From assembly GCF_910592395.1 (NCBI RefSeq), contig NC_088314.1, positions 14,632,001 through 14,696,000 on the forward strand: a DNA stretch of 64,000 nucleotides, given 5' to 3'. Below, in pieces: positions 1-64,000 of this stretch. Both the position numbers and the translations under genes were made by a program. This stretch comes from Lineus longissimus (lineage: Eukaryota; Nemertea; Pilidiophora; Heteronemertea; Lineidae). Within the stretch, counting starts at the first letter, position 1; each line of letters opens with the position of its first letter. The notes below the pieces were generated by a model. It searched no databases and was not told where the DNA came from. It worked only from the letters and a program-made list of their open reading frames with translations.

Positions 1-38
1 AATATGTGCAATAAATTTTACTTACTAAAAAAAAAAAA
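1..38 (+). mobile_element. 3' tail of a U2-inserted LINE
   Basis: These bases match the last bases of the LINE that ends at 9,283, including the final AATAAA-like stretch and a short A run. At base 39 the sequence switches to the U2 snRNA body at exactly the same U2 nucleotide as at 9,284. The rest of this element lies left of the window. Confidence 0.85.
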
Positions 39-386
39 GTATCTGTTCTTATCAGCTTAATATCTGATACGCACCTCATTGAGGTGCTTCGATATTAAAG
101 GTCATATATCAAGGTTTTTTGCCATTTTCTGCTGTAAGACGATTTCAAAAGTGTACCTAACACTTTATACAATACAGAAAACCAAATGCAATTAGCTCCA
201 TCCATTCTGAAGATATAGCCAATTATGTGTTTGACAACTTGATTACCTGATCAGGCTAGCAACTGGATTGTTAGAGCCAGGCGGCGGGTTCAGCAAAAGT
301 TGTGATGTAGATCATGTCATGCAATCATAAAAGCAGGAGGGCCTTAATTAGTTATGCACACCTGGAAGTAATGTGTTTCATTCACT

Positions 387-740
387 ATGGTGTATTGTGT
401 GGCTCCGAATTGTGTCAAGGCTAGCACAAAGAACAATCGAATGACGGATGGGACCCATTTTCATGAATTTCCAAAGCCAGTTGAACGAGAGAGGAGGAAG
501 CTGTGGATTCGGAAGTGCAAACGTTTGGAGTGTTGGAAGCCTGGGCCTTCGGCCAAACTTTGCAGTGATCACTTTATCGATACGGATTATCACATGAAGC
601 CGGATATCTGCATCCAACTGAATATTAAATGCCACTTGTTAAAAACAGCTGTTCCATCTGTATTCGATTTGACCAACCCCACTTACATGCGACAGCCTCC
701 AAAGGAACGTTCGTTAGCCAAAAAACGTAAACATCAAGAA
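387..740 (+). CDS. THAP-domain (C2CH zinc finger) protein, first exon
   Basis: The reading frame starts at the ATG at 387 and runs 118 codons to a strong donor (GAA|GTGAGT at 740/741). THAP features are plain: C4 and C9 at the N terminus, HEFPK at 26-30, LW at 39-40, the LCSDHF segment carrying C59 and H62, and an AVPSVF box near residue 88. THAP domains bind DNA through a zinc-coordinating C2CH fold and occur in P-element and Kolobok transposases and in host THAP proteins. It lies inside the TTAA transposon, so it probably is a transposon DNA-binding protein. The exon ends in phase 0; the next exon is not fixed. Without splicing the frame would stop at 749. Confidence 0.8.
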
Positions 741-1108
741 GTGAGTTGAACACTATTTCATGATTTATACACTGCTGATGCACACAACACTCATACTACC
801 CAAATGGCACATGTCATCCACTGTACAGTGGCTACACAACCATGTCAATTGCATTTAATGCCCGAGGCTGCTGAGGTCGGTTGTTATACATAATGTGTTC
901 ACAGAGAGACTAACACTGTTCTTCTATTTTGGCATCAGTCAATTTTGAGATGGTCCCTTTAGAGAGGTTCCATTTGACTGTGAACACCATTTCCATTTCC
1001 AGAGGTATTTCATGGAGATGATCTTGTGTCACCAAAAACAAACAGGACATCCTATAAATACAAAATATTTATTGTTAAAAAAAAATCAAAATATTCGTTC
1101 CTTTTCAG

Positions 1109-1344
1109 AATACATTGAACTTCTACTGAATGAGGTATTGAGACTTCGAGAGAAAATGCCCTCGTACAGCACTGCATTGGCCAATAGAGAAGATCGCATC
1201 AAGTCTACACCCAAGCCAGTCTGTACGAAATACACGAAAAGTCAAACCAAACTTGAGGTCGTGGATAGCCGGAAGACTCGATTTAATCGGACGCTCAACT
1301 CTTTGGATAACGAAAGCCAGTGTACTCCTCTGAGGGCCAGGTAG
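1109..1344 (+). CDS. Possible later THAP-gene exon, coiled-coil-like
   Basis: After a pyrimidine-rich acceptor (CTTTTCAG|AA at 1,108/1,109) an open frame starts with EYIELLLNEVLRLREK, which looks like the leucine-rich coil that often follows a THAP finger. It then becomes basic (about TPKPVCTKYTKSQTK) and stops at 1,342-1,344. The splice phase does not fit direct joining to the exon ending at 740, so either another exon lies between them or this is not coding. Its last 50 bases are antisense to exon 3 of the ballast gene, and that part at least may be only a shadow. Confidence 0.3.
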
Positions 1345-2341
1345 AGCGAATTTTGTCACGAGCACAGACTGGAAGAGGAAGTCTTTGCTTTTTGCCCAAA
1401 CGTTGCCAGCACCAGCGCACAAATCTGCGGTATGCAAGGTATCTCCATAACCTGAAAAGACAGTTTGAGAGAAAATTTGAGTTCAGATGAAACATAATGC
1501 ATACAATGTAGTATGGTCATGAATCCTTTGTGCTGAAAGCAGTTGTTTCTGTTTTGTAAATAAATAGGAAGTGTACATGTACAAGTTTCTGTTATTTTAC
1601 TTATTTCAACTTACTTGTGCATTGGCTGATCATTTCCTATTGGCCCTTGATCTTGGATAAATTCATACATGGCACTTTCCAGGACATATCGGTCAAGGCA
1701 GTTGCTTGCGAATCCGGGATGCAGAGTTATGCAGGCAACTCCATCTGGCTCATAACTTTCCTTCTTGGCCAGAACTGGGGAATAGTCACTGCAGCACATC
1801 GACTCTGTTCCAGTGATTTGAGCTGTGCAGTTTCCACAGTCACACCTGAAGTGATAAACGTTTACATATTTACAAAAAATTATGATTAACACTAGACCAG
1901 TTACCAGTTGCCCTCCTTGGCTTCCCTCAGTCTCAGTGATGATGAGGCCGAGTCCATGACATGGCAGATGGCAAATGTCCTTCAGAGACTGTTCAAATAC
2001 ATACAACCTTTGAACCAATACAAAGCCATCCAAGAAGTGCCAGAGCATCAGATAAAGTCCAATTGTGTATAGTAGTAGTGGATGCATGTCATGATGTAGT
2101 GCTGTGTGCATAGAGAACAGAGTGAGAATGTAAACAAAACTTGCCATTTTCTGTTGCCTGCATGTTCAGGGCGTTCATCCTCCACTTCCTCATCACTTTC
2201 GTCCGAATGATCACTCTCATTATGATCTAGTGATATCAATGGCTCGAACATGTATGGCTCAACGTTTAAATATCCTTCTGTATCGACCAAAACATCCTCA
2301 AATTCACTGCTCTCACTCTCTGAACTGTATGCGGAAGCCAT
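1295..2341 (-). CDS. P2X7 'ballast' (P2RX7 C-terminal) domain protein, three exons
   Basis: Exons on the minus strand are 2,341-2,145, 1,845-1,615 and 1,451-1,295; they join in frame to 194 residues and a stop. Exon 1 encodes an acidic, serine-rich N terminus. The first junction creates NRKWCDCGNC, the WCxCGxC start of the ballast domain. Exon 2 supplies the CC pair, ITLHPGF and NCLDRYVL. Exon 3 gives RYLAYRRFVRWCW, LPVCARDKIR and a terminal EEYTGFRYP. These match the order of motifs in the cytosolic zinc-binding domain at the C terminus of vertebrate P2X7 receptors. No channel part is present. Intron 1 has a GC donor (TG|GCAAGT); the other sites are canonical. The gene lies wholly within the TTAA transposon and appears intact. 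Its function in invertebrates is not known to me; a DNA- or nucleotide-binding adaptor is possible. Confidence 0.85.
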
Positions 2342-2668
2342 CTTGCTTTGTTCTGACTGACACGACCTACGTCATCAAAAAATCCCTAGCGGCCACATGT
2401 GGAACTAATCTAAAGTTGTGTGTGGTGGGAAATTCAAATAGTTTCAAATTGAAAATTGAAATAACTAAATAATGACTTTATTATTAGAATTTTTTTAATG
2501 TCTGGGATCTTGTTTTTTTAACCCTCAACATATTTCATGAGTATCAAGCATGTTTTCAAACCTTGATATATGACCTTTAAACTGATTTTTGGACCTCGGC
2601 GAGATGTCAGGGGCTTGCTCCGCTCTCGCCACGGGTTGGCCTGTTGCAGTACCTCCAGGATCGGCCCA

Positions 2669-3595
2669 TAATAAACAAACCAACAATAGACCTTTCCCCA
2701 AATGCCCTTCCCCATTCTTGACTTCCCTTTCCCATGCCTTACCGAGCTTGGGAGGGAGGGGAGAGGGGGGGGGTGTCCTGGGGCCAGGTGATTCAAATTA
2801 AACTAAATATGTATCAGAAGCTAAGCAGATCAAGAACAGATACCGGTACAGTTGTGTGTGGGCATTAAATCAAGGCAAGAGTTTGGTCGAATAACCTCGC
2901 GTCCGAGCTCTGTCTGGCGCCTAAATGGCTTCCTGACCGCAGACGACCTCCCTGGTGACGGGAAGCCCCTGTGACGATATCGATGACGTCACCGCAGCCA
3001 GGCAACCACGTGTCCCTGGCGACAGTGGCGACAGTGACGTCAGTGAGGGCTCAAACTGGCCGTGCTCGACGTTCAGGGCCGAATTTGGCACTCGAACGGG
3101 GGGGAGGGGGGGGCCACCCGCCAGTCGAAAGAGCAGCGCCAGGCCTGCATGAAACGCGTGTGAAAAGGTGGGCATGCTTGGAATAGTTCTCCCTCGGTTG
3201 CCGTTGGAAGATTCGCTTGGAAATAACTTGCTCACCGCCTCGATTGGCTTGTGTCGTTCCGCGCCGTGTTTGCGACCTACATTCAGACGCCCTAATCGGA
3301 CGGACTCACCTCGAACTCCCAGAGCCCGCGAAGCCACTCACACGCCCAGAACAGCTTGGCCACCGCGGGACGAGGCGCGTCCTTCGACTTTCTAAGGAAC
3401 TACTGTGCTGGGGGGGGACACTCCTCGCTCCACGGACAATTTGCCTTGTCGATTCCCGAGGACACTGGCACCTGCAACGTCGTCTGCTGCCATCTGGCGT
3501 TGACCAAATCAACTACGTCACACGCAGCCGAAACGTCACGGTTTGGACAATTCACGCCGTTTGCAACATGTAGAATTTTCAAAGCCGACGCCGGC
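2669..3595. repeat. U2 array spacer, unit 1
   Basis: This GC-richer stretch is nearly identical to 9,435-10,361 and in both places lies between a U2 3' end and the next U2 5' start. It is therefore the intergenic spacer of a tandem U2 repeat of about 1.1 kb. An A-rich stretch right after the U2 end (about 2,669-2,690) is where a snRNA 3' box is expected, and the last 80 bases before 3,596 should hold the PSE-type promoter; I cannot define either exactly. Small open frames here are conserved only because the DNA is duplicated. Confidence 0.85.
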
Positions 3596-3698
3596 ATCGC
3601 TTCTCGGCCTATTGACTTCGTTTCAGTAGTGTCGGTTACTGCGCCTAGTTACTCCCGTTTATTTGTTGTATTTTTGCAGCCCCATCTTGCTAATCAGG

Positions 3699-4762
3699 AT
3701 GGCGGCCTGTAAAAAATTGAAGGCTATTGAGGAAAGATATATAAGCAACAGATTGGTAGCCGGGACTGTACGCATACATTGTTTTTTTAATGCTTTCAGG
3801 CATGATGTCGTCTCCTTCTTGAAGGAATTTGGAATGGATAAGAATACAACCTTACGATCCCTGTACCAGAGAGAGGCGTCAAGAGATTATTACGCGGTGT
3901 TCGGAAACGTGGATGAAGCCAGACATTTTGCTTCCCTCGGCCAGGTAATTTCAAAGAGCAATAACAACGGCAAAGTGGTTCTGTCGGCAGTCGATAAGGA
4001 AATCGTCTCTCTTAGAGTATTATGGCTACCAATATATGTGAGTAACGACTACGTGAGGAGAGTTTTCAGTCATATCGGGGAAATAGTTAAAGTGACAAAT
4101 GAGGAAACTTCGATCCAAGGATACGTAATGGAAACGGGAGTGAGAGTGGTGACACTTAAAATCCATGAAAAGGATAAACATTCAATTCCACATAGAATAG
4201 ATACGGCGGACGGCTATTCAATGCTTATAACGTGTAGAGGTAGGTTACCTCTTTGCCTCAAATGTAACAAGTTGGGACATGTGAGGTCTGAATGTGACAC
4301 AACGAGAAGACCCCAAGGACCGCCCGCCCAAAGAAGTAGATTGGATTCAGTAGATTCAGAAATAGACTCAGTAAGCGAAGAACTAATTACAGACTGTCCG
4401 AGCGCATCAGAGGAAGAGACCCCAGATATCCCAATTATGAGAGGGGAAAATCCACCTACCCAGGAGGTGGATCCAATTCTAAAACCAAACGTAGAGAATA
4501 TGGAATGCGAAGAAATATTGACTGTGCCAGAGACTCAGGAAGGAAAAACCAAACCCCTTCTGAGACCCCTATAGAAAACTCATCACAAGAACTTTTTTCA
4601 CAATCACATCAGATCCAATCAAAGAATTCACTGGCGGAGGCCTTGGAGTTTTTTTCAGAAACTCCATATAGTCAAAAAATTCCAGAGGGACAAGGATCCC
4701 CAAGTACCAAAAAACTGAAAATAAGTGTGTTTGATGAAGAGGAAGTGGATAATAATCATTAG
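3699..4762 (+). pseudogene. LINE ORF1 (nucleic-acid-binding protein), frameshifted
   Basis: The start is taken at the ATG at 3,699 (MAACKKLK), which follows the 5' UTR. The protein has an RRM-like N-terminal half, a middle segment with LRVLWLPIYVSNDYVRRVF, and a CCHC zinc knuckle (CLKCNKLGHVRSEC, about 4,257-4,298). An acidic and serine-rich tail follows. The frame is lost between 4,505 and 4,574, where it would stop. The other frame then continues to 4,762 with a C terminus (KKLKISVFDEEE) that aligns with KKLKTMSLFDTDEE of the second copy at 13,250. One small indel thus explains the break. ORF1 proteins bind the element RNA. Confidence 0.85.
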
Positions 4763-5008
4763 ATACAATTGCTAACAGACGGACTTATATAACGGACAAC
4801 GATTTTGAACAACGGACATATAGTGAAAATAAAGAACTGATAACTGGAATACAACCACCTCGATTCACCTACGGACAATGTTTTTTTCCTCCTTTTGGAG
4901 TCATATGTTTCATCAGAAATTCTCATGTTAGTATTGTAAATATTTTCAGTATACCATATCTGTATCTTTTCAGCCTTTGCCGTTTTGTTTTCTAATCCTT
5001 TGTTTATA

Positions 5009-8000
5009 ATGTCTCATATTTCATTTTCTAGCCTAAATTGTCAAGGTATTTCAAGTTTTTCAAAACAGCGTCTAATTTCTAATTATCTTTTACAGTATGA
5101 TCTTGATTTTATATTTTTACAAGAAACAAATGTTTCTTCTCTTTCCTTGGCCAAGAGGATTGAGTCTTATTTTGGCGCCAAAGCTTTTTGGTCTTTTTCT
5201 TCGCAGAAGAGTACTGGTTCTGCCATTTTAATATTTTCTTCAGATATTGTTACTAGTAACTTTTCTTATGACCTAGACGGCCGTATTATTTTTCTTGACA
5301 TAAGAGTCAGAGGGTTAAAACTCCGGTTGGTAAACATATATGCACCCACAAATGAGGCCGAACGTAGGACCTTTTTATCCACTCTTTATACTTATTTCAA
5401 TACAAGTCCCAAGATTATTTCGGGCGGCGACTTTAATTGTGTAATGTCCACCAAGTTAGACAAGGTCGGGGGGAACCCCGCCCGAAGCTTAGTTGGTTCG
5501 GACGAATTATTTTCTTTGTGTCGGGATTTTTCTTTGCTAGATGTTTTTAGATCTCTTTATCCAAACTCAGTGTCCACAACGCAGCATTCAAATGCCGTAC
5601 ACTGTAGGTTGGATCGTTTTTATATTTCTAAGGAATTAATGAGTAGCGTCTCGGAATTCCTGGTATGTCCGACGCCATCATGTATTTCCGATCACGACCT
5701 TATTATTATGAACATCGTTCCGAGTAAAACTATCCACCTCGGGCGAAGTTATTGGAAGTGCAATAACTCTATTATTTCTGATCGTGCTTTTGTTAAAAGT
5801 TTTTATGATTTCTGGTCGCAGAAAATGACCGGGTTTATTTTGTCTTTAGATAGCTGGGATATTTTAAAGTCGGATATAAAAGATTTTATTATTGCTTTTT
5901 CTCGGCGTAAAGCCAATGTTTCTAAATCCGTTATTAATTCTCTTAGGAGGCAGTATTCTATGTTACAAAAATCCTCATTATCTTCTTCTAGTCCGCAGGA
6001 CTATAGTGATCAAATTAATGTTATTAGGGAACAACATTCTTCTCTATATAACAAAGAGGTTTTTGGTGTTTTTATTCGCTCTAAATGCGATTTTTTAAAA
6101 GATTCGGAGAAGCCCTCCAAGTATCATTTTATTAAGGAAAGGAAACGTAGTGAAAAGAAAGTTATTAATAAGTTAGTGGTTGATGGTCAAGTTTTTTCAG
6201 ACACAGAGTCTATTTCTAATGCTTTTCGGACCTTTTATTCTCAATTATTTTCTGATGAGGGTATTGACGCTGACCTCATGAATGATTTTCTTTCTGACCT
6301 TCCTCAGCTCTCGTCTTCTGACGCAGAGCTGTGTGACGGACCTATTCTTTTAGAGGAAATTTTGTATGCACTGAAGGGCATGCAGAATAATAAATCGCCT
6401 GGTTCGGATGGTTTGGGAAAGGAGTTTTATCTCGGTTTCTTTGATCTAGTAGGCCCATTGTTAGTTTCACTTTATAGTCTTATTTTTGAGGAGGGCCTTT
6501 TGTCCGAGTCCCAGCGGCCCTCTTATATTTCTTTATTGTGTAAAGACCCCAACAATTCTGAGGACATGAAGAATTGGAGGCCTATTTCTCTTTTAAATAT
6601 TGATTATAAGGTTTTGTCCAAAGTTTTAACTTTTAGGCAATGTCATGCCATCTATTATTCATATTGATCAGACGTCCGGGATCAAAGGGTGATCTATCAC
6701 AGATAATTTACATTTATTACGTAATATTTTTGATTTTGTTAGTCAGAAGGATATTCCCTGTGCCTGGATTAATCTGGATTTTTTTAAAGGCTTTTGATAG
6801 ATGTTCTCATCAGTTTCTTTTTGAGGCAATCACCCGTTATGGTTTTAATGATTCTTTTCAGAAATGGATTCGTATCCTCTATACTAATGTTACTTCTTCT
6901 GTTATTGTTAATAATTACGTTTCTAAACCTTTTTCATATTCTCGTGGTGTAAGGCAAGGTTGTAGTATTTCTCCTTTATTATTTGTTTTGTGTCTCGAGC
7001 CTATGGCTATTAAAATACGTAAGGAAGAGGCCATTAAAGGATTATCCCTTCCCGGACGGCCGGGGTCTGTCAAAAATATAATGTTCGCCGATGACGTCAC
7101 TGGTGTTGTTACCAGCGACCGAGGCATGGCCTCTTTCATGAATATTGTCAAACTTTTTTGTCTCGCTTCTGGTTTTTCTCTCAACCTTATTAAGTCCAAA
7201 GGGTTTTTTCTTGGGAAGTGGAAGTCACGGAGTGACCACCCCTTTGGCATTTCTTGGCCGGACAGGGTTAAATTACTGGGTTGTCTTTTTGGGTATACGG
7301 TTTCACACGATGATGTTTGGGGTCCTATTTTTAATAAGTTCGTTAAGGTTCTTAATTTCTCTAAGTTATCTGGTCTTACTTTAAAACAGAAGTCTATTAT
7401 TATTAGTACGTTTGCGTGTTCCAAGATATGGTATACTGGTAGTGTGTATTTTATGCCTAAATGTTATATAGATAAATTTCAATTGGTTATATTTCTATGG
7501 CCCCGAGCCAATTTTGAGCCTTTGGCTCGTGCCACTCAATTTCTTCCCTTTTTATTCGGCGGTCTCGCCATTGTAAACATAGCATTAAAATTATGAGCCT
7601 TATCAATAAACCACATGTGTACATATATTGTTAATTTTGATGCGGCCTGGCACCCTTTCACCAATTACTGGTGTGCTTTGCACTTTCAGAAATATAATAA
7701 GAATCTCTGGTCAAACTCTTCCCCTCATAATTCCCTTTTATCACCTTTTTATCAAAAAGCCATTAAGAACTTTGTTCACTTAAAATCTACTTTTCCAAAA
7801 TTTGATCACACTAAAGCCTCTGTTAAAACTATATATTCCTTGCTTCTCGGCACAATTACAAAGCCCCCACGATGTATTACTTTGTTTCCATCTATTAATT
7901 TTAAAAATGTATTTGTAAACCTGCACCATCAGTTTATTGAACCCGCTTCACAGGACGTTTCGTACAGACTGATCGTGCAGGTATTGCCCGTTAATAATCA

Positions 8001-8460
8001 AATATTTCAATGGTCTCGTGGCCAATATGGGCTTAGGCCTTGCTCTTTTCATTGTGGTTTCAGTCACGAGACATAACAACATTTATTCTATTATTGTACT
8101 CTTGTCAAACCATTAAAGTCTTTGCTAAGTGATTTTTTCTCTCTTTTTGATCTGAAATTAAAATTTGAACACATATACCTATTAAATATCTATGTTAAAG
8201 ATCCTTTCGTAAAATCTCTTTTATTATATCTATGTACAGAGTACACGCGTACCATTTGGATACAGCGTAATTTAAAAAAGTTTGAGAAGAAGACCATCTC
8301 TTCCAACTCTCTCATTTTGTATTTTGTATCTCGTATAAATACCCGTATTCGTTGTGATTATCACAGATTTAATATTTCTAAGTTTAAAAAGTATTGGTGT
8401 CAGTATCCCGTCTTCTGCTCTGTAGAAGAAGGGGTACTGGAGCTTAAATTGTCTATATAA
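5009..8460 (+). pseudogene. LINE ORF2: APE endonuclease and reverse transcriptase, several frameshifts
   Basis: The start at 5,009 (MSHISFSSLNC) is supported by alignment with MLDISFASLNC at 13,533. The endonuclease has LNCQG, FLQETN, NIYAPT, GGDFNCV, RLDRFYIS and SDHDLI. Reverse transcriptase follows, with SPGSDGL, WRPISLLN, then after a frameshift near 6,650-6,760 DFLKAFDR, GVRQGCSISPLL and the catalytic FADD (about 7,085). The C-terminal region continues in broken frames at 7,615-8,076, ending with a CSFHCGFSHET zinc-knuckle-like segment, and at 8,122-8,460. In life the protein nicks U2 DNA and primes reverse transcription there. This copy is dead. Confidence 0.88.
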
Positions 8461-9283
8461 TTATGTTAATTCAATTGTTTTCTGTTGATCAACCGTCATA
8501 TAAACTCATTTGCCTTTACTTGTTCTGACTCGTCAAATCATTTAACAAAATGTTAAACAACCGTCAATCCTAAGTACTAGCATTCTTATTAAATTTCATT
8601 GGCAGTGACGTGATCGGCTTTGTCCACCGATCACGCCACGTGACTCCTTTGAATCAGTTTTTCCTCTTTAGTTTATTCATTGCTTTCGTCAAATTCAAGA
8701 AGGCTTTATCTTGCCTGATTTTAAATTGTATAAACATTGACGGCTTTAGTCTTCTTTCCTTCGGTTGATCTAGTTAAACAATTGTGTATTATTATTATTT
8801 CGTATGTTCAATTTATGCTGCTGTAATCTTTCAAGTTATTGTCAACCCTTTTCTATAGGCGCGCGTGCGGGCCGGTCATCGACCGTGTCGGCATGTGTGC
8901 CTCGTTGTTCCATTTTACAACATTAATAAATTTCCAATTCTCGTTGTAAAAGGCGTGAGTCTGCGGTCTATTACCGTGCAGGCTCGCGCCAAGTAGTATT
9001 TCATTTTACTAAATTTTTCAATTATCCGTGTTTGCGGCAACATCTCGTCATGTAAATATAATTTTAACCCGTTCTATTCCAGTCGTTTCCCTTTTTACAG
9101 GAAAGTCTAACTAACACTTTCCTTTTTGAACACAGTGTCGTTACTAATACACTGTTTTAAATCATTACCCCCTTTAAATCCTAGTTGTAAATTAAATCTA
9201 TCTATGTAATCCCCGTTAAAATTCAGCCTTCAGTCAGTAGTATCTCTGTATGTGCAATAAATTTTACTTACTAAAAAAAAAAA
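8461..9283 (+). other. LINE 3' UTR
   Basis: This stretch carries no open frame of note. It ends with a CAATAAATTTTACTTACT segment and an A run directly against U2. The same end is present at 1-38, so it is likely the part recognised by the reverse transcriptase for target-primed priming. Confidence 0.75.
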
Positions 9284-9434
9284 GTATCTGTTCTTATCAG
9301 CTTAATATCTGATACGCACCTCATTGAGGTGCTTCGATAATAAACTGATTTTTGGACCTCGGCGAGATGTCCGGGGCTTGCTCCGCTCTCGCCACGGGTT
9401 GGCCTGGTATTGCAGTACCTCCAGGATCGGCCCA

Positions 9435-10361
9435 TAATAAACAAACCAACAATAGACCTTTCCCCAAATGCCCTTCCCCATTCTTGACTTCCCTTTCCCA
9501 TGCCTTACCGAGCTTGGGAGGGAGGGGAGGGGGGGGGGGGGGTCCTGGGGCCAGGTGATTCAAATTAAACTAAATATGTATCAGAAGCTAAGCAGATCAA
9601 GAACAGATACCGGTACAGTTGTGTGTGGGCATTAAATCAAGGCAAGAGTTTGGTCGAATAACCTCGTGTCCGAGCTCTGTCTGGCGCCTAAATGGCTTCC
9701 TGGCCGCAGACGACCTCCCTGGTGACGGGAAGCCCCTGTGACGATATCGATGACGTCACCGCAGCCAGGCAGCCACGTGTCCCTGGCGACAGTGGCGACA
9801 GTGACGTCAGTGAGGGCTCAAACTGGCCGTGCTCGACGTTCAGGGCCGAATTTGGCACTCGAACGGGGGGAGGGGGGGGGGCACCCGCCAGTCGAAAGAG
9901 CAGCGCCAGGCCTACATGAAACGCGTGTGAAAAGGTGGGCATGCTTGGAATAGTTCTCCGTCGGTTGCCGTTGGAAGATTCGCTTGGAAATAACTTGCTC
10001 ACCGCCTCGATTGGCTTGTGTCGTTCCGCGCGGTGTTTGCGACCTACATTCAGACGCCCTAATCGGACGGACTCACCTCGAACTCCCAGGGCCCGCGAAG
10101 CCAGTCACACGCCCAGAACAGCTTGGCCACCGCGGGACGAGGCGCGTCCTTCGACTTTCTAAGGAACTACTGTGCTGGGGGGGACACTCCTCGCTCCACG
10201 GACAATTTGCCTTGTCGATTCCCGAGGACACTGGCACCTGCAACGTCGTCTGCTGCCATCTGGCGTTGACCAAATCAACTACGTCACACGCAGCCGAAAC
10301 GTCACGGCTTGGACAATTCACGCCGTTTGCAACATGTAGAATTTTCGAAGCCGACGCCGGC
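9435..10361. repeat. U2 array spacer, unit 2
   Basis: This is the second copy of the spacer described at 2,669-3,595, with only scattered single-base differences and changes in the lengths of G runs. It ends in front of the U2 start at 10,362. The near identity of the spacers while the U2 copies are interrupted indicates recent concerted evolution, with the insertions younger than the last homogenisation or tolerated by it. Confidence 0.85.
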
Positions 10362-10412
10362 ATCGCTTCTCGGCCTATTGGCTAAGATCAAAGTGTAGTA
10401 TCTGTTCTTATC
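10362..10412 (+). pseudogene. U2: U2 snRNA gene copy C, 5' 51 bases only
   Basis: The U2 5' end is intact here: the stem I region, GGCTAAGATCAAAGTGTAG and the GTAGTA branch-site pairing bases, up to TCTGTTCTTATC. After 10,412 the sequence becomes the 5' end of another LINE. With a 3' junction at GTATCTG, as in the other insertions, the 15 bases GTATCTGTTCTTATC would be the target-site duplication. Confidence 0.85.
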
Positions 10413-11070
10413 TGTTTACTCCAAGTTTACTCCAAGTCAGGTCGGGGAGCAGCACGTGCCATATTCGTTTATTTATTTCGTTGATTTCGTTGATTTCGTT
10501 TAGCACTATGTGACGTTTTACAGCACCGATTCCGTTTTAGTTGGACCTTTTGTGAACAATTCGTTTTATTCAGTTGGCTGGAGCCTTTGTGTGGATCGAG
10601 TTTTAAGCCTTTGTGTTTCTGCACCAATTATTTCAACTTGCCAACGCCTAGGGTGTACATACACTGTACATACACTGTAAATAACGTTTTAAGTCATGGC
10701 GTCGACGTATGCCGGCGCCGTGGCATATCAAGATGGGGCCTATGAGGCAGAAGTTATTGAAGTCATTAATAGAAGCGATAGGTCGGTTGACTATAGAACT
10801 AATAAGGACGATGGTGAAATTAAACAGTACAAGATTGTGAAGGCATTGGTAGAAAGGGGAATCCCCATAGAAAGTATAAAAACAGTGATGAAAGTAAGCC
10901 AAGGGCACTTTAGTGTGAGATTCGAGAAGGGGGACCCCCAAATGGAGGAAGCCCCTGCAGTGCTAGAAGTAGACGGGGTAGGGTTATGGATGGAAAAGGC
11001 CATTGACTTTGAGGTTAAGAGATTCCACACTAGTCGCTATGTAAAAATCCATAACTATCCGGGAGAGTGT
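10413..11070 (+). mobile_element. 5' end of a second U2-LINE family, with an ORF1 N-terminal fragment
   Basis: A 5' UTR of about 280 bases leads to an ATG at 10,696 (MASTYAGAVAYQDG). The open frame runs 125 codons (to about 11,070) before it enters a U2 fragment and stops. The segment VKALVERGIPIESIKTVMK followed by HFSVRF resembles, in pattern only, the N-terminal domain of the ORF1 at 3,699. This would be the 5' part of a divergent Keno-like element whose rest has been lost or replaced. Confidence 0.6.
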
Positions 11071-11079
11071 GACTCCGGC

Positions 11080-11104
11080 ATCGCTTCTCGGCCTATTGGC
11101 TAAG
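11080..11104 (+). pseudogene. U2: 25-base U2 5' fragment between two LINE 5' ends
   Basis: ATCGCTTCTCGGCCTATTGG and CTAAG exactly match U2 positions 1-25. Upstream, GACTCCGGC resembles the GACGCCGGC found before the true U2 starts, so the join may have used this microhomology. The fragment fuses LINE segment X (10,413-11,070) to LINE segment Y. Confidence 0.85.
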
Positions 11105-11446
11105 TATCAATAGTGTCCTGAAGCAGCGTCAAACCACCCTTAAACTTGGAAATACTTTTTCGTAAAGATGGCCCACATTACGGTGGGCCCGATCGGTGAA
11201 TTCATGAATAGAAAGGAGTATGAAAAAACGGTAAAAATCACATCGATAAAAGGATTCGTGTTCCGAAGGGATATTGTTATACTATTAAAGAGTATGGGAT
11301 TAAATGAAATGGCCAGGGCCATTGTGCTCACCTCATGTGGAGGAAAGATGGATAAAGAGCATGGTATTGTGTCATGTAGTGTTAGGTTTGATGTAGGTCC
11401 AAGCAATTACAATTTCCTCAAAATGGCCAATTTACAGTACATTCGA
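11105..11446 (+). mobile_element. 5' end of a third U2-LINE family, with an ORF1 N-terminal fragment
   Basis: A short 5' UTR precedes the ATG at 11,168 (MAHITVGPIGEF). The translated part YEKTVKIT, FRRDIVILLKSMGL parallels AGTVRIHC, FRHDVVSFLKEFGM of the ORF1 at 3,699, so this is the homologous N-terminal domain of another Keno-like family. The frame is cut at about 11,424-11,446, where a tandem-monomer element begins, and stops at 11,453-11,455. Confidence 0.6.
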
Positions 11447-12416
11447 CCTCTGTGACCTTGAAAAGTAGGTCAAATCAAAGAAGACCCGGGTGACACATTG
11501 AATGGTTGTTAGAATTAGATGTACCTATGATATAAAATTGGTGCCAATCGGGCAAGTCATTACTAGGAATAATGGCATTTTGAAGAATTTAGGATTTGGC
11601 CCCCTCCCTGGAGGCCAAACGGCAAATCAGATCGCACCAATCTTCGGTACCTGAGATCACCTGACCAAGGGGTACATGTGTACTTAATTTGCGATCAATA
11701 GTCATTGCAGTTAAGAAACGTGCCAAAGTTACGGCCTGACGGCGAATTTACACCATTTGACCTCTGTGACCTTGACAAGAAGGTCAAATTAAAAACCTGT
11801 GTGACATATACTGTATGGTAGTTAGATGTACCCATGATATCAAATTGGTGGCAATCGGGCAAGAAGTTAAGGAATAATCACATTTTTAAGGTTTTGGGAT
11901 TTTGCCCCCTGGTGGTCAAGTGGTGAATCATATTGGACCAAACTTCGGTCCCTGAGATCACCTGACTAAGGGGTAAATGTGTACCAAATTTGGTATCAAT
12001 AGTCATTGCAGTTTAGAAACGTGCCATCGTTACATCCTAACGGCCAATTTACACCATTTGACCTCTGTGACCTTAGGAGGTCAAATCAAAAACCCGGAGG
12101 ATATATGATGCACCTTTGCTAGAAGTACCTACCATAGTTTTTTCAAAATTTCCCGATTACTATTAAGGGAGATATTGCATATTTTCACTTTAAACGTTTG
12201 GCCCCCTGGTGGCCAAACCATGAAACGAATCGGACCGAAACTTAGTCTCCAAGGTGTCATTACATAAGGGTACATGTGTACCAAGTTTCAACTCAATAGC
12301 TCGAACAGTTACGAAACGTGCCTTGCTAACGGACGACGGACGACGACGACGACGACGACGTCGGACGACGGAAGCCACGGTATGGGATAAGCTCACCTCT
12401 GCTAAGAGGTGAGCTA
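11424..12416 (+). repeat. Tandem-monomer element ending in (ACG)n and a terminal palindrome
   Basis: About three monomers of roughly 310 bp each contain GACCTCTGTGACCTTGA, GGCCCCCTGGTGGCC and AAGAAACGTGCCA. They are followed by an ACG-rich microsatellite (12,330-12,372) and a perfect hairpin (12,390-12,415, AGCTCACCT...AGGTGAGCT) just before AAAAA. The same design recurs at 41,400, 45,130, 61,107 and 62,285. The organisation of tandem core, short microsatellite and 3' hairpin is like that of pearl elements of bivalves and of Helentron-associated (HINE/DINE-type) elements. No coding capacity is seen. Confidence 0.75.
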
Positions 12417-12420
12417 AAAA

Positions 12421-13255
12421 GGATAGTCTCGTTGCACTGTACCAAAGAGAAAGAACGAACGTATATTTTGCAGTATTCAACGATAGCAAAAGTGCCGACT
12501 ATTTCGGAGGACTAGGGACTCAGGTGTCCGAAGGAAAAACATTTGAATTGACAAGCATTACGAAAGAAAAAATTCAACTTAGAATACACTGGCTGCCATC
12601 TTACATCAGCAATGACTTTTTATATGAATTCTTCGGGGAATATGGAGAAGTGATTTCAGTAGTTGAGGAAAAAACAAGTGTTGAAGGTGTCACCGTCAGA
12701 TCAGGTTTACGAATTGTGACACTAATAGTGAGTGACCAAACAAAGTCTTGCATACCACACAAAGTTCAAACTGATGACAATTTCAGCATGTTGATTACAT
12801 GCAAGGGTAGACTTCCGTTATGTCTGAGATGTAACAACTTAGGACACTCCAGAAAAGAATGCAATGCAGACTTAGGAAGAAGAACATACGCAAATGCAGT
12901 CATGAAAAAAATCCCAAGCTACCAACCACCAATAGAAATAGAAGAAGAACTAACATCAGAAAACGAATCAATGGACACAGTAAAAACACCTGAAACAAAT
13001 AGAACGTCTGAAAAAACCGAGTCAAAGAGAGTGGACTTAATAGCAACATCATCAACAAGGATGAACCCACCCTTTGACTCGGAAGTGCAACCGGAGAAAC
13101 AACAAGAAACATTAGACCACGAAAACCCGGAGATAGAAGAGCCCTCAGAAGACATAACAGACACACCAATAGACGATACGATACAACCTGGCCAAGGGAA
13201 CCCTACGAAAAAATTGAAAACGATGTCGTTATTCGATACGGACGAAGAAAATTGA
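12421..13255 (+). pseudogene. ORF1 of another U2-LINE copy, N terminus missing
   Basis: The open frame enters at 12,422 (DSLVALYQRER) without a start and aligns with ORF1 of the first LINE from its LRSLYQRE segment on. It includes IHWLPSYISNDFLYEFF, the CCHC knuckle CLRCNNLGHSRKEC (about 12,822-12,863) and the acidic C terminus ending at 13,255. Identity is moderate, so this is a related subfamily. The N-terminal domain was replaced by the tandem-monomer element. Confidence 0.85.
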
Positions 13256-13532
13256 CGCAATTAAAGCACGAAAAAGACTTGAAATTGGACTATTCTTACT
13301 GATCAATGGACATATAGTGTACGCTTTCGGACTGATATTACGGATTACGACCACCTCGGCTTGCCCACGGATTACGATATTGTTTCTCCCTCGGGAGTTA
13401 TTAGTAAGTATGTATAAATATATATCAAAACGTTCTTGTTCTCTAAATTTCAGTATACCATATAAAGCAAATATCCTTATTCTCGCATTTATCCTCAGTC
13501 TATATTTTGTTTTACAGCATGATTGAATTATA

Positions 13533-15032
13533 ATGTTAGATATTTCTTTTGCCAGCCTCAATTGTCGTGGTCTTTCAAGTTTTTCCAAACAGCGCTTGAT
13601 TTCTAGTTTTTTACTTCAATTTGACCTTGATTTTATATTTTTACAGGAAACTAATGTAGATTCCCTTTCTTTAGCTAAAAACATCGAGGGGTATTTTTGT
13701 GCGAAAGCCTTTTGGTCTTTTTCTTCTCATATAAGTACAGGTTCCGCTATTTTTATATTTTCTTCTGATGTTACCACTGGGAATTTTCATTATGATTTAG
13801 ATGGCCGTCTTATTTATCTTGATGTTGACATCAGAGGGTAAAAGCTCCGACTTGTATTGAAAGAAGTATAAAGTGAAGATAAGAAAACCTTGCGATCGGC
13901 CTCAATAGAAGGAGAATATATATTGACAAGTCGCCAGCTCGTCTTGCGCGGCGACTTCAATTGTGTAACTTCCACTAAACTGGACAAGATTGGGGGAAAT
14001 CCCTCTCGAGGCCTAGTTGGTGCGAATGAGATATTTTCTTTGTGTCAGGATTTTTCTTTGTCGGATGTTTTTCGAACCCTCCACCCAAGCGCAGTGTCTA
14101 CCACTTGGCATTCAAAAGCTGTCCACTGTAGGCTTGATCGGTTTTATATTTCTAAGTCTTTGATGCGTAATGTACATGATTTTTTGGTGTGCCTTACGCC
14201 ATCCTCAATGATAAGGTCGTGATCAGAAATAATGAAAATAGTTCCGGAAAATCCTATTGAGTTGGGGCGTAGTTATTGGAAGTGCAATAACGCTATTATT
14301 TCAGATCGTAATTTTATCAAAGCATTTCATAATTTTTGGGCTAGGAAAATGTCAGGTTTTGTTCTCTCTCTGGATAGTTGGGATATTTTGAAATTGGAAA
14401 TTAAGTCTTTTTCTGGGCGCAAAGCCAAGGTTTCTAAGACTGTGGTTAATTCTCTCAAGTGGCAATATTCTTTGTTACAAAAGTCCTCATTATCTTCTTC
14501 TTGCCCACAGGACTACAGTGATCAAAATAATGTTGTAAGGGAGCAGATTTCTGCTTTACAAAACAAAGAGCTCTTTGGTGTTTTTATTCGTTCTAAGTGT
14601 GATTTTTTAAAGGATTCGAAGAAGCCCTCCAAATATCACTTTATTAAGGAAAGGAAGCGAAGTGAAAAGAAGGTTATTAATAAATTGGTTGCTGATGGGA
14701 AAACTCTTTTTGATAATGATTCGATTTCTGATGCTTTTGGTTTTTTTTATTCTCAGTTATTTTCGGAAGAGGAAAAAGACCTCTTTCTTCTTTTGACGCT
14801 GAGGTCTGTGATGGTCCTATTCTTTCTGAGGAAATTTTGTCTGCACTGAAGTTTAGGGTTTAGGGAAGGAATTTTATCTCGGTTTTTTTTATTTAGTAGG
14901 CCCATTGTTGGTATCTCTCTATTTTTGATGAAGGTATTTTGACTGAGTCTCTCTATTTTTGATGAAGGTATTTTGACTGAGTCCCAGCGACTCCCTTATA
15001 TTTCTTTGTTGTGTAAGGATCCTAACAATTCT
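13533..15032 (+). pseudogene. ORF2 of the same U2-LINE copy, truncated and frameshifted
   Basis: Endonuclease motifs are seen in order: LNCRG (13,557), FLQETN, RGDFNCV (about 13,949) and RLDRFYIS. Frame breaks occur around 13,841-13,890, 14,222 and 14,800. A 35-bp direct duplication lies at 14,914-14,983 and a deletion near 14,850 removes the SPGSDGL region. Homology to the first LINE ends abruptly at 15,032 within the WRPISLL approach region of the reverse transcriptase. This is a dead fragment. Confidence 0.85.
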
Positions 15033-15880
15033 ATAAAAAGCACCACAACTTGGAGTTGCTTCTGTCCCTGTGTGGTATCTGGGTAAGCCAGGCAGTTCTT
15101 CATTTCATGTCTATTAACCCACTATTGTTATCAGATGTGTGGGATAGTTCCATAGCTTAGTTGTGCTGTTGGACTCAGATTTGCTTCCAATGTACTAAAT
15201 GGGGAGCATTTTAGGAACAGGTTACAGTGACCAGGTGGCCAATACGTTTAGGTCCTTCTGAGAGCCTCGCTATAAGTCTATTTGTTTGTTTCTGTAACCA
15301 TGGTAACTGGCCCAGTCACCACATACCACCTAGGATCATGTGGGGGGGATGCCCTAATGAACAGAAAGTAGTGTATATGAGCTGAAAACATGAATAAGCA
15401 AAACAGTCCAGAGCAAAAATGTGCTAAAAGTCGCATGTTTATATACTTATTTACATACCAATGTATTGCTGCTGTCCTTATAATCTGTTGTCCTGACAAA
15501 GTTGTAAAAAATAAAACGAGTAGAAGAGGTGATGGCAACACACCCATATTTTGGTAGGGAATTGCTCCCCCAAGCTTATTAACGCTCATTGTGATGGTAT
15601 GGATCGAAATCTGCTGGGTGGTCGAGCGAGTTGCCTGATATTCTGCTCTACTGCTCTAGAAGTATCTCTACTGCTCTGCAGGTGTCTCCCACTGCTCTTG
15701 CAGTGGTCAAACCGTTTGGAATACGCAAGTTTTAATGTTGTGTGATGTGTGTGGGTACACCAGGTATCTCTTGACCAAATTTCATTTAGATCCTACCAAG
15801 CTTGAGGGCAAGAAGATCAGCCATAAACCTCGCGATTCACCTGGAGAACCATTTAAGCGGTTCTCTACCACTGTACATGT
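15033..15880. other. No recognisable gene
   Basis: I see no coding or structural RNA feature. There is a small cluster of CTACTGCTCT/CCACTGCTCT units at about 15,640-15,700. Confidence 0.5.
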
Positions 15881-16812
15881 TACGGTGGCCCATTAGGGAC
15901 ATCATGTTTTTTTTAGATTCAAATACGATTATTTTTTCTCGAATTTTCTCCACGGAATTAAGTATTTTCTCCACGGAATTAAGTATTTTCTCCACGGAAA
16001 TAAATACTTTTCTCCACGGAAATAAATACTTTTCTCCACGGAAACAACATTTATCTCCGCGGAAATAAATACTTTTCTCCACGGAAATAAATACTTTTCT
16101 CCACGGAAATAACATTTATCTCCACGGAAATAAATACTTTTCTCCACGGAAATAAATACTTTTCTCCACGGAAATAACATTTATCTCCACGGAAATAACA
16201 TTTATCTCCACGGAAATAAATACTTTTCTCCACGGAAATAACATTTATCTCCACGGAAATAAATACTTTTCTCCACGGAAATAAATACTTTTCTCCACGG
16301 AAATAAATACTTTTCTCCACGGAAATAACATTTATCTCCACGGAAATAACATTTATCTCCACGGAAATAAATACTTTTCTCCACGGAAATAAATATTTTT
16401 CTCCACGGAAATAACATTTATCTCCACGGAAATAAATACTTTTCTCCACGGAAATAAATACTTTTCTCCACGGAAATAACATTTATCTCCACGGAAATAA
16501 CATTTATCTCCACGGAAATAAATACTTTTCTCCACGGAAATAAATACTTTTCTCCACGGAAATAACATTTATCTCCACGGAAATAACATTGATCTCCACG
16601 GAAATAAATACTTTTCTCCACGGAAATAAATACTTTTCTCCACGGAAATAACATTTATCTCCACGGAAATAAATACTTTTCTCCACGGAAATAACATTTA
16701 TCTCCACGGAAATAAATACTTTTCTCCACGGAAATAAATACTTTTCTCCACGGAATTAAGTATTTTCTCCGCGGAAATAAATAATTGATTCCGCTGATAT
16801 GATTGGTCCTGC
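15881..16812 (-). mobile_element. Satellite-bearing TIR element, copy 1
   Basis: It starts at 15,881 with the TIR TACGGTGGCCC and holds about 39 units of a two-type satellite from about 15,946 to 16,790: a 22-bp unit (TTTCTCC/GGAGAAA type) and a 21-bp unit (GGAGATAAATGTTA type). It then has the CCGCTGATATGATTGGT segment shared with copy 2 at 26,198-26,215 (inverted). Similarity fades after about 16,812, so the far end seems lost or diverged. Open frames of 60-150 codons inside are artefacts of the repeat. Confidence 0.8.
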
Positions 16813-17773
16813 ATTTTAGAGGACGAGGTCAAGGTGAAACTATTAACCCTTAAACCCCAACCTTGCGGTAGGCTCGGGAACCAAGCTGTACAGGCGCTGC
16901 CCGCTGGAACACGAGGCCGCTTGTCAATCCCGTTTGACATTGTCAGATCTGACTATACGTGTATAGTGTTGGCATGAAGACTGTGGAAGATGTAAGTAAC
17001 ACGATGATTGTCAGATTTGATACGTTTTGAATCATAAAAATGCAGTTGGTAGCATCTTTGTAGAGTGGCCTAGTATCAGTGAAGAAAACGGTACGTGGAG
17101 ACCCACTGCCGATGTTATGTATAGCTAGCTATCGCGCGCAGTAGCTGACGTGTATGTGATATTGTGCAGGTGGCTTAGGCTTAGAGTCATGACAGTACAT
17201 GTAAATGCAGTACGCCTTGGCACGTTTTCTGTAGCTATTAAATTCGATTTTTTTAAAATGTTCATTTGATTCAAATGCGGTCGATTCCGTTACATATTTT
17301 ATTCGATTTTGCCACATATTCATTTTATGTTACCTAAACATTCATTCAATTTTGCAGTATAGGCCTATATTTGTCGCGTCGCGGGATTCTGATAGTAGTA
17401 TCATGTAAGTTCGAAATAAAAGGGGTTGGTTAGGGGAGACCGGGGCTAGTTCGCCCCATTTGCTACATAAATGCTTATATGTCACCCAATATAGAATAAA
17501 AATGTCTCAAACTACCTCTGTATGATAGCTGTGGTTCTTGGCTATAAACAAAACCCTATAGTTTGATGGCATGATGGCATCAATTTCCTGAGTAAAAGTG
17601 ATGTTGATGTTCGTAACCGCTGGGGCTATATTGGCCTGAAACTTGGTACACAATGTACCACTAGATAAGATCTCCTCCCAGACCAAGTTTCGGTTCGATA
17701 TGTACAGTTAAGGCCCACATTTTGTTGGTCACTGCTACATTTATGTGTTAGTGTTATTTGTCTTTTATTTCAG
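16813..17773. other. Upstream region of the HECT gene
   Basis: No long open frame exists. The 5' exon(s) and promoter of the SAM-UIM-HECT gene should lie here or in the previous kilobase, but I could not fix a start codon. Confidence 0.4.
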
Positions 17774-20700
17774 ATTTGTGGTTTTCTTTCGTCCAGGTGC
17801 ATTCCAGACATTGTATTGGAAAATATTCGTCAACAGAAGGTTAGTATTATACTGAATCGGCGTTCCCTGAAGCAAAACTGATACAGTTATACTGTGTATT
17901 TTAGACAGGTTTGTGGCAAATATTCATTTTTGCCACGAGAGGGATGGCCATTTATAAGCAGGTCTAAACAATACTTGGAATGGAACGTGACTTACGCTCG
18001 TCCTTCTTTCAGATTGATGGAGATGTTGTCCGCGTTTTAGATGAAAGTCAACTCATAGAAGTGGGCATCACGGCACTTGGTGACAGATCAATGCTCAGAA
18101 ATTTCTGCCAGTCTGATTCAAACACCACTCAGCCCATTAACCAGCCGACTGCAGTCGCAAGCACCCCTTCCACGACTACATGTAGGCCTAGCAGCGACAG
18201 GAGGGCATATTTGTTGAAATGCCTACGGGAGAATTACGGTTCACAGCGTCAGCGCTTTCAAAATCGTGAGAAACGTTCCCATGCCAGTAAAGGTCGTCCT
18301 GTGAGTATGAAGCGCGCGGTCGAGATGAGATTGCGGATCCTTTGCAAACAAGATGATGGAACCGTAACACACCCAGGACGGCGGGATTCAAAGCCAGTAA
18401 AAAAGCCATTGGGAGATAAAAACATGATCAACTTGAAGATCGACCCAAGTATTGGATATGAACAATTCCTTGAAATTGTTAAAGAAGCCTTTTTCCCCGG
18501 TGGAATGAACCCTGTAGTCGGAGACATTGATCTTTTTCAAGGGTTTGAACTTGTTGATGGTCTCAACATCAACATTTGTACAGGCTTGCAGGATTTCTCT
18601 TTGAATAAATACATAGAAAAGAAGAACACGTCTGGAGCACTACGCCTTAATCTGTTGCTTTCTATGGTGGAACCGGAACCTCACGCCGATGATCCAACAG
18701 TAACAGGGATGATTGAATCAGATCCGGACCCAGATTATTTGCCAGACTTGGATATTAAAAGTGAACACATAGCAACAAGCCCTTCTGGGGAGGTACTCAT
18801 TCGAAGAAACCAATGTCGTAGGGCATCTCCACAGGCAACAAGACCTGCAGCAGCACCAGTACCATCAACAGCTACATTGGAACCTGCCTTTGCTCAACCT
18901 TCAGCTTCAAGTGCAGACAACACAGCACACAGGAGACATCTGTAATTCTTCATTTATGTTCGATTTTTCATATTCTTCCTGCAGTAATGGGAGTTGCTTC
19001 CCAGCAATATATTCCGACGAAAATGTTTCAAGTGTAATGGTACAGGCACCTGTTCAAATCTGCATCCAAAGGCGATCCATTTCATCCGTTATGTGTCACC
19101 GATGTGTCATGAACATAATGAGGTGGCTGTATAGCGGAAAAGTGCGTTCACACTAATGTAGATCAATCTGGCACTCGTTCTAATCGATCTATGCAGCTGG
19201 ATCGATCACAGAACGCTTCAGAAGGTGGTCTTGATAAGTCCATCAGAAGCGAATCCAGTGTGAATGGCTGGATCGTTCCAGCCACCATCCGTCTGCTCGG
19301 ATCGTATGATTTTCGTGTCTGAATGCGCGATGCGATACATCCAGATCGCTTCTAAATTGACTTCATCATCGGCGGTTTGGTGAACTTTACTTTCAACGTT
19401 TAGCCAGATCAAGTATTGTTGAATGGCATACAATTCAACTTTTGTCAAAATTGCATGAAGGGTTTAAGTCTCCTACATTTTTTCAGAATATATTCCGATT
19501 TGCTGGTTGAGAGCGACGAAGAAGAAGATGATGAAGACCTTAATTTAGCTATAGCGGCGAGTTTGGCGGATGCCTCAAAACGGTATACCCGTTCCATAAC
19601 CATATAAAATTCCTTTGTTAGGTCCCATGGTTGAGTTCTTACCATAGAAGAATGGCTTCCATCGTCATCAACCGGCGGCCGGTCCGCCTGTGTCCTCCGG
19701 TCGTACATGCAGGCGTCGAGATTGACGTAAATCTTTATAGTTCCACCGGGAAGTATGTAAATCACAGCGTTGTGAAATGAATGCCCATCAGCGCTGTAAC
19801 AGCATACCCTGTTTGTCTACAATCGTATAAACGGATACCCCCTCCAAGGGAAATGTCCAAAGCCAAAGGCAGTGTAGGCTTTTTGTTCACTGGTCTTTAT
19901 CATGACCTTTTTTTTCAATGACAGACTTTAAATTATTTTTCACAGTCATGAAGAAACGACGCTGACCGATTTGCTTGTTGAACTTAGCTCTCGGGTTGAC
20001 AAGACGTGTCAGCCGAATTTGATAAATGTGGCCCGCTCTAGACTCCTGGCAGCCGCGTGCAGGGCCTTTGGGAGGCAGCGATTCCAGCCTACCCACCCTT
20101 TATCGTTGAAATTCATGGATGATATCGGCCAGTCAGAGGGTGCCATAGATGATGGTGGACCGACACAAGAGTTTTTTACTCTGCTACTCCGCAAGTTCCA
20201 AGAAAATGGTATGTTTGAAGGACCTGATGATCGGAAGATTATTGTACCTTATCAACCAGGTAAGTCGCAGGCTCAGCCCGAAGATTTTAGAAGTAGTAAA
20301 AGACGGGAATGTTGAGTACGATAAAACGACTTTGCCAAGTATCACAATGTATTATTGGATCACAAACTGACCTTTTAAAATCAACCATTTTACCATTTAC
20401 TGATGCTATTTTTAGCCTGAATTTTGATGGCCGCGGTTTTTCTTGGCTATTAAACAACCTATGGCTCAATCTGCTGGATGAAATTTAGTGGATTGGTGAC
20501 GAAATTGATTTCCCTTGATTTCCTGACAGTTTGTCAGTACATAACAGTAATTTTCCAGGTTTGTTTACGACAAATTGAAAAACTGAAAGAAAAAAAAACA
20601 GTTGCACATTATGGCTCTTTGATATACTTTATGCTGATGGGTCATAAGCCCGGTCATAAGGACATTTCTTCAGGGACGTATAATCTGGGACAAGGATCTG

Positions 20701-22865
20701 GAACACAAAGATGGCCCCGATGTGGACAACCTTGGTACCATGATGCCACGTTGTGCTCCATAAAGCGGGGGATCCACTGTCGCGATTTTGGCTTGCGACG
20801 TTGATGCGATGGCTTGCTAAAATTTTAGATTAACGAAATGAACTACACAAAGCTGCGGAAGCTCTTGCCGACAACTGTGTAAATTATAATGGATTTATAA
20901 ACATGAATTTTGTATAATGGCCATTTGAAAAAAAATGAAAATTTGGCGATCGCAACTTCGTCGCAATTGCGTCGCAAGCCACAATCGCGACAGCATTCCC
21001 CACTTACGCCGCAAGATTTGTTCGTGTTTTTTTTCTATTGCAGCTAAGAAGAATGATCTTTACTACTTCTGCGGATACACGATGGCACTTGCAATGGTGC
21101 ATGTGTCGAAAGGACCACACTTTATCTCCCCCACAATGTACGATGCAATAACGAAGGGGCCCGAAGCGGTGCATCCTACCTTCGATGACGTTCACCCGCT
21201 GGAAATCCGTAATATGTTGATGAAGGTATTTAATTTAATTGTATAAAAAAGCACTCGAAAAAAAGTCCAAAGCAACACGGACCTAATACACAGGGATGCG
21301 CAACTTGCCGAATTTACTGGAAAACACATTGTGGAAAGCGGAAGTCTCCTTTTGGTCACGTGGCATTCGCTATAGGCAAAGGGCGAATGGCCAGATTGTG
21401 TCCATTGCCTTTCCAGGTCAATTTTCCTATACCTTTTGGCTGGTGTCGATAAAATAACATCCGTAGGTAATTTATTTTTTAGGCTTGTAGATCAGAACTC
21501 ACTTTTATTATGATTATCTCAAAACTATTTTTGTGTTGCGCAATGGCATGTATGTGAATGGGTTTGTTGCTAATCAGGTGATGTTCATGTGGCCGTGATT
21601 TTACTTACGTACGTTCTAGCAGTATTAGGGAGTTTAAGAATTCAAACGATAAACGTTAACTTTACGACAACGTTATTTTTCGTACTGCAATACGTCACAT
21701 TTTTGTTTACAATTTCGGTACGATGAATAACGTTGTCGTAAAGTTAACGTTTATCGTTTGAATTCTTAAACTCCCTATTAACCCAGTATGACCGGTTCTT
21801 ATATACTGATTAGATAAATGAGGCTACCAATATGGACGAGCTGCATAAAGCGATGGACGACGCGAGTACCTTTTTGGACATTTCTGGATGCTACATTCCA
21901 ATTCGCACTCTTGTAGACAAGGAAGTGGTAGTGACAGCCAGTGTCAAGTTCCAGGTGCTGACAAGAATAAGAGAATTCATGGACCGGTATGTACAAATTA
22001 GTGAGTAAACATTAGCCTGTAATGCAACTGTCAAAATGAAATATCGAACCCTTGTGAAGTAGAAGCACTGAGATTTCCCACTTTTATAGTAAAAAACTCG
22101 CTAAATGTATGCAAAGTGTCAACAAAAGGTATCTTACATTTTCTTCTTCAAGATTCGTTGCTGGTCTTTCTGTGCTGGGTGTGTACCAGAGAATAAAAGA
22201 AAACCCCGACATATTTAGGCCCATTTGGTGCTTCAAGCCTGAACGTCTCACTGTGGACACAATTAAGAATCTATTTGTGCAAGCCCTTCCCGAACCAGGC
22301 CACAATCTGAGAGATAGGAGTGCTTGCGTCCTGGCTTTCTGGTATGATTACCTGGAAGATGTACAAGGTAAGTGCACTCCAGACAACCTTCTCTAGATGT
22401 CCCTCCGTGATCTTCAGTCGTACGCCATTCAGGGTCAGGTTTTACAGTGACATTTCCTCACTCCCTTTTGTTCTTCATCAGGACGATATTTATTCGCTCA
22501 TCTGGGAGATTGTGAGCAGTTTAAAACTTACGTAGTTTGCTAATAATACAGACCGCAAGATTGCACGTGCATGTGGGATAAACCGCTCCCCTCCATTCAA
22601 ATATTGTGTCTCCTTATTTGCAGAAGGAAACTGCCAAGCCGAACTCAAGGACATTCTCTTCTTTGCAACAGGGGTTGAATACGTCCCACCTCTTGGATTC
22701 AACACGCAGCCCACTCTTGAATTTCACCAGGAAGGAAAATTTCCGATGGCAAGCACTTGTGAGTGCCAATTACGGTTGCCCCTGGATGAAATAGAAAACT
22801 ATGACCGGTTTAAGTCAAACATGGACGAAGGATTCCTGAACACTGTGGGCTTTGGGCGTGCCTAA
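17774..22865 (+). CDS. SAM-UIM-HECT E3 ubiquitin ligase, G2E3-like HECT domain
   Basis: Exons, with canonical sites and matching phases from the third on, are 17,774-17,839, 18,013-about 18,940, 19,487-19,582, 19,946-20,259, 21,044-21,225, 21,814-21,986, 22,153-22,367 and 22,624-22,865 (TAA). The first two join as a SAM domain (IPDIVLENIRQQK, then IDGDVVRVLDESQL and LGDRSMLR). Exon 2 continues with a region of unknown fold and a proline/serine-rich stretch. The 19,487 exon holds a UIM (EEDDEDLNLAIAASLADA). The last five exons form a HECT domain with DDGGPTQEFFTLLL, GVYQRI, GFNTQPTLEF and the STCECQLRLP catalytic-cysteine loop near the end. HECT ligases pass ubiquitin from that cysteine to substrates. 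The donor of exon 2 is unresolved (its frame stops at 18,943-18,945), and a small exon around 18,980-19,130 is possible. The N-terminal exon is not found. Confidence 0.85.
20767..21003. repeat. MITE in an intron of the HECT gene
   Basis: About 45-bp imperfect inverted arms: the left begins GGGGGATCCACTGTCGCGAT and the right ends with the complement (ATCGCGACAGCATTCCCCA). They enclose about 130 bp of AT-rich DNA with no coding potential. It lies between the third and fourth HECT-region coding exons listed. Confidence 0.7.
21628..21775. repeat. 148-bp MITE with TA target duplication and GGGAGTTT ends
   Basis: Arms of about 60 bp are almost perfectly complementary (GGGAGTTTAAGAATTCAAAC at the left), with a short loop, and TA flanks each side (21,626-21,627 and 21,776-21,777). 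The size, hairpin form and TA duplication fit a Tc1/mariner-type MITE. The half-site at about 23,933-23,955 resembles one arm. Confidence 0.8.
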
Positions 22866-24168
22866 ACTCCTGGTTCTTCGCAATCACTTGAAAAGCCGTC
22901 ACTGTCACTGTGTAAAAGCTTATTGTTGCAATATGCCAGACGAACATTCCATTGACCAATGTAATTTGTTGTTTTTTAATAATATTTTTATACTGAACAC
23001 AGTTCAACTTTTGATAATGTTTCTGTACTGAACATAGTCCGACTATGTAACGCTTTTGTACTGAACAGGGTGAAGTTCTGTAATTGATTTTATGTTGTGT
23101 ATCATACTCGGGGAAAAATACAGAAATTTTTCATTCTTGTATCAAACTAAACTGGTCCAACTCGCAACTCGCCGCAATGTAATCTTTTGAATTACCCATA
23201 TAAACTTTATAATGCCGAATCAATGTGGAGGTTAAGATTATATTCTCCGACCCTGAATTAGCAGTGACTCAGTAAAAGCGCTACTCCACTTCGAGTTTTA
23301 TCGAGAAAAGTAGTTCTCGGTGAGTAATTCACCCTTGGTTTTTTACTGGTTAACTCACCTTATGACCTTTCGTCAGACCGATGAAAGTAACATCGGGCAA
23401 CGGCGGAACTGTCTATGGACAGCAAACTTCAGGGAGAAAGCTCTCAAGTTGAGTTAGTGACTTACATCAGGAAGAGATAACCTCCTGCTTACATGTAATT
23501 AGTTATTTGTTCAGTTAGCATTCCCAAGGAAATATTGTATACAGAAAGTCTTAAGAATTCCTGGTGGTTTATAGTTTAGAACTAGGGGAAACACTACGAT
23601 TATGACGACGTAGAATATGACAAGTGAGGTCTGAGCCGCTGTGGGTGAACCTCCCTGAGAAATCAACATTGACTACATACATGTAATGTATAGGCAGTAT
23701 TAAGGCATTGTTTAATGAAAAAAAGAAGAATAAGAAGTTAAGAAATAAAGTTTACTTTTTTATTATAAAATACATAAGTGTCAGTGTTGTTCTTTCCAGC
23801 TGATGGCCTGTTGGAAGTGCGCAGTGGCATGTGAGTGGTAGTGATGTACTAATACGGCTGAACATCGAGTTCCCGCCCACTTTACAAACTGGAGGGCACG
23901 AAGCCGAATTATAACTGAACTGCGTCTTGCGGAAACTCCCTATTGTCGTAAATTTAACGTATCTGTTTCAGTTTCGCAATCAAGCTCCATTTACCTGTGG
24001 CACGATAAGCTAACTGAAGCTTATTTTTTGGCAATGGTGGCCGATTCTACGGCACCTTTCTGGCGAAAAACAAGTTAAAACTCCAAAACGTAGCTTGATC
24101 GTCGCCATTTAGAAAATCAGTTAACTTTCAAGAGTTTTACTTACTGGCTGATTGAACAACAGGCAATT
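22866..24168. other. 3' region of the HECT gene and spacer
   Basis: Three loose copies of a TACTGAACA-containing unit lie at about 22,990-23,075. A possible polyadenylation signal AATAAA is at 23,744-23,749, far from the stop codon. No other gene is visible. Confidence 0.45.
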
Positions 24169-26095
24169 TCACTGAAGATAGACATCTAATTTATCTAGCA
24201 GATAAACCAAATTATCTGCAGCGTCGTCCAACGACTGGGCCATGGATCTGTTTCCTTCTGTCATCAAGAATTGGAAAATTTCTTGGTGTTCCGCCCTACT
24301 TACTGTAGGTGGCGTGTTGGTCAATAGGTCCGATAGAACGTTTAGTTCAGTTTCATCGATGCCTCGCTTGCAGTCAGTACCACCACTTAACTCAGGGATG
24401 TGGTGAAGAACCTCTGGTTTCCCCGGGGGCGAATTCGGATTGCGGCAATCACGAATGTAATGAGTATTCCACAACATTCTGATTTCATCCAACTCTTCAC
24501 GCAGCAGATCCATGTAACAAAATCTACAACAGTCGATGTCGAGGCTGCTCGAGGTGTCGATTATGCCAGCATGAGCCAATTCTTTGAAATGCTCTATCCA
24601 CGTATTCATGCCCCTGCAACCGAACTTTGACCACCAGCTTTCTATGCGCTGATTCGCTGTGGAGCGCCCGTACAAGAAAACTGTGTCTTGTATTGCGCGC
24701 ACATCATTGTTAGCAGAGCGAAGAAAACGATGCATTTGTTCAATATTTACGTTTTCCGTGCCACGGTCGCCTCGGACAACATTCGGCAGTCCCTTTGCAT
24801 CTTTCACAGCAACCGAAAAGTATGTACACACGACTGAAGGGTCATTATTGGTTGATGCCGCGGCTAACCATAATATTTTCCTAGAGTATCCATCGATACA
24901 ACCATGCACACACAATCCAAATTCTTTCAACTTGTCCCACCCATCAATATGCCAGGCGTCATTCGGCCCTCTGGTGAAGTACTGCCTCCTACGTAATCGT
25001 CTTTGTCGGCGAATTAGCACACCATCTGGGTCAAGAACATTAAGAATCTTGCGAACTGTTTCTCTGTCGGTCACTATCTGATGAATCTTAGTAATTTTCT
25101 CATGCATTGATCTGTACCCGAGGTCCCTGCCGGTTTTCTGCATTTCTTCTCGAATGCCATTTATGATAGTCTGGATACTATCTCTTGAACCACGTCGCCT
25201 AAGGCCAAGCCGTTTCAAAATACGCTTGAGCTGTCGAAGACCTGAAAGATCAGATACCAAGATCATTTAATGTTGATTGTTTTACAATTAATTTTAAACA
25301 ACGTTTTTCCTAATTTCCACATCGGTGCATGATAATTATTCTAACCTCAGTGGTAATTATTCAAACCTCGGTGGTAATTATTCTCACCGTGATGGCAATT
25401 GCCACCGCAAGCATATTGGATGTCGGGATTGGCAGCCTCGAAGCCCCCGAACGTCATATAGCCAGCAGGGGCCCATCTAGGATTTGGGGGACGGTGGGTT
25501 TCGCAAGCATGCATGCAGCGCCGAATGCGCGTTGAAAGCTCCAGATGCCCGCCTGCGAAATTTTTTTCCCACTTGGTGTTCCGGACACCACGTTTTTTTC
25601 ATAACCTTCATTCTATTCTGACCCTAACCCTACCGTAACACTTACCCTACACTAACCTTAAACCCTCACCCCAACCCCAACCAATCATGCTTGCGGTGGA
25701 AATATTTGCCACCGTGGTGAGGATAATTACCACCCAGGTTCAAATAAATTACCACCGAGGTGGTACTTTAATGTTACTTTGAAAGCACTACAACCAGGGC
25801 GTCGGAAAGGCTAGATGGTTCTACAGTTTACTTGGAAAAGGGCAGCAAGCAAGCACTGACGCCCTTCCTCCCCCCCCCCCCCCCCACACACACACTCCGA
25901 GGACATTGAGTGCCACATACAATATATAGGCCTAGGCCTACTGTAAAAATTACCTATAGTACTACTGTGAAAACAGTATAGAAATCCGAGAATTTCATTG
26001 TTCTTAAAGCCGAGACGGAAATATTGGCCAATCAGTTCATCTCTGTCGACGTCTAGTTGATCTGCATTGTCCTTAGGTAGATAAAATGCAGCCAT
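24169..26095 (-). CDS. DDE integrase-core protein, two exons
   Basis: Exon 1 is 26,095-25,954 (MAAFYLPKDN to the donor ATAG|GTAATT). Exon 2 is 25,241-24,169 after a CTTTCAG acceptor. Phases fit and the join gives NEILGFLYCFHSSTI followed by GLRQLKRILKRLG, a helix-turn-helix, in a protein of about 404 residues. An RNase H-like integrase core follows, with D147 in WHIDGW, D206 in RGDRGTEN and E248 in QRIESWW (41 residues between the last two). This kind of integrase-core protein is found in many animals and fungi and derives from a DDE transposon. I see no terminal repeats around it, so domestication is possible. All three acidic residues are kept. The intron holds a fold-back MITE. Confidence 0.8.
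25344..25763. repeat. 420-bp fold-back element in the integrase intron
   Basis: About 77-bp imperfect arms are inverted repeats of each other, each with three spaced copies of a GGTGGTAATTAT-like motif and ending inward at CACCGCAAGCAT / ATGCTTGCGGTG (25,407 and 25,687 areas). The middle has CCTAACCCTA-like tracts at about 25,620-25,680. No coding capacity. Confidence 0.75.
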
Positions 26096-26119
26096 GTGGA
26101 TGCCAAGAGTAGGGTAAGG

Positions 26120-27430
26120 TACGGTGGCCTAGCACATGAAAAAGTATTAACAAAATGGCTGTTCGCAAAGTTTGACCTTGACCGTGACCTTTCGAGGCGG
26201 AACCAATCATATCAGCGGAATTAATTATTTTGTTCCCGTGGAGAAAAGTATTTATTTCCGTGGAGATAAATGTTATTTCCGTGGAGATAAATGTTATTTC
26301 CGTGGAGAAAAGTATTTATTTCCGTGGAGATAAATGTTATTTCCGTGGAGAAAAATATTTATTTCCGTGGAGATAAATGTTATTTCCGTGGAGATAAATG
26401 TTATTTCCGTGGAGAAAAGTATTTATTTCCGTGGAGATAAATGTTATTTCCGTGGAGAAAAATATTTATTTCCGTGGAGATAAATGTTATTTCCGTGGAG
26501 AAAAGTATTTATTTCCGTGGAGAAAAGTATTTATTTCCGTGGAGATAAATGTTATTTCCGTGGAGAAAAGTATTTATTTCCGTGGAGATAAATGTTATTT
26601 CCGTGGAGAAAAGTATTTATTTCCGTGGAGAAAAGTATTTATTTCCGTGGAGATAAATGTTATTTCCGTGGAGATAAATGTTATTTCCGTGGACGAAAGT
26701 ATTTATTTCCGTGGAGAAAAGTATTTATTTCCGTGGAGAAAAGTATTTATTTCCGTGGAGATAAATGTTATTTCCGTGGAGATAAATGTTATTTCCGTGG
26801 AGAAAAGTATTTATTTCCGTGGAGAAAAGTATTTATTTCCGTGGAGATAAATGTTATTTCCGTGGAGAAAAATATTTATTTCCGTGGAGAAAAGTATTTA
26901 TTTCCGTGGAGATAAATGTTATTTCCGTGGAGATAAATGTTATTTCCGTGGAGAAAAGTATTTATTTCCGTGGAGAAAAGTATTTATTTCCGTGGAGATA
27001 AATGTTATTTCCGTGGAGAAAAGTATTTATTTCCGTGGAGAAAAGTATTTATTTCCGTGGAGATAAATGTTATTTCCGTGGAGAAAAATATTTATTTCCG
27101 TGGAGAAAAGTATTTATTTCCGTGGAGATAAATGTTATTTCCGTGGAGATAAATGTTATTTCCGTGGAGAAAAGTATTTATTTCCGTGGAGAAAAGTATT
27201 TATTTCCGTGGAGATAAATGTTATTTCCGTGGAGATAAATGTTATTTCCGTGGAGAAAAGTATTTATTTCCGTGGAGAAAAGTATTTATTTCCGTGGAGA
27301 AAATACTTAATTCCGTGGAGAAAATACTTAATTCCGTGGAGAAAATACTTAATTCCGTGGAGAAAATTCGAGAAAAAAAAATCGTATTTGAATCTAAAAA
27401 AAAACATGATGTCCCTAATGGGCCACCGTA
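26120..27430 (+). mobile_element. Satellite-bearing TIR element, copy 2, complete
   Basis: The 1,311-bp element starts TACGGTGGCC and ends GGCCACCGTA; read with TA as target duplication, its inverted repeats are CGGTGGCC. Between them are a short left segment with CCAATCATATCAGCGG, about 52 units of the two-type 21/22-bp satellite (26,236-27,358), and a right segment that matches copy 1. Near the right end three units are variants ending TACTTAA. It is non-coding and inverted relative to copy 1. Confidence 0.85.
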
Positions 27431-30358
27431 ACATGTAGTTCAAGTTGATGAAGAAAATGACACTAATGTGATAAAAATATCTGGTCAAGTACGACTTGGA
27501 TCATGATGACACATGTGCTTTCCCTCTTCTTCAAGAATTAAAGAAGGGGTCTCTTATTATCTAAGAATGACACTGTCTCTCGTGCTGAGTCGTCAGGAAA
27601 TTTGTTCTATCATGTTAGTTCCTCTGTATCCTGCACCTATCCTTCAACTTCCAGCAATCCTAATTTGCCTCTTGTTTATAGCGAAGTTTCATCCTGTATC
27701 TGTCAGTTCATTACTCCTTCGAACACACCAGTGTTTTCATTGTCTTAGCAGTGTCCGTATTTCAATCGTCTTGGTTACAATCTATCCATGTGTTAGGCCT
27801 GATGTAGATCTTAAAGAGGAAACTGACCTCAAGGCATCTTGCCTAACAGGGGATATTTGACCACTTTCTGGATTTATTCTGTGTTGGCCTGATGTTGATC
27901 TTGATTTTTCAGGCGTCTTGCCTCACAGTGATTAAGATGGTGAACCCAGCACAACTTCGAAACCACATAATCAACACCAGAAAACCACACATAACTTCTC
28001 TCAGGCAAGCTTCCGATTCTATGGTGGACATAAAATCACTCCTTATGCAACCAAATCAGGGTCATTTATTCGCATCAATGTTTGACATCAATGAATTTCA
28101 TCCCTGACCTTTCAACATCACTAACATGGCAACCAAATGGAACAGTCCGAACATCATGTGCAAGGAAGAGGAGAGCATTTCCTTTATAAATCCAGACTCA
28201 GGATGCCACCACTCGCGCATTGCAGAAGATAAACCAAACTATCAACAATGACCACAATCATCCCCCAGGGGTCAAAAGTGGCCAATGACATGGTGGCCTA
28301 CCAATGTCATTGCAAGGCAATTATATTATCATTCTTCTAACTGCAGACTGTTTTAATTAAAATTCAATGTTTTGGTTCAAACTTCAAAGTTTGTGGTGAA
28401 CCCAGCACAACTTCGAAACCACATAATCAACGACCAGAAAACCACACATAACTAGGAGGCGTCATAATATTTACCTCTAGAACAGAGAAAATGACGACGT
28501 CATGCCTCGCGAATGTCGTCTCTGAAATGACGTAGTGACGTGACGCGACATCACAGTCATTATTTCAACCTAGCTGCAGGTGAGCGCCTCTGTTGCATCA
28601 GCACCACGTCACGGGTTAGTTTCCATGCTGGTTCCTCATTGTCATGATAATTTACATTTCACACACTGTCATTTACAGTTCTGACCTTCCACACAGTGCA
28701 ATCAATAGACGTCTAAGTTCAGATGGTCACAAAATGCCAACCAAACAATCATTAAACAGCAATTTCATGCAATATTGTCATGATGCATTCAGCAGACAGG
28801 AATTTTCCACTATTTACCAGCACAAATCACAAACACATACAGATTTCTGCACTTTGGTTACATTCAACATGTGGGAACATGAAGTGGCCACAAGGAGAGT
28901 CCACCTTAAACACAATATCACCATTTCGACAAAACAAAATAATCTAAGACCCTTTCACCTCAGCTGCTCTCAAAATATTTGTATTCCTATACATACATAA
29001 ATATGTCCCTTTCTTTCCTTCATTCAGTGCCAAAATCACGGCCATGGCGATTTAGCGGATCCTGCGGATTCTGCGGAACCTGCGGAATCTGGTCTGCAGC
29101 GGATTTTCTATGTTATGCGTATCCGGTCGTTTCGCTCCCTGACGTTTTTGCCCCCGAACTTAGCCTAATACCATTTGGCCCCACCTGGTGGCGCTGAAGT
29201 TGGCCGCTGCCGTGATGTAATGTAATCAAGCTAAATCAAGAGAGTGTCTGAGAGTCACTCTCATAAGGTTAGGAAACGTGACCCGCGCACTGACAGTCCA
29301 GTCCGCTGACACGCCAACCGCTCGATGGTACCCCACACGTGACCGATTGGACTGGCCAATCCTATTGGTTTGCTCCTAGAGTATTCTTTTTTAGTACGTT
29401 ATGTGCATTTGGTTATTATTTATGATAATTATCATTTAATGGGAACAAAAAAGCTTAGTTCACCAATATTCGCTTGGGAGATATAAATTGGATTTGGTGA
29501 TCTTTAAATGAGCTTCTTATTATAGGCATATTATGAGAATTATTTCAGATGGCATCAAAAATATACTCTTAAATACACTTTTATTCCCGTAAACAACATC
29601 AACTGATCAACATTGCGCCCACGGCAAGTTTCTTGAATCGCACTGAAAATAAGCTGGTACAAAACAACGATTATGATTGGCCCGCATAAGTAGGGTACGG
29701 ACGCACTGTTGGGGTATCAGCGGACTGGACTGTCAGTGAACGGGGCACGTTTCCTACCTTACTCGTCACTCTACCCAAAAATAGTCGTTTCGCCTCCTGG
29801 GACTTGGGGTAGTTTTAAGGATTGTTGCAAGGATCTCGGGCTTGTCACCTGTCATCGCATGATCTTGCTGGCTGTTTGGTCATCAAGACTGATGATTGAC
29901 TCGGGTGGACGTTTTAGAAAAATCTTTTATTTATTATCATGCGAGTGGGAAATTCTCTGTTCAAACTGACTTGTCATCTGGGAGTCCTGGACATTATCAG
30001 TCATCATGTGACTTGAATATCTTACTTATGATGGATCATCAAGGCAATCGTATAAACCAATCACATTGACCCCAGCAAAAATCCTATTGATATAGTGTCA
30101 GGTAGTCCTACTATCATCATGTGACCACCACACTCATTAGCAATTCATCTCACCTGTGATGGACACCATGACTAGCAGTATCACTCAGTCTTCATACATT
30201 TCACAGGCTCCTACTCCTAGTTGGAGCACAATTGAGACAACATTCTGTCACATTTACCAACTGCTCATCAATTCACTTTCAGCATCACAAATAAGAATTA
30301 TCTCCAGAAAATCAATCTACTTCATCGACAAATCATGTTATTCCCTTCTTTATTTCAG
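27431..30358. other. Low-coding region with short duplications
   Basis: No convincing gene except possible early exons of the RPA-like gene near 30,156-30,220. A 60-bp segment at 27,940-28,000 recurs at 28,390-28,452. Bases 29,040-29,090 hold short GCGGA(A/T)CCTGCGGA-type repeats. Confidence 0.45.
28214..28392. repeat. Dispersed repeat, copy 1
   Basis: About 180 bases from CGCGCATTGCAGAAG to CTTCAAAGTTT are nearly identical to 63,547-63,724. Nothing shows what moved it. Confidence 0.85.
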
Positions 30359-31374
30359 CAGCCAACACCTCATCAACTCAGCAAAATCTCTTTCAACCCA
30401 CAGCTGTTCCCACAGGTGAGCTTTTCTTTAGTAACTCACTTCTCCCATTCTCAAAACAAACACATGTCGTCTAAACAGGCATTGCAATACCCATTGTGCC
30501 ACATCACAACAGCCATGTTGGAGGATAGAAGATGACATGAGTCAATGTTTGCTCCTTGCTAATTTGGTCCTCACATTTCATTGCATCAGTTGTGACGTAC
30601 ATTGCATGTTTTTTTGGCAGCTTTTGTGAAGGATCTTCACAAAACAACAAAAGAAATTCACATGTAACCATTATAATGAATATAACTTATCTCTCAACTA
30701 ATGATCACATTCCTCTCCTTCCAGATACCTCTCAAACATACACTGGATTGATCCATCAGCTGGCCTTCCAATCAACATTCCTTACATTTACCCTACAAGA
30801 CAACGAAAACCAGTATAGAAGAGCAATCACCTGGCTCCCTAATCGATTCAAAGAAGACCTAACACAAGCAATGGACAGCAGAACACCAATTGCCATTCTT
30901 AATTGCGGCACAACTCCATCAAAGTATAATCCACCAGAAAAAGATCTCAAATTACTGCCCAGGACCACACTCCTCAAACCACAACATCAACTGAACTTTG
31001 TGTACAGAAAGCCTACAATAGTCGTAACGAACATCAATGATATTGAAACCAAGAATCCTGGAGAGATGATGAACGTCAGTGTCAAAGTGGTTCTGGTCAA
31101 TGACCCCATTGAAACAAAAAAGAACAAAAAGCAGGAGAATATGCGCCTGCAAATAAAATATATTGCTGATGCCAATGGCATGGTTGAAATCTCCACATGG
31201 GAACAACACATCTTTGACCTACAGGAGAACCAATCATACAACATCGCAAATCTTGTCGTCAAATCCTTCCATGACAAAACATCCTTATCAACAACAACAT
31301 CCACTCAGATACACCACATTGATCCCATTGAAAATTGCATGGAAATCCCAAAAACAACAAATCAAACATCCTAG
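30359..31374 (+). CDS. Helitron-type RPA-like single-stranded DNA-binding protein (partial)
   Basis: Exon 30,359-30,415 (AANTSSTQQNLFQP) joins in phase to 30,725-31,374, beginning TSQTYTGLIHQLAF. The large exon reads as tandem OB-fold material with AITWLPNRFKEDL, IVVTNINDIETKNPGEM, a charged KKNKKQENMRLQIKYIAD loop, GMVEISTWEQHIFDL and NLVVKSFHDK, the order seen in RPA70-like proteins. Animal Helitrons often carry such a gene beside Rep-helicase. The start exon is probably near 30,159 and a further zinc-finger-like piece (FRCLSCQAL) lies near 31,396. Both are uncertain. It may be a relic. Confidence 0.55.
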
Positions 31375-31596
31375 TTATCGACATTGAAAAACATTTCAGG
31401 TGCCTGTCATGCCAGGCTCTGAACACTTACAACTATTCGTGCATCCGCGAGCAATGACACACATGAGCTCATATTCAGACGCCAGCTCCTAGACGAAGTA
31501 ATTACTGCAATAAAACAAGCTCAGCAACAAGACGACGATGAGTCACCATCAGCACATGACATTGAATCCTTCTGAATTATCCATCACCGTTCATTG

Positions 31597-31689
31597 TAAC
31601 CTTCTTCAACATCACAAAAATAGAACTTGAGTTTTCACCACTAGAGTAGGATGAAGTCAGTTAAAGATTTGTGGTACTGTTCTGCCTTC
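31597..31689. repeat. Dispersed repeat, copy 1
   Basis: About 93 bases, including CACCACTAGAGTAGGATGAA and the run up to GTTCTGCCTTC, match 62,129-62,221 with few differences. Confidence 0.8.
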
Positions 31690-31906
31690 AGAGAAAACCA
31701 CGGCAATATTACCAAGCCCTCGGCTGCCTAGTCACCTCCTATTCGGCACAAACAGTTACCATCATCAAATTGCACAAAAAATGGAAAAATTCAAAAACTG
31801 ACGAAATAATCACATTTTTCCCACTTCATTTCCGAGTGAAGCCTCCCTGCAGAGATAATTTTCCTACAGATCAATACACTGTGACGCGCTGCGCGGGGTT
31901 TGAAAT

Positions 31907-31942
31907 CTACAATCTGACGTCATCGATGACGTCAGATTGTAG
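31907..31942. repeat. 36-bp perfect palindrome with two CRE-like sites
   Basis: The two 18-base arms are exact reverse complements around ATCGAT, and each arm contains TGACGTCA. Right next to it, 31,953-32,003, is a second inverted repeat (CCCCGCTACTGCGACGT / ACGTCGTAATAGCGGGG) with a 16-base loop. Confidence 0.85.
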
Positions 31943-32049
31943 CTGCGACACCCCGCTACTGCGACGTGAATGGAAATGATGATACGTCGTAATAGCGGGG
32001 TGACGTGAACTCGGACTTCGGAGTGCACTGACATTGCGCGAAACGTCTT

Positions 32050-34531
32050 TCGCACCAGGACTTGTGCGTGCTAAAAATAAATAAAAACACGTTTTTCTCT
32101 ATTTTGAGAGTAAACATTTTCTTGTAAAAACATCGAAAACTTTAGGAAATATAGTTTCTTAATGAAATGAAATGGTCCATTGCTCACCTGTGTGTTATGG
32201 TTGAACATGGATGCAGTTCAAAAAAGGTTTTGCTTACGGCACTATTTGGGACATTGTTTATCCGACCATAAAATGATACACACTGCTTTACCAATAGCTG
32301 TAAAAGGAAGATGATGACTCTTCAGGAAGTCTGCATGAACTACAAGGACTGCGGTTAAAGGGGGACTATAGGCAGGCGCAGTGGGGTTAAGTTGGCCATC
32401 TTCAGGTGACTGATATACACAGTAAGGGCACTGGGCCATGTTGGATTCAGCACTTACTATATTCCTCGTACAAGCATGAATAGTTTCGACATACTGTTAG
32501 ATGTGAGAGAACCCTAGTGGCGACTTCGTGTAACTTTATCTTGCCTACCAAACTGTTGCCTATAGTGTCCCTTTAATATAAACTACACGCACCGCGATGT
32601 CAGCATCCCATTAGACAAATTGCCTGACTTTTGACACCACTTGCTGTAAACAATCGGTAGGTTCGCCTACTTGGCCTCAGCAGCCTCCTCCCCAACAAAG
32701 GTCCATCCTGCACGAGGAGCCTGGGTAAGTCTTACATTTACCACGGCCTGGGGAGGCGTGTACGAATGTATACATTGGAATATACATGTATGATAGTTTC
32801 TAAATTGTTTCAGTCTTTACAATGCGCAAGTCCTGATTTTAAATATATACATATATGGGGAAATTTGATCAAAATCCATCCCAGTAGCCCACCCCCCCCC
32901 CCCCCGGTAAATACATGTATCGCCATATGTTATGTGGATTAAGCCAGTGCCTAGCTCATGGGGCCCATCTGATTATTGTGGAAATCAGCAGTGTATTTCA
33001 TTGCTGACCGATACTTTTATTTGGCAATAAACTATTCAGTTGAGCAGTCCTCATCGTGAGAGTTTTATGACCTCGGTTTGCCTTGTTTATAAACCATGAC
33101 TTATGATTATTTACAAATGATTCAGGAAGTTGGTTACTGTGCGCATTTTTTATACGGTAAAAAAGAGTAATTATTGCGAGTGTGTCATGAATCTGGTCTG
33201 TAATATTTTACGGCTGCGAAAGAAACAGGTTAGAGGATGTTCTTTTTCTAACATTAGCGAAGTTTTTATCTGTCATAATGGCATAACATAATGATTTGCA
33301 GACGCATTATTGATACAAATCAATATAAAGAGGACATTTTGAATAGTTCCAGCGTTGTAATTCTGACCTGCCCCAGCTTTCCACGTTGAGCCAAGGATGG
33401 GTGGGAAAGTAGGAGGCATGTAGGCCCGTGGTACGAAAGAAACAGAAAACAACACCGTACATGATTCTCCTGAATATAGGCTACTGATTACGCGCCAGAC
33501 TTGCCTGAAACCCTCGTCATTATAACAAGGACATGGGTGACTTCAAAGTTGGTGTTATTGTTAATTTTGTGCAAGTGTTAGGGCTTTTATGCAGCAACAA
33601 GACAATATTTGAGAATGACGCTATGATCAACACGAACTTAAGGTGTAAAGCTAAGCGTAGACGGCCTTGTTTGTGGAAATGATGCATCCAGGGCTGCTGA
33701 AAAACTATAACACTTTCCCAAAGTTAACACCAACACCAACGTTGAAGTCACCCAACCTAGAAGGGCAGCGTCACCTCAAAGTTAAGGTTCCATTCCCGTC
33801 ATAGACGACCTGGCTTGTGATCATTAGCAAATCACTTCAATTTCATCCTGGTACATTTGGAAGGGCAAGCAGAAGACACCATCCTGCATATGCCATCCAG
33901 GTGAAAGTGAGAAACTTGGATAGCTTACGATGGACTCCGCCCGAATAATTCCAAGCAAGAGCAAACGCAGAAGAAAAAATGTAGCCACTCCTCGGTAATG
34001 AACTATATTCAGGAGAATCAACCAGATTTTCACCATGAAGTTGGTATTGAAAAGGATACATCATTTTTACCCACTTTTGCCCTACAACTATTGTCTTAAA
34101 TTTAAGTGCGTGCTGCGATCCAACCATTAAGAATGTGTGAAAAAAATATTTTGGGTACCCTTACACCAAAGTTCTAGGGTCATTTCCACAAAGTTGTCCA
34201 AAATTGTCATTTTCTGAGACTGTGGCTCTTAAAAATTCAATGCCCTAGTAAGAAAGCTGCCAGTGCCAGTTTCAGTTTTAGTTTGCTACTGTTTGGCTTG
34301 GACGTCCACACTACGAAACACTATGAAACAATGCTAATGCTGCCAAACGAATACAGGCCATTTAGTTCAGATGGTGGATCACATGATCACCAGCTCTTTT
34401 TTGATTTGCTGCTTTTGCCAAGTTTGTCAAGAATGTGCACGTCCTGGAGACAGTTTTCCGATGCTTGTCAGCTGGACTTTGTTGACGCCTTGGTGTCGCG
34501 ATTGTTCATTCTACCAAATAACTGAAAACAT
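32050..34531. other. No recognisable gene
   Basis: Apart from a C run at about 32,890-32,906 and open frames below 100 codons without recognisable motifs (34,283-34,525; 33,843-34,127 on the minus strand) I see nothing that can be supported. Confidence 0.4.
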
Positions 34532-35978
34532 ATGACTCTTTCCGCATATCAGAGATCCAGGATAATCGCACTCCACCGGCATTACCCTGATGCAAGTTAT
34601 CGCTTCCTGGCTGCTCATTTAGCCAATGATTCGCCACCTTTTTTTGTGAACTGGAGAACTGTCCGGCGTTGGGTTCTACGCGAGGAACCAAATCAACAGA
34701 CCGGTCAAATTCGTCGTCACAAGTTCTCAAAGAAGATCTTGCGGGATTTCATTGACCGTCAATTGAAAACGAACGACGAGTACACCACGGCTGAATTAGC
34801 GGCAATCTATGAGGAGGAATACAACATTACAATATCAAGAAGCACGATTTCTAGGGCTAGGCAAAAAGCCGGTTGGAAAATCTGCGGTGCCAAATATTGT
34901 CAGATCGTAAAACCTCAAAACAAAATTAAGCGAATGGAGTACGCATTGAAATGCCTGGCCGAACAAGAGACGTTCGAAGACATGATCTTTTCGGACAAAT
35001 CATCAGTGTGGTTAGAGCGTCATCGAAAGAAGGCCTACAGCAAGTTCGGAAAATCAGCTTTGAAACCAAGAGGGAAGCACCCAGTAAAGGTACACGTATG
35101 GGCCGCCATTAGCCGCAGAGGTGCAAGCCAGATCTGCATCTTCGAAGGAAAAATGAACGCCTCCATGTTCCTGGATATATTAAAAGAAACCGCTGTTCCC
35201 TTTATTTGTGAGCATTTCCCTGATCATCACCGCTTCATTCAAGACAACGATCCGAAGCACGTTTGCAAGAAGGCACAGGAGTTTTAGGTTGAGAATGGGA
35301 TTAACTGGTTCCAAACTCCGCCAGGTAAGGACCGCAGTTTTGTTATTATCTATCTTTCTAATCCTAAGTCCATGCACATTTGGCAAGTCGGCTTTAGGCT
35401 TTACTGCGTGTACCAAATGTACACCATGGGAGTTTTACATGTAATTTGAGTGGTTACTCTATTCTTCAGGCTCCAGTGTTGTACGCAGGGGAGTAACCCA
35501 TCCCCCACACCTTAGTTGACGTCTTTGTTTATGTGCCAAGAGGACCTTAGAACAATCTACATTTATACTCGTGCCTGTTTTCAGCCATGAAAACTAATAT
35601 TTACATGTGTTGTGGGAAGGGGGGGAGCACTATTGAGCTCTCAATAAGGTTGCTCATGGTTTAAGCGGGTAAGCATGGTAAGAGTGAATGCCCGCCGAAA
35701 ACATTGAGGGCATTTCAAAAAGCTTTACAGGCCGACTGGTGATAAAATGTTATAATTTTCCAGAATCCCCTGATTTGAACCCAATAGAAAATCTTTGGGC
35801 CGAATTAAAACATCACCTGAGGACTAAAGTAAAACCTTGGAACAAGGATGAACTAGTCGCAGGGATACAGGACTTCTGGAGCACAGTAACTATAGAGAAG
35901 TGCAACCGATATATCCAACACCTAACAATGGTTCTGCCCAAGGTCATCGAGTATGAAGGAGCTGCCTCAGGATACTAA
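34532..35978 (+). pseudogene. Tc1/IS630-type transposase with an intron and one nonsense codon
   Basis: Residues 1-120 form two helix-turn-helix regions (for example YQRSRIIALHRHYPDASYRF, and ISRSTISRARQKAGW). The DDE core has D155 in FSDKSSVWL, D240 in QDNDPKH and, after a spliced intron (35,325-35,763, CCAG|GTAAGG ... TTTTCCAG|AA), E in SPDLNPIENLW. Phases agree across the intron. A TAG at 35,285-35,287 interrupts the frame just after AQEF; the same frame then continues cleanly with VENGINWFQTPP. It is therefore a nearly intact copy with a single nonsense codon. I could not find terminal repeats. Confidence 0.85.
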
Positions 35979-36625
35979 AACGTAAGTTCGTTGTCTTCTT
36001 TCACTGCATGTCCGTCGCCGAGGTCTTTGGTATAATTCAGGTTTTCAAATACCTTCAGGTACACGCGCATTATTTACAGATTTAGTGCGCACGTGTAATC
36101 GGGTTGGATTCCGTCACGACAAACTATGATGTGTACACGTCAGGCACAATACACGTCCGTCCACCTAACTATGGCGATCCGAAGCGGTAATAATATATAT
36201 AAGTTTAATCAATTTGTACACGTATGGGTGAAAAGCGGTCACCCAACACTGTAAAATATGAGTGTCCATCATGACGGTATGCTTTCGGCAGAGTATAACA
36301 GTGCTTCGGTGTCGATGTGAAACTGTGAATCGCCACCACCCAAATAAGCTGTCGCTCTTTTTTTACTCTGATTGACTCAATAGAATAGAAGTTTTTATGC
36401 TAATGATTAAAAAAAGTCTAAAAGCGACTGCGTTCATGTTCCTGGGTATCCAACCTCGTGCTCAGGCAAGCCACATACATGTAGGCCTATTATACTGTCA
36501 TGAGGTGGTTGCGAGGTTGTCGCCATGACGTCACCACCCACGCCCACCGATGCGGCCACATCCGAGACTTTCGTCGGAACAGTTCATTATTCAACAACAG
36601 GTCGTCACGTCGTTCCTGAACGAAA
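35979..36625. other. Region upstream of the BEN gene
   Basis: No coding region seen. The BEN gene promoter and 5' UTR are expected here. Confidence 0.35.
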
Positions 36626-39600
36626 ATGGATAAACGCAAGAAGAAAAGCAAAACTACCTACGTTTGTGTTAGGTGGACTGGGAACAATAGCAAAGTTTAC
36701 GATGGTCGGATAAACTGGATCGCAAAAACAAGGGTGGTGACAAAAAAAGGTCAGTTACCTAAAAACTGCGAGAATGTTAAAATAAAATGGTACAAAAAAA
36801 AATGGAACGCCACTTTCATTGGCAACGAAGATGACGTGCCATTGAAATATTTACGTATGCGAAAACAATGGGAGCAGGAATACAAAGGGAAGGTAGGCAG
36901 TTTAAACGAATACTTTTTGTACTCTGGTAATTGCAGTGTACGCCATCACGGTACAGCGTACACGGTACAGCGTAAGCGTACATGTAAACTTGACACTCCT
37001 CCGCAAGAAAATTCTCCAAAATGCTCAAGGGGTCCGATTTTCAGAGTAGATTAACAATATGTAAACTTCTATTTAAGCAAGGATATATCTATACAATAAG
37101 AGAGGATGTCCGATTCTGTGATGAACTCCTTCTAGAGATTGAGCGTGCGTAGGCGGTGACAGTCCATACCAACATAGAGCCTGTGGGTTGCACTAGGTTT
37201 TAAGCGAAAAAAATGTGCAGAATCTTGACTTTAAGGGGTCACAATAAGGGTTTTAAGTTCTGATCACCGAATTCTCCCAACAGCGCATCATGGGATGACA
37301 CCAATTTGCATGCAGAGGCCAGATGGCAGCACTGTGGAATTTTGAACTAGAGATTGAAAACAGCGACAGCAATTTGGCAACTATCTGTGAGTGGATAGAA
37401 CTGCCAGTGAGGTTTTAGGCATGTGAAATTGAAGAAATTTACATGTAAAATTTGCTTTTGACAAGGAAGTCCTTTGTTGAGCTGGACGTTCTATTTTTAG
37501 ACATAGGGAAGCCCACTGGATAATCCTGACACCTGGCTGTAGGAGGTTGGAACTAATAGTCTCGCACACAGGTAAGTGCCTTTAGAAGTGCACTGTTGTT
37601 GCCTTCATATTAATCCAGTGTGCAAGACTTTTTGTTCCTCTGCAAACACATGGTTGCTTTGTAAAACGCGAACAATAGGTAGGAAAATGACATGAATTAG
37701 CACACTGAAGTGCTATTGTGCTGAGCAGGCGTGTGGCAGGCATTGTGCTGCTTTATGCTGCTTTTGCAAGTTAGGAAGAAGTGCTGGATAGATTGTTTTG
37801 TGTGGGCCAAAATGAAAATGAAAATGCTAGGGCCTACCATCAATCATGTGATGTCCATGGCCGTAACATCATGGATGATATGCATGTTTGTTAGGGCTAG
37901 GCTTATAAATGTGTACTGTGTAGTTGTTATCAGTATAGCGGTGCCGGTGGTCATTAATAGGGCTGCTTCTGTGGATTGGCAAGTTAAGTTAAGCCAGCCA
38001 GCCAGAGGCAGAGCTGGATAGGCCCTACTACATGTAGCCTACATCCTAATTTCTGTGCCTGGGATGGGGTAAATGTGGTGTAATCATGATGGGTACATCT
38101 TAACTGTGACCTGTGGAAGTTTAGATGCCATTGTACCTAGGCCCCCTACAGCGATCAGAATAGAATAGCATAGTGCTGCTCATAGTCACCCAATTGTCAC
38201 AGCAGTCAAAGTAAGTTACATTTCAATGGTTCTTGCAAAGGATAAAATCAGGACCTGCCTCAATACTAACTCACGCAACCAGGGCGCCACAGCCTGTGCT
38301 CACCAAAGTAGAATAAAACAAACCCGATTAAATCAGGGTCATCAGCTGTGGCTCACCCCCACTATGTGCCTTGGACATTCACCCATCATTCAAGTCCATT
38401 CCTTTATCATTTTCCCCCACTTTCTTCCAGATGTCCTCCAATCAGATGCCACCCCACTGCCGAATAGTTGCCCTCATCAAGCATCTCAGCAGTCTACAAA
38501 AAACAGTCAACAACAAACTCATGGATATACAGGTAAAGTCCTGGACTGGCACACCATCAAACCAGCTTGACTTTCACTCTCTTGGAGCACAGTTTAACCT
38601 GTCACTAAACGCAGCATTAATCAATGCCAACCTATTAAAAGACAACCTCATAGCTGACAACAAGCGGAAGGGCAATCCAAAATCAACACCAACAGCGAAG
38701 AAGGTCTGCTACACTACCAAACCCCAGCCGCCAAAAGCCGCCGCCGCCGCCGCCACCGCCACCACCTCACTCAAGGCGACAACACTGGCCACGCCTCAGC
38801 TGACTCAATCTCCCTCATATGCTGTTCCTGATGCCGCTGCCATGAGGCCAACAATACCATCACCATCTTCCACACCCACTGCTTCTCAGGATCTGTGGGA
38901 TGAGGTTGATGATGACACTTTGAGCCAGAGCTTCGACGACACCCTCAACAGTACAGACTTCTCAATGATCTCTACCCCAATCAAAAACGAAGATGAGGCT
39001 GCGAGTGGAAAGGCGGCACCAAAAGACTAATTACCACTGATTCATTTATTTTGGAATAATAAATACAAGATATTGATGTTTTTTATTTTGGAATAATAAA
39101 TACAAGATATTGATGTTTGTAAACATGCCGTCTTCACTCCTTTCTTTTTCAACTCCCCTTCAGATCTCTTAATATAAAAACTCAACAATGCCAGCACACG
39201 GGAAACGAAAATCATCCCTGGATCGAAAGAGCCCCGCTGCCAAACGATCACAAACAACTCGAAATACTCAGAAAATGCAAGTCGTCGTACACTGGAACCA
39301 GCCCCAACATCTGCTCCACCAGCATATTCGTACAATGAGGACAGCTTCGTTCATGCCACAGTTATAGGTCCCATGAACATTCAGTGCAGACATTGCAAAG
39401 CCGTAAAATTCAAAGGAGAGACACCAGGATTCTGTTGCAATAATGGCAAGCTAAAATTGCCTGAACATCCAACTCCTCCCCCACACTTGAACTCGCTCAT
39501 ATCCAATGCAAATGCAGATTCAACGCATTTCCTACAAAACATCCGTTCATACAACTCTGCCTTTCAAATGACGTCCTTCGGATGCAACCGATTTCTCCTT

Positions 39601-42600
39601 CCAGGTTAGAATCCAACCTATACTATCCAAGGTCAAGTATGCCATCGCATCGGTGATTTGTACCCAGATGCCACTGCACAGCCACAGTTCCTCCAAATAT
39701 ACTTCGTCCAATACCGATCACACGAACTCAAACACCGTCAGAGCATTACTGGCAATGGAAACTTAAGAACTCACCTCATCAATGCGCTCAATTCACTCCT
39801 ACATGCACAGAATAAATACATCCGACAGTTGAAAAGTGCAGTTGAATACCTCTCTCTCCAGGAGTCACAAGACCTAGGAGTTGTAATTCATGAAGACAAA
39901 ACACCTCAGAAGGAACATCCACGTCGATACAATGCACCATCCGGGGACGATGTCGGTATCCTAATGCCTAATGAACCTACAGCCACAAGAGACATCATAC
40001 TGCACCAACGTTCAGGACATTTGCAGCATATCTCAGAACTACACAGAGCGTATGATGCGCTACAATACCCAATTCTATTCCCTTACGGCACAGACGGCTA
40101 CAGCATCTATTTAAAATCTGAAACAAACAAGAAAGTGACTCAAATGCAATACTATGCACTCATGGGACCGTGGTCGGAGTGGTCGTGTTACCGGGGTGGT
40201 CGTGTTAGCGAGGTTGGGAATCCCCAGACGAAATACATGATTATTTTTCCCGCCAAAATTGCCGACTGCATGGCGTGTGTACGCTGTACTACCATAGCAA
40301 CGCTGCCTGATTGAGATGATGCACGCTCCAAAGTTTTGTTATCATGCCTCGCAAGAACAGTTCGTCGATAAAATTACATGTTACATTCTCAGAATGAGTT
40401 AGAAAAGGTAATTTTGTAACTCATTTTATCCACAAAGTTTTATTATCTGCCCGACGTGACGCATTTGCGGGCAATTTGGTGAATCATCCTCCATGTACCC
40501 GACTGTTTGTGACGATTGAAGTAAACTTGTCGTACGATTCCACGTGAGCCGTAACTCATGTTAAGTAATGCTACAGTTTTAATCAAGTCTATTTTCAGTC
40601 AAAATATTTAAAGAAATATAAAATGATACTGTAGTAGATCAACCAAGTTCTCCATATCATAAAACATTCAAACGTCTCGCAAGCTTGTTATTGTCATAAG
40701 TGTGGTCTTCAAACTACCCGCCGTTTATTATAAGTTCATATGCAAATCACGCAAATCACATGATTTTGCTGCTGCTGAGTGCGCATGTCTGGTACTGAAC
40801 TGGCTCAGTAATGAAAACAAACCATGAAAACGTTAGAAAAGGAAAGTTTATTTATTCATTTACACTTATACAATTGATCATACCTGCAAAATCACATTGT
40901 ATTTTTTGTTTTCATATGTATTCCCATGGCCATTGTCCCCGTCTCAACAAAGCTTGGCAGCGAGGTGCTAATTACTATGCCGCGGTCGCGACCGATTACG
41001 GCAATTAGGCCTGGTGGTCGGGTTAGCGGGGTTGATTTTCAGTTTGGGACCGGCCAAGCCAGTGGTCGCGGTCGGGGTACCGGGGTGGTCGTCTTAGCGG
41101 GGGTCTCTTAATGGTAATTAGAGAGGAAACCATTCGGGACTGGAGAATCGTGGTCGCGTTAGCGGGGTGGTCGCATTACCGGGGTGGTCGCCAACCGGGG
41201 TTCCACTGTACTTTCACCAAGAGCCCCATGCAACAGCCACCTACTTCAAGACCCGATACTCCAGCAACAAGACAATCACCATGCAAAAGAAAAAGGCTTA
41301 CTCCAAAGAGGCTGGACAGCATTTACAACAAAACAGTAAGTTCACCTTGATATCTATGTAAGAGTTGGTATTGGTCAAAGTTCAAGATTTTACTGTTAAC
41401 ATGACACGAATTTAAAGATTTAAAGAGAGGATCCGGTCACTGGTTAAGGAGTAATGGCACTTTTTGTGTTTTTCTTTCTGCCTTCTGGTGACCAAACCAA
41501 GAATCAGATCAGATTGAAATTCATTCATGCATTGTGTGGCTGCATGGACCAAGGGTTGCAATATGTACAAATTTTCAGATTAACAGCCCTTGCGGTTACG
41601 AAATTTGCTGTGATAACATAGGAAGACGACGATAGACAACACATCCTCCTAAAGCTCACCAAGGTGAGCGACGAGCTAAAAAATATTAAAATTGTTTGTA
41701 CTCTTTCAGGCAGGATTGAGACAAACACTGGCTCCCAGTAATCATGAAAATGAAGGCCAGACATTGATTATTGCAAAGGGTAAGTTACCACAGATTTGCC
41801 TTTATTTTTTCATCTGCTGAGCAGGCAATGCAATTTCAACCCTATTTATCTACTCTTTCTGTTATAGGTGCTATATCTGACATAACACGGGACCTGGGTG
41901 CTACCATATGCCAGCACCCCCTAAATTTGTCACTTCAGACCATATCAGGCCAAATTTAGGTTGTCATAAGTCTGCACATGACCGCCAGACCCCGTTAGCG
42001 AAAGATGAGCAAAATTGGTGGAATGCCTCTCAGCTGGATGTTTATAATAGGTCAGATAAGCTGATTGATTGCACTCCAAGGCCTTCCTCCTAGACATCTG
42101 CTATTGCACTACAGACACCACCTGCTGTGTTAGGTTTACCTGTCTTACTGGGTTCAGTGTTGCTGAATTCGTGCCATGAATTGTTATATAATGTTATATA
42201 ATGATGAGTCATGGATTGGTCAAGGAACAGTTGCTTCAATGATTGTGATGCAGAGAAGCAGTGTATGCTTCTGCATTGGTTTCTATCTGATGTCCATGAA
42301 ATTTTCGTTCAAAGTCACTCTACAAACCCTTGGCAGATTTGAAGCAATATTCCTGTTTGTCACTGTTACAATACACCTTGGGATTTCACCCCAGACTGAC
42401 CATAAAATTCCTAGGCCAAGGTCTGCATGGTCTGTGTGTTAACAGAACAGGTAAAGATGAAACAGCATGCTTCATGCTAAACTGGACATTGCAGGATAGG
42501 CAGTATATCCACACCTGATGCATTGCAATTTTTTTAGCTTAAGTTGAAATTGGACGGATAGTTCTGACCTGGCTACAGGGAGTCTGTGTCAGTAAGTAGG

Positions 42601-45600
42601 CCACGCAATAGCATACATTATATAGGTCGCAGGGATGTGTACTATTTTCAAGTTAGGTCGAGATAGAGGCAAGGCTCCTCTCCTAAGAGTAAGGGTGGGG
42701 GTGGTCAAATTCGGATGGATAACAGTGAGCCCAGGGTAATCTAGTTGTACCCCATTCTGTCCCACCGCTTTGCACACGATCGCTCTTCGCAGGGCGGAAC
42801 AATATATTGTTTAAAGCCTTCAAGGCCCCTACATCATTATTGTTTACAGGCCTAACTTAAAAAGCAAGGTACATGTTTTAACCAGTCTGATGAAAAACTA
42901 TGAAAAAAAAATATGTTTTTTTCACATAGGCCTACTATAAACAAACAGTCCGAAAAAGCAGTTACATCCTGCACCATGATCAACTACAATATTGCAATAT
43001 AGAAACAAGCATCCGACAGGACCAATCAGGTCTTCATCTGAAGCATTGCCATTAGGCCTACATTGAGTACACTCTGATTTTGTCAGATGATGTGCCACTT
43101 ACAGGCAGGAGTAACGATAACAAATTCTGTAACACCTGCTGTGGTAGGTCAGCCAGACATGCCATAGGAGATTAGGCTAGATTGCGCTAATCTCTGATCA
43201 CGCCTGATTACCCTAATAACAACATCATCGGGCAATTCAAAGAGAAACTCCAACCTCACGGCCTCAAGGCATTTGCCTTTGCAGCCTGAGGTTCGCTTTT
43301 TAACCTTCGCTAACGGGATCTGGCTGTAATGCACATTTAGGTCCCATTATAACCACTCCTTATGGTCATTGCACAACACCTACATATCAGTTGAGAAAAT
43401 TGGGGTACTTTGATGGCGACCTGGCGGCCATACTTGTCATTGGATTATATTGAAAACTGGGGATATTGTTAGGAGTAAATAGATACACAATCACATGAAA
43501 TCTGGTTGCAATCCCATCATTAGTTTTGGAGTATTAGGACTTAGCTTATTTTTCAAGATAGCCCCCTGGCGGCCATATTGGTTATCGCATTTGACTGAAA
43601 AAAAGAGATGTTGTAGAGAGGACAGAAATGTATATCAACATATTTGGTTGCAATCCGATCATTAGTTTTGGAGCAATAGGACTTTGTTCATTTTTCAAGA
43701 TGGCCGCTTGGCAGCCATATTGGTGGACGGAATCTGGGATAATCTGGGTTTCAAAGTAATAGGAGTTTGATTTTCAATATGGCCACCTGGTGGCCATATT
43801 TGAAGTCTGAGCGGGCCGAATTCTACGGGAAGAATAGAGGGTCACTAAAATCATGTCCACACACAAGTTTAGAGTCTTGTAGATCAAATTGAAATGAAAT
43901 GTGCCACCTATTATTGGTGATTTAGTGAATTTTGACCTCTGTGACCTTGAAAAATAGGTCAAATCAAAACCCACAGGATATATGATTGTACCCTTGCTAG
44001 AAGTAATTTTCCTTTCAATAATAGGGAAGATATTGCATGCTTTCACTTTACGTTTGGCCCCCTGGTGGCCAAAACGTGAATCGGACCAGACCGAAACTTT
44101 GTCTCCAAGGTGTCATCACATAAGGGTACATGTGTTCTGAGATTCAACTCAACAGCTCTGAAAGTTTCAAAACGTGCCTTGCCTACGAGCGATGGCAACG
44201 ACGACGGACACCATGTCAAAGCAATAGCTCGAGCTTTGGTGGGTTTGGTCACTAGCTTGAGGTCCCGGCCATTCATGTCTGCATCCGGCTGGGGTCATTT
44301 GGGAACCTGGATGATCTTCGAAGCATGTGATAATTTAGTTCCATCAAAAAATCATTCATAGGACCTTATTTTTGGTTTTTGTATCCCTGTACATCCACTG
44401 CACAAAATGTACAAAGTAGTCTAAGCGACACTGTCTCTTTGGCAGTTACAGTCTGTCCAGTAGTTTCTGAAGTGAGGGTCTATTAGTTTGGCCCGGTTAT
44501 TATGGCTTCATCCAGCATTTAATACATGTACTACCATTCACATTGGGTGTGTATTTCCATCCATTCTCTTGCCATTTGCTCAGGGAGTCGAGTGATCAAG
44601 CAATGGATAGTTCAAAAGTTTACCCCCCCCCCCCCCCCCCCTAGTCATTTGAACTCCCACTGTTGATATTTTTCCACAGTCCTTAACAAAACAATGTAGT
44701 ATAACTTGGGAGCAGAGTCCACGTATCCTAACAAGAACAAGGCTTCGCTTATGATGTACAATGTATATAGTGTAAATAATCATGAAAGGTGTGATAATTG
44801 CCGCGTTTTTGTTCTTGTTAAAACAATAGATCCAAGGGAATGCAAAATGTATGCGCCAACTAAAAATCTCCCACTTTCTGTGTAATTTCAGACAAGCAAG
44901 TTATGAATGATATGCTACAGAAAACAACACAAGCTTGGAGTGGTCTCACCCCAGAGAAAGGTGCGCCGTGGTTAGCGAGAAGTCTTGTTAGAGTGGTATT
45001 TGGACTGGAAGTTCTTAGTAGTCAAAGCACTCTCAGTGGCAAACTGGTCGAAATGCCCTTGATGGACAACGACTTTAACAGATAAAGCGTGAGTACTGTT
45101 TGCTGTATACGAAGAGCTGTCAAAGAGTTTTTAATCTTTACAATCGTACAGAAGAAATGCACCAGAAATGAAACGGCCAGGGGCCATTGTGCTCACCGTA
45201 TAGATATTTGGTGCTTTGGAATTCATCCAGATTAAGAAACATTGTACATGTATAGTATATAGGTCAAACCAAAGTCGGTATGACATGTGATGTATCGTTG
45301 CTTGGAGTAAGTACCATAAGAATATCATCAAAAACAAGTCACTAATACCGAGATATTGCACTTTTTACCTATTTTTGTTTTGGCCTCCTGGTGGCTGAGT
45401 TGAGTACCAGATCAGATCGAAATTCGGTGTCCGAGGTTACATGACGTAGGGAGTCATGTGTATCAAATTTCAAGTTCAAAGCTTTAGTGGTTAAGAAACG
45501 TGCCATAGTTACAATCAAACGACCAATTTACGCCATTTGACCTCTGTGACCTTGAAAAGCAGGTCAGATCAAAAACTCATATGATATGTGATGCATCCTT

Positions 45601-48600
45601 GCTAGGAGAACCCACCATAAAAATGTTATTGAAAACGAAGCACTAAAAATAAGCAAGATATTGCACTTCTTACTTTTTCCATTATGGCCCCCTGGTGGCC
45701 GAATAAAGAATCAGATCGGGCCAAAATTCGGCATCAGAGGTTATCTGATGTAGGGGGTTATATGCACCAAGTTTCAAGTTCATAGCTTTACTGGTTAAGA
45801 AACGTGCCATAGTTTACACTCTAACGGCCAATTTACGCCATATGACCTCTGTGACCTTGAAAAGTAGGTCAAATTGAAAAACCCGTATGATATGTGATGT
45901 ATTCTTCCTAAGAGTACCCACCATAAAAATTTATTCGAAAACGAGTCACTTATAAGCGAGATATTACACTTTTTAGATTTCCACTTTTGGCCCCCTGGTG
46001 GCAAAGTTGAGAATCAGATCAAACTGAAATTCAGCACCAGAGGCTATGTGATATAGGGGGTTATATGTACTAAGTTTCAAGTTCATAGCTTTAGTGGTTA
46101 AGAAACGTGCCATAGTTAACACTCTAACGGCCAATTTACGCCATATGACCTCTGTGACCATGAAAAGTAGGTCAAATTAAAAACCCGTATGACATAAGAT
46201 GTATATTTGCTATGAGTACCTACAACAAAAGTTTCATCGAAAACAAGTCACTAATAAGCGAGATATCACACTTTTTAGATATCGACATTTGACCCCTGGT
46301 GGCCAAGTTGATAATCAGATCAGACCGAAATTCAGTGTCAGAGGTCACCTGACCAGGGGGTGCTGTGTACAACGTTTCAAGTTCATAGCCCTAGCGGTTA
46401 AGAAACGTGCCACTGTTTCTGAAACAGGATACGACGGACGACGACGACGACGACGACGACAATGACGACGCCGCCGCCGCCGCCGACGGACACAGCGCTA
46501 TCGTATAGACTCCCCTTACGGTGAGCCAAAAAAGATATAGGTCTTTGTGACCTTGACCTTCACCTCCAAATCAATAGGATACTTTGGGCCTATATGAGTG
46601 ACCTACAAACCAGGTTTCGTTAATATATTAATCGACAAGTTTAGAAGTCACGAGGGCAATGAAAAGTTTATTGAAAATAGAAATAGGTCTGTGTGACCTT
46701 GACCTCTGACATTTTGACCTCCAAATCAACAGGCTTTCTCGAGCCTTTACTAGTGCCCTACAAACCAGGTTCAGTGAATAGATATGATATAGAGTACTTG
46801 CATGGAGAATGCAAAGTTAGTGGAAAATAGAAATGGGTCATTGTGACCTCGACCTTTTGACCTCTAAATCATTAGGTTTAGGGACCATACTACAATACTA
46901 GTGACCTACAAATCAGGTTTGGTGAATATAGATGAACTAGCAGGTATCCGTCAATTGACGGGATAACCTTACATGTAACTGTGTCAACAGTAAGTAATGA
47001 GGTAAATCATGTAATTATTAAAATAATTATTTTTTAATGTTGTCCTGCATACATTGCATAACTTCAGGGCATCAAAGTTGCAGAGTAACATATTGGACCG
47101 CGGTAGAAACAGGGTGTCTCCTTAACCCTTTAGCGACGAGCGGCCGGTTTTCTGGCCTTTGCCCCCGTGAGCTATATCCCAAGGTCCTGGGGCGCCCCCG
47201 AAAACTTGCTGTATGGCTGCAAAAACCAGCGGCCGGTTTTCCGGCCGATAGTACCATGCCTACAATACCGAGCGGCACCAAAACCGGCCGCAAAATGTTT
47301 CGGTGTTGATTGCTTGTTGCCTAATTACCACCTCGACTAATGAGCGGCCGCGGCCGATTTTCCAGCCGCTCGTCCTGTGGGACACGTGACCTCCAGGACC
47401 TCAGTAGCCAAAGAATAAAGGCTGACAAGGAACAAATCCTCCGCCATATCGCAAGAGTATCGATTCAAACGCGTGCTTGTGCGACACTGTACATTCATCC
47501 CAGACAATCAAATCAGTTTGTTTCAGTAGCTTGCCTAGGCCTGATCCATTTCTGATATTGCATGTAGGGATCTCAGTAGATGCAAGATCGAGTGGCAACT
47601 TGACTGCCGAGCGTGCTGTCTTATCACATTTGAGGAGGGTAGCTGCAAAACCTGATGGCAATTCTGACTTTTGCATTATTTGAGTAGGCCGATGCGCCGG
47701 CGCAATAATTTGCAGTAGGGAGTTTTTGCAAATCACCCGAAACGCCAACGTGAATGCCTATCTCACTGTTCGACCTCCCGATTACAATGCCAAACAATGG
47801 GATAGCCATTCACGTTGACGTTTCGCGAAAACTCCCTAGTTTCGCCGAACCCGTTATGCTAAGTAATGATGTCACAAGGAAGGTGATGCACCAAAAGCAA
47901 TGTAATGATGTCACAACGGATGACGTAATGAATTGCGCGGTTGACGTTGCCATGCGACGTGCCGGTGATGAATGACGTCACACGTGTAGAATGTTGACTT
48001 GTCGATCAAAAAACCTTTCAAAGATCACTTTCGGTGCAGTGAATTAGAAAACTAAATGGCCTTTAACCTGGTTGGTGGTATAATGGATACATTGATACCT
48101 CATTCGACATGGGTGGTGCGACGATACGGGAGTTTACCCCGGACAACGGTATGCACCTTACTGCTTTATGTATGTATCTAGATTAGAATTTGAGTTATCG
48201 CCCGTGCAATGAAAAGACAGACGGACACGTTGACAGACAGATGGACACAAGGGTGCAATTCCATACTACGTCTCGCAAGGAGCGGGTGTATAAAAAGCTG
48301 TACTAGTATTGAGACCAGATATAGGCTTCAACAGGAGCAGCCTAAGGACATACCAAAATTTGGCATGGGAGTTCATATGATCTGGAGATGCAGTTTCCGG
48401 GCAGTAGGTAGCCCATGGTAAAGTAGCCCTGCTTAAATACTAGTATCTCTTTCCAAAGTGCAATGAGTAAAAACAAAAACAAATTTATTTGCAGAGACCG
48501 TCAGAGGCATATTTCAGGATGCTGGAAAGTCAAACGAATGGTTCGACCACATAATATGGGGGAAATGCAGGGAATCAAGTGGACAGATGTGCAAATCACT

Positions 48601-48658
48601 TCGATTGAAAGCTGAGAATAAGAAGAAAGGTAAACAGGTAAAAAAGGTACACATTTAA
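36626..48658 (+). CDS. BEN-domain protein gene, five exons over 12 kb, frame broken in the BEN domain
   Basis: Exons are 36,626-36,892, 41,222 (or about 41,236)-41,335, 41,710-41,779, 44,892-45,088 and 48,495-48,658. Exon 1 (89 codons, MDKRKKKSKTTYVCVRW) holds a compact domain with IKWYKKKWNATFIGNEDDVP that I do not know by name. Exon 2 is basic (CKRKRLTPKR, a likely nuclear signal). Exons 4 and 5 give the two halves of a BEN domain: APWLARSLVRVVFGLEVL and TVRGIFQDAGKSNEWFDHII with CKSLRLK. BEN proteins bind DNA or act in chromatin repression. Exons 1-4 are phase-compatible, but exon 4 meets a TAA at 45,083 and its good donor (AAAGC|GTGAGT) gives the wrong phase for exon 5. A one-base loss or two-base gain near 45,070-45,083 would explain both. 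Confidence 0.65.
38431..39030 (+). CDS. Helitron-associated ORF upstream of Rep-helicase
   Basis: A 199-codon frame starts at an ATG directly after a CTTTCTTCCAG acceptor. The N-terminal half is helical (VALIKHLSSLQKTVNNKLMD). The rest has low complexity, rich in A, T, P and S with a (CCG)n-encoded alanine run, then an acidic end. It lies just before the Rep-helicase N terminus, in the same orientation and with the same A/C-rich composition, so it probably belongs to the same Helitron. I recognise no domain. It sits within an intron of the BEN gene. Confidence 0.5.
   Translation: MSSNQMPPHCRIVALIKHLSSLQKTVNNKLMDIQVKSWTGTPSNQLDFHSLGAQFNLSLNAALINANLLKDNLIADNKRKGNPKSTPTAKKVCYTTKPQPPKAAAAAATATTSLKATTLATPQLTQSPSYAVPDAAAMRPTIPSPSSTPTASQDLWDEVDDDTLSQSFDDTLNSTDFSMISTPIKNEDEAASGKAAPKD
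39280..40166 (+). pseudogene. Helitron Rep-helicase, N-terminal fragment
   Basis: The frame around 39,373 carries NIQCRHCKAVKFKGETPG and CCNNGKLKLPEHPTPP, the zinc-binding N terminus of animal Helitron proteins. After an in-frame TAG at 39,607 it continues with YTIQGQVCHRIGDLYPD, IHEDKTPQKEHPRRYNAPSG, RDIILHQRSGHLQHISELH and YDALQYPILFPYGTDGY, the start of the helitron-helicase-like domain. Around 39,280 a frameshift is likely. At about 40,166 the match ends inside another repeat, before the HUH nuclease and helicase motifs. This is a dead 5' fragment. Confidence 0.85.
40167..41215. mobile_element. Insertion with GGTGGTCG-repeat ends
   Basis: It interrupts the Helitron at its left side and ends just before BEN exon 2. 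Both ends are rich in GTGGTCGCGTTAGCGGGGTG-like units (40,170-40,215 and 41,020-41,205), and the right boundary reads GGGGTTCCACTG. No open frame is convincing. An hAT-like terminus (CAGTGGAACC in reverse) is possible, but the matching left terminus is not seen. Confidence 0.45.
41400..41690 (+). repeat. Short tandem-monomer element with terminal hairpin
   Basis: A single degenerate monomer ends in AGCTCACCAAGGTGAGCGACGAGCTAAAA, related to the terminal palindrome at 12,390. It lies in the intron between BEN exons 2 and 3. Confidence 0.6.
41960..43379. other. BEN-gene intron 3, no recognisable feature
   Basis: The frame after the acceptor at 41,867 stops at 41,957 and is not needed for the gene. 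The remaining sequence shows only short open frames. Confidence 0.4.
43380..44240. repeat. Degenerate tandem monomers of the GGCCCCCTGG family
   Basis: Three loose ~130-bp units containing TTTTGGAGTATTAGGACTT and GGCGGCCATATTGG occur up to about 43,810. A GACCTCTGTGACCTTGA monomer and a short ACG tract follow (to about 44,240). It is within a BEN-gene intron. Confidence 0.6.
44620..44641. repeat. Poly-C run
   Basis: About 20 consecutive cytosines; a length likely to vary or be misread. Confidence 0.9.
45130..46520 (+). repeat. Tandem-monomer element, four ~310-bp monomers
   Basis: Monomers each have GACCTCTGTGACCTTGAAAA, GGCCCCCTGGTGGC and AAGAAACGTGCCA. An (ACG)n/(GCC)n tract lies at 46,435-46,490 and the end reads GGTGAGCCAAAAA. 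It is nearly the same as 61,107-62,076, which lacks one monomer. Confidence 0.85.
46530..46950. repeat. Second monomer type, about three units
   Basis: Units of about 150 bp contain GTGTGACCTTGACCT and ACCTACAAACCAGGTT. They follow directly on the previous element. Confidence 0.6.
47122..47400. mobile_element. Possible piggyBac-like end
   Basis: TTAACCCTTTAGCGACGAGC looks like a TTAA target followed by a CCCTTT piggyBac-type terminus. Several GCGGCCGGTTTTC units follow. No matching right end or transposase is in the window. Confidence 0.4.
47718..47836. repeat. 119-bp MITE with TA target duplication and GGGAGTTTT ends
   Basis: Inverted arms of about 45 bp (GGGAGTTTTTGCAAATCACC at the left) contain ACGCCAACGTGAATG and its complement, and TA flanks each side. 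The terminal GGGAGTTT is shared with the MITE at 21,628, but the inner sequence differs. It is within the last BEN-gene intron. Confidence 0.75.
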
Positions 48659-49233
48659 AATTGGAAAATGTAAATTAAAGTATATACATTCTTTATAAGG
48701 CCACAACAATTTAATTCCTTGGATAGCATGGGATCAGGAAACATTTTCCTGGTCATCATATGGGGGAAAACACTTTGAGCAAATGTCACTCCATTTTGCA
48801 AGGCATATGTGTACATCTATTTAAAAAGTGAATTAAGGAACATAGACCCTACACAAAACTAGAGCTGGCTACTGCCAGCGAACTCTCTGCCGAATTAATA
48901 TCTGGGGGTACCTGCTATGTTGACAGGAAGTTTTTGGGGCATGGTTTTGAGGGAGGTACGTGCACTTATGTACATTTGGGATAGGTGATGACCACAAAAT
49001 GAGTCTAAGATGAAGATGTTTATCGAAAATGTCTATCGAAAATAGTCCGGCTGGCACTCAGTGCTGCAACGATTTAGCAGGTCACAAAAATCTAGTTTTC
49101 TGGGCGGGCGAAAGTACAATATCCGAACAAAACACAACATATAAAGGCTATTTTATTAAAAGCACAGTCTAGGCATAAAGAATATTTTGTACAGACTATT
49201 TTCATGCGAAATGTTTCGAGTATCGCGGACATT

Positions 49234-49275
49234 AGAGAGGTTGCGAACCGTCCCCACTCCCACTCCCACTCCGAG
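49234..49275. repeat. 42-bp terminal-repeat-like sequence, left
   Basis: From AGAGAGGTTGCG to the CCCACT triplets and CCGAG, it is the reverse complement of 60,273-60,314 with one mismatch. See the findings. Confidence 0.8.
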
Positions 49276-49599
49276 TTCAACTCGAGTCGTTCTCGGAACT
49301 CGTGACGTCGAAAAGTAGGTTGCGCGCACCAACGGGAACCGAGTTGGCGAGGTATGACTGCAGAATAGCCGGGACACCTGTGTATAAAAGATAGGGCAGT
49401 GTACATTTTGTACTGCGGGACAACAACACTGACTGAAAGTGACGCGTAGGAATCTTTTAACTCGTAAAAGTAGTTCGCCAGAAGTGCGCATGTCATGGGC
49501 ATGCCTCTTGCAAAAAATGTGTTGTCGTCGGTCGGGCAGAGTAGGCCGAGAGTCTTATAGTAGGTTGCTGGTCACGGGTTGCGGGTAGATGGTGGATAA

Positions 49600-49830
49600 G
49601 CTTATGCAAGTCTGAAGTGTTGTTCGGTTGATGGTTGATGGTCGACAGTCGGTTTTAACTTGTATGCCGACTGAAAGGTAAGGTAGATGGTCTATCGTCG
49701 ATACTACACTACAGTTTACTTGGAAGCATCTACTCACGGACAGCACGGTCGATGGTCGACTGGTCTACCCTATAGTCCAACGTTCGATTGTGAGGTTATT
49801 GGCGGTTGATGGTCGATCGTCAATACTTGG
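49600..49830. repeat. Interspersed GATGGTCGA motif cluster
   Basis: At least five spaced copies of GGTTGATGGTCGA-like words occur; their reverse complement clusters again at 54,065-54,340. Confidence 0.6.
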
Positions 49831-50859
49831 CTGGCTGTGCTGATTATCAGTATGCCGTAGCCTTAGTCTTAACTTTCCATTTTGATGGGGGTGCACCTAC
49901 ACGATAGGACCATGCATGCAGTAGACATTCCCGTTGGCGTTTCGTTGCCATGGCCGAATCCGACTTGGTGATTACGCATACTCGGGTGCATACTTAGCGT
50001 GAATTCACTGAATACCTCCATGTGTTCACCGATGGAGGTACCTCCATGGTTCACCTAATACTTGTGGATGACGTCCAAGATGTATGAATCAGTGAAATGC
50101 AGACCGCCGCCAGGAAAGTGTCAAACAGGAGAGAAGATACTTGAGAGTACCGGTGAAACATCTGTGGTTGGTTGTTCCCAATATTTCAGTGCCGTGTTTC
50201 CATACATTAGGCCTACAAAGCTAGAGAGACCACAACTTTTCAATAGGGGGAAAGACAGAAAAACGTCTTAATCTTTATTTGTCTGTTCCTAAATAAAGAG
50301 CGGAACACTCAAAACTGGAAACATTCCAAGACATTTCACCGGTACGCTGTTTAAATCTGTTAATATATATACTAGTAGATCTATACCAAAAAAGATAAAC
50401 AGTCAAGACGTGATGCGACTGCTTGGGTCCGATGATAATACCGTTGTGAATGACGATCTGTCAAACTTGCGAATCTTCCGTTTGATTGTCCTATACGTCA
50501 TGACGTCTGCGTGGTGTTGTGCGACGACATATTTCCCCTGCGACGACACCGTATGTTGTGATGTCGTGGCCAAGATGACGTGTGGTTGTCAGGGGTTCTT
50601 TTGCGCTTATTAATTAATTCATGATGATCTGGTTATAATTTATAATGATCAGGCTATAATGATGCGTATAGCGTACAGAATGATCCACCCAAAGATTGCT
50701 GTGTTGCCCACTAACTATGTTGTAGCCTATATTTAAAAATGGGTGACTCATTTTCATACTACTTCAATTTTCGTCACAGGATGTCCTTTTACAAGGTTAA
50801 GCTAACAGAATGAAAATCAGGTGAATTAGCGTGCCATAGTTAGGAATGAGTATATTTAC

Positions 50860-51990
50860 CATCGCTATCAGACCTGTACATTTCATTTATAAGGGCACTT
50901 GCTTCATCATTGAGTTCGTCGAAGATCTGTTGACCTTGTCTATCAAGAGTGTACGTCACACCTTCTTTGTTGACGTGATATATCTCCTTGAATGTCGCGA
51001 TGAAGTTTGAGACCCCCGAGTCCTTGAGTTTTCTCTGGTTACGTTTTATGTCGCATGATTTGTATCTCTTTGGTTTGCACACCATAAATAAAAACCTATC
51101 GAGGAAGCCATCGTTGCATGACGACATCTGCAATAGGTCGTTGAGGAATGGGACAGGTTGGATAGGAATAAAAACACACATGCTTGTGTTAGAAAACCCC
51201 CTCTCTCCTGACACGAGGTTAGTGCAATCTCCTTTGCCTCCCCACATTTTGCAGAAGAGTCCCCGTTCACCTTCACCTTTTGATTCTTTAAACCGAATTG
51301 CACTCATGATGTTTGTGCCTTCATCGGCAGTGATGATCCCGTACCCTTTGGCAAGCTTTTGGTGTGCTTGTAACCCGGCACTGGTGTATGTTTCCAGTTT
51401 TACGTTCAATGGTTCCTCGTCATCTTCTTTAAACGAGTCCAGTACAGATTCCAGGACCTTCCCAAAAACCATTGATTTACCACCGGAGGGGTCGCACACG
51501 TTGAAGATGTACGTGTTCAGCGTTGACGTCAGCCCATCTTCCATTAGGCGCACTCGTGACCTTGGTCCTGCAAAGGTTCCTGTCAGGGTTAACAATGCAG
51601 GCATGACCATATTGATGTTACAGCACTCGTCTATATCAAAGACTTCCAGCCAGTCTAGCACCTCCTTCATGGGCATCTCATTCCATGGTATCTTCTTCGC
51701 CCATGTTTGATTATACACTCTTTTGACTTCTTCTCGTCGAATCGTTTTTTTGGAGGCCATCTGGAATAACATGAAATAAAAGTTGGTAAAAACCAGAAAA
51801 CACTTAAACGTTGAGTAAAACAGAAAATGGATGTACCGCATTTGCGAATAATATATGTGAACCATTAAAATAAAATTGAAAGAAAACCGAAAAATCGAAG
51901 TCATATTTTTCTTAAATTCAAATCAATCAAGGCATGTAGGTACACAGGTGGAGTACAGTTCGACTTACCTTGATTGTTGCTCATTAAATG
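50860..51990 (-). CDS. DUF3987-like P-loop protein, 5' part (two exons seen)
   Basis: A short leader exon (about 51,990-51,969) ends at CAATCAAG|GTAAGT. The coding exon starts at its acceptor (TTATTCCAG|ATGG, 51,760) and runs 300 codons to a donor at 50,860 (GATG|GTAAAT). It has a Walker-A-like CDPSGGKS at residues 89-96, ITADEGT (a Walker-B-like DE at 146-147) and DGFLDRFLFM (217-226), the pattern of DUF3987 proteins, which resemble phage and plasmid helicase/primase accessory ATPases. I infer an ATPase; substrate and role are unknown. The rest of the gene is to the left and not resolved. It is transcribed away from the ISXO2-like transposase. Confidence 0.75.
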
Positions 51991-52015
51991 AATGAAACGT
52001 CCAGCTTTCCCGTCT

Positions 52016-52024
52016 CTTTATATA
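52016..52024 (-). promoter_or_regulatory. TATA box of the DUF3987-like gene
   Basis: On the minus strand the sequence reads GGGTATATAAAGAG about 30 bases before the inferred leader exon, in the right place for a TATA-driven start. Confidence 0.65.
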
Positions 52025-52452
52025 CCCTGTGGTATGTTGGGCTTAAATGCGCGTTGAGTTGACGCCCCAGATTTAAATTCATAAATCCCGCTTATAGTCC
52101 ACTCCAATTTCCATTTATTTTGGCGCTGTGAAAATACTTCTGTCTCTGTGATAACATTACTGTAAGAACATGTGCTGTGTGAAAAAGAGATGAGCGCATA
52201 AAAAATATTGTGTATATATATGTTCTTGGAAGAGGCATTAACTTTTGGGCATGGCCATAAATGTCAAGTATATACTGGGTAACCTTTAAAAAAGTTTCGG
52301 GAAGTAAATAAGCGAACAAGTGGAACCGAAATCAGATCAGAGTGTTTCCGTATTTAGGGTAGATTAAAGTTTGGTTTGGAGTTTGGGCCGATTCGAGTTA
52401 AGCAGCGATTGTCCAATGAATAAATTATGAGGACTATAAATTAAATAATGAC

Positions 52453-53343
52453 TTGCATGCTTTGGGAACAATTTTGTGGTGTATTGAATCGAAATTATTG
52501 GGAGAGCACCCTCCCATTTGTTGTGTGTGCAGCAACGCAATGTCTCTCGTAAAGGCAAAATGTTCCGACGGGTGGGAATGGTCATGCCAAAGGCGAATCA
52601 ATAAGAAAAAACATCATAGAACTCAGTCTATCACAAAAGGAAGCTGGTTTGAAAAGTCCAACCTAACAATTGCCGAAATTTTACGTTTAACGTATGCCTT
52701 CGCCCACAATTGGCCACAAAGTAACATGGCTCACGAATTCGGCTTTGCTGATCACACAACTACGGATTGGAGTAACTTTTTCCGGGAATTACTGACTGAG
52801 GTAACCATGAAGAACTGTTCTAAGATAGGGGGTGTAGGAGTAACCGTGGAGATAGATGAAAGTTTGTTTGGCCAAAGGAAATACCACCGAGGTCGCGTTG
52901 TAGAAGGACAGTGGGTGTTTGGGGGCGTAGAAAGGGGTAATAGAGGAAATATGTTCATGGTAAAAGTCGACAGACGAGATGCTGCAACTCTGATCCCTAT
53001 TATCCAGCACTGGATTCAACCTGGGACAACGATCATGAGTGACTGTTGGAGGGCATACATGTCACTCAATCAAAAGGACTTTCATCATTTGACTGTAAAT
53101 CACTCGGTCAACTTTGTGGACCCTGACAGTGGCGTTTGTACAAACACAATAGAAGGGTCATGGTTTCATGCTAAGAGAAGCTTACCGACATACGGCACCA
53201 GAAAGCATTTTTTGGAGTCTTATCTTGGTGCACACATGTGGCGGGTAAAAGTAAAAACCAGGAACTGTGATCCGTTCATCGAATTGTGTAAAGCTATTGG
53301 GCGGGAATACAGCTTTAGCACATGGGCTCTTCCGGCATTATAG
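52453..53343 (+). CDS. ISXO2/IS1595-type (Merlin superfamily) transposase
   Basis: A single-exon, 296-residue frame is full length for the family and has no breaks. The N terminus has a zinc-ribbon-like set (C23, C26, C37, C45), then a helical region (LTIAEILRLTYAFAHNW). The catalytic core has D135 in VEIDESLFGQRK, D197 in IMSDCWRAY and E234 in NTIEGSW (36 residues between the last two), as in DDE_Tnp_IS1595. No other ATG lies upstream in frame after the preceding stop. It is divergent from the DUF3987-like gene, about 460 bases from that gene's leader exon. I found no short inverted repeats close to it, so it may be domesticated or part of a larger element. Confidence 0.85.
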   Translation: MHALGTILWCIESKLLGEHPPICCVCSNAMSLVKAKCSDGWEWSCQRRINKKKHHRTQSITKGSWFEKSNLTIAEILRLTYAFAHNWPQSNMAHEFGFADHTTTDWSNFFRELLTEVTMKNCSKIGGVGVTVEIDESLFGQRKYHRGRVVEGQWVFGGVERGNRGNMFMVKVDRRDAATLIPIIQHWIQPGTTIMSDCWRAYMSLNQKDFHHLTVNHSVNFVDPDSGVCTNTIEGSWFHAKRSLPTYGTRKHFLESYLGAHMWRVKVKTRNCDPFIELCKAIGREYSFSTWALPAL

Positions 53344-53463
53344 AGTAATTACAGATAAATGGTATCTAATTGGGGATGTTTGAGCTATCAATCTCCGCGT
53401 TAAAGTAATAGCTAGTATACCCCCCCCCCCCCCCAATTTCGTGCTCTTAGTATAGGCCTAGTG

Positions 53464-53708
53464 GATGAGGTCAAGTCCCAGTGTTAGCTTGGTGTTACAC
53501 AAAGAAAGTGTTGAAAATTTGAGACTCTTCTGCTGGTTATATACCGTACCATCTAACACCAGGACTAAATGTGAATTCATAGTGTTAGGATGCTGCTCTA
53601 TCACGCTTTTGTGATACTAGTACTGGCCCCGTACCTCAACCCTAGCACCGAGTACATGATACAAGTTTCACACTAACACCAAGCTTAACACTGAGACTTG
53701 ACCTCAGC
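53464..53708. repeat. 245-bp MITE-like inverted repeat
   Basis: Left arm GATGAGGTCAAGTCCCAGTG and the right arm complement GCTGAGGTCAAGTCTCAGTG continue into AGCTTGGTGTTA on both sides, giving about 40-bp arms. The loop is non-coding. Confidence 0.75.
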
Positions 53709-55524
53709 CAATGTAGCCAAGTCGTTTTCATGGGACCACGTTCTATGGTACCAGGTGTGGTGGACAATGGTCCGTGTAGCCGAAATATTTAATTATGAAA
53801 CATCATTTTGAAAATGCTATTGACTAAAGAAGTGAAAAATGTTAGAGATTTATCCTGTGTACTATAATATAATACATTATGTATAACCAAATGACTACAT
53901 CTTTGAATAAATAAACATGATATATAGATTTAAATGTTAAAAAAATAATGAGTGGCAATGATCATGAGTCATCCTGAGGTTCAGCACTGACGACCGAACG
54001 TGTGCGAGGGAAGGAGGATACGACTGACTCTTGGTGGATTTTGGAGGATGGCCCTGAGTGTACTATCGACGATCGACCATCAACGCATACATGTACTATC
54101 AATGAAACGTTTGTTAACGATGACTCTCGATATTTGAGGGTGTACAATCGACGATCGACCATCAACCCATACTATCAATCAACCGTTTGTTAACGATCGA
54201 CCCTCGACCCCGTTTCCTAGAAATGGAAACCTCGTCCCCAGGCTTGTCAAACGAGGTTTGAACCGAATTACTTCTGGAATTGGGCTTATCCTTCCACCCC
54301 GCACTATGTTTGTATAATCGACGATCGACCATCAACTATTTAGTTGATGATCAGCTAATGCTGTCCCGGCTATAATGCAGTTAAGCCCTGAGTTGGGAGA
54401 CGTCATTCAGCCAGCCTGCGAGTCACACGGCCAAACTAGAAATCAAACAAATCAACGACGTATGAGAAAAAAAGTAAATAAAGCAGACGAAATATTCTAC
54501 AATTTTGGTGATTTACAGCTAGTAAAAAGCCGTTTCCTCTGTAGCATGTGCGTATTTCTATTGTAAAACTACAAATTACTTCAGTCCTAAGATAACTAGA
54601 TCCAAAAAGTACAGAGGGGAACAGAGTTTCAAACAAACCAACACGTAATGTACATGTGTACAATACACGCACAGTCAGTACACGGCCGTTCTACACAATT
54701 TTGAACACTTCAAAAACAACAAGTTTTCTACGTCTTTTACACAAAAAATCTTGTTACAACTTAGGTGACGTGCTAGAACAGTGTGTAAGTAGCATTACCA
54801 CATCGCGCCCGCATTCAGTCTTATCGCGACGTCACCAATCTAACACTGTATCATTGGATAGTGACGGATCTTTTCATCTATGTCTATCACTAAAATCGCC
54901 TGCACTATCTTGAACTCCACGGGAAAAAATAGGAAGTTTCATGTTTATTAAGCTGAGAAAGAGACCTTTCCAGTGATGCAAGACATGTCATAGAAAATTG
55001 TACAATAATCCATAGTAAAACCATTATTAAAACACGATACTCCTCAAAGAGCCGCGCAAATGACGCAATTTTCAAAAAGCGCCGTCAACGTTGCGTTTGC
55101 GGCTTTCTTCATTGTCGCACAAAAAATCCGACGTCTTCGGGGCTCCCCTGCTCCACTGGAACTTAAATAACCACGGAATTCCATGAGATACGTCATAGGC
55201 TCTTCTTAACCGATTAGAGGGGGGAAAATCCGCAAGATGCCGCAATAAGCGCGATGAAAATAGCTTCAGGGAATGCCGAGCTACGATTGTCCGGACCTAA
55301 ATAATGTTTCAAATTTTGCAAAATGCGTCCTGCGGTTGAAAAATAAACACAGTAAGTACATTTTTGAAATCATAAAGAACATGCACATTTAATTCGTTTT
55401 GAGGTGAAATAAACATTTTGAAGCGTATTTTGATCGTGAAGTTGGGATACCACCTTGAATTTTCATCGCATCCTGGATGACGCCGTTGTGCGGGCGAGTC
55501 TATTTTTGTATGAGCCGTGTCTCC
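53709..55524. other. Spacer with CGACCATCAAC motif cluster
   Basis: Two ~90-bp direct repeats with CGACGATCGACCATCAAC and ACGTTTGTTAACGAT lie at 54,065-54,130 and 54,150-54,205, and a third core at 54,318. No gene seen. Confidence 0.55.
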
Positions 55525-55590
55525 CGTGACGTCATTTTAGTCCATGACGTGGCATCGTTTCTTTCTTCTCATTGGACAGCATGTGGCAGG
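55525..55590 (+). promoter_or_regulatory. Candidate promoter of the transposase-like gene
   Basis: GTGACGTCATTTTAG, CATGACGTGG and ATTGG (an inverted CCAAT) occur within 60 bases, about 300 bases before the first exon that can be defined. Confidence 0.35.
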
Positions 55591-55887
55591 ATCGTAGGGA
55601 ATCTCCAGTAGGGAGGGGTGATGGCTGTTTATTCGAATCAATCAGCTGGAGGGGATTTCCCAGGATTTCTTTGTTGATAGTGATGGATTTCTGGGTTTTC
55701 CCCAGTACTTACTCTATTTATGCACAGGATACTTCGTTTTCATGCGGTTCTGTGCCTTTTGGCACACTAGCTAGGGTTTATCAAGGTGTTTCTTTGCAAT
55801 GAAGACAGACTAGGCCTACTTTTTATGCTATTCCTTACTGCCTTCACTATGTTTGTTTACACTTTGTCTTTTTTGGGTATTTTCCAG

Positions 55888-58800
55888 CACTTACTTCCTC
55901 GTGATCCATTATTCAATAGCAGCATGACCTGTCCTGGCCTTGGCAATGATACCGACACAGGCTACTGCATAGCTAGCAAAGGTAAGCCTCTCTTATCCTA
56001 TGCCTACTAGGCCTAGTGATGTAATGTTGTCTACAAGGTGAATATCACTTTCTGATTTTCTGCTGTGTTACTATCAGTTATAACATAGCCAACGCATGAG
56101 ATCTAAACTCTCAATTGAGTTAAAGTGTTTTCTACATTTCTTCTAGGATGATCAATGAGATGAATGGTCCAACCCCAACAGTCACACTCCACGATGAGCA
56201 AAAAACGACCTGGTAAACGAGGGGCCTCCTATCTTGGTGAATATGCAAGGGCCGCTGGGATCACATTGGACAACCTGGAAAACGATGTAGTTCCCTTTGT
56301 CAAGGCTGCCACTAACGGGCTTATTCTAGACATTCACAGGAAAGTTCTTGAGCGACAGAGATATGATAGGCCCTTTCCACATAGTTGTTCGAAGTGGTAT
56401 CGTAGTGTTGCAGGCATTCATCCTGACGTTAGTGATGATGACATTTCTCGAGCCATTAATACGTTGCACTCTACTAGGGATGAACTCCGGAGGAAACGTT
56501 TGGATAATGACAAGCACATACTAGATGCTACCATGTTTAGCGTGGATGATTGTCTGACATCTTTTCGGACAAGGCCTACTCGGAAACGGGATAATGAGAC
56601 TTTAGACCAGGATATTCAAGATAGATTAAGCCAGCTGAAGAAATTACGGCTGAAATACCTATCATTCAGGAAACAACTCTTGAATGAGAAAGTTTTTTAC
56701 AAGCCTAGGAATGTGAGGGAGCGTGACAATAGAAAAAACAAGGCAATCAAATATCTTAAATCCAAGTCTGATCTGCTGCAAACCAGGCTAGAAGATCTTG
56801 AAATTCTTGTTCTGAAGTTAAGGTCAAAGTTGACTTATTGGAAAGGGAAAGCTAAGGATCGATCAGATGTTACTCGCAAGCAGAAAATCAAGGACTTAGA
56901 ATCTGAGATTGTGTCGTTGAATCAGAAGGCAGCCATGATGGATGATTGTGCTGATGTGAAAACCATGACTGTGCCAACACTTGTGTCAAATGGTACCTTT
57001 ACAGATGACACACGCCAGTGTATCATGGAACTTGTCAGTTTTGAGGTGGCAACTGACAAAGTAGGCCCAGTCATCAACAGTATTTCTACTCACATCTTTC
57101 ACCATAGCTTGAAAAAGAGAGAAATTCCCCAGCGACAGACAGTTCTAAACATCACAGATGAAGGGCAGTACCTAGTGAAACAGATGTATGGTGATTTCAT
57201 AAAGGAAGCATCTCATTTTGGTTTGCACAAGGATGGCACATCGAGACAGAAACGGTCTATCCTAGGCAACTCTCTTACTCTGCCAACAATGATTTGTCCG
57301 CTTGGATTCCGCCCAGTTGCTACAGAGACTGCTGCCAATATAACATCCACGGCTAAATCGGAGCTTATGCAGGTAGCAGAATGCAGCCACACTGTTGTTA
57401 CTGAAATTGTCAAGAAATTGACTTATTTGATGACAGACCGTGCAGCAAACGAGAAGCTTTCAAATCAACAAATCGGTGCATGGAAAGACGAGCTGATGGC
57501 AGACTTTGACAACCCCGAGGAGCACACCACTGTCCAGGCCTTTTACTGCATGATCCATGTTCTTCTTGGATTCCACTCCTATGGTGTCAAGAAGCTTGAT
57601 GCTTTACAGAAGGAATGTGAGACTGCTGGTTCAAAGTTAGGGAGGGATAGCAAGATCCCATACAGTCGTGAAGTTGCAGGAAAAAGAACAGTTCAATGGA
57701 TAGCTAGTCTTCTTGGTCCTGTCCCAGATGAAAAGAGTGGTCAACGTGCCAGATGGTTGGCTTACTGTAGGACAAAACGAATAAAGTCAGTCATTGGCAG
57801 CTACAAGGATAACCGTTTTAACTGTTTATTTGAAACATCTGGCCAGGTCCTGGTACATCTTCAAGATCTGCTTGACTTCCTTACTCAACTCGAATCGAGC
57901 AACAGGAAAGTCAAATCTGCCTATTTGGATCTGCAAGACAACAGGATTATTGCAATCATCACAGCACTAGCAGCCATTTACCACAAGGTGACAGGCCCAT
58001 ACTGGGATGCCATGACCAGTGGACATTGCAATTACCTCGATCTTCATCAGTACGTGCAGCCAATGTACCGACGCATCAGTGCCTGGGTTGAAGCACCAGA
58101 TTCAATCCTCATGCCAGATGATGACCCCATTTTCGCAGACTTTCCTGGAAAACGAGATTCCCAGATGTTCAAGATTGCAATGGCACCACCAGAAGACATG
58201 GACTACTTTTCAAAATGTGCCAAGGCGATCCTAGAGGGTATGAAAGATTGCTGTGAAAAGCAGTTGTCTGATTTCATCACTGGACCACTCAGCATGCCAG
58301 CAGATGATCATGCCAAAAGCCTGGTGGCAGCAGCACCATGTCACAACATTTCTAGCGAAAGGGACTTTGGGACACTTGATGCTAGCCAACAGAGAAGGCG
58401 TAATGCCACGCTTCATTACCACACCAGCCTGCTTCTCCTGAAGTCAAATCGTAGTCGTTTCAAGGAGTGGATTGATGGAAAGTCGCCTGCTGAACGGCAA
58501 AATCTCTTCAGAAGGGCACGCAAAGGAGGGATTGACATTCGGAAGTCAGCTCGTCAGTTTGAAGCCAATACCTGCAAAGAGATTGAAAATAACACACAGG
58601 ATGAATTTGCCAAGAAACGTAAACGTGATGAAAAGAAGGGGTCAAAAAAGAAGCAGAAGATCAATAGAGCCAAAGGTGTGACGGAAATCCCAGAGGTTGA
58701 TGCTGACATAACTGATAATGAGAGCGAGGAGGAAGATGATGGTCCTCCACTCCCCGATGGTCTTGTAGACAAAGATAATTGGGTTGCTGTTGCATTTGAT

Positions 58801-59319
58801 AATGACTGGTACCCAGGTAAGACATTCCTACTATATTATAAGCCTCTAAAACTTACAATGCTAAGATGAAGTTTTAAAATAAACTTGGACTAGTCAACCA
58901 GTGTCCCTTTCTCTTGTTTGCAGAGAAGCCCTATGAAATCGATATGTAATATATTTGTATCTTCATATCTTCCAGGTCTGGTGACACAAGTTATCAGTGA
59001 GGACCTAGTCAAGGTAGATTTCCTGCACCCAACCAGTCTTCCAGGCCAATACCGTCATCCTGCTGGTTCCAAAGACGAGGAAGAAGTCCAGAAGATCTAT
59101 GTTTTTGGCGGACCCCTGCTTCCTCCGGTTCCAACTAGTGGCGGGCGTCTCTATTCTCTGCCACAGGCAATGCAGTGTGAGAGTGCGTACAAGACCTTCA
59201 AGGAGCGGTTAGTAAAGTTATTCAGTTATTACTACTTGTAGGCCTTAGAGATAGTACATAGTAATAAATGTATTTAACACTGTGACATTTATTTCATCAT
59301 CTATTTTCAGGTACTGGTA
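55888..59319 (+). CDS. Spliced hAT-like transposase-derived protein with C-terminal small domain
   Basis: Exons are 55,888-55,981 (probably non-coding), 56,147-58,816 (ATG at 56,164), 58,976-59,207 and 59,311-59,319 (stop), with canonical sites and matching phases. The protein of about 966 residues begins basic and has a coiled coil at about 170-270. A core with LTLPTMICPLGFRP, MTDRAANEKL (about 423) and YCMIHVLLGFHSYG (about 461) follows. Near 731 it has SERDFGTLDASQQRRRNATL, like the dimerisation part of hAT-like transposases. Then come a bipartite nuclear signal (KKRKRDEKKGSKKKQK, about 816) and an acidic linker. Exon 3 completes a small domain that starts WVAVAFDNDWYPGLVTQV and contains VKVDFLHP. 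I cannot place the superfamily. No frameshift is present, so it is recent or under selection. Confidence 0.75.
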
Positions 59320-59447
59320 ATGCGAAGGGTGTCAAAAAACATGAAAAAGAAGACGACAAATAGTGCCAAAGGTGCCGTCCAACTGTTCATGTCGGTCATA
59401 TCCTTATTCTAAAATGATATTTTTGACAAAATTGTTTTCCTGTTAAG

Positions 59448-59453
59448 AATAAA
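59448..59453 (+). promoter_or_regulatory. Polyadenylation signal
   Basis: AATAAA lies 128 bases after the stop codon of the transposase-like gene, a normal distance. Confidence 0.6.
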
Positions 59454-60272
59454 CCTTTATTGATGATCATGAAAGCATTGTTCTCTTCCATACCTTTATT
59501 TTGATACCTTACAACCTATACTTCTGAATACCATGGCGTGGAAGTCGCAAATTCCTTTGTCGGCCATCTTTGATTAAAAATGGCCACCAATGACCTTGTT
59601 TTGTCCTAGAACTACCTTGCTGAATTGATAATTAGGACATAACTAATGATGATACTCCTTATTTGCTCATCAAGATGTTACTTACCATAGTTGGCGTGTA
59701 GTTGTTCTCATGGTCTGAAAATCCAAGATGGCCGCTTCAAAAGCGCTCGAATGACATCGACGATGAAAAATTTGGATTTGGCAAAAAATTTTAGAATAGA
59801 TAGGTAAACAGCAACATTTTTGGTGAGTCAAGGCCAAAGTTGTCTGACAGTGAAATAAATAGCTGTTTTGCCTTAAGTAGGCCAATTTGAATGACGTGTT
59901 GCACCTACACTATTTCCCTCTAGGATAATAAGAAAAGAGGGGCCGGCGGCCAACGTTGTTTCCCCTATTACTCAACAAGTTGTGGACCGATTTTCAAAAT
60001 TCAAAAACTTTTTTCTCTTTTGCACCTCCCTCTTTCATGAAAAAGTTGAACAAACAACATTTAGGGTATTCTAAATTTTGATGTGGTAATGCTAGTGTAA
60101 GGGATATTGCTTCTTCATTGTCACTTGATTTAGATGTCTAAAAGCTAAGATAATGCAAGTGGGAGAACACTTACGAGTTCGCGGTCTCCAACTCGTAAAT
60201 CGTCCGAGTTCATGGAGCAAGACGGGGAAATCCCTCGTGAAGTGATGACGTAATACGCCAAAACGGAATCAC
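59454..60272. other. Spacer
   Basis: No gene seen. The last 100 bases form a GC-richer approach to the 42-bp repeat. Confidence 0.4.
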
Positions 60273-60314
60273 CTCGGAGTGGGAGTGGGAGTGGGGACGG
60301 TCCGCAACCTCTCT
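60273..60314. repeat. 42-bp terminal-repeat-like sequence, right
   Basis: It is the inverse of 49,234-49,275 with one mismatch (G for A in GCGRACC), ending CAACCTCTCT. Confidence 0.8.
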
Positions 60315-60489
60315 CCTACGAACTGGCGCTACACAAGATAACTGGGTTGTTTCACCCATGCTTTTTTGCCCTATTTTGGTAACATTCGTACACCATTGGT
60401 CGTTACATCAATTCATCTTCATTTTACCAACTTTACGGCATATTCCTTGGGCATATTCAACCAAACCTGCATTGCTAAACAATAAATCT

Positions 60490-60590
60490 ACTGAGGGCGA
60501 AACAACCACGCTGCAACGGCATTCGAGCGAAACTAAATCGCTGAGGGCGAAACGACCACGCTACAACGGCATGAGGCCGAAACGATCGTG
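60490..60590. repeat. Two direct repeats of CTGAGGGCGAAAC units
   Basis: Units of about 50 bp with CTGAGGGCGAAACRACCACG and ACAACGGCAT occur twice in tandem. Confidence 0.7.
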
Positions 60591-61106
60591 AAGCATGTAC
60601 ATGTGCGAAACTAAAAATAGCATTTTTTAATTACTATGCGGTACGAAGATTTATATTCAGATTTTTATTTTTCGAAAGTCCGTAAATTCTGGGTAACACA
60701 GATGGACGCCGATTCAGAGTTATTAATATTCAGCATGCAATACAGTTAATAAATACGCCAGTGGAACTTGTGAAGTGAACACTCTGGGGAACAACATGAT
60801 GGAGGTGCGCTGTTCGGTCCGGCACAATGTTTACGACTTCACAGACTAACAGACGTCATTCTGTACCACCATATAAACTCTCTGCTATACGCAGAGAGTT
60901 AAAAATAGCCCTGGAGATTAGGAGCCCATAAATATCCCAAATTTGCATGTTCTCTGCAAATTTTGTTTTACACTCTTTTTAATAGATGATATAAGCTGTT
61001 TAAATGCAAAAGAAAACACCCTTTGTTTGTTTTTCTTCCAACGGGTAGTTTTCCATGCTGTTCATTTTCAGCTCTTTATTTGTCGGAGACCAGGCTATCC
61101 AAGAAA

Positions 61107-62076
61107 CCAGATTAAGAAACATTGTACATGTATAGTATATAGGTCAAACCAAAGTCGATATGACATGTGATGTATCGTTGCTTGGAGTAAGTACCATAAG
61201 AATATCATCAAAAACAAGTCACTAATAAACGAGATATTGCACTTTTTACCTATTTTAGTTTTGGCCTCCTGGTGGCCGAGTTGAGTACCAGATCAGATCG
61301 AAATTCGGTGTCCGAGGTTACATGACGTAGGGAGTCATGTGTATCAAATTTCAATTTCAAAGCTTTAGTGGTTAAGAAACGTGCCATAGTTACAATCAAA
61401 TGACGAATTTACGCCATTTGACCTCTGTGACCTTGAAAAGCAGGTCAGATCAAAAACTCATATGATATGTGATGTATCCTTGCTAGGAGAACCTACCATA
61501 AAAATGCTATTGAAAACGAATCACTAAAAATAAGCAAGATATTGCACTTCTTACTTTTTCCATTATGGCCCCCTGGTGGCTGAATAAAGAATCAGATCGG
61601 GCCAAAATTCAGCACCAGAGGCTATGTGATATAGGGGGTTATATGTACCAAGTTATAGTTCATAGCTTTAGTGGTTAAGAAACGTGCCATAGTTAACACT
61701 CTAACGACCAATTTATGCCATATGACCTCTGTGACCATGAAAAGTAGGTCAAATTAAAAACCCGTATGATATAAGATGTACATTTGCTATGAGTACCTAC
61801 AACAAAAGTTTCATCGAAAACAAGTCACTAATAAGCGAGATATCACACTTTTTAGATATCAACATTTGGCCCCCCTGGTGGCCAAGTTGATAATCAGATC
61901 GGACCGAAATTTAGTGTCAGAGGTCACCTGACCTAGGGGGTGCTGTGTACAAAGTTTCAAGCTCATAGCCCTAGCGGTTAAGAAACGTGCCACACAGGAT
62001 ACGGACGACGGACGACGGACGACGACGACGACGACACAGGGCTATGGTATAGAGTCCCCTGACGGTGAGCCAAAAA
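61107..62076 (+). repeat. Tandem-monomer element, three monomers
   Basis: Nearly identical to 45,225-46,530 but with one internal monomer missing. It ends with an (ACG)n tract at 62,000-62,035 and GGTGAGCCAAAAA. Confidence 0.85.
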
Positions 62077-62128
62077 GCCACAAAGAGCCATATTGAAGTA
62101 ATTGTAATTGAAATTATAATTGTAATTG

Positions 62129-62221
62129 TAACCTTCTTTAACATCACAAAAACAGTACCTGAGTTTTCACCACTAGAGTAGGATGAAGTCAGTTAAAGAT
62201 TTGTGGTACTGTTCTGCCTTC
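62129..62221. repeat. Dispersed repeat, copy 2
   Basis: Matches 31,597-31,689. Confidence 0.8.
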
Positions 62222-62284
62222 TTGTGACAAGTTTCTCATTTTACCTTCCAATCACAGTCAAAATTTTCTAAAACAACCGGCAAT

Positions 62285-62812
62285 GAGGACAAACTTTTTT
62301 AACCTTGACCTACTTATACCTGAATAGTAGGTCACACTGACCTAAATCTGTGTCAACATGTAGAGATGCCCAATAGGTGTCTACATATCAAATTTAGAGA
62401 ATCTTTGACCAATAGCAAAAAACGTGCCATGATCAAAGAAAATTTAGAGTTCGACCTCTGTGACCTTGAAATGAAGGTCAAATCAAAAACCCATGTGATA
62501 TGTGATGTACATTTATTAGATACACCCACCATAAAATTTTCATCGCTCTAGCTTTAACCATAAGCTTCAAAACGACAAAAAGAGGTTTTCAAATAGCACC
62601 CCCTATATGGCAGACCAGCAGTCAAATTGCACTGATTTTCATTCTGAAGGAAGGTCTTGCCTAGGGGTACCCACACACCAAGTATGAACTTTCTGGGTCA
62701 AGCGGTTAAGAAACGTGCCACGATTTTGTCAAAAGTTAACGACGGACGACGACGACGACGGACGCCAGACGCCGCGGTATCGTATTAGCTCACCTGACAG
62801 GTGAGCTAAAAA
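62285..62812 (+). repeat. Tandem-monomer element with perfect terminal hairpin
   Basis: One and a half monomers with GACCTCTGTGACCTTGAAAT are followed by ACG tracts (62,740-62,765) and the palindrome TTAGCTCACCTGACAGGTGA ... ending GCTAAAAA. Confidence 0.8.
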
Positions 62813-62938
62813 TTAACATATTACAGCCATTTCCTTTCTTATCAAATCAACCCCTAAATCAACTCGCCAGTTATCTATATCATTCACTGTGTTCTCAAGC
62901 CACAGAAAACAAGTCATATTAGTAACCTAGATATTAAT

Positions 62939-63546
62939 GCTGTGTGTTGAGAAACATTGTGTTGTCAATCATAGTGTACACCTGGTGTTTTGTCTTCAGC
63001 ATTACAAGAGCTAGAGGGTTGATTCATGTACATGTCTAATCATCATAAGAAACATTGTGTTAACAATCATAGTGTACACCTAGTGTTTCGTCTTCAGTAC
63101 TGGTAGTATAGGAGCTGAATGGTTGATTCATGTCCATCTCTGATCATCACGCTGTGTGTTAAGAATCATTGTGTTGACAATCATAGTATACACCTAGTGT
63201 TTCATCTTCACTAGTATAGGAGCTGAATGGTTGATTCATGTACATGTCTGATCATCATGCTGTGTGTTAAGAATCATTGAGTTAACAATCATAGTATACA
63301 CCTACTGTTTCGTCTTCAGCATTACAAGAACTAGAGGGTTGATTCTTGTACATGTCTGATCATCATGCTGTGTCTTAAGAATAATTGTGTTAACAATCAT
63401 AGTATACACCTACTCTTTCGTCTTCAGTATTATAAGAGCTGAAGGGTTGATTCATGTACATGTTTGTTTGTGATCATCATGCTGTGTGTTAAGAATCATT
63501 CTGTTAACAATCAAAGTATACACCTAGTGTTTCGTCTCAGTATTAT
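62939..63546. repeat. Satellite of ~105-115 bp, about six units
   Basis: Each unit has AACAATCATAGTATACACCT, TTTCGTCTTCAG, GGTTGATTCATGTACATG and CTGATCATCAT, with a few per cent to about ten per cent variation. Confidence 0.85.
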
Positions 63547-63724
63547 CGCGCATCGCAGAAGATAAACCAAACTATCAACAATGACCACAATCATCCTCCA
63601 GGTGTCAAAAGTGGCGAATGACATGGTGGCCTACCAATGTCATTGCAAGGCAATTATATTATCATTCTTCTAACTGCAGACTGTTTTAATTAAAATTCAA
63701 TGTTTTGGTTCAAACTTCAAAGTT
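63547..63724. repeat. Dispersed repeat, copy 2
   Basis: Matches 28,214-28,392; here it directly follows the last satellite unit. Confidence 0.85.
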
Positions 63725-64000
63725 TATGGACAAATTAAAGCAGGTTTAAAAGAAGGGTGATCTCAGCCAGGAACCTGCAATTCCAACAAGTACAATTGCG
63801 AAGCACGAGGGATAGTTTGAAAGGTTTAAGCCCCATACATTAATCAACCCTACCATGTAGAATTTCTCAAATCCTATCCAGCTTAGCCTTCGGAATTCAT
63901 TTTGCCTATTTCTAGGGAGTTCAGCATCACCACAGATTACGTCATGGACGGCAGCGAATGTCTCACACAATCAGCTGTTTTCATAAGTTTTCAAATTATT
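63725..64000. other. No recognisable feature
   Basis: A 74-codon minus-strand frame (63,970-63,746) has no motif I know. Confidence 0.3.

Follow-up and report, generated by a model that had tools for sequence, protein, structure and literature searches.

A stretch of 64,000 nucleotides of the Lineus longissimus genome (the window; C7:14632001-14696000) contains a U2 snRNA gene interrupted by a DNA segment that carries a gene for the ballast domain of P2X7 receptors. The locus raises the question of whether this gene is a single acquisition or a regular component of a mobile element. Analysis of the window revealed a perfect 23-nt inverted pair at positions 95 to 117 and 2558 to 2580, which consists of TTAA and a 19-nt terminal inverted repeat (TIR), AGGTCATATATCAAGGTTT. 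The left TIR (99 to 117, plus strand) starts with AG (5'-RR), and the right TIR lies at 2558 to 2576 (minus strand). The TTAA target-site duplication is located at 95 to 98 on the left and at 2577 to 2580 on the right. A search of the window for the TIR with up to 3 mismatches gave 2 matches, compared to 0 in 100 shuffled sequences, which confirms the 19-bp TIRs with TTAA on both sides claimed in the original prediction.

The insertion into a U2 gene was likewise borne out. Rfam matches to U2 were found to the left (39 to 94) and to the right (2581 to 2674) of the element, both on the plus strand, and the flanks, joined with one TTAA, aligned across the junction with few differences to a U2 copy at 9257 to 9440. 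This alignment indicates that the U2 gene is interrupted and that a paralogue represents the empty site. The 5' part of the interrupted U2 gene had earlier been replaced by the 3' end of a LINE with a poly-A stretch (1 to 38). The same LINE/U2 joint as at 38/39, at GTATCTGTTC, is also present at 9283/9284. LINE sequence at 3630 to 9283 and 12413 to 15032 has a separate first frame and a frame read by eye as endonuclease and reverse transcriptase, and a second LINE follows that is 71% identical over 1.6 kb. With its 3' end and poly-A joined to U2, the window LINE looks like Keno; Keno and Utopia are described as inserting in U2 genes (PMC4640811).

On the minus strand of the element, the gene model revealed a complete ballast gene with three exons, in agreement with the original prediction and with the Pfam and PDB matches given below. 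The gene, for which the name KolX (Kojima and Bao 2022, PMC9587614) is used here, comprises exon 1 (2341 to 2145), which encodes an acidic N terminus, exon 2 (1845 to 1615), which carries six of the seven aligned cysteines, and exon 3 (1451 to 1295), and its product has 194 amino acids. The first intron is of the GC-AG type and the second of the GT-AG type; the GC donor of intron 1 restores a W-C-x-C motif. The protein, scored with one additional residue at the first splice, reached 43 bits against the Pfam family P2RX7_C (PF20478; cut-off, 23.5), and four distinct P2X7 sequences in the PDB were matched with E values of 4e-5 to 3e-4. In the alignment with the P2X7 ballast (chains such as 9e3q and 6u9v), the motifs WCxCGxC, CC, ACIT, AYR, and LPxC correspond. 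The seven cysteines of KolX align with P2X7 chain positions 477, 479, 482, 498, 499, 506, and 572, and equivalents of R546 and R578, described as GDP-binding residues of P2X7 (PMC7016195), are retained. A ballast fold with two zinc ions and seven conserved cysteines has been described (PMC9587614), and the seven aligned cysteines of KolX are inferred to be the same seven. At 30 other ballast loci of the genome, each of the seven cysteine columns is conserved in 25 to 29 loci, the misses including 0 to 4 gaps. Unlike P2X7, KolX is a free-standing protein with an acidic N terminus, located inside a transposon, and a Pfam scan of the protein gave no P2X channel part. The free-standing ballast (ZCD/Nanor-like) proteins of animals described by Rump et al. 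(2020, PMC7016195) are like KolX in that they are short and have the same C-terminal domain with conserved cysteines.

The plus strand of the element contains an exon at 387 to 740 (ATG at 387; position 727 could serve as a weaker donor) that encodes a THAP DNA-binding domain (Pfam PF05485, 49 bits). THAP structures were also matched in the PDB (THAP2, E 1e-4; THAP11, E 0.009). A last exon, placed at 1109 to 1344 by the gene model and by comparison with a relative on contig C17, is preceded by the acceptor TTTTCAG; in the shortened copy, the GTGAGT donor at 741 is in frame with an acceptor before 1003. Its similarity to the last exon of an element on contig C14 is weak (E 0.018). The coding 3' ends of this transposase remnant and of KolX, on opposite strands, overlap by 50 bp (1295 to 1344).

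A sibling element of 3,941 bp (L031) was found to contain an additional 1,572 bp between points 898 and 895 of the window, which places an internal deletion junction with a 4-bp overlap at 895 to 898; L031 in turn lacks 118 bp present in the window copy. The extra 1,572 bp encodes a core-like piece with SSLESYHN and a C-terminal piece with ALHFNEN, and neither is found in the window copy. By their motifs, both pieces appear to be Kolobok-like. When 19 TIR-paired copies (L031 to L049; L050 was left out) were compared for the deletion, 17 were found to hold DNA absent from the window copy, and beyond L031 the extra DNA of 15 of these copies partly matched the 1,572 bp of L031. A genome search for the 36-mer spanning the junction, allowing up to 3 mismatches, gave two sites, one in the window and the other at C3:8904565. 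The C3 copy is 99.2% identical to the window copy over its whole length, and its flanks differ. Because the same junction occurs in a copy of this identity with different flanks, the shortened form has probably been duplicated or transposed on at least one occasion. The alternative explanation of the shared junction would be that this 4-bp repeat was twice, independently, the site of a deletion.

A full relative of the element was found at C17:1639058-1644482 (L086; 5,425 bp including both TTAA), with TIRs AGGTCAGTAGCCCC that have 2 mismatches in 16. Its plan consists of TTAA, TIRs, a THAP exon (52.5 bits in Pfam), a DDE-transposase-like exon, a last exon, and a convergent KolX gene. In tblastn comparisons, in which some stretches cross introns or stops, it was 59% identical to the window in the THAP exon, 49% in the last exon, and 52 to 53% in the KolX pieces, and its identity to L031 was 84% in the core piece and 73% in the C-terminal piece. 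The C17 relative also has exons resembling those of the C14 element, with DRH...HWFDVWHVAKG. The DVWHVAKG exon matched the MULE model with 25.4 bits (E 2e-5), slightly short of the cut-off of 27.6. Its match to Mutator (E 0.004), also below the cut-off, and that to DDE_Tnp_ISL3 were weaker; among the eight C17 frames scanned, four were without a match and two had weak unrelated matches only. Since a common motif has been used to place Kolobok in one group with MuDR, P, hAT, and Dada (PMC9587614), the MULE/Mutator likeness of this exon fits Kolobok. The C14 element, which belongs to a second family, has a length of 6,388 bp and the same plan (THAP, 46.6 bits; P2RX7_C, 64.1 bits); neither of its two core exons gave more than weak matches, and no family was assigned. 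The DDD/E triad and the C/DxxH motif were not located in the C17 and C14 exons.

Because the full relatives on C17 and C14 show the same plan, the THAP exon and the 3' exon of the window are, by sequence comparison, the two ends of one predicted transposase gene, which KolX regularly accompanies. THAP as a separate passenger gene was ruled out by the L031 pieces and by the full plan of the C17 relative. Thus, the THAP domain of the original prediction stood, and the separately carried THAP gene was replaced by the two ends of a middle-deleted transposase gene.

The window element was compared with the traits given for Kolobok elements. It has the TTAA duplication and termini of the form 5'-RR...YY-3' (AG...CT). 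With respect to a DDD/E transposase with THAP, the THAP and last exons are present, and the core pieces are absent from the window copy, which makes it a derivative of Kolobok and not an autonomous member. The second protein of Kol0 elements, KolX, is represented by the P2RX7_C and PDB sequence matches and is convergent with the transposase as in the relatives. The same traits are shared with Kol0 Kolobok as described for the type Kolobok-1_XT (DDD/E transposase and KolX, PMC9587614), the likeness being one by description; the window copy differs in the missing transposase core. Kolobok transposases are said to contain usually DDE, THAP, and H2CH parts (PMC6004289). On this basis, window positions 95 to 2580 are very probably a Kolobok DNA transposon of the Kol0 type, present as a non-autonomous copy with an internal deletion. 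The name Kolobok is given here by a feature set from the literature (TTAA, RR...YY ends, THAP, and KolX). Beyond the original prediction, the element fits the Kolobok superfamily, and KolX is the known second protein. The T2-MITEs of Xenopus, presumed non-autonomous Kolobok elements, are similar in their TTAA target, AGGRR ends, and short form (PMC6004289). Unlike T2-MITEs, the window copy keeps a whole KolX gene. MITEs are not known to carry genes.

TTAA duplications are also made by piggyBac elements, and KolX-like proteins are described in a few piggyBac families (PMC9587614). However, these proteins are said in the same source to be without most of the seven cysteines, all of which are found in the window copy, and AG...CT ends are stated there for Kolobok, unlike piggyBac. 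Moreover, a THAP exon is present, the C17 exon matches MULE/Mutator-type DDE models and no piggyBac model, and no piggyBac domain was detected in the two window proteins or in the scanned C14 and C17 exons. A piggyBac element with a KolX-like protein can therefore be given hardly any credence, and the element is treated as a Kolobok copy below.

The genome (391 Mb, 30 contigs) was searched with the TIRs and with the ballast protein, as the original prediction had proposed. Ends consisting of TTAA and TIR with up to 2 mismatches numbered 325 + 335, compared to 0 + 1 in the backwards control. The exact first 16 nt of the TIR occur 119 times in the genome and are preceded by TTAA in 94 of the 100 matches listed. 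A listing of 100 exact TTAA ends yielded 28 pairs of 1.0 to 3.9 kb, the window included; no full-length copy was present among these 28 pairs with exactly the window TIRs. A diverged copy (L081) was considered as a full-length element and rejected, as it is also incomplete. Twenty of the other 27 exact-TIR pairs were compared with the window element, the TTAA of these pairs being given by the search pattern itself. Each of the 20 has the same two ends as the window element, and the outer 8-bp flanks, compared for 19 of the copies, point to separate insertions. Two copies on different contigs (L043 and L046) have near-identical flanks to the left and right, and each may lie within a copy of the same repeat.

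All three KolX exons were found in 10 of the 20 copies, two of these with a stop. The remaining 10 have no exons 2 and 3, and a piece of KolX exon 1 was still seen in all of them by tblastn, so the absence of exons 2 and 3 represents a loss. In the whole genome, KolX exon 2 gave 20 matches: 16 full matches near 100% identity, one at 97%, two partial matches, and the C17 relative (74%). Because 20 exon-2 matches stand against 660 ends, most copies seem to have lost the KolX gene. The missing exons in half of the compared copies are what would be expected if a host ballast gene had been taken up at one place by an unrelated TTAA transposon. Against such a one-time capture stand the 10 copies with all three exons and the exon-1 pieces in the other 10, and also the elements on C6, C14, and C17, which have other TIRs and carry KolX together with transposase pieces. 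The outcome that the original prediction had named as a sign of capture, with the other copies free of the gene and the ballast genes outside TIR pairs, was thus not observed.

The P2RX7_C profile gave at least 96 matches at an E value of <=0.001 in the whole genome, a lower bound for which 150 of 187 candidates were scored and which does not include the exon-split gene of the window. The same profile had no match in 14 control genomes. The 55-aa C-terminal piece of L031 gave 110 genome matches from 131 candidates. A C-terminal-piece match was located within 3 kb of 46 of the 96 ballast matches (37 within 1 kb and 47 within 5 kb), whereas 0.23 pairs within 3 kb were expected under random placement and 0.71 under local shift. 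The paired matches are convergent in 46/46 cases; they are often copies of each other, and the counts are non-independent. Analysis of 30 ballast loci with 1.5-kb flanks revealed a C-terminal or core piece in 16, and homology end points fell at TTAA in 25 of 133 cases (5.4% expected; the points are non-independent).

The TIR of the C6/C14/C16 family gave 8 + 10 ends compared to 2 + 2 in the backwards control. These ends form six pairs, five of which enclose a ballast match, three of the five also enclosing a C-terminal match; of the single ends, three adjoin a ballast match and three do not. No TTAA-TIR pair was found within 1.5 kb of the 30 ballast loci (0 of 1,640 candidates; 39 of 16,697 in the cross-locus control); these flanks are too short for full elements. 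The 46/96 linkage, the five of six second-family pairs, and the C17 relative refute a one-time capture, to which next to no probability remains. Together, the whole-genome counts of linkage, orientation, and ends support the published claim that the ballast is a protein of Kolobok transposons.

No match to the C-terminal piece was located within 3 kb of the other 50 of the 96 ballast matches. Some of them (L058 and L068) are Kolobok-like by other signs. Eleven loci (L051 to L057, L062, L067, L074, and L077), which include the strongest P2RX7_C scores, gave no Kolobok-type signs in the flanks examined. A cysteine-rich frame lies upstream of the ballast on the same strand in L055, L056, L057, and L074, and with wider flanks L055 revealed a cysteine-rich exon upstream and Ty3/gypsy-type pol frames, read by eye, nearby. 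L051 and L052, on different contigs, are 99% identical over 3.5 kb. It is possible, although we hold it only tentatively, that this genome contains more than one ballast carrier and that these loci form, besides the Kolobok KolX, a separate recently multiplied class, either a second mobile family or a KolX family that was domesticated and joined to a new partner. In the latter case, the fusion would parallel that of P2X7, seen at a less advanced point.

Truncated P-element proteins block the full transposase. By analogy, the shortened Kolobok copies might be kept for a function, in which a short protein with THAP alone, together with KolX or in its absence, would block the full transposase at the TIRs. 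The THAP frame and the last exon are open in the window copy, L031, and L032, and the THAP exon is whole in L037, L045, L046, and L048, all of which are without KolX exons 2 and 3. However, the L033 frame contains a stop, the THAP exon is cut in seven of the ten copies that retain the complete set of KolX exons, and the position of the THAP exon near the end would by itself spare it from deletions. Furthermore, purifying selection on KolX was not seen: 2 synonymous and 10 non-synonymous changes, including 2 stops, were counted in 10 copies (the window and nine others; L034, with an exon-3 match lacking the first base, was left out), close to the share of 20% synonymous changes expected in the absence of selection. 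A retained inhibitory function is therefore unlikely. In non-autonomous copies, KolX genes multiply and decay, with no visible selection.

The full form of the element, represented by the C17 relative, has one gene for a THAP-plus-DDE-like transposase and a convergent KolX gene on the other strand. The window copy has lost the central part of this transposase gene and retains its THAP and last exons together with the complete KolX gene and the two TIR ends. For its movement, the following course is proposed. A full transposase acting in trans would bind the TIRs through its THAP domain, and the shortened copy would be moved into TTAA by cut-and-paste. KolX may assist transposition as an accessory protein, perhaps by binding zinc and nucleotides as an adaptor for either the transposase or a host factor; no transposition role of KolX was found in the literature texts available. 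A KolX gene of this sort would be the source of the P2X7 C-terminal domain, as proposed previously (PMC9587614), and such spare KolX genes would form a pool from which the domain could have passed to a P2X gene.

This view agrees with the text available for PMC9587614, in which Kol0 Kolobok families are described as encoding KolX, KolX as similar to residues 476 to 595 of P2X7, P2X7 as a fusion of a P2X4-like gene with KolX, and Nanor as likely a domesticated KolX. The idea of a ballast domain in a transposon is accordingly right in outline and, by that text, already published, with KolX as the ballast and P2X7 derived from it. In the open-licence literature, the link between the P2X7 ballast and transposons was found in PMC9587614 only, and among the matches listed the name KolX was found in that article alone. 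The string "transpos" has 0 occurrences in the available text of Rump et al. (PMC7016195), which mentions that in an Ixodes protein the ballast region is preceded by a "TAHP" domain. Fewer than 10 ballast genes per species are given there, in contrast to the at least 96 matches in this genome.

The P2X receptor family (PF00864) gave 11 matches from 17 candidates, located only at C2:23.28 Mb and C7:7.18 Mb, and the nearest listed ballast matches on these contigs are 4.5 and 8.7 Mb away. With no listed ballast match near the two P2X loci, a P2X-ballast fusion was not seen in this genome. A mobile element that carries the domain and could explain both its spread and its capture, as originally predicted, is partly supported, by the linkage and the second-family pairs; the linkage test gave no such pairing for 50 of the 96 matches, and a P2X capture was not seen here. 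Relatives were also sought in viral contigs and genome contigs, where 55 and 63 pattern stretches, respectively, were obtained and none was confirmed.

Further frames were observed in the remainder of the window. These include an integrase frame (rva_4) at 24169 to 25266 and a DUF3987 frame at 50840 to 51922, both on the minus strand, a Tc-type DDE_3 frame at 34526 to 35287, and a DDE_Tnp_IS1595 frame at 52420 to 53343. An open frame of 901 amino acids at 56164 to 58869 had no Pfam family at E 0.01 and is weakly similar (24%) to a 401-aa frame that adjoins a ballast gene (L077:263-1465).
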